Assembly: GCA_000497125.2 (NCBI GenBank)
Contig: CM035324.1
Coordinates: 132,828-196,827, forward strand
DNA length: 64,000 nucleotides
Source: Spironucleus salmonicida
Lineage: Eukaryota > Fornicata > Diplomonadida > Hexamitidae
Reading direction: 5' to 3'
A model generated the notes under the pieces. That model was not told the DNA's origin, did not search any database, and saw nothing but the letters and a program-made list of their open reading frames with translations. A program made the translations under genes and the position numbers. Positions 1 through 64,000 of this stretch are shown piece after piece. Within the stretch, counting starts at the first letter, position 1. The number at the start of each line of letters is the position of its first letter.

Positions 1-249
1 CCCGTGATAATTAGTTTTTAGTAATTTATATTATTATTATACAATAATTGATAATATTGAATTTTTCAAAATTCCGAAGCTGGTCGAGTGAAGCTTGAGG
101 ATGCTGAGTTGTTGAAATTGGGCTATGCGCTGGAGTGGGTGTATAGTATTTAGTGGGTGGCGTTATAATCAATTTATAGGAGTAAAGTTTTTTGTCGCGT
201 TGCTAGGTATTAATACATGAGTTGTATTAGTGGTTAGCTTATCTAATTA
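1..249. other. Window edge, no supported gene
   Basis: A TGA-free plus frame starts after the TGA at 58-60 and reads plausible residues (VKLEDAELLKLGYALEW near 92-136), but it has no ATG and runs into the duplicated transporter flank at about 250. It may be the tail of a broken gene. I see nothing else here. Confidence 0.3.
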
Positions 250-1708
250 ACTACTCTGTACAAAGCTGTAAATTTCACCATTATGTCCTTTATTTTTATT
301 GCGATCTGGTGTACTGATACGAGTTGGTTGCATCAATGATATAAAAATTGTGCTTAAATAACTCAATAGATTCTTCACTCAGCAGTCATAACGCCAGAGC
401 CGAACCTGACCTCGGAGCCCTTCTCGGCTTCGCTGCTCGCAGCGGGTGCAGAGCCGGTAAGGATCATCTGGATTTCCTCCTGGGTCTTGCCCTTCGTCTC
501 AGGAGTGGTGAAGAGCAATACAGCGGTTGTGACTCCCATGACGATCAAGTAGGTAACGAAGGGAGACCATTTGGCAGCCTTGGTAAGGATGGGGAAGAGA
601 ACGACAACGAAGATGTTGGGGATGTAGTTGAAGCTGAGCAGGATTGAGGATAGGAGGGACTTGGCCTCGACGGGGAAGAGCTCGGAGGCGAAGACGAAGA
701 AGATGGGACCAGGTCCAATTTCGAACCCGATGATGAAGACGATGGAGGCCGTGATGAGGAGGGCGGTGTTGGGTGTGGCGATGATGTAGTTGATCATGAG
801 GGCTACCTGTGCAGCGAAACAAATACCGACGCCGCCGAATAAGAGGATCTTGCGGCCGAGCTTCTCGATGAAGGCCAGGGCGCCGAGGGTGGCCACAAAG
901 TTGACACCGTTGATGATGATGGAGCCGAAGACAGAGGACAACGCATGTGTTTTGCCAGTTGAATCTTTGAAGGTGTCTTTGAAGGTCTCAGTGGCGTATA
1001 CGATAACGGCATTGATACCGGTGCACTGCTGGTTGAGGCCGAGCATGACAGAGAGGATGAGGACCTTGAAGTACTTCTTCTCCTTGAACAGGAGCATGGG
1101 AGAGATTTCCTTCTCCTCTCTGGGCTTGACGTCAGGTACAAAGAAGAGCAAGACAAAGCCCATGAGAGGCCAGATCAGGGTGACGATGAAGTTGATCCAC
1201 CACGCGTTATAAGTATCTTGATAAGTACGGATGGCAAGTAAGACTAAGGAGGCAACCAAGATCCCAAGGGTGACGTTGAATTGGAACATGACACCGAGGA
1301 GACCTCTCTTACTGGCCTCAGCGTGCTCACCCACGATGATGATGCTGGGCTGCTAGAACAATACAACGAAGTAGCCTGCAAAAAGCCTCATAACCAGCCA
1401 GTAATAGACATTGAAAGGGATGCAGAGGAGAACATTGAAGATGGCAGCACCAGCAGCACCGACTAAGCCGGTCTTCTTGTAGCCTATCCAGCTGACAATA
1501 GGAGCGAAGGTGAGAGAAGCGAGTAGGAAGCCTACCAGGGAGGCGATAGATAGATAGGGTAGTAAAGTTTGGACATCACCATCAGCAACTACAAAACTAC
1601 TTGAAGTACCAATAGCCATATAGTAAAGTTTTATGATGTCAGAAGAAAAGTTTGCAATGGTGAAGCCGAGCGTCTCGGCGGCAAGCGATTGGATTGCGAA
1701 CAGGATTC
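250..1708. repeat. Inverted duplicate, left arm (transporter gene)
   Basis: About 1.46 kb that matches 10583-12054 in reverse orientation at roughly 98% identity. Homology stops at 250 on the 3' side of the gene and at 1708 just inside the coding 5' end. The arms enclose about 8.9 kb that includes beta-tubulin. Confidence 0.9.
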
Positions 1709-1721
1709 CGAATGAAACCAT
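375..1721 (-). CDS. MFS hexose/sugar transporter, copy 1
   Basis: A 448-residue sugar-porter (GLUT/hexose transporter type) protein of the major facilitator superfamily, expected to move hexoses across a membrane through 12 helices. Family motifs are visible: QQCTGIN in the seventh-helix region, EKLGRK after the second half's early helices, GPGPIFF, and PETKGKT at the C-terminal end. An in-frame TAG at about 1350-1352 (VVLF-Gln-QPSI) would split the gene under the standard code; as Gln it joins two halves of one transporter. I start at the MVSF methionine (1721), which is shared with the copy at 31582, rather than five codons upstream. It ends at TGA. The gene is GC-rich compared with its flanks. 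It is about 98% like the inverted copy at 10.6-11.9 kb. Family assignment is firm; the substrate is inferred. Confidence 0.93.
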
Positions 1722-2199
1722 TTTGATGGAAAGCACGCTTCTTTTTCGAAACTTTTAATATTAAATTTTGAAGCTAGTTTTTATATTAGATGTCGGACCA
1801 ATAAAATATTGTTTGATTATATCCAAAAACAACATAATTAATAGGTATTAGTTATTCCACTTCTAGACACTTATTAGTAATCTGTAGTATAGCATTTATA
1901 AAAACTAAACTTAAGTTTTACTTATTTCTTAAAACGTAATGAATATTTTATTAATTTCAATACTTATTCAATGCTAAAATTTAGTCTTCACACTTTTCTT
2001 GATTTATTAAGTTAAACTCTCCACGTTAATTAATCTGATTAAACACCACAAATTTAACTTTCGGTTTGTAAAATTTATGCATATAATTTATATATACCGA
2101 AACCTAAAAACGTATTAAACTAACCTTTACATATTTTATTATACTAAAATATTTATTTTTTGAATAAGTTAAGAAATTAAAAATATCAACATCTGCTTT
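1722..2199. other. AT-rich intergenic
   Basis: Very AT-rich sequence upstream of the transporter. It should hold that gene's promoter. I see no convincing gene or named motif. Confidence 0.5.
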
Positions 2200-2601
2200 T
2201 CAAAAGGACCCTATTTACTGACCCAAGCCAGCCGGTTCCCTCTAAAATCCGCCCTCCTCTCGCTACTCTTACCCTTCAAAACCAACTCTATTCGCCCCTC
2301 CCCACCTTCTACCTCTCTCAGAAACACCCTATTTAGACTCCGCACACCGCTGAAAAATCTACCGCAAAAACTAACTTATCACATAAATCACATAATAATG
2401 TAATACCAATAATCTGGAATTACATTAAAAACTCGAGCCGCCTTGGCTGTATCTAGCCTTTTTCGTTCCAGCGATCCAGCAAACACCGATTTTGCCTCCA
2501 GGCGGAGCGGCCCATTTTCCTGAAAAATCAGTCTGCGCACATAGCGCCCTGACCGTAAATTCCTCAATTTTCGACTGCCGCACCCCCCTCAACTTCACCA
2601 T
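2200..2601 (-). CDS. Doubtful ORF in a GC-richer island
   Basis: With TAA/TAG as Gln this frame runs 133 codons from ATG (MVKLRGVRQSK) to TGA, and it stays open further upstream into the neighbouring TTA repeat without another ATG. The island 2200-2735 has clearly higher GC than its flanks, which is why I list it. I recognise no domain, and in a TGA-only code an ORF of this length can arise by chance. It could equally be a remnant of an older gene. Confidence 0.2.
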
Positions 2602-2737
2602 TTCACCCCAAATCTGACAGGAATCTCTGCCAAACAGCGGTATGGGCCCGAATTCTGTTACGCCACAAAAGCACTTTTGCGCCTCCGCCGTTCGGGCGAA
2701 ACGGGCGCAAAATCCACTCCGTTTCTTTTTCTTGATG

Positions 2738-2950
2738 GTTATTATTATTATATTATTATATTATTATTATATTATTATATTATTATATTATTATATTATA
2801 TTATTATATTATTATATTATTATATTATTATATTATTATTATTATATTATTATATTATTATATTATTATATTATTATATTATTATATTATTATATTATTA
2901 TATTATTATATTATTATATTATTATATTATTATATTATTATATATAATAT
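2738..2950. repeat. TTA/TATTAT microsatellite
   Basis: About 210 bp of almost pure ATTATT/ATTAT repeats directly beside the GC-richer island. The apparent Tyr/Ile/Leu ORFs across it are low-complexity shadows. Confidence 0.95.
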
Positions 2951-3249
2951 ATATCAGTATTTTGGAAAAGCTGTAACACGCGCTTATTCTGCTTGTGCGA
3001 TAAAATGATCCAAATCGTGATGTTACACGCACTTTGTAGTAATATAGCTTGCGCCAGATCGATTGGCCAGATAATAGCATATACCACGTTGCGGCCCTTG
3101 CCGAAGTTCTGTTATTTTATTATTATGGAACTCATATATTATATTTTACATATAATATCGTTAATATTAATTATTTCCCTTAAGATCGAAGTTATATATT
3201 TTGATATTTAAGTTTCAAGATGAAATTTGAGTTTTGTAAACCAACTAGT

Positions 3250-3586
3250 CACTCTATCTAGGATATGATAATTATTATCCCGATCAAAAGAACTGTAGGA
3301 GATCAAAATCAATTTCTTACAAAATACTTAAATGTACATTGGCTAAGCGTCTGGTTGATGATATGACACCTGCACTCTGTGCAAATGTCGTGAATGTTTC
3401 TTAATCATCGTTTAGCAGTTGCCTTACGATGTATAAACACCCAAGTTTGATAAGAATATGGTCGTCAGATATACTCAATCTGTTATATATCCGCATTGCA
3501 ACCTTAAGTTCATGTGGTGCAATAGGTCGCTTTGCTTGTTGATGATGCTTGATAGGCTCAGATAGTTCGTGTGCATGAATGATCAT
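3250..3586 (-). pseudogene. Cyclin-like gene with missing core segment
   Basis: Start ATG at 3586; with TAA/TAG as Gln the frame runs past the first apparent stop to a TGA near 3280, giving about 100 residues. Early residues resemble the first cyclin helices (RIYNRLSISDDHILIKLGCLY). The end resembles the last part of a PHO80-type cyclin box (DDQETF...FAQSAGVI... LSILQEIDFDLL). The segment between, which carries the conserved NxHR/A-K-F helix, is absent. The intact cyclin at 42526-43002 has it. This is therefore probably a deleted, non-functional cyclin copy, though a divergent short cyclin is possible. The flanks are AT-rich. Confidence 0.45.
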
Positions 3587-4082
3587 TTTGTAGTTTACTC
3601 GAATTGATTTGGTCTATATTATTACTAATATTAGTTTATTGGGAAATAAGGTTGTATAAAATAAGGAGGGGTAATTAATATATAATAATGTTAAATTATA
3701 AAACTATAGTTTAAGAAATAGAACAAACAAGTTTGTAGTTGTTAAAAGCCAGTTTCAACTATTTTAGTTTCAAAAATTAAAAATAGAACTAGTTAGTTAA
3801 GTGATTGATAACGCATCATAAATTTACAAAATACAAAAATAATAATTTTTTCCTAGATATCTATATTTAATATACAATAATGACATATTATATTTATTGA
3901 TTGGCAAATTAATTGATTAAAATAAACTAATCTACTATAATTTTATAGTTTAATAGGTGTTTAACCTACTTTATTTATGAATAAAAAGAATGAAATTCCA
4001 AGTTGAACTGTTTATTTTAAAAATAAATAAAAATATTATTATATTGAAATATATGTATTGAATTTCTTTATCCTCTAAAAAA
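3587..4082. other. AT-rich intergenic
   Basis: Lies between the cyclin remnant and the proteasome gene and should contain divergent promoters. No gene seen. Confidence 0.5.
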
Positions 4083-4700
4083 ATGGATACTGTTGTAGCC
4101 TTCACAACTACTGATTATCTGGTTACGCTGACGGATACTGTTGCTACGTCAAATATCTTTGTTCTTGGTCGTGATTTTGATAAATCCCGCACTCTCTTGA
4201 ATAATCATCTTATGATTTGTACTGGAAATGCAGGTGATCGTTGCTCTCACGGAGATTTTCTTAAAGCTCAGCTAGAGTATTTATAGCTATAAGAGGGTCA
4301 TATTTCTGTTTCTGCGGCCGCTAATTTGATAAGAAACGACGTTTGGAGCGCTCTGCGCGAGCACCCTGTTTAGCTCAACTTTGTATATGGAGGATACGAA
4401 GAAGGTGTTGGCCCATAACTTTATGGTATTGATAACTATGGAGCACTGCAGGTTACCGACAGAATTGCCCAAAATTACTCTATGTACTTTGGTCTTGCTG
4501 TTTTGGACGAAGGTCTTGTCCAGAAAAATTTGACCAAAGATCAGATTTTAGCTTTGTGCACGAAGGTTGCCACAGTATTAAATAGGAGATTTTTGGCTCA
4601 GCAGAGGAGATTTTTGATCAAAATTGTTGGCAAGGATGGTATCGAAGAAATAAGCTTAAAGCTAGACCATTAGGAGGTATAAGTTGGTACTAAGAAGTGA
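4083..4700 (+). CDS. 20S proteasome beta subunit (beta4/PSMB2 type)
   Basis: A 205-residue subunit of the 20S core particle. It matches the PSMB2/Pre1 subfamily in length and order: DYLVTLTDTVATSNI at the start (the family has LVASD-VAASNI), GNAGD, AAANLIRN, GGYEEGVGPQLYGID and DRIAQNYS, ending with IKIVGKDGIEEI. The N-terminus begins directly at Met and lacks the catalytic Thr, as expected for the structural beta4 subunit. Six in-frame TAA/TAG codons (the first at 4284-4286 and 4290-4292) must be read as amino acids. At GPQ the family shows Leu/Gln-like polar positions, so Gln fits. It stops at TGA 4698-4700. This is one of the clearest genes for proving the altered code. Confidence 0.93.
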
Positions 4701-5326
4701 TATTTGGTCAAAAAATTAAATAGTATCTTATTTGGATGCAGGGTCGATCTATTTAACTTATATTTATATAGTTAATAGGATTAATTTAATTGTGGCATTA
4801 ATAAAAACTAAAAGTAAATATAGATTAATCCAGGTATATATGTCTATGTTGAATGTTAACGAGTATTTAGGGATATGTAAGAGTTTCAGCAAAAAAATAA
4901 CTATATTAAATTATATTATAATCTGAATATCTTTATTATACTTAAAAATAGATAGTTTTAATGATCCAGAAAATATTGTTAAAAACAAATTTGATAGCAT
5001 AATTAAGGTATTCTCAGTAAAAGCATATACTAGATCTGATTCATAAACAGATTCAAATAAAAAACTGGAGTTAACTCTCGTACATATTTTCTAAATTATG
5101 AATCATTATAAAATATATCTTTATAATTTTTAATAACACGCAACTAAATATTCTAAAATTTATGTTAATAATTAATGTCAATAGTAAATTTCATATGTAC
5201 TAAATAAAAAATATTTAAATATGTACTTAAATTCTTTACAACCAAAACAAACATAAATTGATGTTAAATCCAGTTTTATTTATAAAAATGATTATCTTTT
5301 ATAGACTTATAAAAATACAGAGAAAA
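4701..5326. other. AT-rich intergenic (convergent 3' ends)
   Basis: Lies between the 3' ends of the proteasome gene and the protease gene. No convincing frame or motif seen. Confidence 0.5.
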
Positions 5327-6682
5327 TCAGACATTGTACGCTCCTGCCCTGCTACTTCCCTATCTCTTGCGCCTAATGATAACAATGGATGATATGCTAC
5401 CCGCAATTGCACCTAGCACTGCCAAAACAATCGAAATAATTCTAGCATAATATTACCACCCCTTAGGTTGCTTTAAGTTGATGAAGCTGCCATCATCTTT
5501 ATCCAAGCCAGTTGTACCTCGTTTAAGGCTATACGCACTAGGAAATTTTTCTGTGAATATACCGTCATTCGGATTGTACTACTTAGGAATAACCGCATAA
5601 GCGTATTATTCCATACAAAATTAATTAGTACCACGCTCAACGTACATGTGGCCTTCGCTACCCCAGCCAGATCCCCAAGAATTTTTAATAACCCAAACCT
5701 TAACACCCTTGAAGGTGCCGTAACCTACAATCAAAACTTGATGGTCGCTCTTTCCAGAGCATTTAAAGCCCTAAAGAGCGTAATTTCCTGCATAACTAGT
5801 GAGTATCGATGAAGATTAGGATGATACTTTGGTATTTATTGAAGTAATTACAGCCAGACCCCGTGCAAGATACATCTGGACCTTCTAAATGTCCATTTAC
5901 TTGCTGCCTTTAAGAAGACTAACAGCTGGTGTTTTTAGAGTTCCTATAACGTCTGTCAAGTTGCTTCTATAATGCTCTTTGTAGGGCAATAAATATTATT
6001 CTTGGGCTAGTTTTGGGTTGAAATATGTATTCTATGTATGATAAATCTTATTCTTTATCTAATTATATGGATAATTTGCTGTAGTTTCAACAGTTTTCCA
6101 TATTTTGGGATTTTCAATTTAGAAGTTAAGTGCAGACACCGTGTCTCCACCTTCACAATACTTGCTAAATCCATATGTATTAGAAAGAACAAATTGTTCA
6201 GATAAATCTAAAGTTAGAGCATTTTTTTTAAAAGTGGTTTAAGTAAGCTTTTTCTGATCCCTCAAGATGGAGTTTTCTAGCAGTGCAATAGTACCAAAAG
6301 ACCAACATGACCCGCACTATAATTGGTTTTTAGCCTTAGTAATTAACCCTAACTCTCTTAAATCCACTTATTATGGAAGACTTTTCAGCGCTGGAAGCGG
6401 GTCTGGAGCAGAGCAGTAGACCTGCTGGCATGTTGAACTGGCTTTAGCAGAGGGCACATGCTAAAGAGGTTAATGTCCAGTTAAAAATTCTTCAGAAATA
6501 TCAAAAATTTCAGTGACTTCACATAGCTCGCATATGGGTTTTATCTTTAAAAATTATGCAAAGTTCACACAGAATGTTTGTTATTTCTCAGATGAGTATT
6601 ATTTATTGAAGTGATTAGTAAACTCCGTATAAGCAACTATACAATCTTAAGATTTAGGCATAAAAGCCAAAATTACAATCAT
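5327..6682 (-). CDS. Membrane-anchored cathepsin-like cysteine protease (C1A)
   Basis: A 451-residue papain-family (C1A) protease. The catalytic layout is complete: oxyanion Gln120 and nucleophile Cys126 in [12 protein letters not shown], His314 in [11 protein letters not shown], and Asn334 in [11 protein letters not shown] propeptide-like region precedes it, with only a weak hydrophobic start (MIVILAF). Unusually for cathepsins, a C-terminal extension ends in one transmembrane helix (about residues 415-436) and a short basic tail (RRKRQ), so the enzyme is probably fixed in a lysosomal or secretory membrane with the protease in the lumen. About twenty TAA/TAG codons lie in frame and the gene stops at TGA. 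The start was chosen because it is the only ATG after the preceding TGA in another frame; the ATG overlaps that TGA (ATGA). The neighbours are functionally unrelated. Confidence 0.9.
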
Positions 6683-6996
6683 TTTATGAACAATTTATAA
6701 TAGCTCATAATACTCTATATTTAAGAAAGTAATTTTTTGGTTTTTGATTATATTATAACTATTTTATGTTAATAGTTAGATAAAGTAAGCAAAACAAAAT
6801 CTTGATAATACTTAAAAATATACGTATCTCCTTAATAATACAAATAAATCATGTATTAAAGGCTAAATTTCACCTTATTTTGCAAGCTGAAACTAGTAAA
6901 ATAACTATAATTCCTGCTTTCAATGCTCTTCTGCGGTCCTATATCTTACTAATTTTATACATTTGCGCAAGTGGATCGGTTTCTACTTCTTCTCAT
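6679..6996 (-). CDS. Hypothetical ORF upstream of the protease
   Basis: 105 codons from MRRSRNRST to a TGA that overlaps the protease ATG. The first half lies in slightly GC-richer DNA; the second half is AT-rich and reads Tyr/Ile/Lys. No domain is recognised. It may be only leader sequence. Confidence 0.2.
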
Positions 6997-7041
6997 TTAA
7001 TCAATATCGAAATTTTAGTCTGACATTATAATATCAGAGTA

Positions 7042-8080
7042 ATGGATTTTCACTACATTAAAAAATTATTGAACATAATTATTAGATATTTAATTATAAT
7101 TAATTTACTTCCAAAATTTTAATAAATCTCAGACGAAATTTTGACATCCCAATACAGAGTTTCAGACTGCATCGTACCAGCAGTTTTAGATGCAAAAGTA
7201 ATAGCACAATTATATGCTAATCGCTTTTATTAGATTTGATTTACTGATATAGGGTTGTAAACGAAAAATTTTATAATATGTGAGTTTCAATAGGAGAAAT
7301 TTGAAGGCTATTCCTGTAAAACAGCGTGTACAGAGTCCCAAAATTTAAAAAAAATAACGTTACTAGCTCTAAATTATCTAAATCTGTATAAGCATTACAT
7401 TGTACTATAGCAGGTCTAACCGGGAAATAAAAATACAGATTTCATCCAATATCGCAAGAAATTCCGTTTTTAAATATATCATTATTATATCATATATTTA
7501 ATAATATATATTTGCTTCATAAAATGGGCGGAATTTGTGAAAAAAAATTATTTCTTATTTCAAGCTTCTAAAAACCTTTTAAACACTCCACTAGCCTTAT
7601 CAAGTAATTTTAAGCACACTGCACGATTTTAGCCACTCATTTTTCAACGCATTTAACGCTAAATTGTTTTCCAATTTTTAAGCCAAAACTCAAAGAAAAT
7701 CGCCTTTTAAGCTATAAAACCTCTACACCACCTAACAGACATCGTATATTCTTTGTTTTCAGCACCAAATATCGTTTATCTACATAATTCTTAAGCCATG
7801 AAAAAAATTGTATTTTGCTTATATTAACGTATAATAATTAAATATTAAGAAAATATCTACAAACTTGAGATTTTTCTCAAAAATAAATTCACCCATTCAA
7901 CAGTTTCTGCAGATTTTCAAGCTTTCTGCCGCCCAAACTCCAGTTTTCAGTAGTTTCCGCGCCTCGGAAAATTGCGAAATCGGCCATCAGTTTTTCTGGT
8001 TTAATTTTAGTTTTTTACGCAAAAATCGCAACACAAAAAACGTTATTCATATTATTAAACGCTAGAACTTCTTTTATTCT
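7042..8080 (+). pseudogene. Unrecognised coding-like frame broken by a TGA
   Basis: One frame reads as plausible protein from ATG 7042 (RVSDCIVPAVLDAKVIAQ near 7160-7215), meets a single TGA at 7237-7239, and continues open to TGA near 8080 (DIGLQTKNFIICEFQQEKF near 7246-7305). Only the 7090-7480 part looks like real coding composition; the rest may be the tubulin promoter region. I cannot name the product. A decayed gene is the best reading. Confidence 0.3.
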
Positions 8081-8201
8081 GAATTCGGTTTTTGCGGATA
8101 TCTGCGGCTAGAATTTTTTGCCCGAAATACGCAGTAATATGATTATTATATCCTACTTCGTATCCACTCAAATTTCCGCAATAAATTACGCTCCTTCACA
8201 A

Positions 8202-9539
8202 ATGAGAGAGTTAGTCCATATGCAAGTAGGCCAGTGCGGTAACCAGATTGGTGCCAAGTTCTGGGAGGTCATCTCCGACGAACACGGTATCGACCCCTCT
8301 GGCGAGTACCGCGGTGACTCCGAACTCCAGATCGAGCGTATCAACGTTTACTACAACGAGGCCACCGGTGGTAGATACGTCCCCCGTGCCGTCCTCGTCG
8401 ATCTCGAGCCCGGAACCATGGACTCCGTCCGTGCCGGCCCCTTCGGTCAGCTTTTCCGCCCCGACAACTTCGTCTTCGGTCAATCCGGTGCCGGTAACAA
8501 CTGGGCCAAGGGTCACTACACCGAAGGCGCTGAACTCGTCGACGCCGTTCTCGACACCGTCCGTAAGGAAGCCGAAGCCTGCGACTGCCTCCAGGGCTTC
8601 CAGCTCGTCCACTCCCTCGGTGGTGGTACCGGTTCCGGTATGGGAACCCTCCTCATGGCCAAGATCCGCGAGGAGTACCCCGACAGAATGATGTGCCCCT
8701 TCTCCATCGTTCCCTCCCCCAAGGTTTCCGACACGGTTGTCGAGCCCTACAACGCCACCCTCTCCGTCCACCAGTTGGTCGAGAACGCTGACGAAGTCTT
8801 CTGTATCGATAACGAGGCCCTCTACGACATCTGCTTCCGTACCCTCAAGCTCACCTGCCCCACCTATGGTGATCTCAACCATCTCGTCTCCCTCGTCATG
8901 TCCGGCATCACCTGCTGCCTCCGCTTCCCCGGTCAGCTCAACGCCGACCTCCGCAAGATTGCTGTCAATCTCGTACCCTTCCCCCGTCTCCACTTCTTTG
9001 TCGCTGGCTTCGCTCCCCTCACCTCCCGCGGCTCCCAGATCTATCGTGCTCTCACCGTTCCCGAACTCTTCTCCCAGATGTTCGACAACAAGAACATGAT
9101 GGCTGCCTCCGACCCCCGTCACGGCCGTTATCTCACTTGCCTCACCCTCATCCGTGGTCGTGTATCGACCAAGGAAGTCGATGAGCAGGACCACAACATC
9201 CAGAACAAGAACTCCTCCTATTTCGTCGAGTGGATCCCCCGTAACATCATGGTTGGTATATGCGATATCCCTCCCAGAGGTCTCAAGATGTCTGGTACCT
9301 TTGTCGGTAACACCACCGCCATCCAGGAGCTCTTCAAGCGCGTTGGCGAGCAGTTCACTGCTATGTTCCGTAGAAAGGCTTTCCTCCACTGGTATACCGG
9401 TGAAGGCATGGACGAAATGGAATTCACCGAAGCCGAGTCCAACATGAACGATCTCATCTCCGAGTATCAGCAGTACCAGGACGCCTCCGTCGAGGAAGAA
9501 GGTGAAGGTGCCGAAGAAGAAGAAGGCATGGAAATGTGA
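8202..9539 (+). CDS. Beta-tubulin
   Basis: 445 residues, full family length, forming microtubules of cytoskeleton and flagella as the beta half of the tubulin dimer. It begins with the conserved MREL tetrapeptide (8202), which in animals is used for tubulin mRNA autoregulation. The GTP-binding tubulin signature GGGTGSGMG and the usual acidic polyglutamylatable tail ([15 protein letters not shown]) are present. An upstream in-frame extension to 8118 is rejected because beta-tubulins start at MRE(I/L). The sequence is unusual around residues 312-332 ([21 protein letters not shown]). The gene is GC-rich, strongly codon-biased, contains no TAA/TAG codons and stops at TGA, as expected for a highly expressed gene. 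Confidence 0.99.
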
Positions 9540-10582
9540 TCCTTTCATTTCTTTTATTATATTGTTTCTCTTATATTAAAGTGTTATAGTTACTATCACT
9601 TCTTAAAATATTGAATATGTTTTATTATTTTTTTAAAGCTTAGTATAGTGTTATTTGATTTAAATAATGTACCTTATGTCGTTATCTTATTTATAGGGTC
9701 AGTTTATCATATTTTTAATTATATATTTTCAGAATAAAAATAACTTAAAAATCATTTTGCAGCAAATCTACTAATAATGTCATTCATTAATTCGTATCTC
9801 TAAGTTTTTCTACGTTACCCTCCTTAACTATGAATTGTTTGATATCATTATTATATTCAGAACTATTTTCGATCCTCTTCTTTAAATAATAAAATTTAAA
9901 CATAATTTAATTAACTGTGAGCTAAGAGAAATATAACTTCTGTATTATTACCCATTAATTTCCGTATGTGTTTACGGCTTCCAATAGAATATTCTTCTTA
10001 GACTCAGTCCAATGAAAGTTTGTCATTAAAATCGAGATTTATATCAATCGATAATATCACAAATAAATACACTATATGCACAATATTTTACTAAATGTAA
10101 GATTATCAATAATATTTGGCATAGTTATTTTTTAAATTAATTAAAAAAAGTAAATAACTGATGTTTTCTTATGTTTGTGATCATTAAATGTCCCATAAAT
10201 AATTATTATTAGCTTTTATTTAGATATGATTCTTTATTCTTTACAAACTATTTTTGTTATATTTGTTCAGACAGAGAAGGTGTTTGTTGAGGTTTGCATT
10301 ACTATATCGTATACAACTATAAAAAGTACACATTAACTCATTTTTCATTTCTACATTAATTCGCAGGATTTTATTATTGTCGTTTATTATTCACTGAATA
10401 TAAGCAGTAGATTGCTTACCTAAAATTGTTTTCGTAAACATCCTATACTATTATAATTATACCAAATTGCCAAATCCAAACTATTGTATATTTTATTTTA
10501 CTAAAATATTCCTAATGTATTAAAAGTATTAACACGCAATTTACAATTTAGCCATTTTACACTATTAATTGTTTCTTGCTGA
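9540..10582. other. AT-rich intergenic
   Basis: Downstream of tubulin and before the truncated transporter copy. Only short open frames; no gene or motif supported. Confidence 0.5.
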
Positions 10583-11929
10583 ATCCTGTTCGCAATCCAA
10601 TCGCTTGCCGCCGAGACGCTCGGCTTCACCATTGCAAACTTTTCTTCTGACATCATAAAACTTTACTATATGGCTATTGGTACTTCAAGTAGTTTTGTAG
10701 TTGCTGATGGTGATGTCCAAACTTTACTACCCTATCTATCTATCGCCTCCCTGGTAGGCTTCCTACTCGCTTCTCTCACCTTCGCTCCTATTGTCAGCTG
10801 GATAGGCTACAAGAAGACCGGCTTAGTCGGTGCTGCTGGTGCTGCCATCTTCAATGTTCTCCTCTGCATCCCTTTCAATGTCTATTACTGGCTGGTTATG
10901 AGGCTTTTTGCAGGCTACTTCGTTGTATTGTTCTAGCAGCCCAGCATCATCATCGTGGGTGAGCACGCTGAGGCCAGTAAGAGAGGTCTCCTCGGTGTCA
11001 TGTTCCAATTCAACGTCACCCTTGGGATCTTGGTTGCCTCCTTAGTCTTACTTGCCATCCGTACTTATCAAGATACTTATAACGCGTGGTGGATCAACTT
11101 CATCGTCACCCTTATCTGGCCTCTCATGGGCTTTGTCTTGCTCTTCTTTGTACCTGATGTCAAGCCCAGAGAGGAGAAGGAAATCTCTCCCATGCTCCTG
11201 TTCAAGGAGAAGAAGTACTTCAAGGTCCTCATCCTCTCTGTCATGCTCGGCCTCAACCAGCAGTGCACCGGTATCAATGCCGTTATCGTATACGCCACTG
11301 AGACCTTCAAAGACACCTTCAAAGATTCAACTGGCAAAACACATGCGTTGTCCTCTGTCTTCGGCTCCATCATCATCAACGGTGTCAACTTTGTGGCCAC
11401 CCTCGGCGCCCTGGCCTTCATCGAGAAGCTCGGCCGCAAGATCCTCTTATTCGGCGGCGTCGGTATTTGTTTCGCTGCACAGGTCGCCCTCATGATCAAC
11501 TACATCATCACCGCACCCAACACCGCCACACCCAACACCGCCCTCCTCATCACGGCCTCCATCGTCTTCATCATCGGGTTCGAAATTGGACCTGGTCCCA
11601 TCTTCTTCGTCTTCGCCTCCGAGCTCTTCCCCGTTGAGGTAAAGTCTCTCCTGTCCTCAATCCTGCTCAGCTTCAACTACATCCCCAACATCTTCGTTGT
11701 CGTTCTGTTCCCCATCCTTACCAAGGCTGCCAAATGGTCTCCCTTCGTTACCTACTTGATCGTCATGGGAGTCACAACCGCTGTATTGCTCTTCACCACT
11801 CCTGAGACGAAGGGCAAGACCCAGGAGGAAATCCAGATGATCCTTACCGGCTCTGCACCCGCTGCGAGCAGCGAAGCCGAGAAGGGCTCCGAGGTCAGGT
11901 TCGGCTCTGGCGTTATGACTGCTGAGTGA
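10583..11929 (+). pseudogene. MFS hexose transporter, 5'-truncated copy 2
   Basis: Inverted duplicate of the gene at 375-1721. Homology begins at 10583, about five codons inside the gene. The start codon and promoter are gone, and an in-frame TGA lies immediately upstream. The next ATG (10670) corresponds to residue 35 of the intact protein and would drop the first helix. The rest is open to TGA, with the same TAG Gln codon and all family motifs, plus a five-residue insertion made by a 15-bp duplication near 11505-11540. The open frame suggests the truncation is recent. It could still be expressed from an outside promoter, but I call it a likely pseudogene. Confidence 0.75.
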
Positions 11930-12054
11930 AGAATCTATTGAGTTATTTAAGCACAATTTTTATATCATTGATGCAACCAACTCGTATCAGTACACCAGAT
12001 CGCAATAAAAATAAAGGACATAATGGTGAAATTTACAGCTTTGTACAGAGTAGT
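10583..12054. repeat. Inverted duplicate, right arm
   Basis: Partner of 250-1708. It ends about 125 bp past the stop codon, exactly where a TAG/AGT trinucleotide run begins. Confidence 0.9.
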
Positions 12055-12070
12055 AGTAGTAGTAGTAGTA
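12049..12070. repeat. (TAG)n microsatellite at duplicate end
   Basis: About seven to eight TAG repeats abutting the 3' limit of the duplicated transporter segment. It resembles the simple-repeat tails left by some LINE-mediated insertions. Confidence 0.85.
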
Positions 12071-12415
12071 TGTAATACATACTAAATACATAAATCTTGG
12101 GAAAGATATTTTTTAAAAATTCAAGTCTTTTACGGGAGCAATGCGACTGTAAGAAGGATTGAATATTTTAAAAATGACTTTCGCAAGTTTGTGCTTTTAG
12201 TCTGTGTTGCATACTACTCTATAGCTTTCTTAATTCAGATATTTTAAAAAGATAACAAAACTTAATTCAGTATAGCTCTTGCAAAGCAGTTTTTACCATT
12301 ACTAAGTATCTCATCAAAGATTTACTTATTCATTTTGACTTAAGAAGGCAATCGACATAATTTTTCCATCTTAAATAATATGTTTTATATTTACAAAAAT
12401 AAAAATATTTGATAT
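12071..12415. other. AT-rich spacer
   Basis: No gene or motif supported. Confidence 0.4.
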
Positions 12416-13200
12416 TCAATTTTTGCTAATTGAATATCCTATATATCGTTTGTCTATAATAATTTTGAAATCTACAATTTATCTTGCTGATATAAATTGT
12501 AATAATTTACCTAATTATCTCTTTAATTCTTCTCTATGATCTTAAGAAATAATTCTATTAGCAGCTTCATTTAAGAATCTTGTCATTTCTTCGAATTTTG
12601 AATTTTATGCTTTTAGTAAATTATTATTTCTATCATACGTTTCCTAGTTTAATATAATATTAACTAATTTATATATCATTTATAATTTTCTGTTTGATCA
12701 CTTCTAGTTAATCGCTTAAAATATTTACGTATTTATAAGATCTTTCATATTATTAATTATATATATTATCTGAATGATGTTATGTTTCGATTTTTTATAA
12801 TTATTTAATGTGTTGCTTTAAGTTCTTAATTTACTAAATGGATGCATCTTCATTAACAATTCCACTTAAGCTATATTCAAGTAATTTAAGTATTGAGATT
12901 TATAATTTATACTCTTAAACATTCTTATCATATTCTTCTTTAGCTATTTGTCCATTGAATTACTATAAATTAACGAACGTGAAACTATTTTTAATAGCTT
13001 TTATATGTCATATCAACATTTTTAATCGTGGACTACCATTTTATATATATTTAAAAGATATTTTGTTAAAATACAAATTTAGGAGATTTATTTTTTGAAA
13101 ATGTTAGATATTTTATGCGTCACAGCGTGAATAATAAAGTGGATAATCTTTTGGAAAACACTAACTACAAATTTGTGTGGAAGTTGATGGTCACTAATTA
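12416..13200 (-). pseudogene. Coiled-coil protein gene with frameshifts
   Basis: Reading minus strand with TAA/TAG as Gln, Gln/Lys/Leu/Glu-rich coiled-coil-like protein is seen in successive frames: about 12630-12950 (SIQQIKNLKQHIKQLQKIE; LSDQLEVIKQKI), then a different frame to TGA at 12416 (NSKFEEMTRFLNEAANR; REELKRQLGKLLQF). Further upstream a third frame carries the continuity (near 13000-13150). The switches near 12640 and 12960 mean that no single ORF covers it. Either the gene is decayed or there are base-calling indels. I recognise no family beyond coiled coil. Confidence 0.5.
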
Positions 13201-13632
13201 ATATATATATAGATAGATAATTTTAGTATTGTATATACATTATTGAGGGCTTTGGTAATGGTACTATATACTACTTTCATTAAAAAATTGCAATAATCCA
13301 TAGAAGCTACTAGTTTACTTAGAGAATGTTTATATTATCACTGTCAAAGTATCATATTTAACCATAAAATTACTTTCATTACGGAAATTGAAATAGAATT
13401 ATATAAAATAAATACAGTATTATGAATAATAATTATAACAAATAGCGTAAAAAGATTTATAAAAATTATTATAATACTATTATTTAACATTTATACTATT
13501 TGTTTAAATTAAAATAATTTTGTATTCTTTGATAATACAAAATAATACAAGTTTATATTATTACTATACTTTCATTTAATATTTTATTAGTATAAAATAT
13601 TTATATTATTTGAATTTTCAACTCCTCTAAAT

Positions 13633-16600
13633 ATGAAATTGACGTTTTATATTTTAAATTAAGAAAGCAATTTGCTGTTTGAGCTTTATGCTACTTTCAC
13701 AGATAACTTATTATAAATAAGTAGTGTTCCAAATTAATACAAAGATTTCCTATAGGATTATAATAATTTAGTGAAAATAAATATTAATACTATTTAAGAT
13801 TTAAAGATTTTCCATGTCTTTTTAGTAATGTATTCACAGAAAATGATATTTAACAATTTTAAATTGAATAAATTTATTATTAATTACTAAATTTATGAAT
13901 GTGAAATTAAAAAATTTAATATTTCTGAACTATGGGCAAACATAGGAATTCTTATATTACATTTAGGTTATAATGTATGTTAGAGTTTATAAGAAGTTAA
14001 ATTTACTCCATAAGCTACTAATTATTTCCATGTTAAAACAAATCTATTTCCTTCTTTTTAATTTTATGAACTGTAAACAGCTTCTGTACCTCTGTTAAGT
14101 TTATCTCCTTTAAATATTACTGTAATTTTATTCAAATATGCTTTGAAACTTAAGGATTAATATAATTCAAGTTTTTTGGCATTTATTTATGGTCTATCTG
14201 CTAATTTTTTAACTTTAACTGATAACAATTAATAATTAAGCAGCACTTAAATTAAATATTTCATGTAATAAGCTGAAAATCTTTATTATAGATCTGATAA
14301 AAACGAAAATATAGTAATGCAAAAAGCGGATAATATATTTCACCTTCCGACTCATTTTTTATTGGATGTCTCTATAGATTTCTTTAAATTTTTATGTATT
14401 CCCTCTTTTATTTTTAAAACGGAGTATTTTATTGTTCAAACGGTTTCTGAAGGAGATCAGCAATAGATTAGTGACATTAAAAATGGAGTTTTAAGTAACA
14501 GTTCCAGATCTGGAAAATCTGTATCTTTGTTATCAACGTATTATTACTATTATTTTTCGCTAAGAAATACAACAATTTATATTTAGTGTGCAGATAAAAA
14601 TTCATAACCAATTTATAATAATTCTAGTTTAAATTACTCAAAAGCTTTATCATTACTTTTTAATTCAGAAAATTATGTCCATGAAGATCTCAAATATTAA
14701 TAAATCTAAGCAAATGTTCGTAAAGAAATAGTTTAGTTATATTAATTGAGCTAACAATTTATTTCATAAAAGATCTATTTATATAGTTATAATTAGCTAT
14801 TTGTTAATAGTTCTTCTATAAATTTTTATTAGTTTTATTATAGATTTTAGAAAAATTTAGATAATTTTTTTAATTTTACTTTATTCAAAATTATAAATTA
14901 TATAAACGAAACCAAAGATTCTTAAACTTATGTCGATAACATTAGTATTGATGAACATGAATAGATATTGAAATACATACTTGATCATTATATTTTTAAC
15001 GCCCATATTATTTATCCAATAGAATCTACTTATAAATAGTTGAAGTTAGATTTTTAGAATAATTAAAATATTTAACTTATTAATGTTAAGCAAATAGTAT
15101 TTATCTTCAATGTATATTAAAACACTATTTTTTGCAATTATTTTGAATAGAAGTAGCTGATACTATTTGACAAAATTATTAATAAGTATATTCTAAAATT
15201 GGAAGGCTATGTCAACTGGTAGGATGAGTAGTATTTATATAGTTAGAATACCTTTAAGTTATAACTGAGAACTAAATAAAAATAGTCTTTATGTAATATA
15301 GTAATAAAATGTAACTAATTTATATTAACTACAAAGGAGGTTATATTAAAAGCAAGTCAAGATACCATAGTAAGCGCTAAAGATAAGTAAGTTTTGGCTA
15401 AGACCCATGACGAATCTTGGAGCACTTAGGAAATATCAACGCTTTTAAATTTATTCCAGTAACTACTAAATATTTGTCCAGATTTTGCCGATAGCAATTT
15501 ACTGTATGATATCCAAAATATTTTAGATTCTTTTAAGGTGGAACCAAATAAATTACAGTTCGCTATATACTTAGATAACATTATAAAAGTTTCCAAACAA
15601 AATAATACTACGTTATATAGCAAAGACACAATCGCGCTGATAGATTACATTGTGGGGTACATTCGTAAATTTGTAGAGGAGAACCAGTAGTCTTTATCAA
15701 CGAAAACCAAAGCCGTGGTTGAACGCTAGGCTTCCAAGGACATTCTCGATCGAGATGAGTCGGAACCGTGGGGAAAACAGAAGATTTTGTCTCTGTTTGC
15801 TCTCCTCAAGTAGTTAGTTGTGTCATGCCCAGACTTCGGAGATTAGGCGCTATTCTAAAGGATAGAGCAGGTGCATTTAGGAGTTTCCTAGTAAAATAAT
15901 GACGTTAAAAATATCGAAAAGATGGCAGACGAAATATCGAAGGTTGAAAATGGACAAGTAAGTTCATAAAGCAAAGACACAATCGCGCTGATAGATTACA
16001 TTGTGGGGTACATTCGTAAATTTGTAGATGACAACAAGCAGCTTTTATCAGAGGACGTTAGAACTATCATTAGAAGTTAGAACTATAAATAAATATTATC
16101 ATAGAAACATAATATATCATTATAATACAATTATATCTACCAATTCATTTTAGTTTGTGTGTCCTGTTATTTTTCAATTTTATCACTAATATTTGGTTAA
16201 AAAATTAAAAAGCAGAGATAATAGAGAAAGAATTATAAATATCATAAAACTACAGCATTAAATATATCAGACCTGTTTGCTCTCCTCAAGTAGTTAGTTG
16301 TGTCATGCCCGGACTTCGGAGATTAGGCGCTATTCTAAAGGATAGAGCAGGTGCATTTAGGAGTTTCCTAGTAAAATAATGACGTTAAAAATATCGAAAA
16401 GATGGCAGACGAAATATCGAAGGTTGAAAATGGACAAGTAAGTTCATAAAGCAAAGACACAATCGCGCTGATAGATTACATTGTGGGGTACATTCGTAAA
16501 TTTGTAGAGGAGAACCAGTAGTCTTTATCAACGAAAACCAAAGCCGTGGTTGAACGCTAGGCTTCCAAGGACATTCTCAATCGAGACGAATCGAAACCGT

Positions 16601-19600
16601 GGGGGAAACAGAAGATTTTGTCTCTGTTTGCTCTCCTCAAGTAGTTAGTTGTGTCATGCCCGGACTTCGGAGATTAGGCGCTATTCTAAAGGATAGAGCA
16701 GGTGCATTTAGGAGTTTCCTAGTAAAATAATGACGTTAAAAATATCGAAAAGATGGCAGACGAAATATCGAAGGTTGAAAATGGACAAGTAAGTTCATAA
16801 AGCAAAGACACAATCGCGCTGATAGATTACATTGTGGGGTACATTCGTAAATTTGTAGATGACAACAAGCAGCTTTTATCAGAGGACGTCAAAGCCGTGG
16901 TTGAAAGCTAGGCTTCCAAGGACATTCTCAATCGAGACGAATCGAAAGCGTGGGGAAAACAGAAGATTTTGTCTCTGTTTGCTCTCCTCAAGTAGTTAGT
17001 TGTGTCATGCCCGGACTTCGGAGATTAGGCGCTATTCTAAAGGATAGAGCAGGTGCATTTAGGAGTTTCCTAGTAAAATAATGACGTTAAAAATATCGAA
17101 AAGATGGCAGACGAAATATCGAAGGTTGAAAATGGACAAGTAAGTTCATAAAGCAAAGACACAATCGCGCTGATAGATTACATTGTGGGGTACATTCGTA
17201 AATTTGTAGAGGAGAACCAGTAGTCTTTATCAACGAAAACCAAAGCCGTGGTTGAACGCTAGGCTTCCAAGGACATTCTCGATCGAGATGAGTCGGAACC
17301 GTGGGGAAAACAGAAGATTTTGTCTCTGTTTGCTCTCCTCAAGTAGTTAGTTGTGTCATGCCCGGACTTCGGAGATTAGGCGCTATTCTAAAGGATAGAG
17401 CAGGTGCATTTAGGAGTTTCCTAGTAAAATAATGACGTTAAAAATATCGAAAAGATGGCAGACGAAATATCGAAGGTTGAAAATGGACAAGTAAGTTCAT
17501 AAAGCAAAGACACAATCGCGCTGATAGATTACATTGTGGGGTACATTCGTAAATTTGTAGATGACAACAAGCAGCTTTTATCAGAGGACGTCAAAGCCGT
17601 GGTTGAAAGCTAGGCTTCCAAGGACATTCTCGATCGAGATGAGTCGGAACCGTGGGGAAATTATCTCTTTCAAAATCTATTTTAACTAATAGATACATTA
17701 TTACACTACATTACTTAATATTTTGAGGGTAAAGATTTTAAAAGTTTGCCTTTAGATATTTCTATGTTTCAGGAATCTGCGGAGTATAAAGTAGTATACT
17801 ATAATAATTTTTGTTAATAAATATACTAGTTTATATTTAATATATAACAGAACAATGATCACCATTCTTGTAATACTAATTTAGTACTTAAAAACTATAG
17901 TGGTTAATTTTATTATACTAGCAATTTAAATATATATCACATCCTTACATAGAGTATAGAATCAGTTATAACCATTAATAGTATATTTTTATCATTTTAT
18001 GATCAAAAGTTAAGTATTTTATAAAGATTAATTTTAATATAAGATTCTAGTTATTTAAAAAATAATATTAAAAACTATGAGAATTTTAATTTTATTATTT
18101 AAGTGTGCTTTAAAGAATTCTCTAAGGTGTCTTCTAATTAAACTTTTTATTGTAGTTCAGCAATTAATATGTTTGATTTATAATTTAAAGTATTCTTTTG
18201 CATAACTATTTTAAAATAAAGTTAATTGGTTACGTTTATAAATAGTCAGTTTTTATAATAGCTAAATGAAATTCTTTTGTAAATCTATAAGGATAAATAA
18301 ATCTATGATGACATAATACAGGTATGTTCAATATATAATGATGTAACTATGTTTATTGAGAGTCAAGCTAATAAAAATTTGTGTAAACTAGCGTAACAGT
18401 GTAGTAGTATAATAATACAGCGAAAACATCAATTTACATAATATGATTCTGAGGTATTTACAGAGTAGGAATCTAATTAAATTTTGACTAAGACCCATGA
18501 CGAATCTTGGAGCACTTAGGAAATATCAACGCTTTTAAATTTATTCCAGTAACTACTAAATATTTGTCCAGATTTTGCCGATAGCAATTTACTGTATGAT
18601 ATCCAAAATATTTTAGATTCTTTTAAGGTGGAACCAAATAAATTACAGTTCGCTATATACTTAGATAACATTATAAAAGTTTCCAAACAAAATAATACTA
18701 CGTTATATAGCAAAGACACAATCGCGCTGATAGATTACATTGTGGGGTACATTCGTAAATTTGTAGATGACAACAAGCAGCTTTTATCAGAGGACGTCAA
18801 AGCCGTGGTTGAAAGCTAGGCTTCCAAGGACATTCTCAATCGAGACGAATCGAAAGCGTGGGGAAAACAGAAGATTTTGTCTCTGTTTGCTCTCCTCAAG
18901 TAGTTAGTTGTGTCATGCCCGGACTTCGGAGATTAGGCGCTATTCTAAAGGATAGAGCAGGTGCATTTAGGAGTTTCCTAGTAAAATAATGACGTTAAAA
19001 ATATCGAAAAGATGGCAGACGAAATATCGAAGGTTGAAAATGGACAAGTAAGTTCATAAAGCAAAGACACAATCGCGCTGATAGATTACATTGTGGGGTA
19101 CATTCGTAAATTTGTAGAGGAGAACCAGTAGTCTTTATCAACGAAAACCAAAGCCGTGGTTGAACGCTAGGCTTCCAAGGACATTCTCGATCGAGATGAG
19201 TCGGAACCGTGGGGAAAACAGAAGATTTTGTCTCTGTTTGCTCTCCTCAAGTAGTTAGTTGTGTCATGCCCGGACTTCGGAGATTAGGCGCTATTCTAAA
19301 GGATAGAGCAGGTGCATTTAGGAGTTTCCTAGTAAAATAATGACGTTAAAAATATCGAAAAGATGGCAGACGAAATATCGAAGGTTGAAAATGGACAAGT
19401 AAGTTCATAAAGCAAAGACACAATCGCGCTGATAGATTACATTGTGGGGTACATTCGTAAATTTGTAGATGACAACAAGCAGCTTTTATCAGAGGACGTC
19501 AAAGCCGTGGTTGAAAGCTAGGCTTCCAAGGACATTCTCAATCGAGACGAATCGAAAGCGTGGGGAAAACAGAAGATTTTGTCTCTGTTTGCTCTCCTCA

Positions 19601-22080
19601 AGTAGTTAGTTGTGTCATGCCCAGACTTCGGAGATTAGGCGCTATTCTAAAGGATAGAGCAGGTGCATTTAGGAGTTTCCTAGTAAAATAATGACGTTAA
19701 AAATATCGAAAAGATGGCAGACGAAATATCGAAGGTTGAAAATGGACAAGTAAGTTCATAAAGCAAAGACACAATCGCGCTGATAGATTACATTGTGGGG
19801 TACATTCGTAAATTTGTAGATGACAACAAGCAGCTTTTATCAGAGGACGTCAAAGCCGTGGTTGAAAGCTAGGCTTCCAAGGACATTCTCAATCGAGACG
19901 AATCGAAAGCGTGGGGAAAACAGAAGATTTTGTCTCTGTTTGCTCTCCTCAAGTAGTTAGTTGTGTCATGCCCAGACTTCGGAGATTAGGCGCTATTCTA
20001 AAGGATAGAGCAGGTGCATTTAGGAGTTTCCTAGTAAAATAATGACGTTAAAAATATCGAAAAGATGGCAGACGAAATATCGAAGGTTGAAAATGGACAA
20101 GTAAGTTCATAAAGCAAAGACACAATCGCGCTGATAGATTACATTGTGGGGTACATTCGTAAATTTGTAGATGACAACAAGCAGCTTTTATCAGAGGACG
20201 TCAAAGCCGTGGTTGAAAGCTAGGCTTCCAAGGACATTCTCGATCGAGATGAGTCGGAACCGTGGGGAAAACAGAAAATTTTGTCTATATTTGCTCTTCT
20301 TGTGCAACTAGTTGTGTTCTATCCAGATTTATAGAAATTTATAGAATTATATATTCAAGCATTATCGAATAAGTCTGAGTAAAAGTATGTTTTATAGAGT
20401 AATAACAATCTTTTATTACTAGTAGACGAAGTTTTGCATTAATAAAATATAAGACGAGAAAAAAATCAAACTAATATTTTAAATAAGTATGAACAATATC
20501 TTAGATTAGATAATCCTTTGGATTATTTGTTGTTATTAGTTTAAAATTCACCATCAATAACACATTAAAGAGATTTAGAAAGTATCAAGAGTCACTATAC
20601 TAATTTGATTACTGAGAATGGTAAGTTTCATGGGTTATTCTTATTCATATAGGAACTATATAATTTAAGATCCATAGAGTCTATATTTTGGAGAAACATC
20701 ACTCATTATTTATAGAATAATCGAAATGGCCAAACAGACTAAATTCTGATTACAAATCAATGTATATATTCTGGAACTGATATGTCCTTATTCAATTTTA
20801 TAAAAGTTAATAAGATTTAGTAACATTTTTATTCTAGCGGAACCTCTTTAGAATATTAACATGGCAGAATTATTGGGTTACCATATCCTCATGTTACATT
20901 ATGCAAATAGTTAAATACTAACTAGGAAATAATTATTGCACTAGCTACGGATGAGTTTTTATAAAGTTATTGTAGATCATTAGCATAAATTAATTATACT
21001 GATTACTATAATATTTAATGTCCTGAAAATTCGTTACTAAAATAACTTTATTTACCACTTATATCGCCATAATTATGGTTATGTCCAAATAAAAGAGAAT
21101 AATCTGTGCAGTTATCTTTCAATTCTTTGACTAAACTAAAAATTAACAATCAATATTCATATTTTATAAATAAATAAAGTTGCTTTAATAAATATTTTGA
21201 AATTAAAAAAGTTAAAACAGCAATCTAATATCATATCAATCTTGAGGAATAGGTGAAATCGACTTTATTAACTACTTCTTCTGGGTATATTAATTTAAAA
21301 TATATTGCAGTGTTTTATTATTTAGTATAACAGCAGTTCGATGAGTTAATTATTAATATCGATATTTTGAGTATAAAATAATTATTAGTTTAATAGAAGC
21401 TTCAATATTTGACAGAAATTAATGCTTTATTATTATTCTTGTATACAATTGTTAAAAATGAAAATGTTTTGTCTAAATTTAAATTGATCTTATAAGAATA
21501 AAAATTGTGTTCAATGTATTTTAGTATTGTCGGTAGCTTTATTTCATAGAGAGAATCAATGGATTTACTAAAAGAGGTATGCTAAGGCTCTAACTTTATA
21601 TTATTACAATAACCTTTTGACGATTTTATTTATGAAAATACTAGTTTCAGTTAATTTTAATAAAATATTCGAGCTTATGGTGTTAATTATTCGAAACTAG
21701 TTTTTGAATCACTAAAGCAAACAAAATAGATAAAAACCTTAATTTGCGCTATCTCTATTGATAAATAGAAGTTTTTTTCTAAATTTTTAAAGATTGACTA
21801 AAAACACCCTGACTTTTTAGTTACTTTTCATGGGTTTGAGGGTCTAGAATAAATAATGAATGTTTAAGATGGAGTTTATTATGTTTCATATGATTCTGGT
21901 AATCATAGCTACGTTGGTTTACATGAAAAAACTAAAAACATTTCTAGGTCTATTATTTAAGTAGGACCAAATTAATCAGATGTTTTGTTGAATTTTTCAG
22001 AAATTAAATTCAATTAGTAATTATTGGTTAAATAAGTAGAGGAACTAAATTAATTTTTGAATAGTCTTAATCAAAAGTGA
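13633..22080 (+). CDS. Giant repeat protein, about 2,815 residues
   Basis: One frame without a single TGA, carrying well over a hundred TAA/TAG codons read as Gln. The first in-frame ATG is 13633 (MKLTFYILNQ) after a TGA at 13423-13425; a later start such as 14317 is possible because the first part is very AT-rich. Architecture: unique N-terminal region (to about residue 590); a degenerate module (DESWSTQEISTLLNLF); six 117-residue modules (about 663-1342), one interrupted by a hydrophobic insert; a unique spacer; the same degenerate module again; five modules (about 1693-2215); and a unique 600-residue C-terminus ending at TGA. A module reads KDTIALIDYIVGYIRKF ... ILSLFALLKQLVVSCPDFGD. It is helical and leucine-rich, loosely like the REJ/polycystin-type helical repeats of large protist membrane proteins, but I cannot assign a family. 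Nothing indicates location except the one membrane-like insert. Confidence 0.85.
15398..17659. repeat. 351-bp coding repeat, block 1
   Basis: Modules start at 15619, 15970, 16450, 16801, 17152 and 17503. All spacings are exactly 351 bp except 15970-16450 (480 bp), where a 200-bp insertion replaces part of a unit. Two variants alternate: A (EENQQSLSTKT...VERQ) and B (DDNKQLLSEDV...VESQ), giving a 702-bp higher-order period. The copies are nearly identical at DNA level, silent sites included. Confidence 0.95.
16069..16275. other. In-frame hydrophobic insert inside the repeat block
   Basis: AT-rich, non-repeat sequence of about 69 codons inside the second module. It encodes a possible transmembrane helix (FILVCVSCYFSILSLIFG) followed by a basic stretch (KIKKQRQQRK). 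The reading frame is kept across both junctions. Confidence 0.6.
18488..20276. repeat. 351-bp coding repeat, block 2
   Basis: Modules start at 18709, 19060, 19411, 19762 and 20113, spaced exactly 351 bp, in order B-A-B-B-B. The 280 bp in front (18488-18767) are identical to 15398-15677 in front of block 1, so block and leader were duplicated together about 3.09 kb apart. Confidence 0.95.
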
Positions 22081-22286
22081 CGATAAATATCTCATTTATA
22101 TATTATATTTTTATAATATATAATAATTGCTATAATACTTACTGTTATGTAAAATAATTGGTTTACTCTATATTCAAAAATTTTGTAATTTTAAGCTCAA
22201 AATTTATTTTCCTCTGCAAAGTGTTACTTATTAATAATAAGCTTCGCTAAATTGATACAAGTAGCTTACTATCGCTCTAATTTCTA

Positions 22287-22553
22287 ATGTTTATAGGGAC
22301 AATATATTCACACGAAAGCCTCAAGCGTCTAGACCCTATCCGTGAGGGTGAAGAGTAGCACCTTCTATATGGCCATGCACCTCATGAAGTTCCTTAACTG
22401 GGGAGTATTCAGGAGCCGTCTATCCGCACTACAATCATAGGCCTAGGACGGGAGCCCTAACTTAAGGTACTGGAAGCTCGTGTTACTAAAATTTAACATT
22501 TGCGAGAAGATGGCGTGTAGTAAATAAAATTGCGATATATAACTCTGATATGA
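22287..22553 (+). CDS. Small ORF in a GC-rich island, unknown
   Basis: 88 codons from ATG to TGA (HESLKRLDPIREGEEQHLL, PHEVPQLGSIQEPS, GLGREPQLKVLEAR) in a sharply bounded 200-bp GC-rich island within very AT-rich DNA. Composition looks coding and non-repetitive, but no family is recognised. It may be a fragment of a mobile element or a structured RNA: ACCCT/AGGGT near 22334-22352 could pair as a short hairpin. Confidence 0.4.
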
Positions 22554-22966
22554 AAAAATATTTACTTAACAAATAGATATATATATAATAGAGTAACGAT
22601 AATTTGTTTTAGACAATTGAATACAACGAAATATTATATTTCAATTACTATATAAATTCTATAATGACTAATCGTAAAAATTAAACAATGCATATTGTGA
22701 CTGGCAGTTGGTGAGGTTGGCTGGGCTACAAAAATTAGCATACAGTGTGTTTTAAATACAATATTGTTATTATATACATATTTAAACTAGTGGATTAATA
22801 GTTTGCCAAGTTCATATGATGGTTTTTATCAATAGCTAATAAATATAATAGTTAGGAATATACATTTCCAAATAATAAAAAGAAAAATTCCTAATTTCAG
22901 TCATTCTTAAGATTACGAAGGATGATGCGTACTATGTCTATTATTTAGATCGAAAAGTTTATGACA
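22554..22966. other. AT-rich intergenic
   Basis: No gene or motif supported. Confidence 0.4.
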
Positions 22967-23146
22967 TCATTTTTTAAACCGTAACTTAGGTAAGTCTTCT
23001 GTGCTGACCGCACCAACTAATTAATCTGTTAGCTCCACTGAAAACATATCAATTTCTATTAAATCTGATAATATTTTCTCTTAACGCGGAACCATTTCAC
23101 TCTCTTAACTATCTGACATGTAAGGTTGAGAAGATCCGCAACCCAT
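22967..23146 (-). CDS. Small protein with N-myristoylation-type start
   Basis: 59 residues from ATG 23146 to TGA 22967, using TAA/TAG for three Gln. It begins MGCGSS: a Gly2 N-myristoylation context with a palmitoylatable Cys3, so membrane anchoring is inferred. The rest is acidic and amphipathic (EKILSDLIEIDMFSVEL) and ends in a short basic patch (KLRFKK). Its composition is richer than the flanks, which supports coding. It is too short for the ordinary ORF cutoffs under the standard code. No family recognised; it could be an adaptor for a membrane-associated kinase or cytoskeletal complex, but that is speculation. Confidence 0.5.
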
Positions 23147-23587
23147 TTAAGCCAAAAAATATATAATATATATTTATATATTATATATTAGTTTTTACAT
23201 GTCTTCGAAGTCCAACTTTGTAGGGTTATAGATTAATTATTCACTTATCTTCTGAAGATAAATCTAAAAATAGTAACGGTAAAATTATGTAATGATCCAT
23301 ATTTCTAAGAAGTACTTACGTATAGTCAACTTTCAATCACTTTACAATGAACGATGTTTCATGATCAAATCTAATTTTATAATTTTTATCCTATACCGTG
23401 CCAAATTAATAATAATTATATTTAATATATAAAAATGCCGCTAATTTCAAAGGATTATATACTGCTAAAGCGTCGGTAACAGTCCAAAAGTAATTAGTAA
23501 AATGTCTCACATAATCTAATTTTACTACCATATATCCCATAGCCTATATTAAAATAAAAGATTTAAAAAAGTGAATCGCGGCTTGAA
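23147..23587. other. AT-rich intergenic
   Basis: Contains a TATATAATATATATTTATATATTA-like low-complexity run near 23160. No gene supported. Confidence 0.4.
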
Positions 23588-23758
23588 ATGCTGGCTGTCC
23601 CTGTGGACCACCCTATTTTTTTGTTATTAAAAGATATGAAAATTACTCTTCGAAAAATGAGGTATTCAGTGGATAACTTTCTCAATATGTTAGAGGATAT
23701 TGAATCAGCCCTAGAAGAACGCGTAATGGAAAGCGAATTTATGAAGGGTTGGCAGTGA
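23588..23758 (+). CDS. Short ORF, possible gene fragment
   Basis: 56 codons from ATG to TGA; the frame stays open upstream without another ATG. Residues (LLLKDMKITLRKMRYSVD, LEDIESALEERVMESEF) resemble a helical C-terminus, distantly like the end of dynein heavy chains, but too short to assign. It sits tail to tail with the ZIP transporter gene, 15 bp away. Confidence 0.3.
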   Translation: MLAVPVDHPIFLLLKDMKITLRKMRYSVDNFLNMLEDIESALEERVMESEFMKGWQ

Positions 23759-23773
23759 TATTAATAAAGCAAT

Positions 23774-24688
23774 TCACTACTTAGTTATGGCCTCAACAAT
23801 ACTTCCAATACTAACTATCGAAAATCCGCCACATACTGCTAAAATACGTTTCAAAACCTCATATTTGTTCTTATTCAAAAGTTCTTCAGCAAATATTTCC
23901 ATGAAAATAATAGCTATAAAAGTTCCGCAAGCAAATGATAGGAAGAAGTCTTATAAAATTAAAAGCCAAAGTGCAACTTCCTACTTCTGAGTTGTAAGAA
24001 CCGTAAGAAAGCCAGCAATTTATGCTAATGGTGATGCTAATGAAAGGGGAATGATAAATAATATATTCTGTTTCATCGATATACCCTATCGCATTCCTGT
24101 GATTACCTAACAAGTGGATTCACACCACTTATGGAGAATTATCGCTATTGATAAGAAGAGTGCGGGAGTAAATTCTGTCATTAAGCCCAACATCAACCCT
24201 TCAGATATATCATGTACCAATAGACCTGTTAAAAGCATCCATATAGATGGGGATACTTTTTTGTGCTTTTAAGGTTTCTTAATAGAACTGTCTAAAAGAC
24301 CTAAAGACTCTTGAGAGCCATCTCCAGTTTCAATATTAATTGCTTGCATCTGAATATCGCTATGATGATGTACCTAGTCACCTTCATGATGATTATGGCC
24401 AATTGATATCATTAAGGTCATTAACATCATTCCGATAAAAATTATTAAGTAAGAGATAGGAAAATCATTAACAAGAGGATTTAATGCAGCTCCAGAAGCA
24501 GGAACTAAGTCTAATAAAGCTACTCCTGCCAGAACTCCACCTGAAGCAGCATTAAGGTAGGACATTGCCATATCCAATTTAGGGTGATTAATAAAGAAAT
24601 AAGGTAAAGCACCTCCACAAACTGACATAAATAAAATGATGACAGAAGTAACAGGCTATAATATTTTCAGTTAGGCTAGGTCTAGCAT
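23774..24688 (-). CDS. ZIP-family metal (Zn/Fe) transporter
   Basis: 304 residues with about eight hydrophobic helices, the ZIP/SLC39 layout, importing zinc or iron into the cytosol. Key metal-site helices are visible: H159 in VHDISEGLMLG (helix 4) and H186/E190 in LHKWCES (helix 5). The variable loop after helix 3 is His-rich (GHNHHEGD, VHHHSD), typical of metal sensing. The N-terminal helix reads VTSVIILFMSVCGGALPYFF. ATG 24688 is the only start after the preceding TGA. In-frame TAA/TAG occur at several sites (for example inside the His loop), and the gene stops at TGA. Translation on the standard code would break it into short pieces. It is transcribed divergently from the large IQ protein gene across about 340 bp. 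Confidence 0.92.
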
Positions 24689-25029
24689 TTGTGAAACGGA
24701 TTGAGAATATAAATCTAAATAATATATAATATTGGTTACCAATGTATTGTATAATTTTATTCAAAGAATTATTTAGAGTCAATATATAATATTATACTTC
24801 TTCCATTACAAATATGAAGTTTTTATTATTTGTAAACGGGTAATGCTGATTTTAATTATTATATTATTATATTAATAATTATGAATTATTTATCTTTTGT
24901 AGAAATTTCTATAATCTAACATTATATAACATATAATAAAGTAATAATTCTCTGCTCAAATTTTTATTTATATTCTTTAAAACAAATTATTATATATAAA
25001 TATACTAAAATTTAACCACTCCTTTAATA
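24689..25029. promoter_or_regulatory. Divergent intergenic (promoter) region
   Basis: About 340 bp of AT-rich DNA between two divergent starts. It must contain both promoters; no specific element is recognised. Confidence 0.4.
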
Positions 25030-28000
25030 ATGTAATCCCTATATCTAGACAATATTATCTAATATCGATTCTCTAATAAGTTTAGACTTATTAACCCTAA
25101 TCCATACAGATTATAAGTAAATTTAGATACTTCTTCTATGCACAAATTCTTTGATATGCATCCATGTTCAGGATAAATTATTGAAATACCAGATAATGAT
25201 ACGTTATATATTTAAACCAATATAAAGCGTTACGTATATCCGTATAAGCGTAAAATTATATCAGAAAATATTTAAATGTAGCACTTTCAGTTATTTTACA
25301 AGTAAATGTATTTTGAACCTTTGACGTTTAATTTTCCTGCACTTAATCCCGAAGTTAGCCCAAAAGATATCAGGATTATTAGTCTTATTAACGAAATAAA
25401 AGATCATTAATTTAATACACTAGTCAAATAATAGTATCAGCTTGTATTAGATGATAAAGTATCATTCCGCCTTTTTATTAATTTTTTCATTTAATAACTT
25501 GCCAAAATTTAGTCTCCTTAAAATTTTACATTTGGGCGCCCTAATTCAGCAAGTGTCGTATAAGCTTTATTCTCCATTGTTGCTAAATAAATTCCGCATG
25601 TATAAGGTGGGAAAGTATTTTAGCCTATTAATTGTTATGAAGTTCTTAATAATGTAAATATTCTCTAACTTAATTAATTCATACCTGAAACCATTAACCT
25701 GGTTAGAATGTCCTGTTTTTGGTCTAGTATTAAAACTTTAGCAGAAGACTACTTGATCAAAAAAAGTAGGTAATATGTTGGGAAATAGCTATTTGTGATA
25801 AAGTAAGATCAGCTAAAAAATAAAGAATATACTAGTTACAACACTGAAGAATTACCATTTTATGTAGAGGAAGATATTGAATTTCATGTTATGAAAAATA
25901 TGATTTCTTAAGGTATAGTACCAACTTAGAATAATATGTTTATTTTACTTAAAAATGGTTACAAAATATAAGACTTAGATACTGCTATAGCGCTTAATGC
26001 CATCGAATTTGAAGGGTAAAATACTGAATTTATCCTTACTCCATAAATGTAAAATCAAATAAACTAAACTGTTGTAGGAAGAGTAGTTTTTATTTAAAGG
26101 TATATTAAGCTTAAAATTGCTTCTAAAAATCCTAAAAAACCTTGTTCAAAAACGACTGATATTCTGTTTAAACAAGAAATTAATTCAAACAATTCTTGCT
26201 AATAATATAAAATAAATCAATTCAATACTTAATTTCGAGATTTTGACGATACTCCGGAGGAAACTAACGAAAATTAAGCTGATTAAGCAATCAATGACGA
26301 TATTTCCCAGCTCACAAATGACATTATTGAAGACGAGGATGAGCTAGATCTCATCCGAAATCAAAATAATGCTTCTTAGGACTCAGTATCTACAACCAGT
26401 ATAAGCAACATCATTAACAACCAGTCGTCATCCGACGAATAGTAGGAAATTTTCAACCAAAACAGCGTCGTTTCGCCGATCAACGATGAAATAAGTCAAA
26501 TTGTAAATAACCAAGATGAAGATATTAACAGCTCATATAATAACTACTTTAACCAGAATCTCAAAACTTCAAATTACTCCCAAAAAACTCAGAATTCAGC
26601 ATCATACCAAAGCGCTTATTCGAGCTATTTTTACGACAATTAATCGTCTCAGCAGCAGCCGTCGGCTCCCGCTACCGAGCTCGCTGCCTCGGCTTTTTTC
26701 GCCACAAAACGCGCAAAATCTGTCACGTTTGCAGACGAAAAAACCGACCAAATCAGCGTTAGCCAGCTCCTGGAATCCGCCGGAAACTTGAAACTCAGCG
26801 GTGTTTCGGGCGAAAACGCGAATTCTGGCCGTTTGGAGCTCGAAAATTTGGTGCGAAAAATCGAGAATTTCGATTTTAGCAGTGAGGAAAATAGTGAGTA
26901 ATTTGGTGAAGAAAATTCTGTGAGTATTAGAACTGATATAACAAAAAGTGAAATTGACGAAATGAGCGAAATTTTGAATCGCTAAAACGGAAGTTGGGAG
27001 GACGGAGAATAAGGGGTTAATTAGGCGGAGAAAGTCAGTAATTACGTGGAAGCGAGCGACGAAATTTCGGATGTTCTGAATAGGGTGTTAGGAGGTGAGG
27101 ATGAAGAAATTAACACAATTTATTAAAATAACAACATTGACCAAAATGACGAATTCAGCGAAATTTTAAATAAGCAAAACTCCGATAACGACGTTTAAAA
27201 CGCAGAAATTTCTGAGCTGATGAACAAAATTTAGAGATTCGAATCTTCCAGTTTTGAAAATGACGAACTCAGCTAGCTGCTTAATAAGCAACAAGAAGCC
27301 AGCGATGAGGATTTTGAGAATAGCGCTAATTTGCGACATGGCGAGCTTGAAAATGGTGAGTTAATAAGCAAAATTCACAGCCCTGGTTCGCAAAATGGAA
27401 AGGTTGAAATTGATGAAAATAATGAAATTTCCGAACTAATAAACAGAATTCACAGCTCTAATTCGAATCCTTCGAATCCAGACCTCTCTGGGTCAATTAT
27501 TCACTAGGAAAATGACAATTTAGCACTAAAAGTAAATATTATATCTGAAACGGTCGATATCTACGCCCCTGAGGTCGTGCTGTCGCAAAATAACGGCAAT
27601 GGTCGCTAACTAGGCAGTGAGAATGAGCAAAATCTGCAGATTAATCCGAATTTTGGAGTCGAAAAATGCGATTTTCCAGCGTCAATTGCAGGGGAAATTG
27701 AAGAAACTAGCAGCAAAACTGATATCTCGAACAAAAAATTCGTGAAGTAAATCGTGAAAATACAGTAAAAAACACGCGAATTTTTGAAAAACCAGCTTCT
27801 GAAAAACGGTCCGTATCAGGCAGAGCTTATAAGCATAGCCACAACGATTATTTAGGCCAACTTCAGGGGTGCAAATATAAGAAAAACTGTTAAATTCGCG
27901 AAATCTCATAATTTATTATATCTTAGTATATAATAATCGCTTAAATCAATTTAAACTGTAGAAAAATTTTACCAAAAAATCCTTTTGGTCAAATCAATTA

Positions 28001-29289
28001 TTATACGTTAATATTACGAAAATTAAGGATTTTTAGTTAACAAAATATTGTCAAAAATTGATATCGAGCCTCTATTATAATTCATCAATGTATATTCGCC
28101 TAAAACTCAACTTTTTACTCTGTAACTTGTTTCCTATTTCGAATCGTAAGTAACTAAAATACAAAATAAATCCCATTCCTTTTTGGCAAAAAAATCGCGC
28201 AAAATTTGTGCCGAAAATTCAGATTTCGAGGTTTCGATTTTTGCGAATTTTTGGGCTCCTTCTAATTTTCCTCAAAAAGTACAAAAAGCACTCAAATCGG
28301 CACTTCTGATTCAGGCAGCTGGGCGGTATTTTCTGCATAAAACCTCTCTCTTGATTTCGAGCGATCTTGCATATCTAGGCCTCCTGCCTTCAGGTGTTAT
28401 TTTGGCGAAAAATGCGTTCCAAAATGCTGCTCAAACAATTTAGAGATTTTTCAGAATTACTAGCGATTTTTAGCTTAGAAAGATATAATAATCAGTATTA
28501 TTGATTTAAAAATTCTACCGCGATTTTAACTTTGATATTAATATTATAAAATAGCATATAATGGCAAATTAAAAATATAAAGTGAAAAAATTAGAATAAC
28601 AAAGGAAAGAACAACTAAATTTTATTATTATTATACAATAATAGATAAGAAATTTGTAAAGGAGTGGTGGAGTTTTTTTATATACTTGTAAATATTATAC
28701 AAATAATTTAACTTTTCCACTCTGGAAAAGCTTCAAGACCATTCAAGCTATCTGCCGAATCCAATCGTCTTACAAAACATTAACATTCCTACAATCTAAC
28801 CAGAATTTGGCTCTCAAAACGCGATAAATCATGCACAGAATAGCATTTCTAAAATCACATCCCAGCGTCTCCTTAACGCTCCATTCCAAGCTGCTCATTC
28901 AGACCGAAAACCCGCAAAAGCATATCCGGAGTCTAAAGATCCTCCAAAAACTAAAAATTCCGTACCACGAAAATCTCATTTCCGCTTTATTAAGTTGTTG
29001 CAAGTTTGATGCTTCGAGGAACTTGGCGATAACAATTTTGGGAGATATTTTGCCGTAGAATTTCGTAGAATTTATCGAATTTGATAGTACTGGCATGGAT
29101 ATAATAAAGTATTGTTTGCTCGAAAAAACTGTAGAATCCGCTCGATTTTTGAAGAATTTGGCGAAATGTCAGCCGCTTGTTGGAGTGGTTTTCGTCCGGG
29201 AAGTGATATAATGGAGGAAAGTTGAGCAAGACGAGGAGGTGCGGAGGCTGCTCAAGGGTGTAGTCTGGTGGAGCGGTGAGAAGAAGTGA
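25030..29289 (+). CDS. Large IQ-motif protein, ASPM-like features
   Basis: 1,419 codons without TGA, with many TAA/TAG Gln codons. The N-terminal 90 residues look like an ASH (ASPM/SPD-2/Hydin) beta-sandwich (INPNPYRLQVNL, MHPCSGQIIEIPD). A middle helical part follows (FWSSIKTLAEDYLI), then a 450-residue acidic Asn/Ser-rich linker with a repeated short motif of type DE-[IFLM]-S-[EDQ]-[IVL]-[LM]-N-[KR]. After that come several IQ-type calmodulin-binding motifs (IIQANFRGANIRK near residue 940; LLIQAAGRYFLHK near 1093; IQRFFR; LLIQKFYRDF; IQAICRIQ near 1236) and an Armadillo-like helical C-terminus (ISALLSCCKFDASRNLAITIL). ASH, IQ and helical tail in this order resemble ASPM, a spindle-pole/basal-body protein, but I see no clear CH domain. 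A role at microtubule organising centres is inference. Confidence 0.75.
26281..27500. repeat. Short linear-motif repeats within the IQ protein
   Basis: At least seven degenerate copies of a ten-residue motif: NDEISQIVN (26491), DEMSEILNR (26959), DEISDVLNR (27058), DEFSEILNK (27154), AEISELMNK (27205), DELSQLLNK (27265), NEISELINR (27421). DNA is diverged, so selection is on protein. Confidence 0.7.
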
Positions 29290-30223
29290 GGCGTGTGAAT
29301 TTGTGGAGTGAAAAATCTAATTTGAATTGGAATCTATGAAAAAATTGATACCTGCAGAAGGTTATGATAAAGTCTGAATAATGATTTTGGAGACTAAAAG
29401 CGTTTTGATGCTTTTTCGGCTTTAAATGGACAGTAAACCAACTGATATATTAAAAATTGGAATACTCGCAGCTGATTTGAAAGTTATAATGTGAAATTGG
29501 AATAATATTCTTTGTATCTCGCAGTAAAAACAGTACTGATTTCAAAATTATATATTTTCGTTATCTCTAAATGTAATCAATTTTAAACTCATATTGTACA
29601 AGATTTCCCACTCCAGTTAAACCCGCAGTGAGTAAAATTTAAATAGGAACTAGTGAAATCGTATAATAATCATTTTGATTATCTGAAAACATTCGTTTCA
29701 AGAAACCGAATTTCGCATTCAAATTTCTGTACTTTTTGATCCAAGTAATGTTGGTTACTTAAATTTATCAGGGAATTTCCATAGTAACTGAAAATTTTAA
29801 GTTATAAAATAAATATTTTGAATAAAGCTAATATAGTGAAAAGGAATTTAAAATATAGTATAAAAGTAAATAAAGTGAGCAGCGTACAATATGTAGATGA
29901 CGAAGCCAGTCAAAATAGCGGATTAAGGAATATTTGAATTAAATTGAATATTAAGTAATATTATGGTATTATAATGAGTAATATAAAAAATTAATTTTGC
30001 ATTAAAAATGGCGTTTCAAACCATTTGATAATGAAGTTTCAAGATAGATCATTATAATGCTTAATATTATACTCAGAATCTAAATATGGAGTAGAAAGAC
30101 TAATCAGTTTTATCGTATATTTTAGTATCTTTGAAAGTCTGACTCTTTCAAATTCAATAAAATTATACTTCATTTAAAGCTAAAACTATTTAGTGAACAA
30201 GAAGGTAGTATCCCAGAAATATA
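29290..30223. other. AT-rich intergenic
   Basis: Lies between the IQ protein 3' end and the third transporter's 3' end. Only short frames (fewer than 40 codons from ATG). No gene supported. Confidence 0.5.
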
Positions 30224-30235
30224 ACAATAGATTCT

Positions 30236-31582
30236 TCACTCAGCAGTCATAACGCCAGAGCCGAACCTGACCTCGGAGCCCTTCTCGGCTTCGCTGCTCG
30301 CAGCGGGTGCAGAGCCGGTAAGGATCATCTGGATTTCCTCCTGGGTCTTGCCCTTCGTCTCAGGAGTGGTGAAGAGCAATACAGCGGTTGTGACTCCCAT
30401 GACGATCAAGTAGGTAACGAAGGGAGACCATTTGGCAGCCTTGGTAAGGATGGGGAACAGAACGACAACGAAGATGTTGGGGATGTAGTTGAAGCTGAGC
30501 AGGATTGAGGATAGGAGGGACTTGGCTTCAACGGGGAAGAGCTCGGAGGCGAAGACGAAGAAGATGGGACCGGGACCAACTTCGAATCCAATGATGAATA
30601 TAACAGAAGCTGTAATGAGAAGGGCGGTGTTAGAGGTGGGGAGGATGTAGTTGATCATGAGAGCAACCTGTGCAGCGAAACAGACACCGACACCGCCGAA
30701 GAGGAGGATCTTGCGGCCGAGCTTCTCGATGAAGGCCAGGGCGCCGAGGGTGGCCACAAAGTTGACACCGTTGATGATGATGGAGCCGAAGACAGAGGAC
30801 AACGCATGTGTTTTGCCAGTTGAATCTTTGAAGGTGTCTTTGAAGGTCTCAGTGGCGTATACGATAACGGCATTGATACCGGTGCACTGCTGGTTGAGGC
30901 CGAGCATGACAGAGAGGATGAGGACCTTGAAGTACTTCTTCTCCTTGAACAGGAGCATGGGAGAGATTTCCTTCTCCTCTCTGGGCTTGACGTCAGGTAC
31001 AAAGAAGAGCAAGACAAAGCCCATGAGAGGCCAGATCAGGGTGACGATGAAGTTGATCCACCAGCCGTTATAAGTATCTTGATAAGTACGGATGGCAAGT
31101 AAGACTAAGGAGGCAACCAAGATCCCAAGGGTGACGTTGAATTGGAACATGACACCGAGGAGACCTCTCTTACTGGCCTCAGCGTGCTCACCCACGATGA
31201 TGATGCTGGGCTGCTAGAACAATACAACGAAGTAGCCGGCAAAAAGCCTCATAACCAGCCAGTAGTAGACATTGAAAGGGATGCAGAGGAGAACATTGAA
31301 GATGGCAGCACCAGCAGCACCGACTAAGCCAGTCTTCTTGTAGCCTAGCCAGCTGACAATAGGAGCGAAGGTGAGAGAAGCGAGTAGGAAGCCTACCAGG
31401 GAGGCGATAGAGAGATATGGTAGTAAAGTTTGCACGTCACCATCAGCGGCTGCAAAATTAGCTGAAGTACCAATAGCCATATAGTAAAGTTTTATGATGT
31501 CAGAAGAAAAGTTTGCAATGGTGAAGCCGAGCGTCTCGGCGGCAAGCGATTGGATTGCAAATAGGATACCGAATGACACCAT
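30236..31582 (-). CDS. MFS hexose/sugar transporter, copy 3
   Basis: 448 residues, same length and motifs as copy 1, with the same in-frame TAG read as Gln at about 31211. Most of the gene is nearly identical to copies 1 and 2, but two patches differ strongly: about 30526-30710 (roughly two dozen changes, mainly silent, with ILPTSN and VGPGP replacing the other residues) and about 31425-31465 (ANFAAADG). Flanking DNA is unrelated to copies 1/2 beyond a few bases past the stop. The mosaic suggests gene conversion between a diverged paralogue and the others. It starts at MVSF (31582) and stops at TGA. Confidence 0.93.
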
Positions 31583-32205
31583 TTATAGTGGAAAGAGCTC
31601 TCAATCTCGAAAACTCAAAATATCAGTATTATGCTGAAATTACAGTAACTTTATTATTTCTTTGCAAATTATATAATATAATGTCAATATAACGATATTA
31701 GTGAATGTTAGTTACAATATTTAGAAAAATATTATCTTTACTTTGCGTATTTTTAGTTTATAATACTTTCACTTAATTTTTAGTAAACTTTAAAAAAATT
31801 AAATATAGTATAATAACCTTGAATTTTAAATAAAACATAGAAACTGATATACAACTTTCAACTAAGTTTAATTTAAAAATATTTATTTAGGATATTCTAA
31901 TATAATAAATATTGGAATACTACGACTTTTGTTCTTTTAAAATTCCTGCAAATTGTAAAATGATATTTTTTATATTCTCTATTTGGTTTTATATTTTTCG
32001 AACTAAAGTATTTATTCCTACTTATAATTTTATGATACTGTTCAAGTTTTGATATTATTCTTAGTTAATATCATTAGAATATCAGTTTTTGGATAATTTA
32101 ACTTATATATTGCTAATATTAAGCAATTTTACCTTAAATTTATATTTTATTGAAAATATCTATTACCAGTTATCGTCATTTCATTTAAAAACATAATTTA
32201 TCAAA
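31583..32205. other. AT-rich intergenic
   Basis: Upstream of transporter copy 3; promoter expected. No gene seen. Confidence 0.5.
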
Positions 32206-32960
32206 ATGAGTATTGCACCGAAAACATCACTTTTTAATTCCTAAAATCTCAATCTATTTCTGTACTCTATCAAGCCTGTTTTATAAGTCAGAACTGGCAA
32301 GACTGCTACAATGACTAGAATTACGGATCTCCCTGCTTTATGATAATGATTTTGTGATTGACATTAATGCACTCTCTACTGTTTTCAATCTTTCGTCTAC
32401 TCGTAAGGTATGCTATAATTAAGACTCAGATTACGCTAATTTTTCTCGTACCTTATTGGCTACCATCTGCTCCAGCTCTAATTAAGACACCATTAAGTAT
32501 CCAGCTGGAACTTATATATCTTATATATTTTAATTTGAAGATTAAACTGGAGGATGGAATGGTGTGTTCATAATATTTTTATTTTGGAAAGGGTTATGGA
32601 AGACTGATTAGTTATCATTTTGTTGCTGAATCGCTCCAGAATTATTAAGTTAATTAACTTAGTTTGTGAGCTATTAGATTTATTCTTAAAGCGACTACAC
32701 GGCATCATATGTGTCATGTGATTTTGGAACTGCTGGGGTCTGCATGGGTTGGGGTGTCGAAAACGGTTATGGTGAAGATTTGGAGCCAGGCATTGCTGAC
32801 GATGGAATAAGTGGTTCTGGTGAGTTCTAAAATATGGATTATTCCAAATTATCCATGAATAGCGAATCTCCGTTGAGAGTAGACATTTAAATTTTTGGAG
32901 TGTAAACTAGTAAATACATTATTATGTAGGAAAAAGTAAATATGGTGATGTTCAAGTATT
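32206..32960 (+). pseudogene. Decayed gene in several frames, possibly subtilisin/kexin-like
   Basis: Coding-like peptides occur in three frames in succession: ATG 32206 to TGA 32343 (KTATMTRITDLPAL); then a second frame (NALSTVFNLSSTRKVCYN ... ATICSSSNQDTIKYPAGTY ... TGGWNGVF); a third (FGKGYGRLISYHFVAESLQ); and a fourth part (SYVSCDFGTAGVCMGWGVE ... SPLRVDIQIFGV). The order resembles the end of an S8 peptidase catalytic domain (the GWNGT-like serine region, YGFGxID-like helix), followed by a P-domain-like tail. The catalytic Ser is not evident and frames are broken by TGA. The family guess is weak; decay is more certain. Confidence 0.35.
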
Positions 32961-33068
32961 GTTATAATATATATTATTTTTCATATTAAAATTAAAAATT
33001 ATATAATAAATATTATACAATAATATTTGATAAAATATTTTTACGCGCACTTTCCACTTAAGAGCAAA

Positions 33069-33620
33069 ATGAACGAATACGCCAACGACTCTGACGGAAA
33101 GAACGTCTACAACAGAAAACCAAATTCCAAACCTATTATCAGAGTCGGGAACTGGGTTGAGGAGCTGGTAATTTTTGAAGAAATGGAACGCAGAAGGCTC
33201 AACAACGAGGAAGATCCATCGGCACAGTCTTGTATTGTGGACCCTACTGTCGATCCCAAAGACCATTATACTACAACCAACTCAATATACGGTAAGTTTT
33301 CGAAGAGGAAAGATGGTAATACCGTTTATAGGGAGCCAGGCCTTTCTATTGTTAAGGAGGAGTACGTCAATCCTAGAGAAGCCAAAAGGATATTCCAGCA
33401 GAGCTTATACGCTAATCCCGGCGGTCATGACGTTCTGAACACAGATATTTTGAAGAAAGAAAAAATGATGAGCACCATGAACGTTGAGTTCCAGAAGGTC
33501 GAGTATGAACCTACTACGTACGGAAGCATACCTTAAGATACAATTTCAGTGCACAACTGTACAGGAAACGTTGTTTTTAAGAGAAGTGGTGCGTTTACGA
33601 AGCCAATTGAGGACTAGTGA
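33069..33620 (+). CDS. Possible flagellar/microtubule-associated protein
   Basis: 183 residues, soluble, charged, no membrane helix. It extends past an in-frame TAA (33534) and TAG to TGA. ATG 33069 (MNEYANDSDGK) is preferred; the frame is open upstream but has no ATG. The motif IRVGNWVEELV recalls the NWVEE signature of SPAG8-type ciliary microtubule inner proteins, and the later Pro/Tyr-spaced segments (DHYTTTNSIYGKF, VYREPGLSIVKEEY, YEPTTYGSI) fit the extended repeats of axonemal proteins. This is inference from motif style only; no firm family. The gene has normal composition and looks real. Confidence 0.7.
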
Positions 33621-33876
33621 AAATGGTATTTTACTTAGTTATATTTATTATTGGGTCTATATAGTAACCACTCTAACTTTACTTTTCGATTCGGAAATTT
33701 CCAGCAAGTAAAATTTCAATTATCTGATCTGCTATATTTATCTTATATAAACATATAATAATTAGTAGCATATAAATAATTATACTTCATTATACTAAAT
33801 ACCTCAATTGATTAATTATATACAGTTTGCTAGTTTCCCAGCATATACTAACATCACAATTCTATAATAAAATACT

Positions 33877-34110
33877 ATGACAATTGCCTCCAAAATGAAC
33901 CCACGGCGCGCCCTTCACCGCCTGTCGACGTATTCGAGCCTGAGCGGCGCAATACAGCTCAACGGTAACCGCCCAACCGTTGTGAGAGAGCTGCTCCCCT
34001 ACGCTGCCGTGAAGCAGTTTTTCGACGCCTACTCGCGGCAAAAAGTTCTCCTGCTGGAACTAGCCGAGCGCGTAGGAAAGCTAGAGACCGCCCTTAACAG
34101 GTGCCAGTGA
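33877..34110 (+). CDS. Small basic protein, unknown
   Basis: 77 residues from ATG 33877 to TGA; the alternative start at 33895 (MNPRRALHRL) is equally possible. The body is GC-rich compared with its flanks. The C-terminal half has a leucine/valine heptad pattern (KVLLLELAERVGKLETAL) that predicts a short coiled coil. No family is recognised. A second gene begins 100 bp downstream on the opposite strand. Confidence 0.6.
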   Translation: MTIASKMNPRRALHRLSTYSSLSGAIQLNGNRPTVVRELLPYAAVKQFFDAYSRQKVLLLELAERVGKLETALNRCQ

Positions 34111-34210
34111 CTACCGCATTTTCGCCTCCCACTCCACATGCGAAAAATCCCCTTCCACTAATTATATATACCTATTATTATACATTAATATATACAAATT
34201 TCCCTTCCAC

Positions 34211-35728
34211 TCACAATTCGTCAATTTCGATTTTCGCGGCCGCCACCTTTTTCAGGCGCGGCTGAATCTTGCAAAACAGCACGAGCGCGCAACCCGCCGC
34301 CGCCGTAACCGCGCAAACGCCCAAAATCGAAACTTCCAAAATCACAATTTTCAGCTCGACGGAAAAGTGGAAAAACGGCTCAAAAACGTCGAAATCGACG
34401 CCGTTTTTCGTCAAAATCAAAATCCTGAACTCGTACGCCCCCTTGAGGCGCGCCACGGCGCTCTCCGGCACGCCGCTTACCCCCACCTCCAAATTTCTCC
34501 CCAGCACGAACTTCTGCTCGCGCAGCGCCACCGCGCGGTCGAAAAAGTAGTCCAGCGGCGTCTCGTAGAGCAGAATCCGCAGAAGTGCGAAGTGCGCCGT
34601 TATATCACATTCGCTCCGCGCCGAAATCGTCAATTTAGCGTCCAGAAGCGTCATTTTCGCGTCCTGGAAGCAGCTCCGCTGCGCCGGAAAGTGGTCGAAG
34701 TAGACCCGGTCGAACGGTGCGTTTTCGGCGTCCAGGAGCGCGAAACTGACCGTCCCGAGCGCTGGTTCTAGCACGCGTTCCGTGCAGGCTCCGAACTCGG
34801 CCGCGTCGCTGCCGAACGTGCGCACGTCCATGTTGGCGGCGAAAAAACCGCGAATTGCGATGTTGTTTTTGACGCTTTCGGCAGCAAAATCAGCCAGGAG
34901 CTCGCACGCGCCGTCGTTAAGCGAGATTAGGATTGAGGCCGTTTCGGCGCGCGCGAGCTGCTGCTCGAAGTAGGCGCTCTGGCTCAGTTGGACGAAAATG
35001 CCGGTCGGGAATATGTTGAAACGTGAAATTTCGCCAGGTGAGGGTTATTTGAAGTAGATGAGCTCTGAAACGCTGATTTCGCCGGTCGCAAGGACCGAAT
35101 TCGCGCCGAACGTGCATCGCAGCGTGATTGTTGAGATGCCGGTGAGGTACAGGATTTGGGAGAGCGCGGAATTGGGAAATTCTAGCTGGAGCGTGAAATT
35201 GGCTAGGGTCACGACGGGGGCGCCTGAAAATTTGACGGTGTAGGTCGTATCGAAATTTGAAATTAGCAGCGATGCGTCTGTGACGTCCAGCGCAGTGAAG
35301 GTGCTTGGAAATCGCGTTGTGGCGGTGAAAACCGTTTGGTTGTATTCAACTTCTAGAGAGTGGAAAACTGAGCTGGTTTTGAAGCGCGTGAGCGTGATTT
35401 GCTGGATTTGGAGCAGAAGGATTTGGCTGTAGCTGCGCAGCTGCATAAGCGTGCCAGAGAGGTTTAGGTAAATGGATAGGTCAGGAGCGCTTATAAAAAT
35501 GGACTTCGTTATCTCGTACTAGAAGTCGGTGACGACTTTTTGGAGGTCTAGAGAGCTGTTTGTGAACCGCAGCTGGATCTGAACTGCGGTGGGGAGGGCT
35601 GCGCAATCTGCGTTTTTGGATGAATCGAGGTGGATGATTATGCCGTTATGCATTTCCGACACTTCGAGACGCGTCTGCTCATTGTAGCACGAGCTGAGCA
35701 CTGTGTAAGATGCTAGTAGAGTCATCAT
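34211..35728 (-). CDS. Type I membrane protein, unknown
   Basis: 505 residues from ATG 35728 to TGA 34211. The standard code gives three fragments; two in-frame stops, TAG about 35519-35521 and TAA about 35045-35047, join them as Gln. The N-terminus is a short signal-like segment (MMTLLASYTVLSSC), the body is beta-rich with few cysteines, and one transmembrane helix lies near the C-terminus (VILEVSILGVCAVTAAAGCAL) with a basic then acidic cytosolic tail (KIQPRLKKVAAAKIEIDEL). It is probably a surface or endomembrane protein with a large luminal domain. No family is recognised. The 3' half is much more GC-rich than the 5' half. Confidence 0.85.
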
Positions 35729-35796
35729 TTTTGCAGAATGATTTGTGTAGATCGGATGATAGGTATTTGATTATTTTCTACACGATGCAAATACTT

Positions 35797-36685
35797 GTTG
35801 TTAGCATATTAAAAATACAATATTTAATGTTAGTTTCTACAGCAAAAAGAGTAAACAAATAGTATTCAATTAGTATGTTAGGAGTAATTGCTAGTGTGAT
35901 TAGGAATGGAAAGTATACACAATTCGCTATTTCTGTTAGTATTGATAGTAGATTCATAATAGGTGATAAAACAAATTCTTGATAAATATAGTCAGATATT
36001 AGGGGATTAAACAGTTCTGGAGCTGAAGTGTCAAGCTATACGTAAATATTTGCTTATTTCAGTTTCCTATTATTCGATTGCGATAAATTTACGCTAAAAT
36101 ACATCATGATATTGTGCTTAAATATTCATTTCCCTACAGTTATTTCTGATGAGCATAATATATAACACCATTTAATATTGTCAATGCATATTTACTGCAT
36201 TTAAAGCTATGTTGAATCTGAGTTTGATAATAATTATCTTGGGAATGATCAATATCTGAAATCAAGTAAATAGATAGACTCTAATAAGAAAAATAAATTT
36301 GATATTATATCTAGTATTAAACTAAAATCATCTAAGGTTTTATAGCTTGCGGCGATCTATTATCTACATTGTTGAAAAGTATGGAGTTTGAGCATCATAG
36401 CTTAAAATTAGTATATTGTCTCGTTCATACTTTATAAATCTTTTATAAAATGATAAATAAATACCACGTCACTGTGTAGGATATCCCTATAGCATAATCA
36501 TAATCATTTGATGATTTTATAGTTAGTAAAATCTAATTGTGATGTTTAGGAAATATTGCGAATTAGTGAATTCAGTATTTCTTATGGATCTGTTTCAAAT
36601 GTAAGTAAGTAATCGTAATCGCAAATAATTTATTTGGGGGGATCCGTGAGAGGTACTATATTTGCATGGTTGCACGCTAAATGAT
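35797..36685 (+). pseudogene. Decayed gene, unrecognised
   Basis: A frame from ATG about 35785-35800 reads plausibly (GVIASVIRNGKYTQFAISVS), meets TGA at 35982, continues coding-like (SDIRGLNSSGAEVSSYTQIF ... NDQYLKSSKQIDSN) to TGA near 36373. It then shifts frame (KSMEFEHHSLKLVYCLV) and shifts again (RISEFSISYGSVSNVSKQSQ, YLGGSVRGTIFAWL) to TGA 36684. The pieces look loosely like WD-repeat strands. Premature TGA plus two shifts point to decay or to poor base calls. Confidence 0.35.
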
Positions 36686-37015
36686 AGAAACTATTTAGGT
36701 TCATTTTATTTATAAATATATTATATCAATATAATATATATTTTTATTTTTATATATTATATAATTTATGTATAATATTTATTGAAATTTAAAATCCATT
36801 ATACTAATAAATGTATATACTACATATGAAAGATGAAAGATTATTCTACTTTTCTTTAATTATATTAATTTATCTATAATACTTTATAGGCGTAATTGTT
36901 ATTTTCTTATTTGCAAAACATAGACAAATTAAAAATTTATATTTAATTTTTGATAAAATCAAAAAACTTATATTATTATCATTATACTATAATAACTAAT
37001 CTACGTTAACTAAAA
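36686..37015. other. AT-rich intergenic
   Basis: Almost pure A/T. No gene seen. Confidence 0.5.
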
Positions 37016-37534
37016 ATGATACCAAAACTGAATATCCCTACAAATCCTACTTCGCTTCCCATTAAACCATCAAGCTCGTTCCACTCACTTTTATCAAATA
37101 GAACGTTCGAGCATTTATCCGAAATTAAGCTCACCGACGTTGCCACAAACTCTAAATTTAAACTTGGACTTACCATTTTGCACATGCTTAATACATCATC
37201 ACATTACGAAGTTCTTACTTCTAGAGATGGATAAAATTATAAGACGTCCAAAGTCGTTACTCCTGAAATGGTAGATATGTTTGCAATGTAGTTAAGGATA
37301 AAGCCTGAAGTTATGTAAAAAACACTTGATACTTGCAAGGAAGATTAATTGTGGTAAAATGAGTTGGGATCTTGCTATTTTGCTGTTTTAAACTATCTTG
37401 ATAAACACTACAAAACAAGTCAAATCTGGGAAGTTGAAAATCCCTGGAAGCTGCTCGATGGAAAGTATTTTAAAGATTTAGAAATGGAATTCGAGAAGGT
37501 GATGAAGGCTACACCTAGGTCTTTTAGAATGTGA
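37016..37534 (+). CDS. Hypothetical protein, 172 residues
   Basis: From ATG 37016 to TGA 37532-37534, with five in-frame TAA/TAG read as Gln. The N-terminus is Pro/Ser-rich (NIPTNPTSLPIKPSSSF), followed by a mixed helical body (HLSEIKLTDVATNSKFKLG, QIWEVENPWKLLDGKYF). No family is recognised. After the TGA the same frame stays open for another 39 codons of coding-like sequence (YDQASKITVVDNDDSVSQ) to a second TGA near 37653, so the gene may once have been longer or the first TGA may be an error or read through. Confidence 0.65.
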
Positions 37535-37655
37535 TTGACGATTTATTTTTCATACGATTAGGCTAGCAAAATAACTGTGGTTGATAATGATGATAGTGTT
37601 TCCTAATAATTAAAATTAGATAATTATCATCATTTGAACACGAAATTTAGTTGAT

Positions 37656-39010
37656 ATATAGATATAGATGCTAAAATATGACATATAATTATACATACGT
37701 AAATTTAATTGAGGTTACTGTCATAAACTCCTGGCAATATTATTATTTATTTAGGTTACTTTAACATAATTCTAAATATAAATACCTATTAAGTAGTTGA
37801 TAAAAATATTGTATAATTAGATAAATTAAGATTTTATCATTTTACTATCTAATTTCTATGAAGAATATTCATATCTTTGATGGTTAAAATTTTATTTAAA
37901 GATTCATATTCTAATCACTATAAATAATTTTTATGAAAGCACTATAACTTATTTAGATTCTTATTTATTTATTATAATCCACAAATAATTGTTGTTGTCT
38001 ATAATGAAATTTATTCTCCACATTGAAAATTTATTACGTCCTGTATTAACTTAAACGTCAAAAAATATTTTCATCATATTTTATAGTACCACTAATCGGA
38101 AAAGAAAACTATAACCTATATTATCAGCTTTTCAGTTTATATTATTATAATCATTATTACCTAATATATATCGGATTTTAATTTTAATAATATATTTCTA
38201 GCAATCATTTTCGTGTTAATAACCAAATCAGTAAAATTTAGTTTAAATTAAAAATCTGTATCTACAATTAAACTAATAGTCATTTAAATTCTTACAAATT
38301 ATTTAATTCAGCAGAATTAACTAGTTAGAAAAATACTTTAACCCCTTCAGCTTTAAGTATTTCTGGTATGTAAATAAATTATGTGCCCTGATAAAGGGCA
38401 AATTATTATTTTGTAATTAACAGTAATGACTTCACATTCCAATATATATTAACGGTAAGCACAACCGTTCAACTATAACTGTTTACTGCATAAACCTTAT
38501 TCTATCATCCTCTTTTCATTCTAAAACCTAATAAATCCACTATAAGAGTATAATCTCTCTATTTTGTTGAGTTTTCTATAATTTTTGTAAAAAACTACAA
38601 GATAATGTACATCTTACTAATAAATATTAATCAAATATATGCAGTAATTACTCAATTATAAAACCAAGTATTTATTATACCAATTACAATCTCCTTATAG
38701 TTTTTATAAACCAAAGCTTTGTAGTTTTTGTAAAAATAAATCTCCGTCATAAAATATTTTAGAATATAACTAACTCACATCTTAGTATACTACATTATCT
38801 CTAAACAAGCTTTACCCTACCCAATCATGTAAATTAACAGATCTACCCCCAATACCAAAAAATCATCATCATCCTATTTAGAAACTTTTCACATTATTAT
38901 ATTATTTAACGTATAAATCACTTTTTCACCACTCCGTTTTTACAAATATGTATATTACTAAAATATTATAAAATAATCATATTATAAACATTTTCACCAT
39001 TCCTAATTAG
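37656..39010. other. Long AT-rich intergenic
   Basis: About 1.35 kb of very AT-rich DNA. A small perfect stem (TGCCCT...AGGGCA) lies near 38382-38400. No gene is supported. Confidence 0.5.
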
Positions 39011-39388
39011 ATGGAAAAAGTGATCAACATAATAACGGCAATTGTTTGCGTAGTTTTGTCGATTATCTGCTTTTTGGCGGTTTATATCGACAACATAACG
39101 GTGCTAATACAGGCCGCTTTTGTGATCCTCATTTTGCTCATTTTAGCAGCAGCGCCGTTCAAGGGCGCGGCGCAGTTCGGCGTCCTGAACAATCCCATCG
39201 GCAGGCCGATTGTGCTCACGTTCGTCAGTGGCTTCTACTTCCCTAATTTCAACGCCTTCTGCTCCAGCGGCTGGATCTCCTGCCTGCTAAACATCGCCGG
39301 TATCATTGGTTTCGTTTACGGGCTAGTTCTGCTGATCATCAATATCGTTTTGATGGCGATGAAAAAAATTGACTATAAGCAGTGCTGA
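39011..39388 (+). CDS. Four-helix membrane protein, COPI-associated/Tvp15-like
   Basis: 125 residues with four hydrophobic segments and little else. A hairpin of two helices is followed by a loop with NNPIGRPIVLTFVSGFYF, then two more helices and a short basic end (MKKIDYKQC). The layout and the GR-plus-hydrophobic loop after helix 2 resemble the COPI-associated (Tvp15) family of Golgi/early endosome membrane proteins; similarity is by pattern only. It starts at ATG after an AT-rich leader and stops at TGA, and is GC-richer than its flanks. It could instead be an unrelated MARVEL-like protein. Confidence 0.7.
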   Translation: MEKVINIITAIVCVVLSIICFLAVYIDNITVLIQAAFVILILLILAAAPFKGAAQFGVLNNPIGRPIVLTFVSGFYFPNFNAFCSSGWISCLLNIAGIIGFVYGLVLLIINIVLMAMKKIDYKQC

Positions 39389-39548
39389 AGTGATTGGTGG
39401 TATTAAGTTTGTATAATAATAATAGTATAGAAAATTTAAAGTATATGATTTTTGAGAAAATGCATGTTTTTCTAAATTTTGTTATATCATTTGTTTAAAT
39501 ATTATATCGACATTGATTTTCACTTCTTTAACGAAAACCCTCAAATCT

Positions 39549-40409
39549 TCATTCTGCTGCCTCGTCCTCGCCCCACCAAAAATTGAGCAAAATCTCTTTG
39601 AAGTAGTGTTGGCCGTCTGTGTCGCTCACATCAACCAAAACGCTCCAGTCAATCTTGCAGTCTTCCGTCACGAAGCTACAGAAAGCCTCCTGCAGTCTGA
39701 AAAGTGGAATCTTGAAAGGCACAATTTCGCCCCGAACGGGCGCCCCTTCCATCGCCTGATATCTGAAAATATCCTCCCAATCGTGTACAAAAATCTGGTT
39801 CCGCTCCTTGTACTGGCTCCGGACACGTAGAATGACCTCCATTTGCACGAACTTTTTCTAGCAAAGCAAGAAATTTACAGAACCTAAAAAACTATCTCGG
39901 GCGAGATTTAGAGTGGTATTTGAGGTTTAAATTTCAATTTGAATTGCATTTTCCGCTCCTACTTCGGTCTTGAATGGCGTAATTTCGCGCTGCGGAGATG
40001 GCACGAAACGCTCAAAAAAGAGTGCAGACGATGGGGTTTCTAGGTATTTTGCTGTATTAGAAGTTTTAAGAATCGCTTTCAAGCAGTATATGATCTCTAT
40101 CGAGCCTGCTTTTCCGGTGCTGTAGGGTAGCTAGACCTACCCTAGGTCGAACGGTATGGAACGCGGAAGTGTTGACTTCTCCGCTCCAAAAATATCCTTC
40201 TGGAGCTCGAAGAACACTGATTTGATGAGCTTGTTGACAAGAACGAGGCCAGTGATTTAGACGGAAATTCCCTGGTGCGAGGTTGCCTTCAGCGGCGTGA
40301 ATATAACAGTTCCAGCCAATTTTGTTGTAATTTTGGTCAATGGCAGGCCATTTGATAAAGGAAGCATCTGGAGCGCTGGCACTTATAGGGCTAGAGTGAA
40401 TTTAGACAT
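39549..40409 (-). CDS. Vps26-like (retromer/retriever arrestin-fold) protein
   Basis: 286 residues from ATG 40409 (MSKFTLALQVP) to TGA 39549, joining several standard-code fragments through TAA/TAG Gln codons. The two-lobed arrestin fold is suggested by SHQGISVQITGLV (family: SH-GI-V--G) in the first lobe and by GEIVPFKIPLF plus WSVLVDVSDTDGQHYFKEI in the second, close in style to Vps26 (IPIRLFL; FLNLVLVDEEDRRYFKQ). Vps26 proteins bind Vps35 and sort cargo from endosomes. VPS26C (DSCR3), the retriever subunit, is an alternative. The order of blocks and the length (family 300-330) fit; it is slightly short. The neighbour upstream is a frameshifted membrane gene. Confidence 0.75.
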
Positions 40410-40438
40410 TATTGGAAAGGCCGATTTAACGATATATA

Positions 40439-41054
40439 TCAATATTATATATGAATAAATGATAACCTAAACAGTGATTTAAAAATTTAAAAATTTATAT
40501 TATATAATAAAATATATATAAAAATTTAATTATAATAACTATTAACTACTAAAACATAATACAAAAAAAAATAATTCTAAAAGTATGGTATATATTTATT
40601 ATATATAAAATTTTATTACTACCGATATAAAATGGAATAGTTTAACTTTGCAAATTATTTGCTTTTCGAGAACAAATTTCCTTAGGTAGCTGCAAACTTA
40701 CCAGCTACCAGAAAGTAAAAAATAATTTCACTGTCGTACTCGGACTCTATGAATATGTTCCTCCCTTCATTGAGGTCCAGCCAGATAATATTCAGAAATA
40801 CCACATAAAGAGGCTTAAACCTACCCGAAGTTGTCGAAAAGGATATTTTAAAATAGTTCAATTCGACTCTAAAGACCAAGCAATGCCCACAGCAGCATCA
40901 ATAAGTTCGCAGGGCCCAGATATTCGCACAACCAGCTGCCCCCCTTATTCGTCTTAACAGGTCTATGTAATAAATTAGCTAAAGCCAGAGCCTGCGAAAA
41001 AATGGAGAGGCAAAAGAGTACATCAAAAACTATAAATTTGTCTGACAAGTACAT
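40439..41054 (-). pseudogene. Multi-TM protein gene with a frameshift
   Basis: From ATG 41054 one frame gives two helices (FIVFDVLFCLSIFSQALALA; LGPANLLMLLWALLGL) with WLCEYLG between them, reminiscent of seven-helix receptors. At about 40890 it runs into out-of-family residues, while the next frame continues naturally (RVELNYFKISFS, PLYVVFLNIIWLDLNEGRN, IIFYFLVAGK). A one-base indel in or near a short run would join them. The end is uncertain because the second frame has no TGA until 40439, through AT-rich DNA. Decayed gene or base-call error. Confidence 0.5.
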
Positions 41055-41087
41055 TGAAATATCCTGACCTGAGTATCAATAATTCTC

Positions 41088-42032
41088 TCACTCCACTTAC
41101 TCCAAGACTCCCTTGATCACGCCTTTCATCTCCTCTGGAATGTGTTTAGGGAACTCCACAATGAACTCGATCTTCAGGTCGCCGAACCCTCCGTTGATTT
41201 TTGGCATTCCTTCACCATGGACAACTTTGATGCCGCCGCTCTAGATTACCTCATTGCACTCTACGTGTAGTGCACGACCGTCCAGAGTCTTGATTTCGCT
41301 CGAAAATCCGCATAGTGCCTCGGCGAGCGAGATCTTCAGTTATATCATCAGATCATCACCGTTCCTCTTAAAAATTTCGTGTTATTCCTCCTAGATAATA
41401 AAAATGACATCAGAAGGCACGATTCCGAAGGCTTCATTACCTAATTCTCTGAAACGAATTTCTGTGTTCTACTTCCATCCTTTTTGCACCTGGATTTCAA
41501 CAATTTCAGGCTTTTCGTAGAAAGTAGAATCAGCATTCAAAATTCTCTTTAGAATCTTTCTCTTCTTAACACAGCCGAAGTATAACTCTTCTAGATTGAG
41601 TTTCAAATCTACGAAAATATCGCCGTCTTTTTCGCTTCTTTTTACTCTAGGTCTCCAGTTTCTCTCATCCGCACCTGGGAAAGCGCCGAAATCAGAAATA
41701 CCTACATCATAGTCGCATGAGAATGGGTCTGATGAGCCGAATATTTACTCAAAGATGGTTAGGGAAGTGGATAGGGGAGGGAAATTTTCGCCGGATGTAG
41801 ATAACTTTCCATCATTTTCCTAGAATTTAAAGATTTCTCCGAAGCGATCGAAGCGAGCTTTAAGTTCGGGGTTGGATAGAATCTGGTACGCAGCCGTGAT
41901 GTTTTAGAAAGGAAGTGTGGGGGAATCTTTGTTCCTAGAAGGATGAGTTTTAAGAGCTAAGCGACGATATGAGGATAGTATTTCCTGTGGGGTAGTAGTT
42001 GGCTGCAACTATAAAATCTCGTAGTACGTCAT
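41088..42032 (-). CDS. DnaJ/Hsp40 co-chaperone with altered HPD motif
   Basis: 314 residues from ATG 42032 to TGA 41088 with about ten TAA/TAG Gln codons. It has an N-terminal J-domain (MTYYEILQL ... YRRLALKTHPS ... FQNITAAYQILSNPELKARFD), little or no G/F region, no zinc finger, and two C-terminal substrate domains (VDLKLNLEELYFGCVKKRK; PSDVIFIIQEEQHEIFKRNGDDL; LAEALCGFSSEIKTLDGR), then GEGMPKINGGFGDLKIEFIVEFP. This is the class B (Sis1/DNAJB1) plan. The invariant HPD of the J-domain is HPS (H30-P31-S32), codon TCT, so stimulation of Hsp70 ATPase is doubtful. It may be a J-like holdase or have a compensating partner. The cytosol is expected. Confidence 0.93.
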
Positions 42033-42525
42033 TGCGGTAATTTGGAGCGGATTGTAATTAATTTAAATAACATATTATTATATATTTAACAGACAATAAA
42101 TATTTTACTTTTTACTAAATAATTAAATATTAATCTAGCGTATAGGAAAGTTAATATTTGTAAAAAATAAAATTAAGATCAGGAGCCTAAATCTTAGTTT
42201 CGCCATAGTTCTAACAGTTGTCTCGAACAGAATTATGGTTACCATTCAATTTCAAGTATGCATATAGTTTCTGTTGAATATTGTAGTTCTAAGCCTTTTA
42301 TCAATTACCATATAATTTATCTTATACTAAGAGCATATTTTCATATTATTATATACTTAGAATCAGGTATCAGTATTTGAGTAATAAAAATCTAATATAA
42401 TTAATTATATTTTCCATTGTTTTATTTTCTATCCATGTTTCCTAGCAAAACTTCATAGTAAATTATCAAAATCTAATTCACAAAATTCTGATGCAAAACT
42501 AATTAAGCTATAATAATAATGAAAA
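42033..42525. other. AT-rich intergenic
   Basis: Lies between the J-protein start and the cyclin 3' end. No gene seen; promoter of the J-protein expected. Confidence 0.5.
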
Positions 42526-43002
42526 TCAAATTTTCAGTTTCTACATAGCGGCCCAGTCATTCTTGTAGTCATCTTCGCTGTAGTATAAATCAAATTCTAC
42601 TAGCTCGGTGAAAAGCATTTCTAGCTTAACGAGCTCAACATCTTGGATCCCACTCACAGCACAGATTTATTTTACCCATACGTACTTGTCATTGAAAAAT
42701 TTATTTAGTAACTGGAAGGATACTGTGACGAGCTTCTGCCAGGAATATGGATTGATGGAAAAATCAATTCGCTTATTCAGTCTGGTAATAAGCATATACG
42801 CTTATAGAAGCTATTCATCGCAGATGTGGCAACGGGTGAGAAGCCTGTTGACAAACTTTTGGACGACCTCTAGCGAAGGGGAAGGGGCAGTTTAGGACAG
42901 GAATACAGAATACTAAGATTATGCAATACGTCGTAGTTCCTGCTTATTTGGAGGTAATTTTATCTGATTATAGATTAACTCTGCAAAAAACTATGGGTTC
43001 AT
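42526..43002 (-). CDS. Cyclin (PHO80/cyclin-Y type)
   Basis: 158 residues from ATG 43002 (MNPQFFAELIYN) to TGA 42526. One cyclin box covers most of the protein: VVQKFVNRLLTRCHICDEQL, LITRLNKRIDFSINPYSW, KLVTVSFQLLNKFFNDKYVW, ICAVSGIQDVELVKLEMLF, ELVEFDLYYSEDDY. The pattern of the N-HR/K-F-D region and the final LE--F-----FDL match single-box PHO80-like cyclins, which activate CDK5/Pho85-type kinases. It uses six in-frame TAA/TAG Gln codons. The plus strand shows a competing 95-codon frame, which is a shadow. It lies just outside the cysteine-rich array. Confidence 0.8.
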
Positions 43003-43353
43003 TCAAATTTTGGAAGGGAGCATACTACTATTTATCGTATTATATTGTATACATTTGCAAATGCACGCAAAAAATAATATTAATATACTCATATAACTTA
43101 TCATATTATCAAACTCCCGATATCTTGCCGGCTGAGAATATCAGGAATACTCGACCTGATACAGCATCAAACGCCTGTTCTTTTTCTTGAAATAATCAAA
43201 GTAATTCAATAATATCAATCTGAACATATTGGTAAGATGGTACAGTACTTTTGCATTTCTCGTTAATTTGGAAAAAATAAGCCTTTCTGACTTGCAGAAA
43301 ATGCATCTGAGACCTTCATTAGCACGTACACTGTCTCAAGAGCAGAATTTGAA
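43003..43353. other. Boundary of the array, gene fragment
   Basis: A minus-strand frame (about 43156-43340) reads EGLRCIFCKSERLIFSKLTR ... FRLILLNYFDYFKKKN to TGA near 43156, with no start. It is cut by the edge of the tandem array at 43354. It may be the 3' remnant of a gene lost when the array arose. The rest is AT-rich. Confidence 0.35.
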
Positions 43354-43780
43354 GCCGCGGACCCCGGGCGCTGGGCGGGTGCTGGGAAGCGGGCCCGCCC
43401 ATCCCGAGGCGGGCGGTGCGCGAGAAAGATAAAATTCGGCACAGCTCTTTCCCTCGTAGTCTCCCAGCGAAGTACTCAATACTGCCAGGTCAGGCTTCAC
43501 TTCACAATTTGGAACAAGATGTGGTGTTTAACTGACTGTATGACCGAATCGAGAGTACTGGGGCGTGGCCGCGGACCCGGGCGCTGGGCGGGTGCTGGGA
43601 AGCGGGCCCGCCCATCCCGAGGCGGGCGGTGCGCGAGAAAGATAAAATTCGGCACAGCTCTTTCCCTCGTAGTCTCCCAGCGAAGTACTCAATACTGCCA
43701 GGTCAGGCTTCACTTCACAATTTGGAACAAGATGTGGTGTTTAACTGACTGTATGACCGAATCGAGAGTACTGGGACGGC
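43354..43780. repeat. 213-bp minisatellite, two copies at array edge
   Basis: Units start at 43354 and 43568. Each begins GCCGCGGACC and ends with the AGTACTGGGG junction. The first has one extra C. Confidence 0.9.
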
Positions 43781-44195
43781 CGGAAAGAAGGGGCGCCTCG
43801 CGCTGTTACTTTGCGACGCTTCCCGTGAGGCGCTAGCTCGAAGTGGGCCACGAGATGCTTCAGCTACCGCCCTGGGAAGCCAAGGTGAAAGTGCGTGGCT
43901 AAAGTTTGGGACGTACCAAGCCACTACGAAGTGGGAGTGAGACAGCATACTTAGGGGAGGCGCTGTGAAGGCAGATGACGGAGAAGTGACGGCTGCCCTT
44001 TCTAGCGTTTGGTTAGCTTGGGTGCATAGCCTCTGCTGGTAGATTTTGTTATAGGTGCAGTTAGTAAAAGCTAATGCTAGGGCTAGGCAATTAATAGAAT
44101 AAATACTGCCGAAACGTATAAATAAATCATTAGCATAGCTTATCAGCCAGCTAGAGTGGAGGGACGTGAGGGCGCTATAAATCAAGTAGGGTCAC

Positions 44196-45422
44196 TCAGA
44201 TCTCATTCCTCTGCACGAGGGGGAGCTCGGTGTGCATTCTCTGCTTCCTGCTGCGCACGGCGAAGGCCACGACACCGATGACCGCGGTCAGGGCGACGAC
44301 ACCGCCGAGGACGGCACCGATGGTGGCGGCCTGGGAGGCTCTGTTGGCGGGCGCGACGCACTGGTGGGCCTGGAAGAGGTAGCCGGGTCTGCACGCGGCG
44401 CAGTAGCGCTCGTCGCAGGACAGGCACCCCTCGGGGCAGGCGGCGCACTGGCCGGTGGTGGTCTGGCGGAAGCCGACCTCGCACTCGTTGCAGGAGTCGC
44501 CGCTCTGGACCTTGCAGTTGGCGATGCCGCCGGGGACGACTGGTGGAGGCGTGGGAGGGTTCACCGAGCCGCAGGAGCTGGCGTCGGCACAGACCCCGGC
44601 TGGGGTGAGGTAGAAGCCGAGCCCGCAACCGAGGCACTCGGAGGTGCTGCAGATGGCGCAGCCCTCGGCGCAGGGGACGCAGAGCCCGTTGGTGAGGGCG
44701 TGACCGGGGTGGCACACGAGGCAGCCGTCGGCGCCCTCGATCTGACAGGAGTTGGGCTTGGGCACGCATACGTTGTCCTGGACGGCGAGGCCTTCCTTGC
44801 ACACGACGCACTTTTCTTCGTACTGGAAGTCGCAGTTGGCGACGGCGGCGAAGCAGTTGCCGCCCTGCTGGACGAAGCCTGGGATGCAAGTGGTGCAGCC
44901 GGAGGCATCGGAGGATGCGCAGAGGGAAGGGTTGGTGACGCAGGTGTTGTTCATGACGGCGAAGCCCTCGCGGCAGTTGACACACTTCTCCTCGTACTGG
45001 TAGTCGCAGTTCTTCACGCCGGCGTAGCAGTTGCCGTTGGTGTTGGAGTAGCCAGGCTTGCAGCTGATGCAGCCCTCGGGGGTGTTGGTCTCGCAGAAGG
45101 CGGGGTTGGTGACGCACTTGTTGCCGGCGTTGGCCATGCCGTCCTTGCACACGACGCACTTCTCCTCGTACTGGAACTCGCAGTTGGCGACAGCCGCGAA
45201 GCAGTTGCCGTCCTGTTCGACGTGGCCGGGCTTGCAGGTGGCGCAGCCGTCGATGCCCTGAACGGAGCAGAGGGCGGGGTTGGTGACGCACTTGTTGTCG
45301 GCGACGGCGAAGCCCTCGCGGCAGTTGATGCAGGTGGCCTCGTACTGGAACTCGCAGTTCTTGATGTTGGGGATGCAGGTGTTGTTCTCACGGTGGGTGT
45401 TGGTCGGGCAGGTCGCGCTCAT
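44196..45422 (-). CDS. Cysteine-rich membrane protein (VSP-like), array copy 1
   Basis: 408 residues. Four related modules of about 58 residues, each with NC(E/D)(F/Y)QYE--C--C, KCVTNP and GC--CKPG, carry many CxxC pairs (CINC, CATC, CVVC, CISC, CVNC, CTTC, CLVC, CAIC). A Pro-rich spacer (NPPTPPPVVPGG), two more Cys modules, one transmembrane helix (about 366-389) and a 19-residue basic-start tail (RSRKQRM ... QRNEI) follow. This is the plan of diplomonad cysteine-rich surface proteins (VSP/CRP style), probably GPI-free and membrane anchored. I start at MSATCP (45422), preceded by a TATTATAC-containing AT-rich patch; the frame is open for 52 more codons to an ATG at 45578, but that stretch lies in the repeated spacer. 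Neither start shows a signal peptide. Stop TGA; Gln is nearly always CAG. Confidence 0.9.
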   Translation of the reverse strand: MSATCPTNTHRENNTCIPNIKNCEFQYEATCINCREGFAVADNKCVTNPALCSVQGIDGCATCKPGHVEQDGNCFAAVANCEFQYEEKCVVCKDGMANAGNKCVTNPAFCETNTPEGCISCKPGYSNTNGNCYAGVKNCDYQYEEKCVNCREGFAVMNNTCVTNPSLCASSDASGCTTCIPGFVQQGGNCFAAVANCDFQYEEKCVVCKEGLAVQDNVCVPKPNSCQIEGADGCLVCHPGHALTNGLCVPCAEGCAICSTSECLGCGLGFYLTPAGVCADASSCGSVNPPTPPPVVPGGIANCKVQSGDSCNECEVGFRQTTTGQCAACPEGCLSCDERYCAACRPGYLFQAHQCVAPANRASQAATIGAVLGGVVALTAVIGVVAFAVRSRKQRMHTELPLVQRNEI

Positions 45423-45743
45423 TGGTAGTGGAGTGGGCGGGTCGGATCGGGGGTATAATACGGTATTAGGCCGATAATCTATTTCGGGCCGAGTTAGAAT
45501 AGGTGGAGCGGAGTTGGATTGCCTTGGGTATCCGCGCCATCGTGCAGAATACCCGGCCGGGTGGAAGGGCGGACCCATCCCGAGGCGGGCGGTGCGCGAG
45601 AAAGATAAAATTCGGCACAGCTCTTTCCCTCGTAGTCTCCCAGCGAAGTACTCAATACTGCCAGGTCAGGCTTCACTTCACAATTTGGAACAAGATGTGG
45701 TGTTTAACTGACTGTATGACCGAATCGAGAGTACTGGGGCGTG

Positions 45744-46169
45744 GCCGCGGACCCGGGCGCTGGGCGGGTGCTGGGAAGCGGGCCCGCCCATCCCGAGGCG
45801 GGCGGTGCGCGAGAAAGATAAAATTCGGCACAGCTCTTTCCCTCGTAGTCTCCCAGCGAAGTACTCAATACTGCCAGGTCAGGCTTCACTTCACAATTTG
45901 GAACAAGATGTGGTGTTTAACTGACTGTATGACCGAATCGAGAGTACTGGGGCGTGGCCGCGGACCCGGGCGCTGGGCGGGTGCTGGGAAGCGGGCCCGC
46001 CCATCCCGAGGCGGGCGGTGCGCGAGAAAGATAAAATTCGGCACAGCTCTTTCCCTCGTAGTCTCCCAGCGAAGCACTCAATACTGCCAGGTCAGGCTTC
46101 ACTTCACAATTTGGAACAAGATGTGGTGTTTAACTGACTGTATGACCGAATCGAGAGTACTGGGACGGC
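45744..46169. repeat. 213-bp minisatellite, two extra copies
   Basis: Units start at 45744 and 45957, behind a partial unit that is present in every spacer. These make the longest spacer (2389-bp period). Confidence 0.9.
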
Positions 46170-46584
46170 CGGAAAGAAGGGGCGCCTCGCGCTGTTACTT
46201 TGCGACGCTTCCCGTGAGGCGCTAGCTCGAAGTGGGCCACGAGATGCTTCAGCTACCGCCCTGGGAAGCCAAGGTGAAAGTGCGTGGCTAAAGGTTGGGA
46301 CGTACCAAGCCACTACGAAGTGGGAGTGAGACAGCATACTTAGGGGAGGCGCTGTGAAGGCAGATGACGGAGAAGTGACGGCTGCCCTTTCTAGCGTTTG
46401 GTTAGCTTGGGTGCATAGCCTCTGCTGGTAGATTTTGTTATAGGTGCAGTTAGTAAAAGCTAATGCTAGGGCTAGGCAATTAATAGAATAAATACTGCCG
46501 AAACGTATAAATAAATCATTAGCATAGCTTATCAGCCAGCTAGAGTGGAGGGACGTGAGGGCGCTATAAATCAAGTAGGGTCAC

Positions 46585-47811
46585 TCAGATCTCATTCCTC
46601 TGCACGAGGGGGAGCTCGGTGTGCATTCTCTGCTTCCTGCTGCGCACGGCGAAGGCCACGACACCGATGACCGCGGTCAGGGCGACGACACCGCCGAGGA
46701 CGGCACCGATGGTGGCGGCCTGGGAGGCTCTGTTGGCGGGCGCGACGCACTGGTGGGCCTGGAAGAGGTAGCCGGGTCTGCACGCGGCGCAGTAGCGCTC
46801 GTCGCAGGACAGGCACCCCTCGGGGCAGGCGGCGCACTGGCCGGTGGTGGTCTGGCGGAAGCCGACCTCGCACTCGTTGCAGGAGTCGCCGCTCTGGACC
46901 TTGCAGTTGGCGATGCCGCCGGGGACGACTGGTGGAGGCGTGGGAGGGTTCACCGAGACGCAGGAGCTGGCGTCGGCACAGACCCCGGCTGGGGTGAGGT
47001 AGAAGCCGAGCCCGCAACCGAGGCACTCGGAGGTGCTGCAGATGGCGCAGCCCTCGGCGCAGGGGACGCAGAGCCCGTTGGTGAGGGCGTGACCGGGGTG
47101 GCACACGAGGCAGCCGTCGGCGCCCTCGATCTGGCAGGAGTTGGGCTTGGGCACGCATACGTTGTCCTGGACGGCGAGGCCTTCCTTGCACACGACGCAC
47201 TTTTCTTCGTACTGGAAGTCGCAGTTGGCGACGGCGGCGAAGCAGTTGCCGCCCTGCTGGACGAAGCCTGGGATGCAAGTGGTGCAGCCGGAGGCATCGG
47301 AGGATGCGCAGAGGGAAGGGTTGGTGACGCAGGTGTTGTTCATGACGGCGAAGCCCTCGCGGCAGTTGACACACTTCTCCTCGTACTGGAAGTCGCAGTT
47401 CTTCACGCCGGCGAAGCAGTTGCCGTTGGTGTTGGAGTAGCCAGGCTTGCAGCTGATGCAGCCCTCGGGGGTGTTGGTCTCGCAGAAGGCGGGGTTGGTG
47501 ACGCACTTGTTGCCGGCGTTGGCCATGCCGTCCTTGCACACGACGCACTTCTCCTCGTACTGGAACTCGCAGTTGGCGACAGCCGCGAAGCAGTTGCCGT
47601 CCTGTTCGACGTGGCCGGGCTTGCAGGTGGCGCAGCCGTCGATGCCCTGAACGGAGCAGAGGGCGGGGTTGGTGACGCACTTGTTGTCGGCGACGGCGAA
47701 GCCCTCGCGGCAGTTGATGCAGGTGGCCTCGTACTGGAACGCGCAGTTCTTGATGTTGGGGATGCAGGTGTTGTTCTCACGGTGGGTGTTGGTCGGGCAG
47801 GTCGCGCTCAT
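46585..47811 (-). CDS. Cysteine-rich membrane protein, array copy 2
   Basis: As copy 1, the most different full copy: CAFQYE in module 1, CFAG and CDFQYE at module 3, and CVSV instead of CGSV before the Pro-rich spacer. All cysteines are kept. Confidence 0.9.
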   Translation of the reverse strand: MSATCPTNTHRENNTCIPNIKNCAFQYEATCINCREGFAVADNKCVTNPALCSVQGIDGCATCKPGHVEQDGNCFAAVANCEFQYEEKCVVCKDGMANAGNKCVTNPAFCETNTPEGCISCKPGYSNTNGNCFAGVKNCDFQYEEKCVNCREGFAVMNNTCVTNPSLCASSDASGCTTCIPGFVQQGGNCFAAVANCDFQYEEKCVVCKEGLAVQDNVCVPKPNSCQIEGADGCLVCHPGHALTNGLCVPCAEGCAICSTSECLGCGLGFYLTPAGVCADASSCVSVNPPTPPPVVPGGIANCKVQSGDSCNECEVGFRQTTTGQCAACPEGCLSCDERYCAACRPGYLFQAHQCVAPANRASQAATIGAVLGGVVALTAVIGVVAFAVRSRKQRMHTELPLVQRNEI

Positions 47812-48547
47812 TGGTAGTGGAGTGGGCGGGTCGGATCGGGGGTATAATACGGTATTAGGCCGATAATCTATTTCGGGCCGAGTTAGAATAGGTGGAGCGG
47901 AGTTGGATTGCCTTGGGTATCCGCGCCATCGTGCAGAATACCCGGCCGGGTGGAAGGGCGGACCCATCCCGAGGCGGGCGGTGCGCGAGAAAGATAAAAT
48001 TCGGCACAGCTCTTTCCCTCGTAGTCTCCCAGCGAAGTACTCAATACTGCCAGGTCAGGCTTCACTTCAAAATTTGGAACAAGATGTGGTGTTTAACTGA
48101 CTGTATGACCGAATCGAGAGTACTGGGACGGCCGGAAAGAAGGGGCGCCTCGCGCTGTTACTTTGCGACGCTTCCCGTGAGGCGCTAGCTCGAAGTGGGC
48201 CACGAGATGCTTCAGCTACCGCCCTGGGAAGCCAAGGTGAAAGTGCGTGGCTAAAGGTTGGGACGTACCAAGCCACTACGAAGTGGGAGTGAGACAGCAT
48301 ACTTAGGGGAGGCGCTGTGAAGGCAGATGACGGAGAAGTGACGGCTGCCCTTTCTAGCGTTTGGTTAGCTTGGGTGCATAGCCTCTGCTGGTAGATTTTG
48401 TTATAGGTGCAGTTAGTAAAAGCTAATGCTAGGGCTAGGCAATTAATAGAATAAATACTGCCGAAACGTATAAATAAATCATTAGCATAGCTTATCAGCC
48501 AGCTAGAGTGGAGGGACGTGAGGGCGCTATAAATCAAGTAGGGTCAC

Positions 48548-49774
48548 TCAGATCTCATTCCTCTGCACGAGGGGGAGCTCGGTGTGCATTCTCTGCTTCC
48601 TGCTGCGCACGGCGAAGGCCACGACACCGATGACCGCGGTCAGGGCGACGACACCGCCGAGGACGGCACCGATGGTGGCGGCCTGGGAGGCTCTGTTGGC
48701 GGGCGCGACGCACTGGTGGGCCTGGAAGAGGTAGCCGGGTCTGCACGCGGCGCAGTAGCGCTCGTCGCAGGACAGGCACCCCTCGGGGCAGGCGGCGCAC
48801 TGGCCGGTGGTGGTCTGGCGGAAGCCGACCTCGCACTCGTTGCAGGAGTCGCCGCTCTGGACCTTGCAGTTGGCGATGCCGCCGGGGACGACTGGTGGAG
48901 GCGTGGGAGGGTTCACCGAGCCGCAGGAGCTGGCGTCGGCACAGACCCCGGCTGGGGTGAGGTAGAAGCCGAGCCCGCAACCGAGGCACTCGGAGGTGCT
49001 GCAGATGGCGCAGCCCTCGGCGCAGGGGACGCAGAGCCCGTTGGTGAGGGCGTGACCGGGGTGGCACACGAGGCAGCCGTCGGCGCCCTCGATCTGGCAG
49101 GAGTTGGGCTTGGGCACGCATACGTTGTCCTGGACGGCGAGGCCTTCCTTGCACACGACGCACTTTTCTTCGTACTGGAAGTCGCAGTTGGCGACGGCGG
49201 CGAAGCAGTTGCCGCCCTGCTGGACGAAGCCTGGGATGCAAGTGGTGCAGCCGGAGGCATCGGAGGATGCGCAGAGGGAAGGGTTGGTGACGCAGGTGTT
49301 GTTCATGACGGCGAAGCCCTCGCGGCAGTTGACACACTTCTCCTCGTACTGGTAGTCGCAGTTCTTCACGCCGGCGTAGCAGTTGCCGTTGGTGTTGGAG
49401 TAGCCAGGCTTGCAGCTGATGCAGCCCTCGGGGGTGTTGGTCTCGCAGAAGGCGGGGTTGGTGACGCACTTGTTGCCGGCGTTGGCCATGCCGTCCTTGC
49501 ACACGACGCACTTCTCCTCGTACTGGAACTCGCAGTTGGCGACAGCCGCGAAGCAGTTGCCGTCCTGTTCGACGTGGCCGGGCTTGCAGGTGGCGCAGCC
49601 GTCGATGCCCTGAACGGAGCAGAGGGCGGGGTTGGTGACGCACTTGTTGTCGGCGACGGCGAAGCCCTCGCGGCAGTTGATGCAGGTGGCCTCGTACTGG
49701 AACTCGCAGTTCTTGATGTTGGGGATGCAGGTGTTGTTCTCACGGTGGGTGTTGGTCGGGCAGGTCGCGCTCAT
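48548..49774 (-). CDS. Cysteine-rich membrane protein, array copy 3
   Basis: As copy 1 at protein level (CYAG, CDYQYE). Differs from copy 1 by a silent CTGGCAGG/CTGACAGG site and one base in the promoter-proximal spacer (TTCAAAATTTGG). Confidence 0.9.
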   Translation of the reverse strand: MSATCPTNTHRENNTCIPNIKNCEFQYEATCINCREGFAVADNKCVTNPALCSVQGIDGCATCKPGHVEQDGNCFAAVANCEFQYEEKCVVCKDGMANAGNKCVTNPAFCETNTPEGCISCKPGYSNTNGNCYAGVKNCDYQYEEKCVNCREGFAVMNNTCVTNPSLCASSDASGCTTCIPGFVQQGGNCFAAVANCDFQYEEKCVVCKEGLAVQDNVCVPKPNSCQIEGADGCLVCHPGHALTNGLCVPCAEGCAICSTSECLGCGLGFYLTPAGVCADASSCGSVNPPTPPPVVPGGIANCKVQSGDSCNECEVGFRQTTTGQCAACPEGCLSCDERYCAACRPGYLFQAHQCVAPANRASQAATIGAVLGGVVALTAVIGVVAFAVRSRKQRMHTELPLVQRNEI

Positions 49775-50095
49775 TGGTAGTGGAGTGGGCGGGTCGGATC
49801 GGGGGTATAATACGGTATTAGGCCGATAATCTATTTCGGGCCGAGTTAGAATAGGTGGAGCGGAGTTGGATTGCCTTGGGTATCCGCGCCATCGTGCAGA
49901 ATACCCGGCCGGGTGGAAGGGCGGACCCATCCCGAGGCGGGCGGTGCGCGAGAAAGATAAAATTCGGCACAGCTCTTTCCCTCGTAGTCTCCCAGCGAAG
50001 TACTCAATACTGCCAGGTCAGGCTTCACTTCACAATTTGGAACAAGATGTGGTGTTTAACTGACTGTATGACCGAATCGAGAGTACTGGGGCGTG

Positions 50096-50308
50096 GCCGC
50101 GGACCCGGGCGCTGGGCGGGTGCTGGGAAGCGGGCCCGCCCATCCCGAGGCGGGCGGTGCGCGAGAAAGATAAAATTCGGCACAGCTCTTTCCCTCGTAG
50201 TCTCCCAGCGAAGTACTCAATACTGCCAGGTCAGGCTTCACTTCACAATTTGGAACAAGATGTGGTGTTTAACTGACTGTATGACCGAATCGAGAGTACT
50301 GGGACGGC
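50096..50308. repeat. 213-bp minisatellite, one extra copy
   Basis: Same unit as at 45744; gives the 2176-bp period. Confidence 0.9.
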
Positions 50309-50723
50309 CGGAAAGAAGGGGCGCCTCGCGCTGTTACTTTGCGACGCTTCCCGTGAGGCGCTAGCTCGAAGTGGGCCACGAGATGCTTCAGCTACCGCCC
50401 TGGGAAGCCAAGGTGAAAGTGCGTGGCTAAAGGTTGGGACGTACCAAGCCACTACGAAGTGGGAGTGAGACAGCATACTTAGGGGAGGCGCTGTGAAGGC
50501 AGATGACGGAGAAGTGACGGCTGCCCTTTCTAGCGTTTGGTTAGCTTGGGTGCATAGCCTCTGCTGGTAGATTTTGTTATAGGTGCAGTTAGTAAAAGCT
50601 AATGCTAGGGCTAGGCAATTAATAGAATAAATACTGCCGAAACGTATAAATAAATCATTAGCATAGCTTATCAGCCAGCTAGAGTGGAGGGACGTGAGGG
50701 CGCTATAAATCAAGTAGGGTCAC

Positions 50724-51950
50724 TCAGATCTCATTCCTCTGCACGAGGGGGAGCTCGGTGTGCATTCTCTGCTTCCTGCTGCGCACGGCGAAGGCCACGA
50801 CACCGATGACCGCGGTCAGGGCGACGACACCGCCGAGGACGGCACCGATGGTGGCGGCCTGGGAGGCTCTGTTGGCGGGCGCGACGCACTGGTGGGCCTG
50901 GAAGAGGTAGCCGGGTCTGCACGCGGCGCAGTAGCGCTCGTCGCAGGACAGGCACCCCTCGGGGCAGGCGGCGCACTGGCCGGTGGTGGTCTGGCGGAAG
51001 CCGACCTCGCACTCGTTGCAGGAGTCGCCGCTCTGGACCTTGCAGTTGGCGATGCCGCCGGGGACGACTGGTGGAGGCGTGGGAGGGTTCACCGAGCCGC
51101 AGGAGCTGGCGTCGGCACAGACCCCGGCTGGGGTGAGGTAGAAGCCGAGCCCGCAACCGAGGCACTCGGAGGTGCTGCAGATGGCGCAGCCCTCGGCGCA
51201 GGGGACGCAGAGCCCGTTGGTGAGGGCGTGACCGGGGTGGCACACGAGGCAGCCGTCGGCGCCCTCGATCTGACAGGAGTTGGGCTTGGGCACGCATACG
51301 TTGTCCTGGACGGCGAGGCCTTCCTTGCACACGACGCACTTTTCTTCGTACTGGAAGTCGCAGTTGGCGACGGCGGCGAAGCAGTTGCCGCCCTGCTGGA
51401 CGAAGCCTGGGATGCAAGTGGTGCAGCCGGAGGCATCGGAGGATGCGCAGAGGGAAGGGTTGGTGACGCAGGTGTTGTTCATGACGGCGAAGCCCTCGCG
51501 GCAGTTGACACACTTCTCCTCGTACTGGTAGTCGCAGTTCTTCACGCCGGCGTAGCAGTTGCCGTTGGTGTTGGAGTAGCCAGGCTTGCAGCTGATGCAG
51601 CCCTCGGGGGTGTTGGTCTCGCAGAAGGCGGGGTTGGTGACGCACTTGTTGCCGGCGTTGGCCATGCCGTCCTTGCACACGACGCACTTCTCCTCGTACT
51701 GGAACTCGCAGTTGGCGACAGCCGCGAAGCAGTTGCCGTCCTGTTCGACGTGGCCGGGCTTGCAGGTGGCGCAGCCGTCGATGCCCTGAACGGAGCAGAG
51801 GGCGGGGTTGGTGACGCACTTGTTGTCGGCGACGGCGAAGCCCTCGCGGCAGTTGATGCAGGTGGCCTCGTACTGGAACTCGCAGTTCTTGATGTTGGGG
51901 ATGCAGGTGTTGTTCTCACGGTGGGTGTTGGTCGGGCAGGTCGCGCTCAT
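50724..51950 (-). CDS. Cysteine-rich membrane protein, array copy 4
   Basis: Protein identical to copy 1 by inspection, with the CTGACAGG silent variant. Confidence 0.9.
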   Translation of the reverse strand: MSATCPTNTHRENNTCIPNIKNCEFQYEATCINCREGFAVADNKCVTNPALCSVQGIDGCATCKPGHVEQDGNCFAAVANCEFQYEEKCVVCKDGMANAGNKCVTNPAFCETNTPEGCISCKPGYSNTNGNCYAGVKNCDYQYEEKCVNCREGFAVMNNTCVTNPSLCASSDASGCTTCIPGFVQQGGNCFAAVANCDFQYEEKCVVCKEGLAVQDNVCVPKPNSCQIEGADGCLVCHPGHALTNGLCVPCAEGCAICSTSECLGCGLGFYLTPAGVCADASSCGSVNPPTPPPVVPGGIANCKVQSGDSCNECEVGFRQTTTGQCAACPEGCLSCDERYCAACRPGYLFQAHQCVAPANRASQAATIGAVLGGVVALTAVIGVVAFAVRSRKQRMHTELPLVQRNEI

Positions 51951-52271
51951 TGGTAGTGGAGTGGGCGGGTCGGATCGGGGGTATAATACGGTATTAGGCC
52001 GATAATCTATTTCGGGCCGAGTTAGAATAGGTGGAGCGGAGTTGGATTGCCTTGGGTATCCGCGCCATCGTGCAGAATACCCGGCCGGGTGGAAGGGCGG
52101 ACCCATCCCGAGGCGGGCGGTGCGCGAGAAAGATAAAATTCGGCACAGCTCTTTCCCTCGTAGTCTCCCAGCGAAGTACTCAATACTGCCAGGTCAGGCT
52201 TCACTTCACAATTTGGAACAAGATGTGGTGTTTAACTGACTGTATGACCGAATCGAGAGTACTGGGGCGTG

Positions 52272-52484
52272 GCCGCGGACCCGGGCGCTGGGCGGGTGCT
52301 GGGAAGCGGGCCCGCCCATCCCGAGGCGGGCGGTGCGCGAGAAAGATAAAATTCGGCACAGCTCTTTCCCTCGTAGTCTCCCAGCGAAGTACTCAATACT
52401 GCCAGGTCAGGCTTCACTTCACAATTTGGAACAAGATGTGGTGTTTAACTGACTGTATGACCGAATCGAGAGTACTGGGACGGC
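52272..52484. repeat. 213-bp minisatellite, one extra copy
   Basis: Same unit; 2176-bp period. Confidence 0.9.
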
Positions 52485-52899
52485 CGGAAAGAAGGGGCGC
52501 CTCGCGCTGTTACTTTGCGACGCTTCCCGTGAGGCGCTAGCTCGAAGTGGGCCACGAGATGCTTCAGCTACCGCCCTGGGAAGCCAAGGTGAAAGTGCGT
52601 GGCTAAAGTTTGGGACGTACCAAGCCACTACGAAGTGGGAGTGAGACAGCATACTTAGGGGAGGCGCTGTGAAGGCAGATGACGGAGAAGTGACGGCTGC
52701 CCTTTCTAGCGTTTGATTAGCTTGGGTGCATAGCCTCTGCTGGTAGATTTTGTTATAGGTGCAGTTAGTAAAAGCTAATGCTAGGGCTAGGCAATTAATA
52801 GAATAAATACTGCCGAAACGTATAAATAAATCATTAGCATAGCTTATCAGCCAGCTAGAGTGGAGGGACGTGAGGGCGCTATAAATCAAGTAGGGTCAC

Positions 52900-54126
52900 T
52901 CAGATCTCATTCCTCTGCACGAGGGGGAGCTCGGTGTGCATTCTCTGCTTCCTGCTGCGCACGGCGAAGGCCACGACACCGATGACCGCGGTCAGGGCGA
53001 CGACACCGCCGAGGACGGCACCGATGGTGGCGGCCTGGGAGGCTCTGTTGGCGGGCGCGACGCACTGGTGGGCCTGGAAGAGGTAGCCGGGTCTGCACGC
53101 GGCGCAGTAGCGCTCGTCGCAGGACAGGCACCCCTCGGGGCAGGCGGCGCACTGGCCGGTGGTGGTCTGGCGGAAGCCGACCTCGCACTCGTTGCAGGAG
53201 TCGCCGCTCTGGACCTTGCAGTTGGCGATGCCGCCGGGGACGACTGGTGGAGGCGTGGGAGGGTTCACCGAGCCGCAGGAGCTGGCGTCGGCACAGACCC
53301 CGGCTGGGGTGAGGTAGAAGCCGAGCCCGCAACCGAGGCACTCGGAGGTGCTGCAGATGGCGCAGCCCTCGGCGCAGGGGACGCAGAGCCCGTTGGTGAG
53401 GGCGTGACCGGGGTGGCACACGAGGCAGCCGTCGGCGCCCTCGATCTGGCAGGAGTTGGGCTTGGGCACGCATACGTTGTCCTGGACGGCGAGGCCTTCC
53501 TTGCACACGACGCACTTTTCTTCGTACTGGAAGTCGCAGTTGGCGACGGCGGCGAAGCAGTTGCCGCCCTGCTGGACGAAGCCTGGGATGCAAGTGGTGC
53601 AGCCGGAGGCATCGGAGGATGCGCAGAGGGAAGGGTTGGTGACGCAGGTGTTGTTCATGACGGCGAAGCCCTCGCGGCAGTTGACACACTTCTCCTCGTA
53701 CTGGTAGTCGCAGTTCTTCACGCCGGCGTAGCAGTTGCCGTTGGTGTTGGAGTAGCCAGGCTTGCAGCTGATGCAGCCCTCGGGGGTGTTGGTCTCGCAG
53801 AAGGCGGGGTTGGTGACGCACTTGTTGCCGGCGTTGGCCATGCCGTCCTTGCACACGACGCACTTCTCCTCGTACTGGAACTCGCAGTTGGCGACAGCCG
53901 CGAAGCAGTTGCCGTCCTGTTCGACGTGGCCGGGCTTGCAGGTGGCGCAGCCGTCGATGCCCTGAACGGAGCAGAGGGCGGGGTTGGTGACGCACTTGTT
54001 GTCGGCGACGGCGAAGCCCTCGCGGCAGTTGATGCAGGTGGCCTCGTACTGGAACTCGCAGTTCTTGATGTTGGGGATGCAGGTGTTGTTCTCACGGTGG
54101 GTGTTGGTCGGGCAGGTCGCGCTCAT
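52900..54126 (-). CDS. Cysteine-rich membrane protein, array copy 5
   Basis: Protein identical to copy 1 by inspection; silent CTGGCAGG variant as in copies 2 and 3. Confidence 0.9.
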   Translation of the reverse strand: MSATCPTNTHRENNTCIPNIKNCEFQYEATCINCREGFAVADNKCVTNPALCSVQGIDGCATCKPGHVEQDGNCFAAVANCEFQYEEKCVVCKDGMANAGNKCVTNPAFCETNTPEGCISCKPGYSNTNGNCYAGVKNCDYQYEEKCVNCREGFAVMNNTCVTNPSLCASSDASGCTTCIPGFVQQGGNCFAAVANCDFQYEEKCVVCKEGLAVQDNVCVPKPNSCQIEGADGCLVCHPGHALTNGLCVPCAEGCAICSTSECLGCGLGFYLTPAGVCADASSCGSVNPPTPPPVVPGGIANCKVQSGDSCNECEVGFRQTTTGQCAACPEGCLSCDERYCAACRPGYLFQAHQCVAPANRASQAATIGAVLGGVVALTAVIGVVAFAVRSRKQRMHTELPLVQRNEI

Positions 54127-54447
54127 TGGTAGTGGAGTGGGCGGGTCGGATCGGGGGTATAATACGGTATTAGGCCGATAATCTATTTCGGGCCGAGTTA
54201 GAATAGGTGGAGCGGAGTTGGATTGCCTTGGGTATCCGCGCCATCGTGCAGAATACCCGGCCGGGTGGAAGGGCGGACCCATCCCGAGGCGGGCGGTGCG
54301 CGAGAAAGATAAAATTCGGCACAGCTCTTTCCCTCGTAGTCTCCCAGCGAAGTACTCAATACTGCCAGGTCAGGCTTCACTTCACAATTTGGAACAAGAT
54401 GTGGTGTTTAACTGACTGTATGACCGAATCGAGAGTACTGGGGCGTG

Positions 54448-54660
54448 GCCGCGGACCCGGGCGCTGGGCGGGTGCTGGGAAGCGGGCCCGCCCATCCCGA
54501 GGCGGGCGGTGCGCGAGAAAGATAAAATTCGGCACAGCTCTTTCCCTCGTAGTCTCCCAGCGAAGTACTCAATACTGCCAGGTCAGGCTTCACTTCACAA
54601 TTTGGAACAAGATGTGGTGTTTAACTGACTGTATGACCGAATCGAGAGTACTGGGACGGC
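54448..54660. repeat. 213-bp minisatellite, one extra copy
   Basis: Same unit; 2176-bp period. Spacers further right carry only the partial unit. Confidence 0.9.
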
Positions 54661-55075
54661 CGGAAAGAAGGGGCGCCTCGCGCTGTTACTTTGCGACGCT
54701 TCCCGTGAGGCGCTAGCTCGAAGTGGGCCACGAGATGCTTCAGCTACCGCCCTGGGAAGCCAAGGTGAAAGTGCGTGGCTAAAGGTTGGGACGTACCAAG
54801 CCACTACGAAGTGGGAGTGAGACAGCATACTTAGGGGAGGCGCTGTGAAGGCAGATGACGGAGAAGTGACGGCTGCCCTTTCTAGCGTTTGGTTAGCTTG
54901 GGTGCATAGCCTCTGCTGGTAGATTTTGTTATAGGTGCAGTTAGTAAAAGCTAATGCTAGGGCTAGGCAATTAATAGAATAAATACTGCCGAAACGTATA
55001 AATAAATCATTAGCATAGCTTATCAGCCAGCTAGAGTGGAGGGACGTGAGGGCGCTATAAATCAAGTAGGGTCAC

Positions 55076-56302
55076 TCAGATCTCATTCCTCTGCACGAGG
55101 GGGAGCTCGGTGTGCATTCTCTGCTTCCTGCTGCGCACGGCGAAGGCCACGACACCGATGACCGCGGTCAGGGCGACGACACCGCCGAGGACGGCACCGA
55201 TGGTGGCGGCCTGGGAGGCTCTGTTGGCGGGCGCGACGCACTGGTGGGCCTGGAAGAGGTAGCCGGGTCTGCACGCGGCGCAGTAGCGCTCGTCGCAGGA
55301 CAGGCACCCCTCGGGGCAGGCGGCGCACTGGCCGGTGGTGGTCTGGCGGAAGCCGACCTCGCACTCGTTGCAGGAGTCGCCGCTCTGGACCTTGCAGTTG
55401 GCGATGCCGCCGGGGACGACTGGTGGAGGCGTGGGAGGGTTCACCGAGCCGCAGGAGCTGGCGTCGGCACAGACCCCGGCTGGGGTGAGGTAGAAGCCGA
55501 GCCCGCAACCGAGGCACTCGGAGGTGCTGCAGATGGCGCAGCCCTCGGCGCAGGGGACGCAGAGCCCGTTGGTGAGGGCGTGACCGGGGTGGCACACGAG
55601 GCAGCCGTCGGCGCCCTCGATCTGACAGGAGTTGGGCTTGGGCACGCATACGTTGTCCTGGACGGCGAGGCCTTCCTTGCACACGACGCACTTTTCTTCG
55701 TACTGGAAGTCGCAGTTGGCGACGGCGGCGAAGCAGTTGCCGCCCTGCTGGACGAAGCCTGGGATGCAAGTGGTGCAGCCGGAGGCATCGGAGGATGCGC
55801 AGAGGGAAGGGTTGGTGACGCAGGTGTTGTTCATGACGGCGAAGCCCTCGCGGCAGTTGACACACTTCTCCTCGTACTGGTAGTCGCAGTTCTTCACGCC
55901 GGCGTAGCAGTTGCCGTTGGTGTTGGAGTAGCCAGGCTTGCAGCTGATGCAGCCCTCGGGGGTGTTGGTCTCGCAGAAGGCGGGGTTGGTGACGCACTTG
56001 TTGCCGGCGTTGGCCATGCCGTCCTTGCACACGACGCACTTCTCCTCGTACTGGAACTCGCAGTTGGCGACAGCCGCGAAGCAGTTGCCGTCCTGTTCGA
56101 CGTGGCCGGGCTTGCAGGTGGCGCAGCCGTCGATGCCCTGAACGGAGCAGAGGGCGGGGTTGGTGACGCACTTGTTGTCGGCGACGGCGAAGCCCTCGCG
56201 GCAGTTGATGCAGGTGGCCTCGTACTGGAACTCGCAGTTCTTGATGTTGGGGATGCAGGTGTTGTTCTCACGGTGGGTGTTGGTCGGGCAGGTCGCGCTC
56301 AT
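55076..56302 (-). CDS. Cysteine-rich membrane protein, array copy 6
   Basis: Protein identical to copy 1 by inspection; CTGACAGG variant. Confidence 0.9.
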   Translation of the reverse strand: MSATCPTNTHRENNTCIPNIKNCEFQYEATCINCREGFAVADNKCVTNPALCSVQGIDGCATCKPGHVEQDGNCFAAVANCEFQYEEKCVVCKDGMANAGNKCVTNPAFCETNTPEGCISCKPGYSNTNGNCYAGVKNCDYQYEEKCVNCREGFAVMNNTCVTNPSLCASSDASGCTTCIPGFVQQGGNCFAAVANCDFQYEEKCVVCKEGLAVQDNVCVPKPNSCQIEGADGCLVCHPGHALTNGLCVPCAEGCAICSTSECLGCGLGFYLTPAGVCADASSCGSVNPPTPPPVVPGGIANCKVQSGDSCNECEVGFRQTTTGQCAACPEGCLSCDERYCAACRPGYLFQAHQCVAPANRASQAATIGAVLGGVVALTAVIGVVAFAVRSRKQRMHTELPLVQRNEI

Positions 56303-57038
56303 TGGTAGTGGAGTGGGCGGGTCGGATCGGGGGTATAATACGGTATTAGGCCGATAATCTATTTCGGGCCGAGTTAGAATAGGTGGAGCGGAGTTGGATT
56401 GCCTTGGGTATCCGCGCCATCGTGCAGAATACCCGGCCGGGTGGAAGGGCGGACCCATCCCGAGGCGGGCGGTGCGCGAGAAAGATAAAATTCGGCACAG
56501 CTCTTTCCCTCGTAGTCTCCCAGCGAAGTACTCAATACTGCCAGGTCAGGCTTCACTTCACAATTTGGAACAAGATGTGGTGTTTAACTGACTGTATGAC
56601 CGAATCGAGAGTACTGGGACGGCCGGAAAGAAGGGGCGCCTCGCGCTGTTACTTTGCGACGCTTCCCGTGAGGCGCTAGCTCGAAGTGGGCCACGAGATG
56701 CTTCAGCTACCGCCCTGGGAAGCCAAGGTGAAAGTGCGTGGCTAAAGGTTGGGACGTACCAAGCCACTACGAAGTGGGAGTGAGACAGCATACTTAGGGG
56801 AGGCGCTGTGAAGGCAGATGACGGAGAAGTGACGGCTGCCCTTTCTAGCGTTTGGTTAGCTTGGGTGCATAGCCTCTGCTGGTAGATTTTGTTATAGGTG
56901 CAGTTAGTAAAAGCTAATGCTAGGGCTAGGCAATTAATAGAATAAATACTGCCGAAACGTATAAATAAATCATTAGCATAGCTTATCAGCCAGCTAGAGT
57001 GGAGGGACGTGAGGGCGCTATAAATCAAGTAGGGTCAC

Positions 57039-58265
57039 TCAGATCTCATTCCTCTGCACGAGGGGGAGCTCGGTGTGCATTCTCTGCTTCCTGCTGCGCA
57101 CGGCGAAGGCCACGACACCGATGACCGCGGTCAGGGCGACGACACCGCCGAGGACGGCACCGATGGTGGCGGCCTGGGAGGCTCTGTTGGCGGGCGCGAC
57201 GCACTGGTGGGCCTGGAAGAGGTAGCCGGGTCTGCACGCGGCGCAGTAGCGCTCGTCGCAGGACAGGCACCCCTCGGGGCAGGCGGCGCACTGGCCGGTG
57301 GTGGTCTGGCGGAAGCCGACCTCGCACTCGTTGCAGGAGTCGCCGCTCTGGACCTTGCAGTTGGCGATGCCGCCGGGGACGACTGGTGGAGGCGTGGGAG
57401 GGTTCACCGAGCCGCAGGAGCTGGCGTCGGCACAGACCCCGGCTGGGGTGAGGTAGAAGCCGAGCCCGCAACCGAGGCACTCGGAGGTGCTGCAGATGGC
57501 GCAGCCCTCGGCGCAGGGGACGCAGAGCCCGTTGGTGAGGGCGTGACCGGGGTGGCACACGAGGCAGCCGTCGGCGCCCTCGATCTGACAGGAGTTGGGC
57601 TTGGGCACGCATACGTTGTCCTGGACGGCGAGGCCTTCCTTGCACACGACGCACTTTTCTTCGTACTGGAAGTCGCAGTTGGCGACGGCGGCGAAGCAGT
57701 TGCCGCCCTGCTGGACGAAGCCTGGGATGCAAGTGGTGCAGCCGGAGGCATCGGAGGATGCGCAGAGGGAAGGGTTGGTGACGCAGGTGTTGTTCATGAC
57801 GGCGAAGCCCTCGCGGCAGTTGACACACTTCTCCTCGTACTGGTAGTCGCAGTTCTTCACGCCGGCGTAGCAGTTGCCGTTGGTGTTGGAGTAGCCAGGC
57901 TTGCAGCTGATGCAGCCCTCGGGGGTGTTGGTCTCGCAGAAGGCGGGGTTGGTGACGCACTTGTTGCCGGCGTTGGCCATGCCGTCCTTGCACACGACGC
58001 ACTTCTCCTCGTACTGGAACTCGCAGTTGGCGACAGCCGCGAAGCAGTTGCCGTCCTGTTCGACGTGGCCGGGCTTGCAGGTGGCGCAGCCGTCGATGCC
58101 CTGAACGGAGCAGAGGGCGGGGTTGGTGACGCACTTGTTGTCGGCGACGGCGAAGCCCTCGCGGCAGTTGATGCAGGTGGCCTCGTACTGGAACTCGCAG
58201 TTCTTGATGTTGGGGATGCAGGTGTTGTTCTCACGGTGGGTGTTGGTCGGGCAGGTCGCGCTCAT
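57039..58265 (-). CDS. Cysteine-rich membrane protein, array copy 7
   Basis: Protein identical to copy 1 by inspection; first of the units with the short 1963-bp spacing on both sides. Confidence 0.9.
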   Translation of the reverse strand: MSATCPTNTHRENNTCIPNIKNCEFQYEATCINCREGFAVADNKCVTNPALCSVQGIDGCATCKPGHVEQDGNCFAAVANCEFQYEEKCVVCKDGMANAGNKCVTNPAFCETNTPEGCISCKPGYSNTNGNCYAGVKNCDYQYEEKCVNCREGFAVMNNTCVTNPSLCASSDASGCTTCIPGFVQQGGNCFAAVANCDFQYEEKCVVCKEGLAVQDNVCVPKPNSCQIEGADGCLVCHPGHALTNGLCVPCAEGCAICSTSECLGCGLGFYLTPAGVCADASSCGSVNPPTPPPVVPGGIANCKVQSGDSCNECEVGFRQTTTGQCAACPEGCLSCDERYCAACRPGYLFQAHQCVAPANRASQAATIGAVLGGVVALTAVIGVVAFAVRSRKQRMHTELPLVQRNEI

Positions 58266-59001
58266 TGGTAGTGGAGTGGGCGGGTCGGATCGGGGGTATA
58301 ATACGGTATTAGGCCGATAATCTATTTCGGGCCGAGTTAGAATAGGTGGAGCGGAGTTGGATTGCCTTGGGTATCCGCGCCATCGTGCAGAATACCCGGC
58401 CGGGTGGAAGGGCGGACCCATCCCGAGGCGGGCGGTGCGCGAGAAAGATAAAATTCGGCACAGCTCTTTCCCTCGTAGTCTCCCAGCGAAGTACTCAATA
58501 CTGCCAGGTCAGGCTTCACTTCACAATTTGGAACAAGATGTGGTGTTTAACTGACTGTATGACCGAATCGAGAGTACTGGGACGGCCGGAAAGAAGGGGC
58601 GCCTCGCGCTGTTACTTTGCGACGCTTCCCGTGAGGCGCTAGCTCGAAGTGGGCCACGAGATGCTTCAGCTACCGCCCTGGGAAGCCAAGGTGAAAGTGC
58701 GTGGCTAAAGGTTGGGACGTACCAAGCCACTACGAAGTGGGAGTGAGACAGCATACTTAGGGGAGGCGCTGTGAAGGCAGATGACGGAGAAGTGACGGCT
58801 GCCCTTTCTAGCGTTTGGTTAGCTTGGGTGCATAGCCTCTGCTGGTAGATTTTGTTATAGGTGCAGTTAGTAAAAGCTAATGCTAGGGCTAGGCAATTAA
58901 TAGAATAAATACTGCCGAAACGTATAAATAAATCATTAGCATAGCTTATCAGCCAGCTAGAGTGGAGGGACGTGAGGGCGCTATAAATCAAGTAGGGTCA
59001 C

Positions 59002-60228
59002 TCAGATCTCATTCCTCTGCACGAGGGGGAGCTCGGTGTGCATTCTCTGCTTCCTGCTGCGCACGGCGAAGGCCACGACACCGATGACCGCGGTCAGGGC
59101 GACGACACCGCCGAGGACGGCACCGATGGTGGCGGCCTGGGAGGCTCTGTTGGCGGGCGCGACGCACTGGTGGGCCTGGAAGAGGTAGCCGGGTCTGCAC
59201 GCGGCGCAGTAGCGCTCGTCGCAGGACAGGCACCCCTCGGGGCAGGCGGCGCACTGGCCGGTGGTGGTCTGGCGGAAGCCGACCTCGCACTCGTTGCAGG
59301 AGTCGCCGCTCTGGACCTTGCAGTTGGCGATGCCGCCGGGGACGACTGGTGGAGGCGTGGGAGGGTTCACCGAGCCGCAGGAGCTGGCGTCGGCACAGAC
59401 CCCGGCTGGGGTGAGGTAGAAGCCGAGCCCGCAACCGAGGCACTCGGAGGTGCTGCAGATGGCGCAGCCCTCGGCGCAGGGGACGCAGAGCCCGTTGGTG
59501 AGGGCGTGACCGGGGTGGCACACGAGGCAGCCGTCGGCGCCCTCGATCTGACAGGAGTTGGGCTTGGGCACGCATACGTTGTCCTGGACGGCGAGGCCTT
59601 CCTTGCACACGACGCACTTTTCTTCGTACTGGAAGTCGCAGTTGGCGACGGCGGCGAAGCAGTTGCCGCCCTGCTGGACGAAGCCTGGGATGCAAGTGGT
59701 GCAGCCGGAGGCATCGGAGGATGCGCAGAGGGAAGGGTTGGTGACGCAGGTGTTGTTCATGACGGCGAAGCCCTCGCGGCAGTTGACACACTTCTCCTCG
59801 TACTGGAAGTCGCAGTTCTTCACGCCGGCGTAGCAGTTGCCGTTGGTGTTGGAGTAGCCAGGCTTGCAGCTGATGCAGCCCTCGGGGGTGTTGGTCTCGC
59901 AGAAGGCGGGGTTGGTGACGCACTTGTTGCCGGCGTTGGCCATGCCGTCCTTGCACACGACGCACTTCTCCTCGTACTGGAACTCGCAGTTGGCGACAGC
60001 CGCGAAGCAGTTGCCGTCCTGTTCGACGTGGCCGGGCTTGCAGGTGGCGCAGCCGTCGATGCCCTGAACGGAGCAGAGGGCGGGGTTGGTGACGCACTTG
60101 TTGTCGGCGACGGCGAAGCCCTCGCGGCAGTTGACACACTTCTCCTCGTACTGGTAGTCGCAGTTCTTGATGTTGGGGATGCAGGTGTTGTTCTCGCGGT
60201 GGGTGTTGGTCGGGCAGGTCGCGCTCAT
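59002..60228 (-). CDS. Cysteine-rich membrane protein, array copy 8 (converted module 1)
   Basis: As copy 1 except that module 1 reads NCDYQYEEKCVNCREG where all others read NC(E/A)FQYEATCINCREG. About 45 bp at 60118-60172 match module 3 of the common version exactly. Its own module 3 is the CDFQYE form. Confidence 0.9.
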   Translation of the reverse strand: MSATCPTNTHRENNTCIPNIKNCDYQYEEKCVNCREGFAVADNKCVTNPALCSVQGIDGCATCKPGHVEQDGNCFAAVANCEFQYEEKCVVCKDGMANAGNKCVTNPAFCETNTPEGCISCKPGYSNTNGNCYAGVKNCDFQYEEKCVNCREGFAVMNNTCVTNPSLCASSDASGCTTCIPGFVQQGGNCFAAVANCDFQYEEKCVVCKEGLAVQDNVCVPKPNSCQIEGADGCLVCHPGHALTNGLCVPCAEGCAICSTSECLGCGLGFYLTPAGVCADASSCGSVNPPTPPPVVPGGIANCKVQSGDSCNECEVGFRQTTTGQCAACPEGCLSCDERYCAACRPGYLFQAHQCVAPANRASQAATIGAVLGGVVALTAVIGVVAFAVRSRKQRMHTELPLVQRNEI

Positions 60229-60964
60229 TGGTAGTGGAGTGGGCGGGTCGGATCGGGGGTATAATACGGTATTAGGCCGATAATCTATTTCGGGCCGAGT
60301 TAGAATAGGTGGAGCGGAGTTGGATTGCCTTGGGTATCCGCGCCATCGTGCAGAATACCCGGCCGGGTGGAAGGGCGGACCCATCCCGAGGCGGGCGGTG
60401 CGCGAGAAAGATAAAATTCGGCACAGCTCTTTCCCTCGTAGTCTCCCAGCGAAGTACTCAATACTGCCAGGTCAGGCTTCACTTCACAATTTGGAACAAG
60501 ATGTGGTGTTTAACTGACTGTATGACCGAATCGAGAGTACTGGGACGGCCGGAAAGAAGGGGCGCCTCGCGCTGTTACTTTGCGACGCTTCCCGTGAGGC
60601 GCTAGCTCGAAGTGGGCCACGAGATGCTTCAGCTACCGCCCTGGGAAGCCAAGGTGAACGTGCGTGGCTAAAGGTTGGGACGTACCAAGCCACTACGAAG
60701 TGGGAGTGAGACAGCATACTTAGGGGAGGCGCTGTGAAGGCAGATGACGGAGAAGTGACGGCTGCCCTTTCTAGCGTTTGGTTAGCTTGGGTGCATAGCC
60801 TCTGCTGGTAGATTTTGTTATAGGTGCAGTTAGTAAAAGCTAATGCTAGGGCTAGGCAATTAATAGAATAAATACTGCCGAAACGTATAAATAAATCATT
60901 AGCATAGCTTATCAGCCAGCTAGAGTGGAGGGACGTGAGGGCGCTATAAATCAAGTAGGGTCAC

Positions 60965-62191
60965 TCAGATCTCATTCCTCTGCACGAGGGGGAGCTCGGT
61001 GTGCATTCTCTGCTTCCTGCTGCGCACGGCGAAGGCCACGACACCGATGACCGCGGTCAGGGCGACGACACCGCCGAGGACGGCACCGATGGTGGCGGCC
61101 TGGGAGGCTCTGTTGGCGGGCGCGACGCACTGGTGGGCCTGGAAGAGGTAGCCGGGTCTGCACGCGGCGCAGTAGCGCTCGTCGCAGGACAGGCACCCCT
61201 CGGGGCAGGCGGCGCACTGGCCGGTGGTGGTCTGGCGGAAGCCGACCTCGCACTCGTTGCAGGAGTCGCCGCTCTGGACCTTGCAGTTGGCGATGCCGCC
61301 GGGGACGACTGGTGGAGGCGTGGGAGGGTTCACCGAGCCGCAGGAGCTGGCGTCGGCACAGACCCCGGCTGGGGTGAGGTAGAAGCCGAGCCCGCAACCG
61401 AGGCACTCGGAGGTGCTGCAGATGGCGCAGCCCTCGGCGCAGGGGACGCAGAGCCCGTTGGTGAGGGCGTGACCGGGGTGGCACACGAGGCAGCCGTCGG
61501 CGCCCTCGATCTGACAGGAGTTGGGCTTGGGCACGCATACGTTGTCCTGGACGGCGAGGCCTTCCTTGCACACGACGCACTTTTCTTCGTACTGGAAGTC
61601 GCAGTTGGCGACGGCGGCGAAGCAGTTGCCGCCCTGCTGGACGAAGCCTGGGATGCAAGTGGTGCAGCCGGAGGCATCGGAGGATGCGCAGAGGGAAGGG
61701 TTGGTGACGCAGGTGTTGTTCATGACGGCGAAGCCCTCGCGGCAGTTGACACACTTCTCCTCGTACTGGTAGTCGCAGTTCTTCACGCCGGCGTAGCAGT
61801 TGCCGTTGGTGTTGGAGTAGCCAGGCTTGCAGCTGATGCAGCCCTCGGGGGTGTTGGTCTCGCAGAAGGCGGGGTTGGTGACGCACTTGTTGCCGGCGTT
61901 GGCCATGCCGTCCTTGCACACGACGCACTTCTCCTCGTACTGGAACTCGCAGTTGGCGACAGCCGCGAAGCAGTTGCCGTCCTGTTCGACGTGGCCGGGC
62001 TTGCAGGTGGCGCAGCCGTCGATGCCCTGAACGGAGCAGAGGGCGGGGTTGGTGACGCACTTGTTGTCGGCGACGGCGAAGCCCTCGCGGCAGTTGATGC
62101 AGGTGGCCTCGTACTGGAACTCGCAGTTCTTGATGTTGGGGATGCAGGTGTTGTTCTCGCGGTGGGTGTTGGTCGGGCAGGTCGCGCTCAT
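60965..62191 (-). CDS. Cysteine-rich membrane protein, array copy 9
   Basis: Protein identical to copy 1 by inspection. Shares TTCTCGCGG near its start with copy 8, and GTGAACGTG in the upstream spacer with the start of copy 10, so copies 8-10 form a sub-lineage. Confidence 0.9.
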   Translation of the reverse strand: MSATCPTNTHRENNTCIPNIKNCEFQYEATCINCREGFAVADNKCVTNPALCSVQGIDGCATCKPGHVEQDGNCFAAVANCEFQYEEKCVVCKDGMANAGNKCVTNPAFCETNTPEGCISCKPGYSNTNGNCYAGVKNCDYQYEEKCVNCREGFAVMNNTCVTNPSLCASSDASGCTTCIPGFVQQGGNCFAAVANCDFQYEEKCVVCKEGLAVQDNVCVPKPNSCQIEGADGCLVCHPGHALTNGLCVPCAEGCAICSTSECLGCGLGFYLTPAGVCADASSCGSVNPPTPPPVVPGGIANCKVQSGDSCNECEVGFRQTTTGQCAACPEGCLSCDERYCAACRPGYLFQAHQCVAPANRASQAATIGAVLGGVVALTAVIGVVAFAVRSRKQRMHTELPLVQRNEI

Positions 62192-62925
62192 TGGTAGTGG
62201 AGTGGGCGGGTCGGATCGGGGGTATAATACGGTATTAGGCCGATAATCTATTTCGGGCCGAGTTAGAATAGGTGGAGCGGAGTTGGATTGCCTTGGGTAT
62301 CCGCGCCATCGTGCAGAATACCCGGCCGGGTGGAAGGGCGGACCCATCCCGAGGCGGGCGGTGCGCGAGAAAGATAAAATTCGGCACAGCTCTTTCCCTC
62401 GTAGTCTCCCAGCGAAGTACTCAATACTGCCAGGTCAGGCTTCACTTCACAATTTGGAACAAGATGTGGTGTTTAACTGACTGTATGACCGAATCGAGAG
62501 TACTGGGACGGCCGGAAAGAAGGGGGCCTCGCGCTGTTACTTTGCGACGCTTCCCGTGAGGCGCTAGCTCGAAGTGGGGCCACGAGATGCTTCAGCTACC
62601 GCCCTGGGAAGCCAAGGTGAACGTGCGTGGCTAAAGGTTGGGACGTACCAAGCCACTACGAAGTGGAGTGAGACAGCATACTTAGGGGAGGCGCTGTGAA
62701 GGCAGATGACGGAGAAGTGACGGCTGCCCTTTCTAGCGTTTGGTTAGCTTGGGTGCATAGCCTCTGCTGGTAGATTTTGTTATAGGTGCAGTTAGTAAAA
62801 GCTAATGCTAGGGCTAGGCAATTATAGAATAAATACTGCCGAAACGTATAAATAAATCATTAGCATAGCTTATCAGCCAGCTAGAGTGGAGGGACGTGAG
62901 GGCGCTATAAATCAAGTAGGGTCAC

Positions 62926-64000
62926 TCAGATCTCATTCCTCTGCACGAGGGGGAGCTCGGTGTGCATTCTCTGCTTCCTGCTGCGCACGGCGAAGGCCAC
63001 GACACCGATGACCGCGGTCAGGGCGACGACACCGCCGAGGACGGCACCGATGGTGGCGGCCTGGGAGGCTCTGTTGCGGGCGCGACGCACTGGTGGGCCT
63101 GGAAGAGGTAGCCGGGTCTGCACGCGGCGCAGTAGCGCTCGTCGCAGGACAGGCACCCCTCGGGGCAGGCGGCGCACTGGCCGGTGGTGGTCTGGCGGAA
63201 GCCGACCTCGCACTCGCTGCAGGAGTCGCCGCTCTGGACCTTGCAGTTGGCGATGCCGCCGGGGACGACTGGTGGAGGCGTGGGAGGGTTCACCGAGCCG
63301 CAGGAGCTGGCGTCGGCACAGACCCCGGCTGGGGTGAGGTAGAAGCCGAGCCCGCAACCGAGGCACTCGGAGGTGCTGCAGATGGCGCAGCCCTCGGCGC
63401 AGGGGACGCAGAGCCCGTTGGTGAGGGCGTGACCGGGGTGGCACACGAGGCAGCCGTCGGCGCCCTCGATCTGACAGGAGTTGGCTTGGGCACGCATACG
63501 TTGTCCTGGACGGCGAGGCCTTCCTTGCACACGACGCACTTTTCTTCGTACTGGAAGTCGCAGTTGGCGACGGCGGCGAAGCAGTTGCCGCCCTGCTGGA
63601 CGAAGCCTGGGATGCAAGTGGTGCAGCCGGAGGCATCGGAGGATGCGCAGAGGGAAGGTTGGTGACGCAGGTGTTGTTCATGACGGCGAAGCCCTCGCGG
63701 CAGTTGACACACTTCTCCTCGTACTGGAAGTCGCAGTTCTTCACGCCGGCGAAGCAGTTGCCGTTGGTGTTGGAGTAGCCAGGCTTGCAGCTGATGCAGC
63801 CCTCGGGGGTGTTGGTCTCGCAGAAGGCGGGGTTGGTGACGCACTTGTTGCCGGCGTTGGCCATGCCGTCCTTGCACACGACGCACTTCTCCTCGTACTG
63901 GAACTCGCAGTTGGCGACAGCCGCGAAGCAGTTGCCGTCCTGTTCGACGTGGCCGGGCTTGCAGGTGGCGCAGCCGTCGATGCCCTGAACGGAGCAGAGG
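62926..64000 (-). pseudogene. Cysteine-rich membrane protein, array copy 10 (partial, indel-laden)
   Basis: The 3' 1,075 bp of a tenth copy, cut by the window end. Single-base deletions near 63076, 63484 and 63658 break the frame, while no other copy has any. Module 3 has the CFAG/CDFQYE form of copy 2. Residues upstream of the breaks are otherwise normal. Four more indels lie in the spacer just downstream of the gene (62524, 62574, 62666, 62824). Uncorrected base-call errors near a coverage drop explain it best, but a dying terminal copy is possible. Confidence 0.8.

What the first reader, a model, noticed from the sequence alone, without database searches (positions are those of the whole stretch)
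13633..22080. A hidden 2,815-codon gene with exact coding repeats
Not one TGA occurs in frame over 8.4 kb of AT-rich DNA, through unique, repeated and inserted segments. This cannot be chance. Standard ORF calling shows only 60-residue fragments. The family is not recognised and the protein may be new.
Basis: seen in the sequence. Interest (0 to 1): 0.85.

Follow-up and report, generated by a model that had tools for sequence, protein, structure and literature searches.

The report
Giant NTPase-like protein, variable helical insert
A salmon-parasite gene that reads through 196 apparent stop codons encodes a 2,815-residue member of an uncharacterised protein family that looks like an ATP- or GTP-using enzyme, with a repeat array of changeable length set between its two nucleotide-binding motifs; the gene looks real, the enzyme role is unproven.

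Summary
Window 13633-22080 (+) is one TGA-free frame of 2,815 codons with 116 TAA and 80 TAG; about 42-48 in-frame TGA are expected by chance. The organism is the diplomonad Spironucleus salmonicida, so TAA/TAG=Gln is its ordinary code. The gene belongs to a family with about 49 loci in this genome, 29 within 70 kb of a chromosome end. The public relatives returned are named only 'hypothetical' or 'uncharacterized'. New here: of 37 entries compared, 34 of 34 that span the region carry a Walker-A-like motif and 35 of 36 a Walker-B-like motif; in the subgroup with this gene, 117-residue helical repeats lie between them. The spacing is 161-225 residues without an array, then 479, 1062, 1511 and 1973. 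Divergent paralogues show purifying selection, dN/dS 0.26-0.36. The near-copy on chromosome 1 has one complete unit. Best reading: a lineage-specific P-loop-NTPase-like family with a recombinationally variable helical arm. The P-loop fold was not confirmed, no P-loop profile matches, and Walker A lacks its first glycine.

The parts
13591..13598 (+). TATA-like sequence upstream of the start
   Evidence: the genome paper reports a TATA-box motif in the promoter regions of 80.7% of genes, with the AT peak at -60 to -20.
13619..13627 (+). C-rich element CAACTCCTC just upstream of the start codon
   Evidence: Located; a C-rich motif about 10 bp upstream of the start is described for 16.7% of S. salmonicida genes (PMC3916229 section 10). 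The paper's 11-nt logo was not seen, so the match is by position and character only.
13633..22080 (+). the gene: 2,815-codon frame, code 6, ending in TGA
13633..15381 (+). unique N-terminal region, residues 1-583, conserved in the family
   Evidence: dN/dS 0.36 against the chromosome 8 and the chromosome 7 paralogue.
14497..14520 (+). Walker-A-like motif NSSRSGKS, residues 289-296
   Evidence: The first position is N, Q or A in the family, not the canonical G.
15382..17721 (+). first repeat array: units at 15382 and 15733, a truncated unit at 16261-16563, units at 16564, 16915 and 17266, a partial unit from 17617
   Evidence: Unit starts; profile hits (i-E 1e-37 to 2e-48 for the six units; the profile was built partly from these units).
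16081..16260 (+). AT-rich in-frame insert in the array, with the most hydrophobic 19-residue stretch of the protein at 16135-16191
   Evidence: a similar insert occurs twice in one chromosome 8 copy.
17722..18471 (+). divergent middle segment between the two arrays, no clear unit match
   Evidence: best there i-E 0.19; no blastn match to the rest of the gene.
18472..20421 (+). second repeat array: units at 18472, 18823, 19174, 19525 and 19876, partial unit from 20227
20407..20445 (+). Walker-B-like motif NLLLLVDEVLHQQ, residues 2259-2271, right behind the array
20662..20691 (+). conserved block NLRSIESIFW (family pattern N.R..E..FW)
   Evidence: Invariant columns N708, R710, E713, F716, W717 in the 10-row alignment A1; located.
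20773..20799 (+). conserved GTD block (GTDMSLFNF)
   Evidence: Invariant G820 T821 D822 in A1; located.
20437..22077 (+). conserved C-terminal region up to the stop
   Evidence: dN/dS 0.26 versus the chromosome 7 paralogue.

Best explanation
A functional gene of Spironucleus salmonicida for a giant, probably intracellular protein of an unnamed P-loop-NTPase-like family. Shown: the open frame, the code, the family, purifying selection between divergent paralogues, two conserved motifs, and an array of variable length placed between them. Inferred: the motifs bind and hydrolyse a nucleotide; the N- and C-terminal parts fold together into one NTPase core; the helical-bundle array loops out between Walker A and Walker B as an arm or multivalent spacer whose movement is coupled to the nucleotide cycle; the array grows and shrinks by recombination between near-identical units, so arm length differs even between closely similar genes.
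For: Frame and statistics. Homology of N- and C-terminal parts across groups. Walker-A-like motif in 34 of the 34 entries that span it and Walker-B-like motif in 35 of the 36 that span it, the exception being P0019 (37 entries, namely 13 genome ORFs or ORF pieces and 24 window or database proteins, partly redundant; one duplicate of P0001 left out). Spacing 161-225 residues in 28 entries, then 479, 1062, 1511 and 1973 in the 4 group A entries that span both motifs. The repeat profile finds units in the group A entries and none in the 6 tested sequences of groups B, C, D and P0021. Selection: dN/dS 0.26-0.36 in 4 divergent comparisons; a fifth had saturated dS. Array turnover: the chromosome 1 near-copy is 93.4% (2.59 kb) and 94.4% (2.08 kb) identical in DNA but holds one complete unit, closest to the first unit here, plus a partial one, closest to the last. 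Repeat model: helices only, mean pLDDT 77.8.
Against: The AlphaFold2 model of a compact relative's core has mean pLDDT 57.7 and stays under 50 over most of the stretch holding both motifs, so no P-loop fold is shown. No PDB match is significant for either model. No P-loop family was matched by P0001 or 4 relatives or, at E up to 10, by 8 Walker-A blocks, whose best hit was an unrelated phage DNA-binding family at E 0.0031 in 2 of 8. The first glycine of Walker A is replaced by N, Q or A; P0019 lacks the Walker-B pattern. The repeat model has only pTM 0.61. dS above 1.3 is near saturation, so dN/dS is rough; three recent pairs give 0.17 to 0.77 on 5 to 28 differences, and some pairs of repeat units give 1.4 to 1.9 on 15-18 differences. 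No expression evidence.
Confidence: 0.55

Rival explanations
1. A real and selected giant repeat protein, but not an NTPase: the SGK[ST] and DE motifs serve another purpose, and the repeats form a structural scaffold.
For: No fold or profile support for a P-loop; the first Walker-A glycine is missing.
Against: Two motifs of the right kind and order, conserved across groups that are only about 22-24% identical to each other.
Confidence: 0.33
2. A subtelomeric selfish or effector-like family comparable to the Crinkler-RHS type proteins (P-loop NTPase plus nuclease, multicopy).
For: About 49 loci, 29 within 70 kb of chromosome ends and 6 on small contigs; a P-loop NTPase with a nuclease domain accounts for slightly more than a quarter of CR C-termini (PMC5289972, passages seen).
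Against: No Crinkler or RHSP Pfam match in P0001 or 4 relatives; the genome-wide search was silent, but so were its controls. No signal-peptide-like start seen by eye; no nuclease recognised.
Confidence: 0.15
3. A decaying gene whose frame survives by chance or recent birth.
For: Sister copies on chromosomes 1 and 7 appear as two frames each.
Against: 0 TGA in 2,815 codons, purifying selection between divergent paralogues, promoter-like elements.
Confidence: 0.04
4. Several adjacent genes or a spliced gene, not one protein.
For: The public model of the chromosome 8 relative begins at an internal Met behind the Walker-A part.
Against: Continuous frames in three paralogues (C9, C8a, C8b); only four introns are reported genome-wide; removing the GT...AG stretch around the chromosome 9 insert would shift the frame (read by eye).
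Confidence: 0.06

Closest known systems
S. salmonicida hypothetical proteins SS50377_27793, SS50377_27325, SS50377_21281 and 20 further entries (e.g. SS50377_20005, SS50377_25606)
   Same: Homologous; the first three are group A with the same kind of repeats, the 20 others were found with a family profile and share the motifs.
   Different: No described function; none of those returned is the 2,815-aa protein; the 6 non-A sequences tested have no repeat unit.
SMC / Rad50 ATPases (recalled, no call)
   Same: A long helical insert separates Walker A from Walker B.
   Different: Here the insert is built of repeated helical segments (model), not a known coiled coil; no SMC profile match; the ABC signature was not sought.
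KAP P-loop NTPases (recalled, no call)
   Same: Extra segment placed between Walker A and Walker B.
   Different: KAP inserts are transmembrane helices (recalled); here one clearly hydrophobic stretch stands out; no KAP profile match.
Crinkler-RHS type proteins
   Same: Multicopy proteins, often with a P-loop NTPase; RHSPs of trypanosomes are counted among them (PMC5289972, passages seen).
   Different: No Crinkler, RHSP or nuclease profile found.

Membership tests
P-loop NTPase superfamily | Walker A, G-x(4)-G-K-[ST] | tested here: inconclusive
   GK[ST] in 34 of 34 entries spanning the region, but the first position is N, Q or A.
P-loop NTPase superfamily | Walker B, hhhhD[E] | tested here: met
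   hh[VS]DE pattern in 35 of 36 entries spanning the region; P0019 lacks it.
P-loop NTPase superfamily | alpha/beta P-loop fold with both motifs at one site | tested here: inconclusive
   Model of the compact relative under pLDDT 50 over most of that part; Foldseek and VIA-align gave nothing usable.
P-loop NTPase superfamily | match to a P-loop profile | tested here: not met
   No P-loop family among Pfam hits for P0001 and 4 relatives or 8 Walker-A blocks at E up to 10; none in NCBIfam for 3 sequences.
SMC / Rad50 | SMC/ABC profile match | tested here: not met
   No such Pfam family for P0001 and 4 relatives.
SMC / Rad50 | ABC signature motif and hinge | not tested
   No call made.
Crinkler-RHS (CR) proteins | Crinkler header or RHSP profile | tested here: inconclusive
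   No match in P0001 or 4 relatives nor in the own genome, but the genome searches were also silent in their 14 controls.
Crinkler-RHS (CR) proteins | C-terminal nuclease or other effector domain | tested here: inconclusive
   No profile hit; no significant fold match.
KAP NTPases | KAP profile match | tested here: not met
   No KAP hit for P0001 and 4 relatives.
KAP NTPases | transmembrane helices between Walker A and Walker B | tested here: inconclusive
   One strongly hydrophobic 19-residue stretch (mean Kyte-Doolittle 2.1) in one insert of P0001; the next value in that region is 1.78. No TM predictor was run.

The most novel reading that the evidence does not exclude
A new P-loop NTPase family in which nature varies, gene by gene, the length of a repeat-built helical arm inserted between Walker A and Walker B (no unit, then 1, 6, 9 and 11 full or nearly full units in the group A members with both motifs in one frame), giving a ready-made length series for testing how arm length affects a Rad50/SMC-like or lever-like nucleotide machine.
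Probability: 0.4. Interest if true: 0.75.

Novelty: new variant of a known kind. Interest (0 to 1): 0.52.

Why it matters
If the NTPase reading is right, an unnamed family of about 49 loci in a fish parasite is an NTPase family that the profile libraries searched here miss, and group A offers natural arms of different length on related cores. Even if it is not, the case shows a coding array of 11 full or nearly full units in one copy and one in another whose flanking DNA is 93-94% identical, and that at least one public gene model of this family starts behind a conserved motif.
Full report
Observation. The frame 13633-22080 (+) translates under table 6 into 2,815 residues without internal stop. 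It holds 116 TAA and 80 TAG against 35 CAA and 45 CAG, and its only TGA is the terminal one. Expected in-frame TGA are 48 by a first-order estimate and 42 in second-order simulation, 0 of 300 runs without TGA. The unique N- and C-terminal parts alone give 0 TGA against about 10 expected each, 0 of 300 runs each. The middle unique part (11 of 300) and one array stretch (2 of 300) are weaker on their own. Standard ORF calling finds nothing over 67 aa.

Organism and code. The window lies in a 14.47-Mb, 37-contig genome. The reference assembly is 14.7 Mb in 42 scaffolds (PMC9509377, parts 1 and 2 of 3 read). That this diplomonad uses TAA/TAG=Gln is recalled; in the window the papain-like, DnaJ-like and 1,419-codon frames also hold TAR codons (23, 16 and 76), and the first two match Pfam when read so.

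Start of the gene. Upstream of ATG 13633 lie a C-rich element at 13619-13627 and a TATA-like sequence at 13591, like the elements reported for this species (PMC3916229 section 10; other passages of that paper). By eye, the chromosome 7 paralogue and the chromosome 1 near-copy have a similar C-rich stretch; in the two chromosome 8 copies it is less clear.

Family. The N-terminal 576 residues match one near-copy on chromosome 1, one gene on chromosome 7 and two inverted copies on chromosome 8, with weaker partial matches on chromosomes 6 and 8. The C-terminal part gives 43 matches, including more distant loci. The Walker-A block of one group B member gives 50 matches, which I count as 49 loci because two adjacent matches on C7 are taken as one; the tool calls such counts lower bounds. 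Of these, 29 lie within 70 kb of a contig end of chromosomes 1-8, 6 on small contigs, and 14 are internal or on C9, whose length I did not have. Searches with a group C and a group A block gave 49 and 48 matches. Nine ORFs outside group A were compared; they are 1,482-1,835 aa long, four of them cut by the end of the fetched stretch. BLAST shows N- and C-terminal homology between groups, mostly at about 21-35% identity.

Motifs. Of 38 entries read, one duplicate of P0001 was left out. All 34 of the remaining 37 that span the region carry a Walker-A-like motif, [NQA][SP]S[RK]SGK[ST], so the canonical first glycine is absent. Of 36 that span the second region, 35 carry hh[VS]DE; P0019 does not. 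In the 28 entries without an array the two motifs are 161-225 residues apart. In group A they are 479 (P0024), 1062 (C8a), 1511 (C8b) and 1973 (this gene) apart, because the array sits between them: 1, 6, 9 and 11 full or nearly full units. None of the 6 B, C, D and P0021 sequences tested has a unit. This is the main new point. The resemblance to Rad50/SMC and KAP architecture is recalled, not tested.

Selection and turnover. Divergent paralogues give dN/dS of 0.26 to 0.36 in four comparisons with dS 1.3-1.6; a fifth had saturated dS. Recent pairs give 0.17, 0.66 and 0.77 on 5, 28 and 8 differences and say little. Among 21 pairs of 7 repeat units in this gene, ratios run from 0.14 to 1.87 and three pairs are identical; the values above 1 all involve the units at 16915 and 18823, a second unit type that alternates with the first, on 14-18 differences each. 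Diversification between unit types is therefore not excluded. The chromosome 1 near-copy is 93.4% identical over 2.59 kb and 94.4% over 2.08 kb of DNA; its array is one complete unit closest to the first unit here and a partial one closest to the last. Either an expansion here or a collapse there, by recombination between units, explains this.

Annotation. SS50377_27793 equals residues 564-2346 of the continuous chromosome 8 frame, so its public model lacks the Walker-A part. For this gene no public protein was returned; pieces of other lengths were not searched, so its annotation remains open.

Limits. The core model failed: mean pLDDT 57.7, below 50 over most of the stretch holding both motifs (22 sequences in the alignment). 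Foldseek found nothing at E 0.001 or better. No P-loop family profile was matched. The NTPase reading rests on motif pairing and conservation only. No expression data were available. Papers were searched by six locus tags and by topic without a listing that describes this family; that covers only the held open-access library.

Verdict. A real, selected gene of a family for which I found no description, most likely an NTPase with a variable helical arm; that last step is inference with about even odds.

Noticed in passing
window 43431-62496: 16 5S rRNA genes on the minus strand, interspersed with nine 460-codon frames; the three compared are 99-100% identical, 11% Cys, with a hydrophobic C-terminal stretch. 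This fits the published chromosome 9 5S array and cysteine-rich membrane protein arrays (PMC9509377).
   Followed up: partly
window 62926-63864: A 312-codon variant in the same array that shares its ends with the 460-codon frames but differs inside.
   Followed up: no
window 16081-16260; L029: In-frame AT-rich inserts with a hydrophobic stretch followed by basic residues at a similar place in the repeat, in this gene and twice in one chromosome 8 copy. Origin and role unexplained.
   Followed up: partly
window 25030-29289: A second long table-6 frame, 1,419 codons with 76 TAR, no Pfam match, no similarity to the 14 family sequences tried, with a C-rich stretch upstream by eye.
   Followed up: partly
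L028 and L029 (chromosome 8, about 157-163 kb and 175-182 kb): Two group A genes in inverted orientation, nearly identical at their ends but with different repeat number, 1,897 and 2,346 codons.
   Followed up: partly
G000:C6 near 8 kb: A family match inside a reported open stretch of 2,742 aa, not examined.
   Followed up: no
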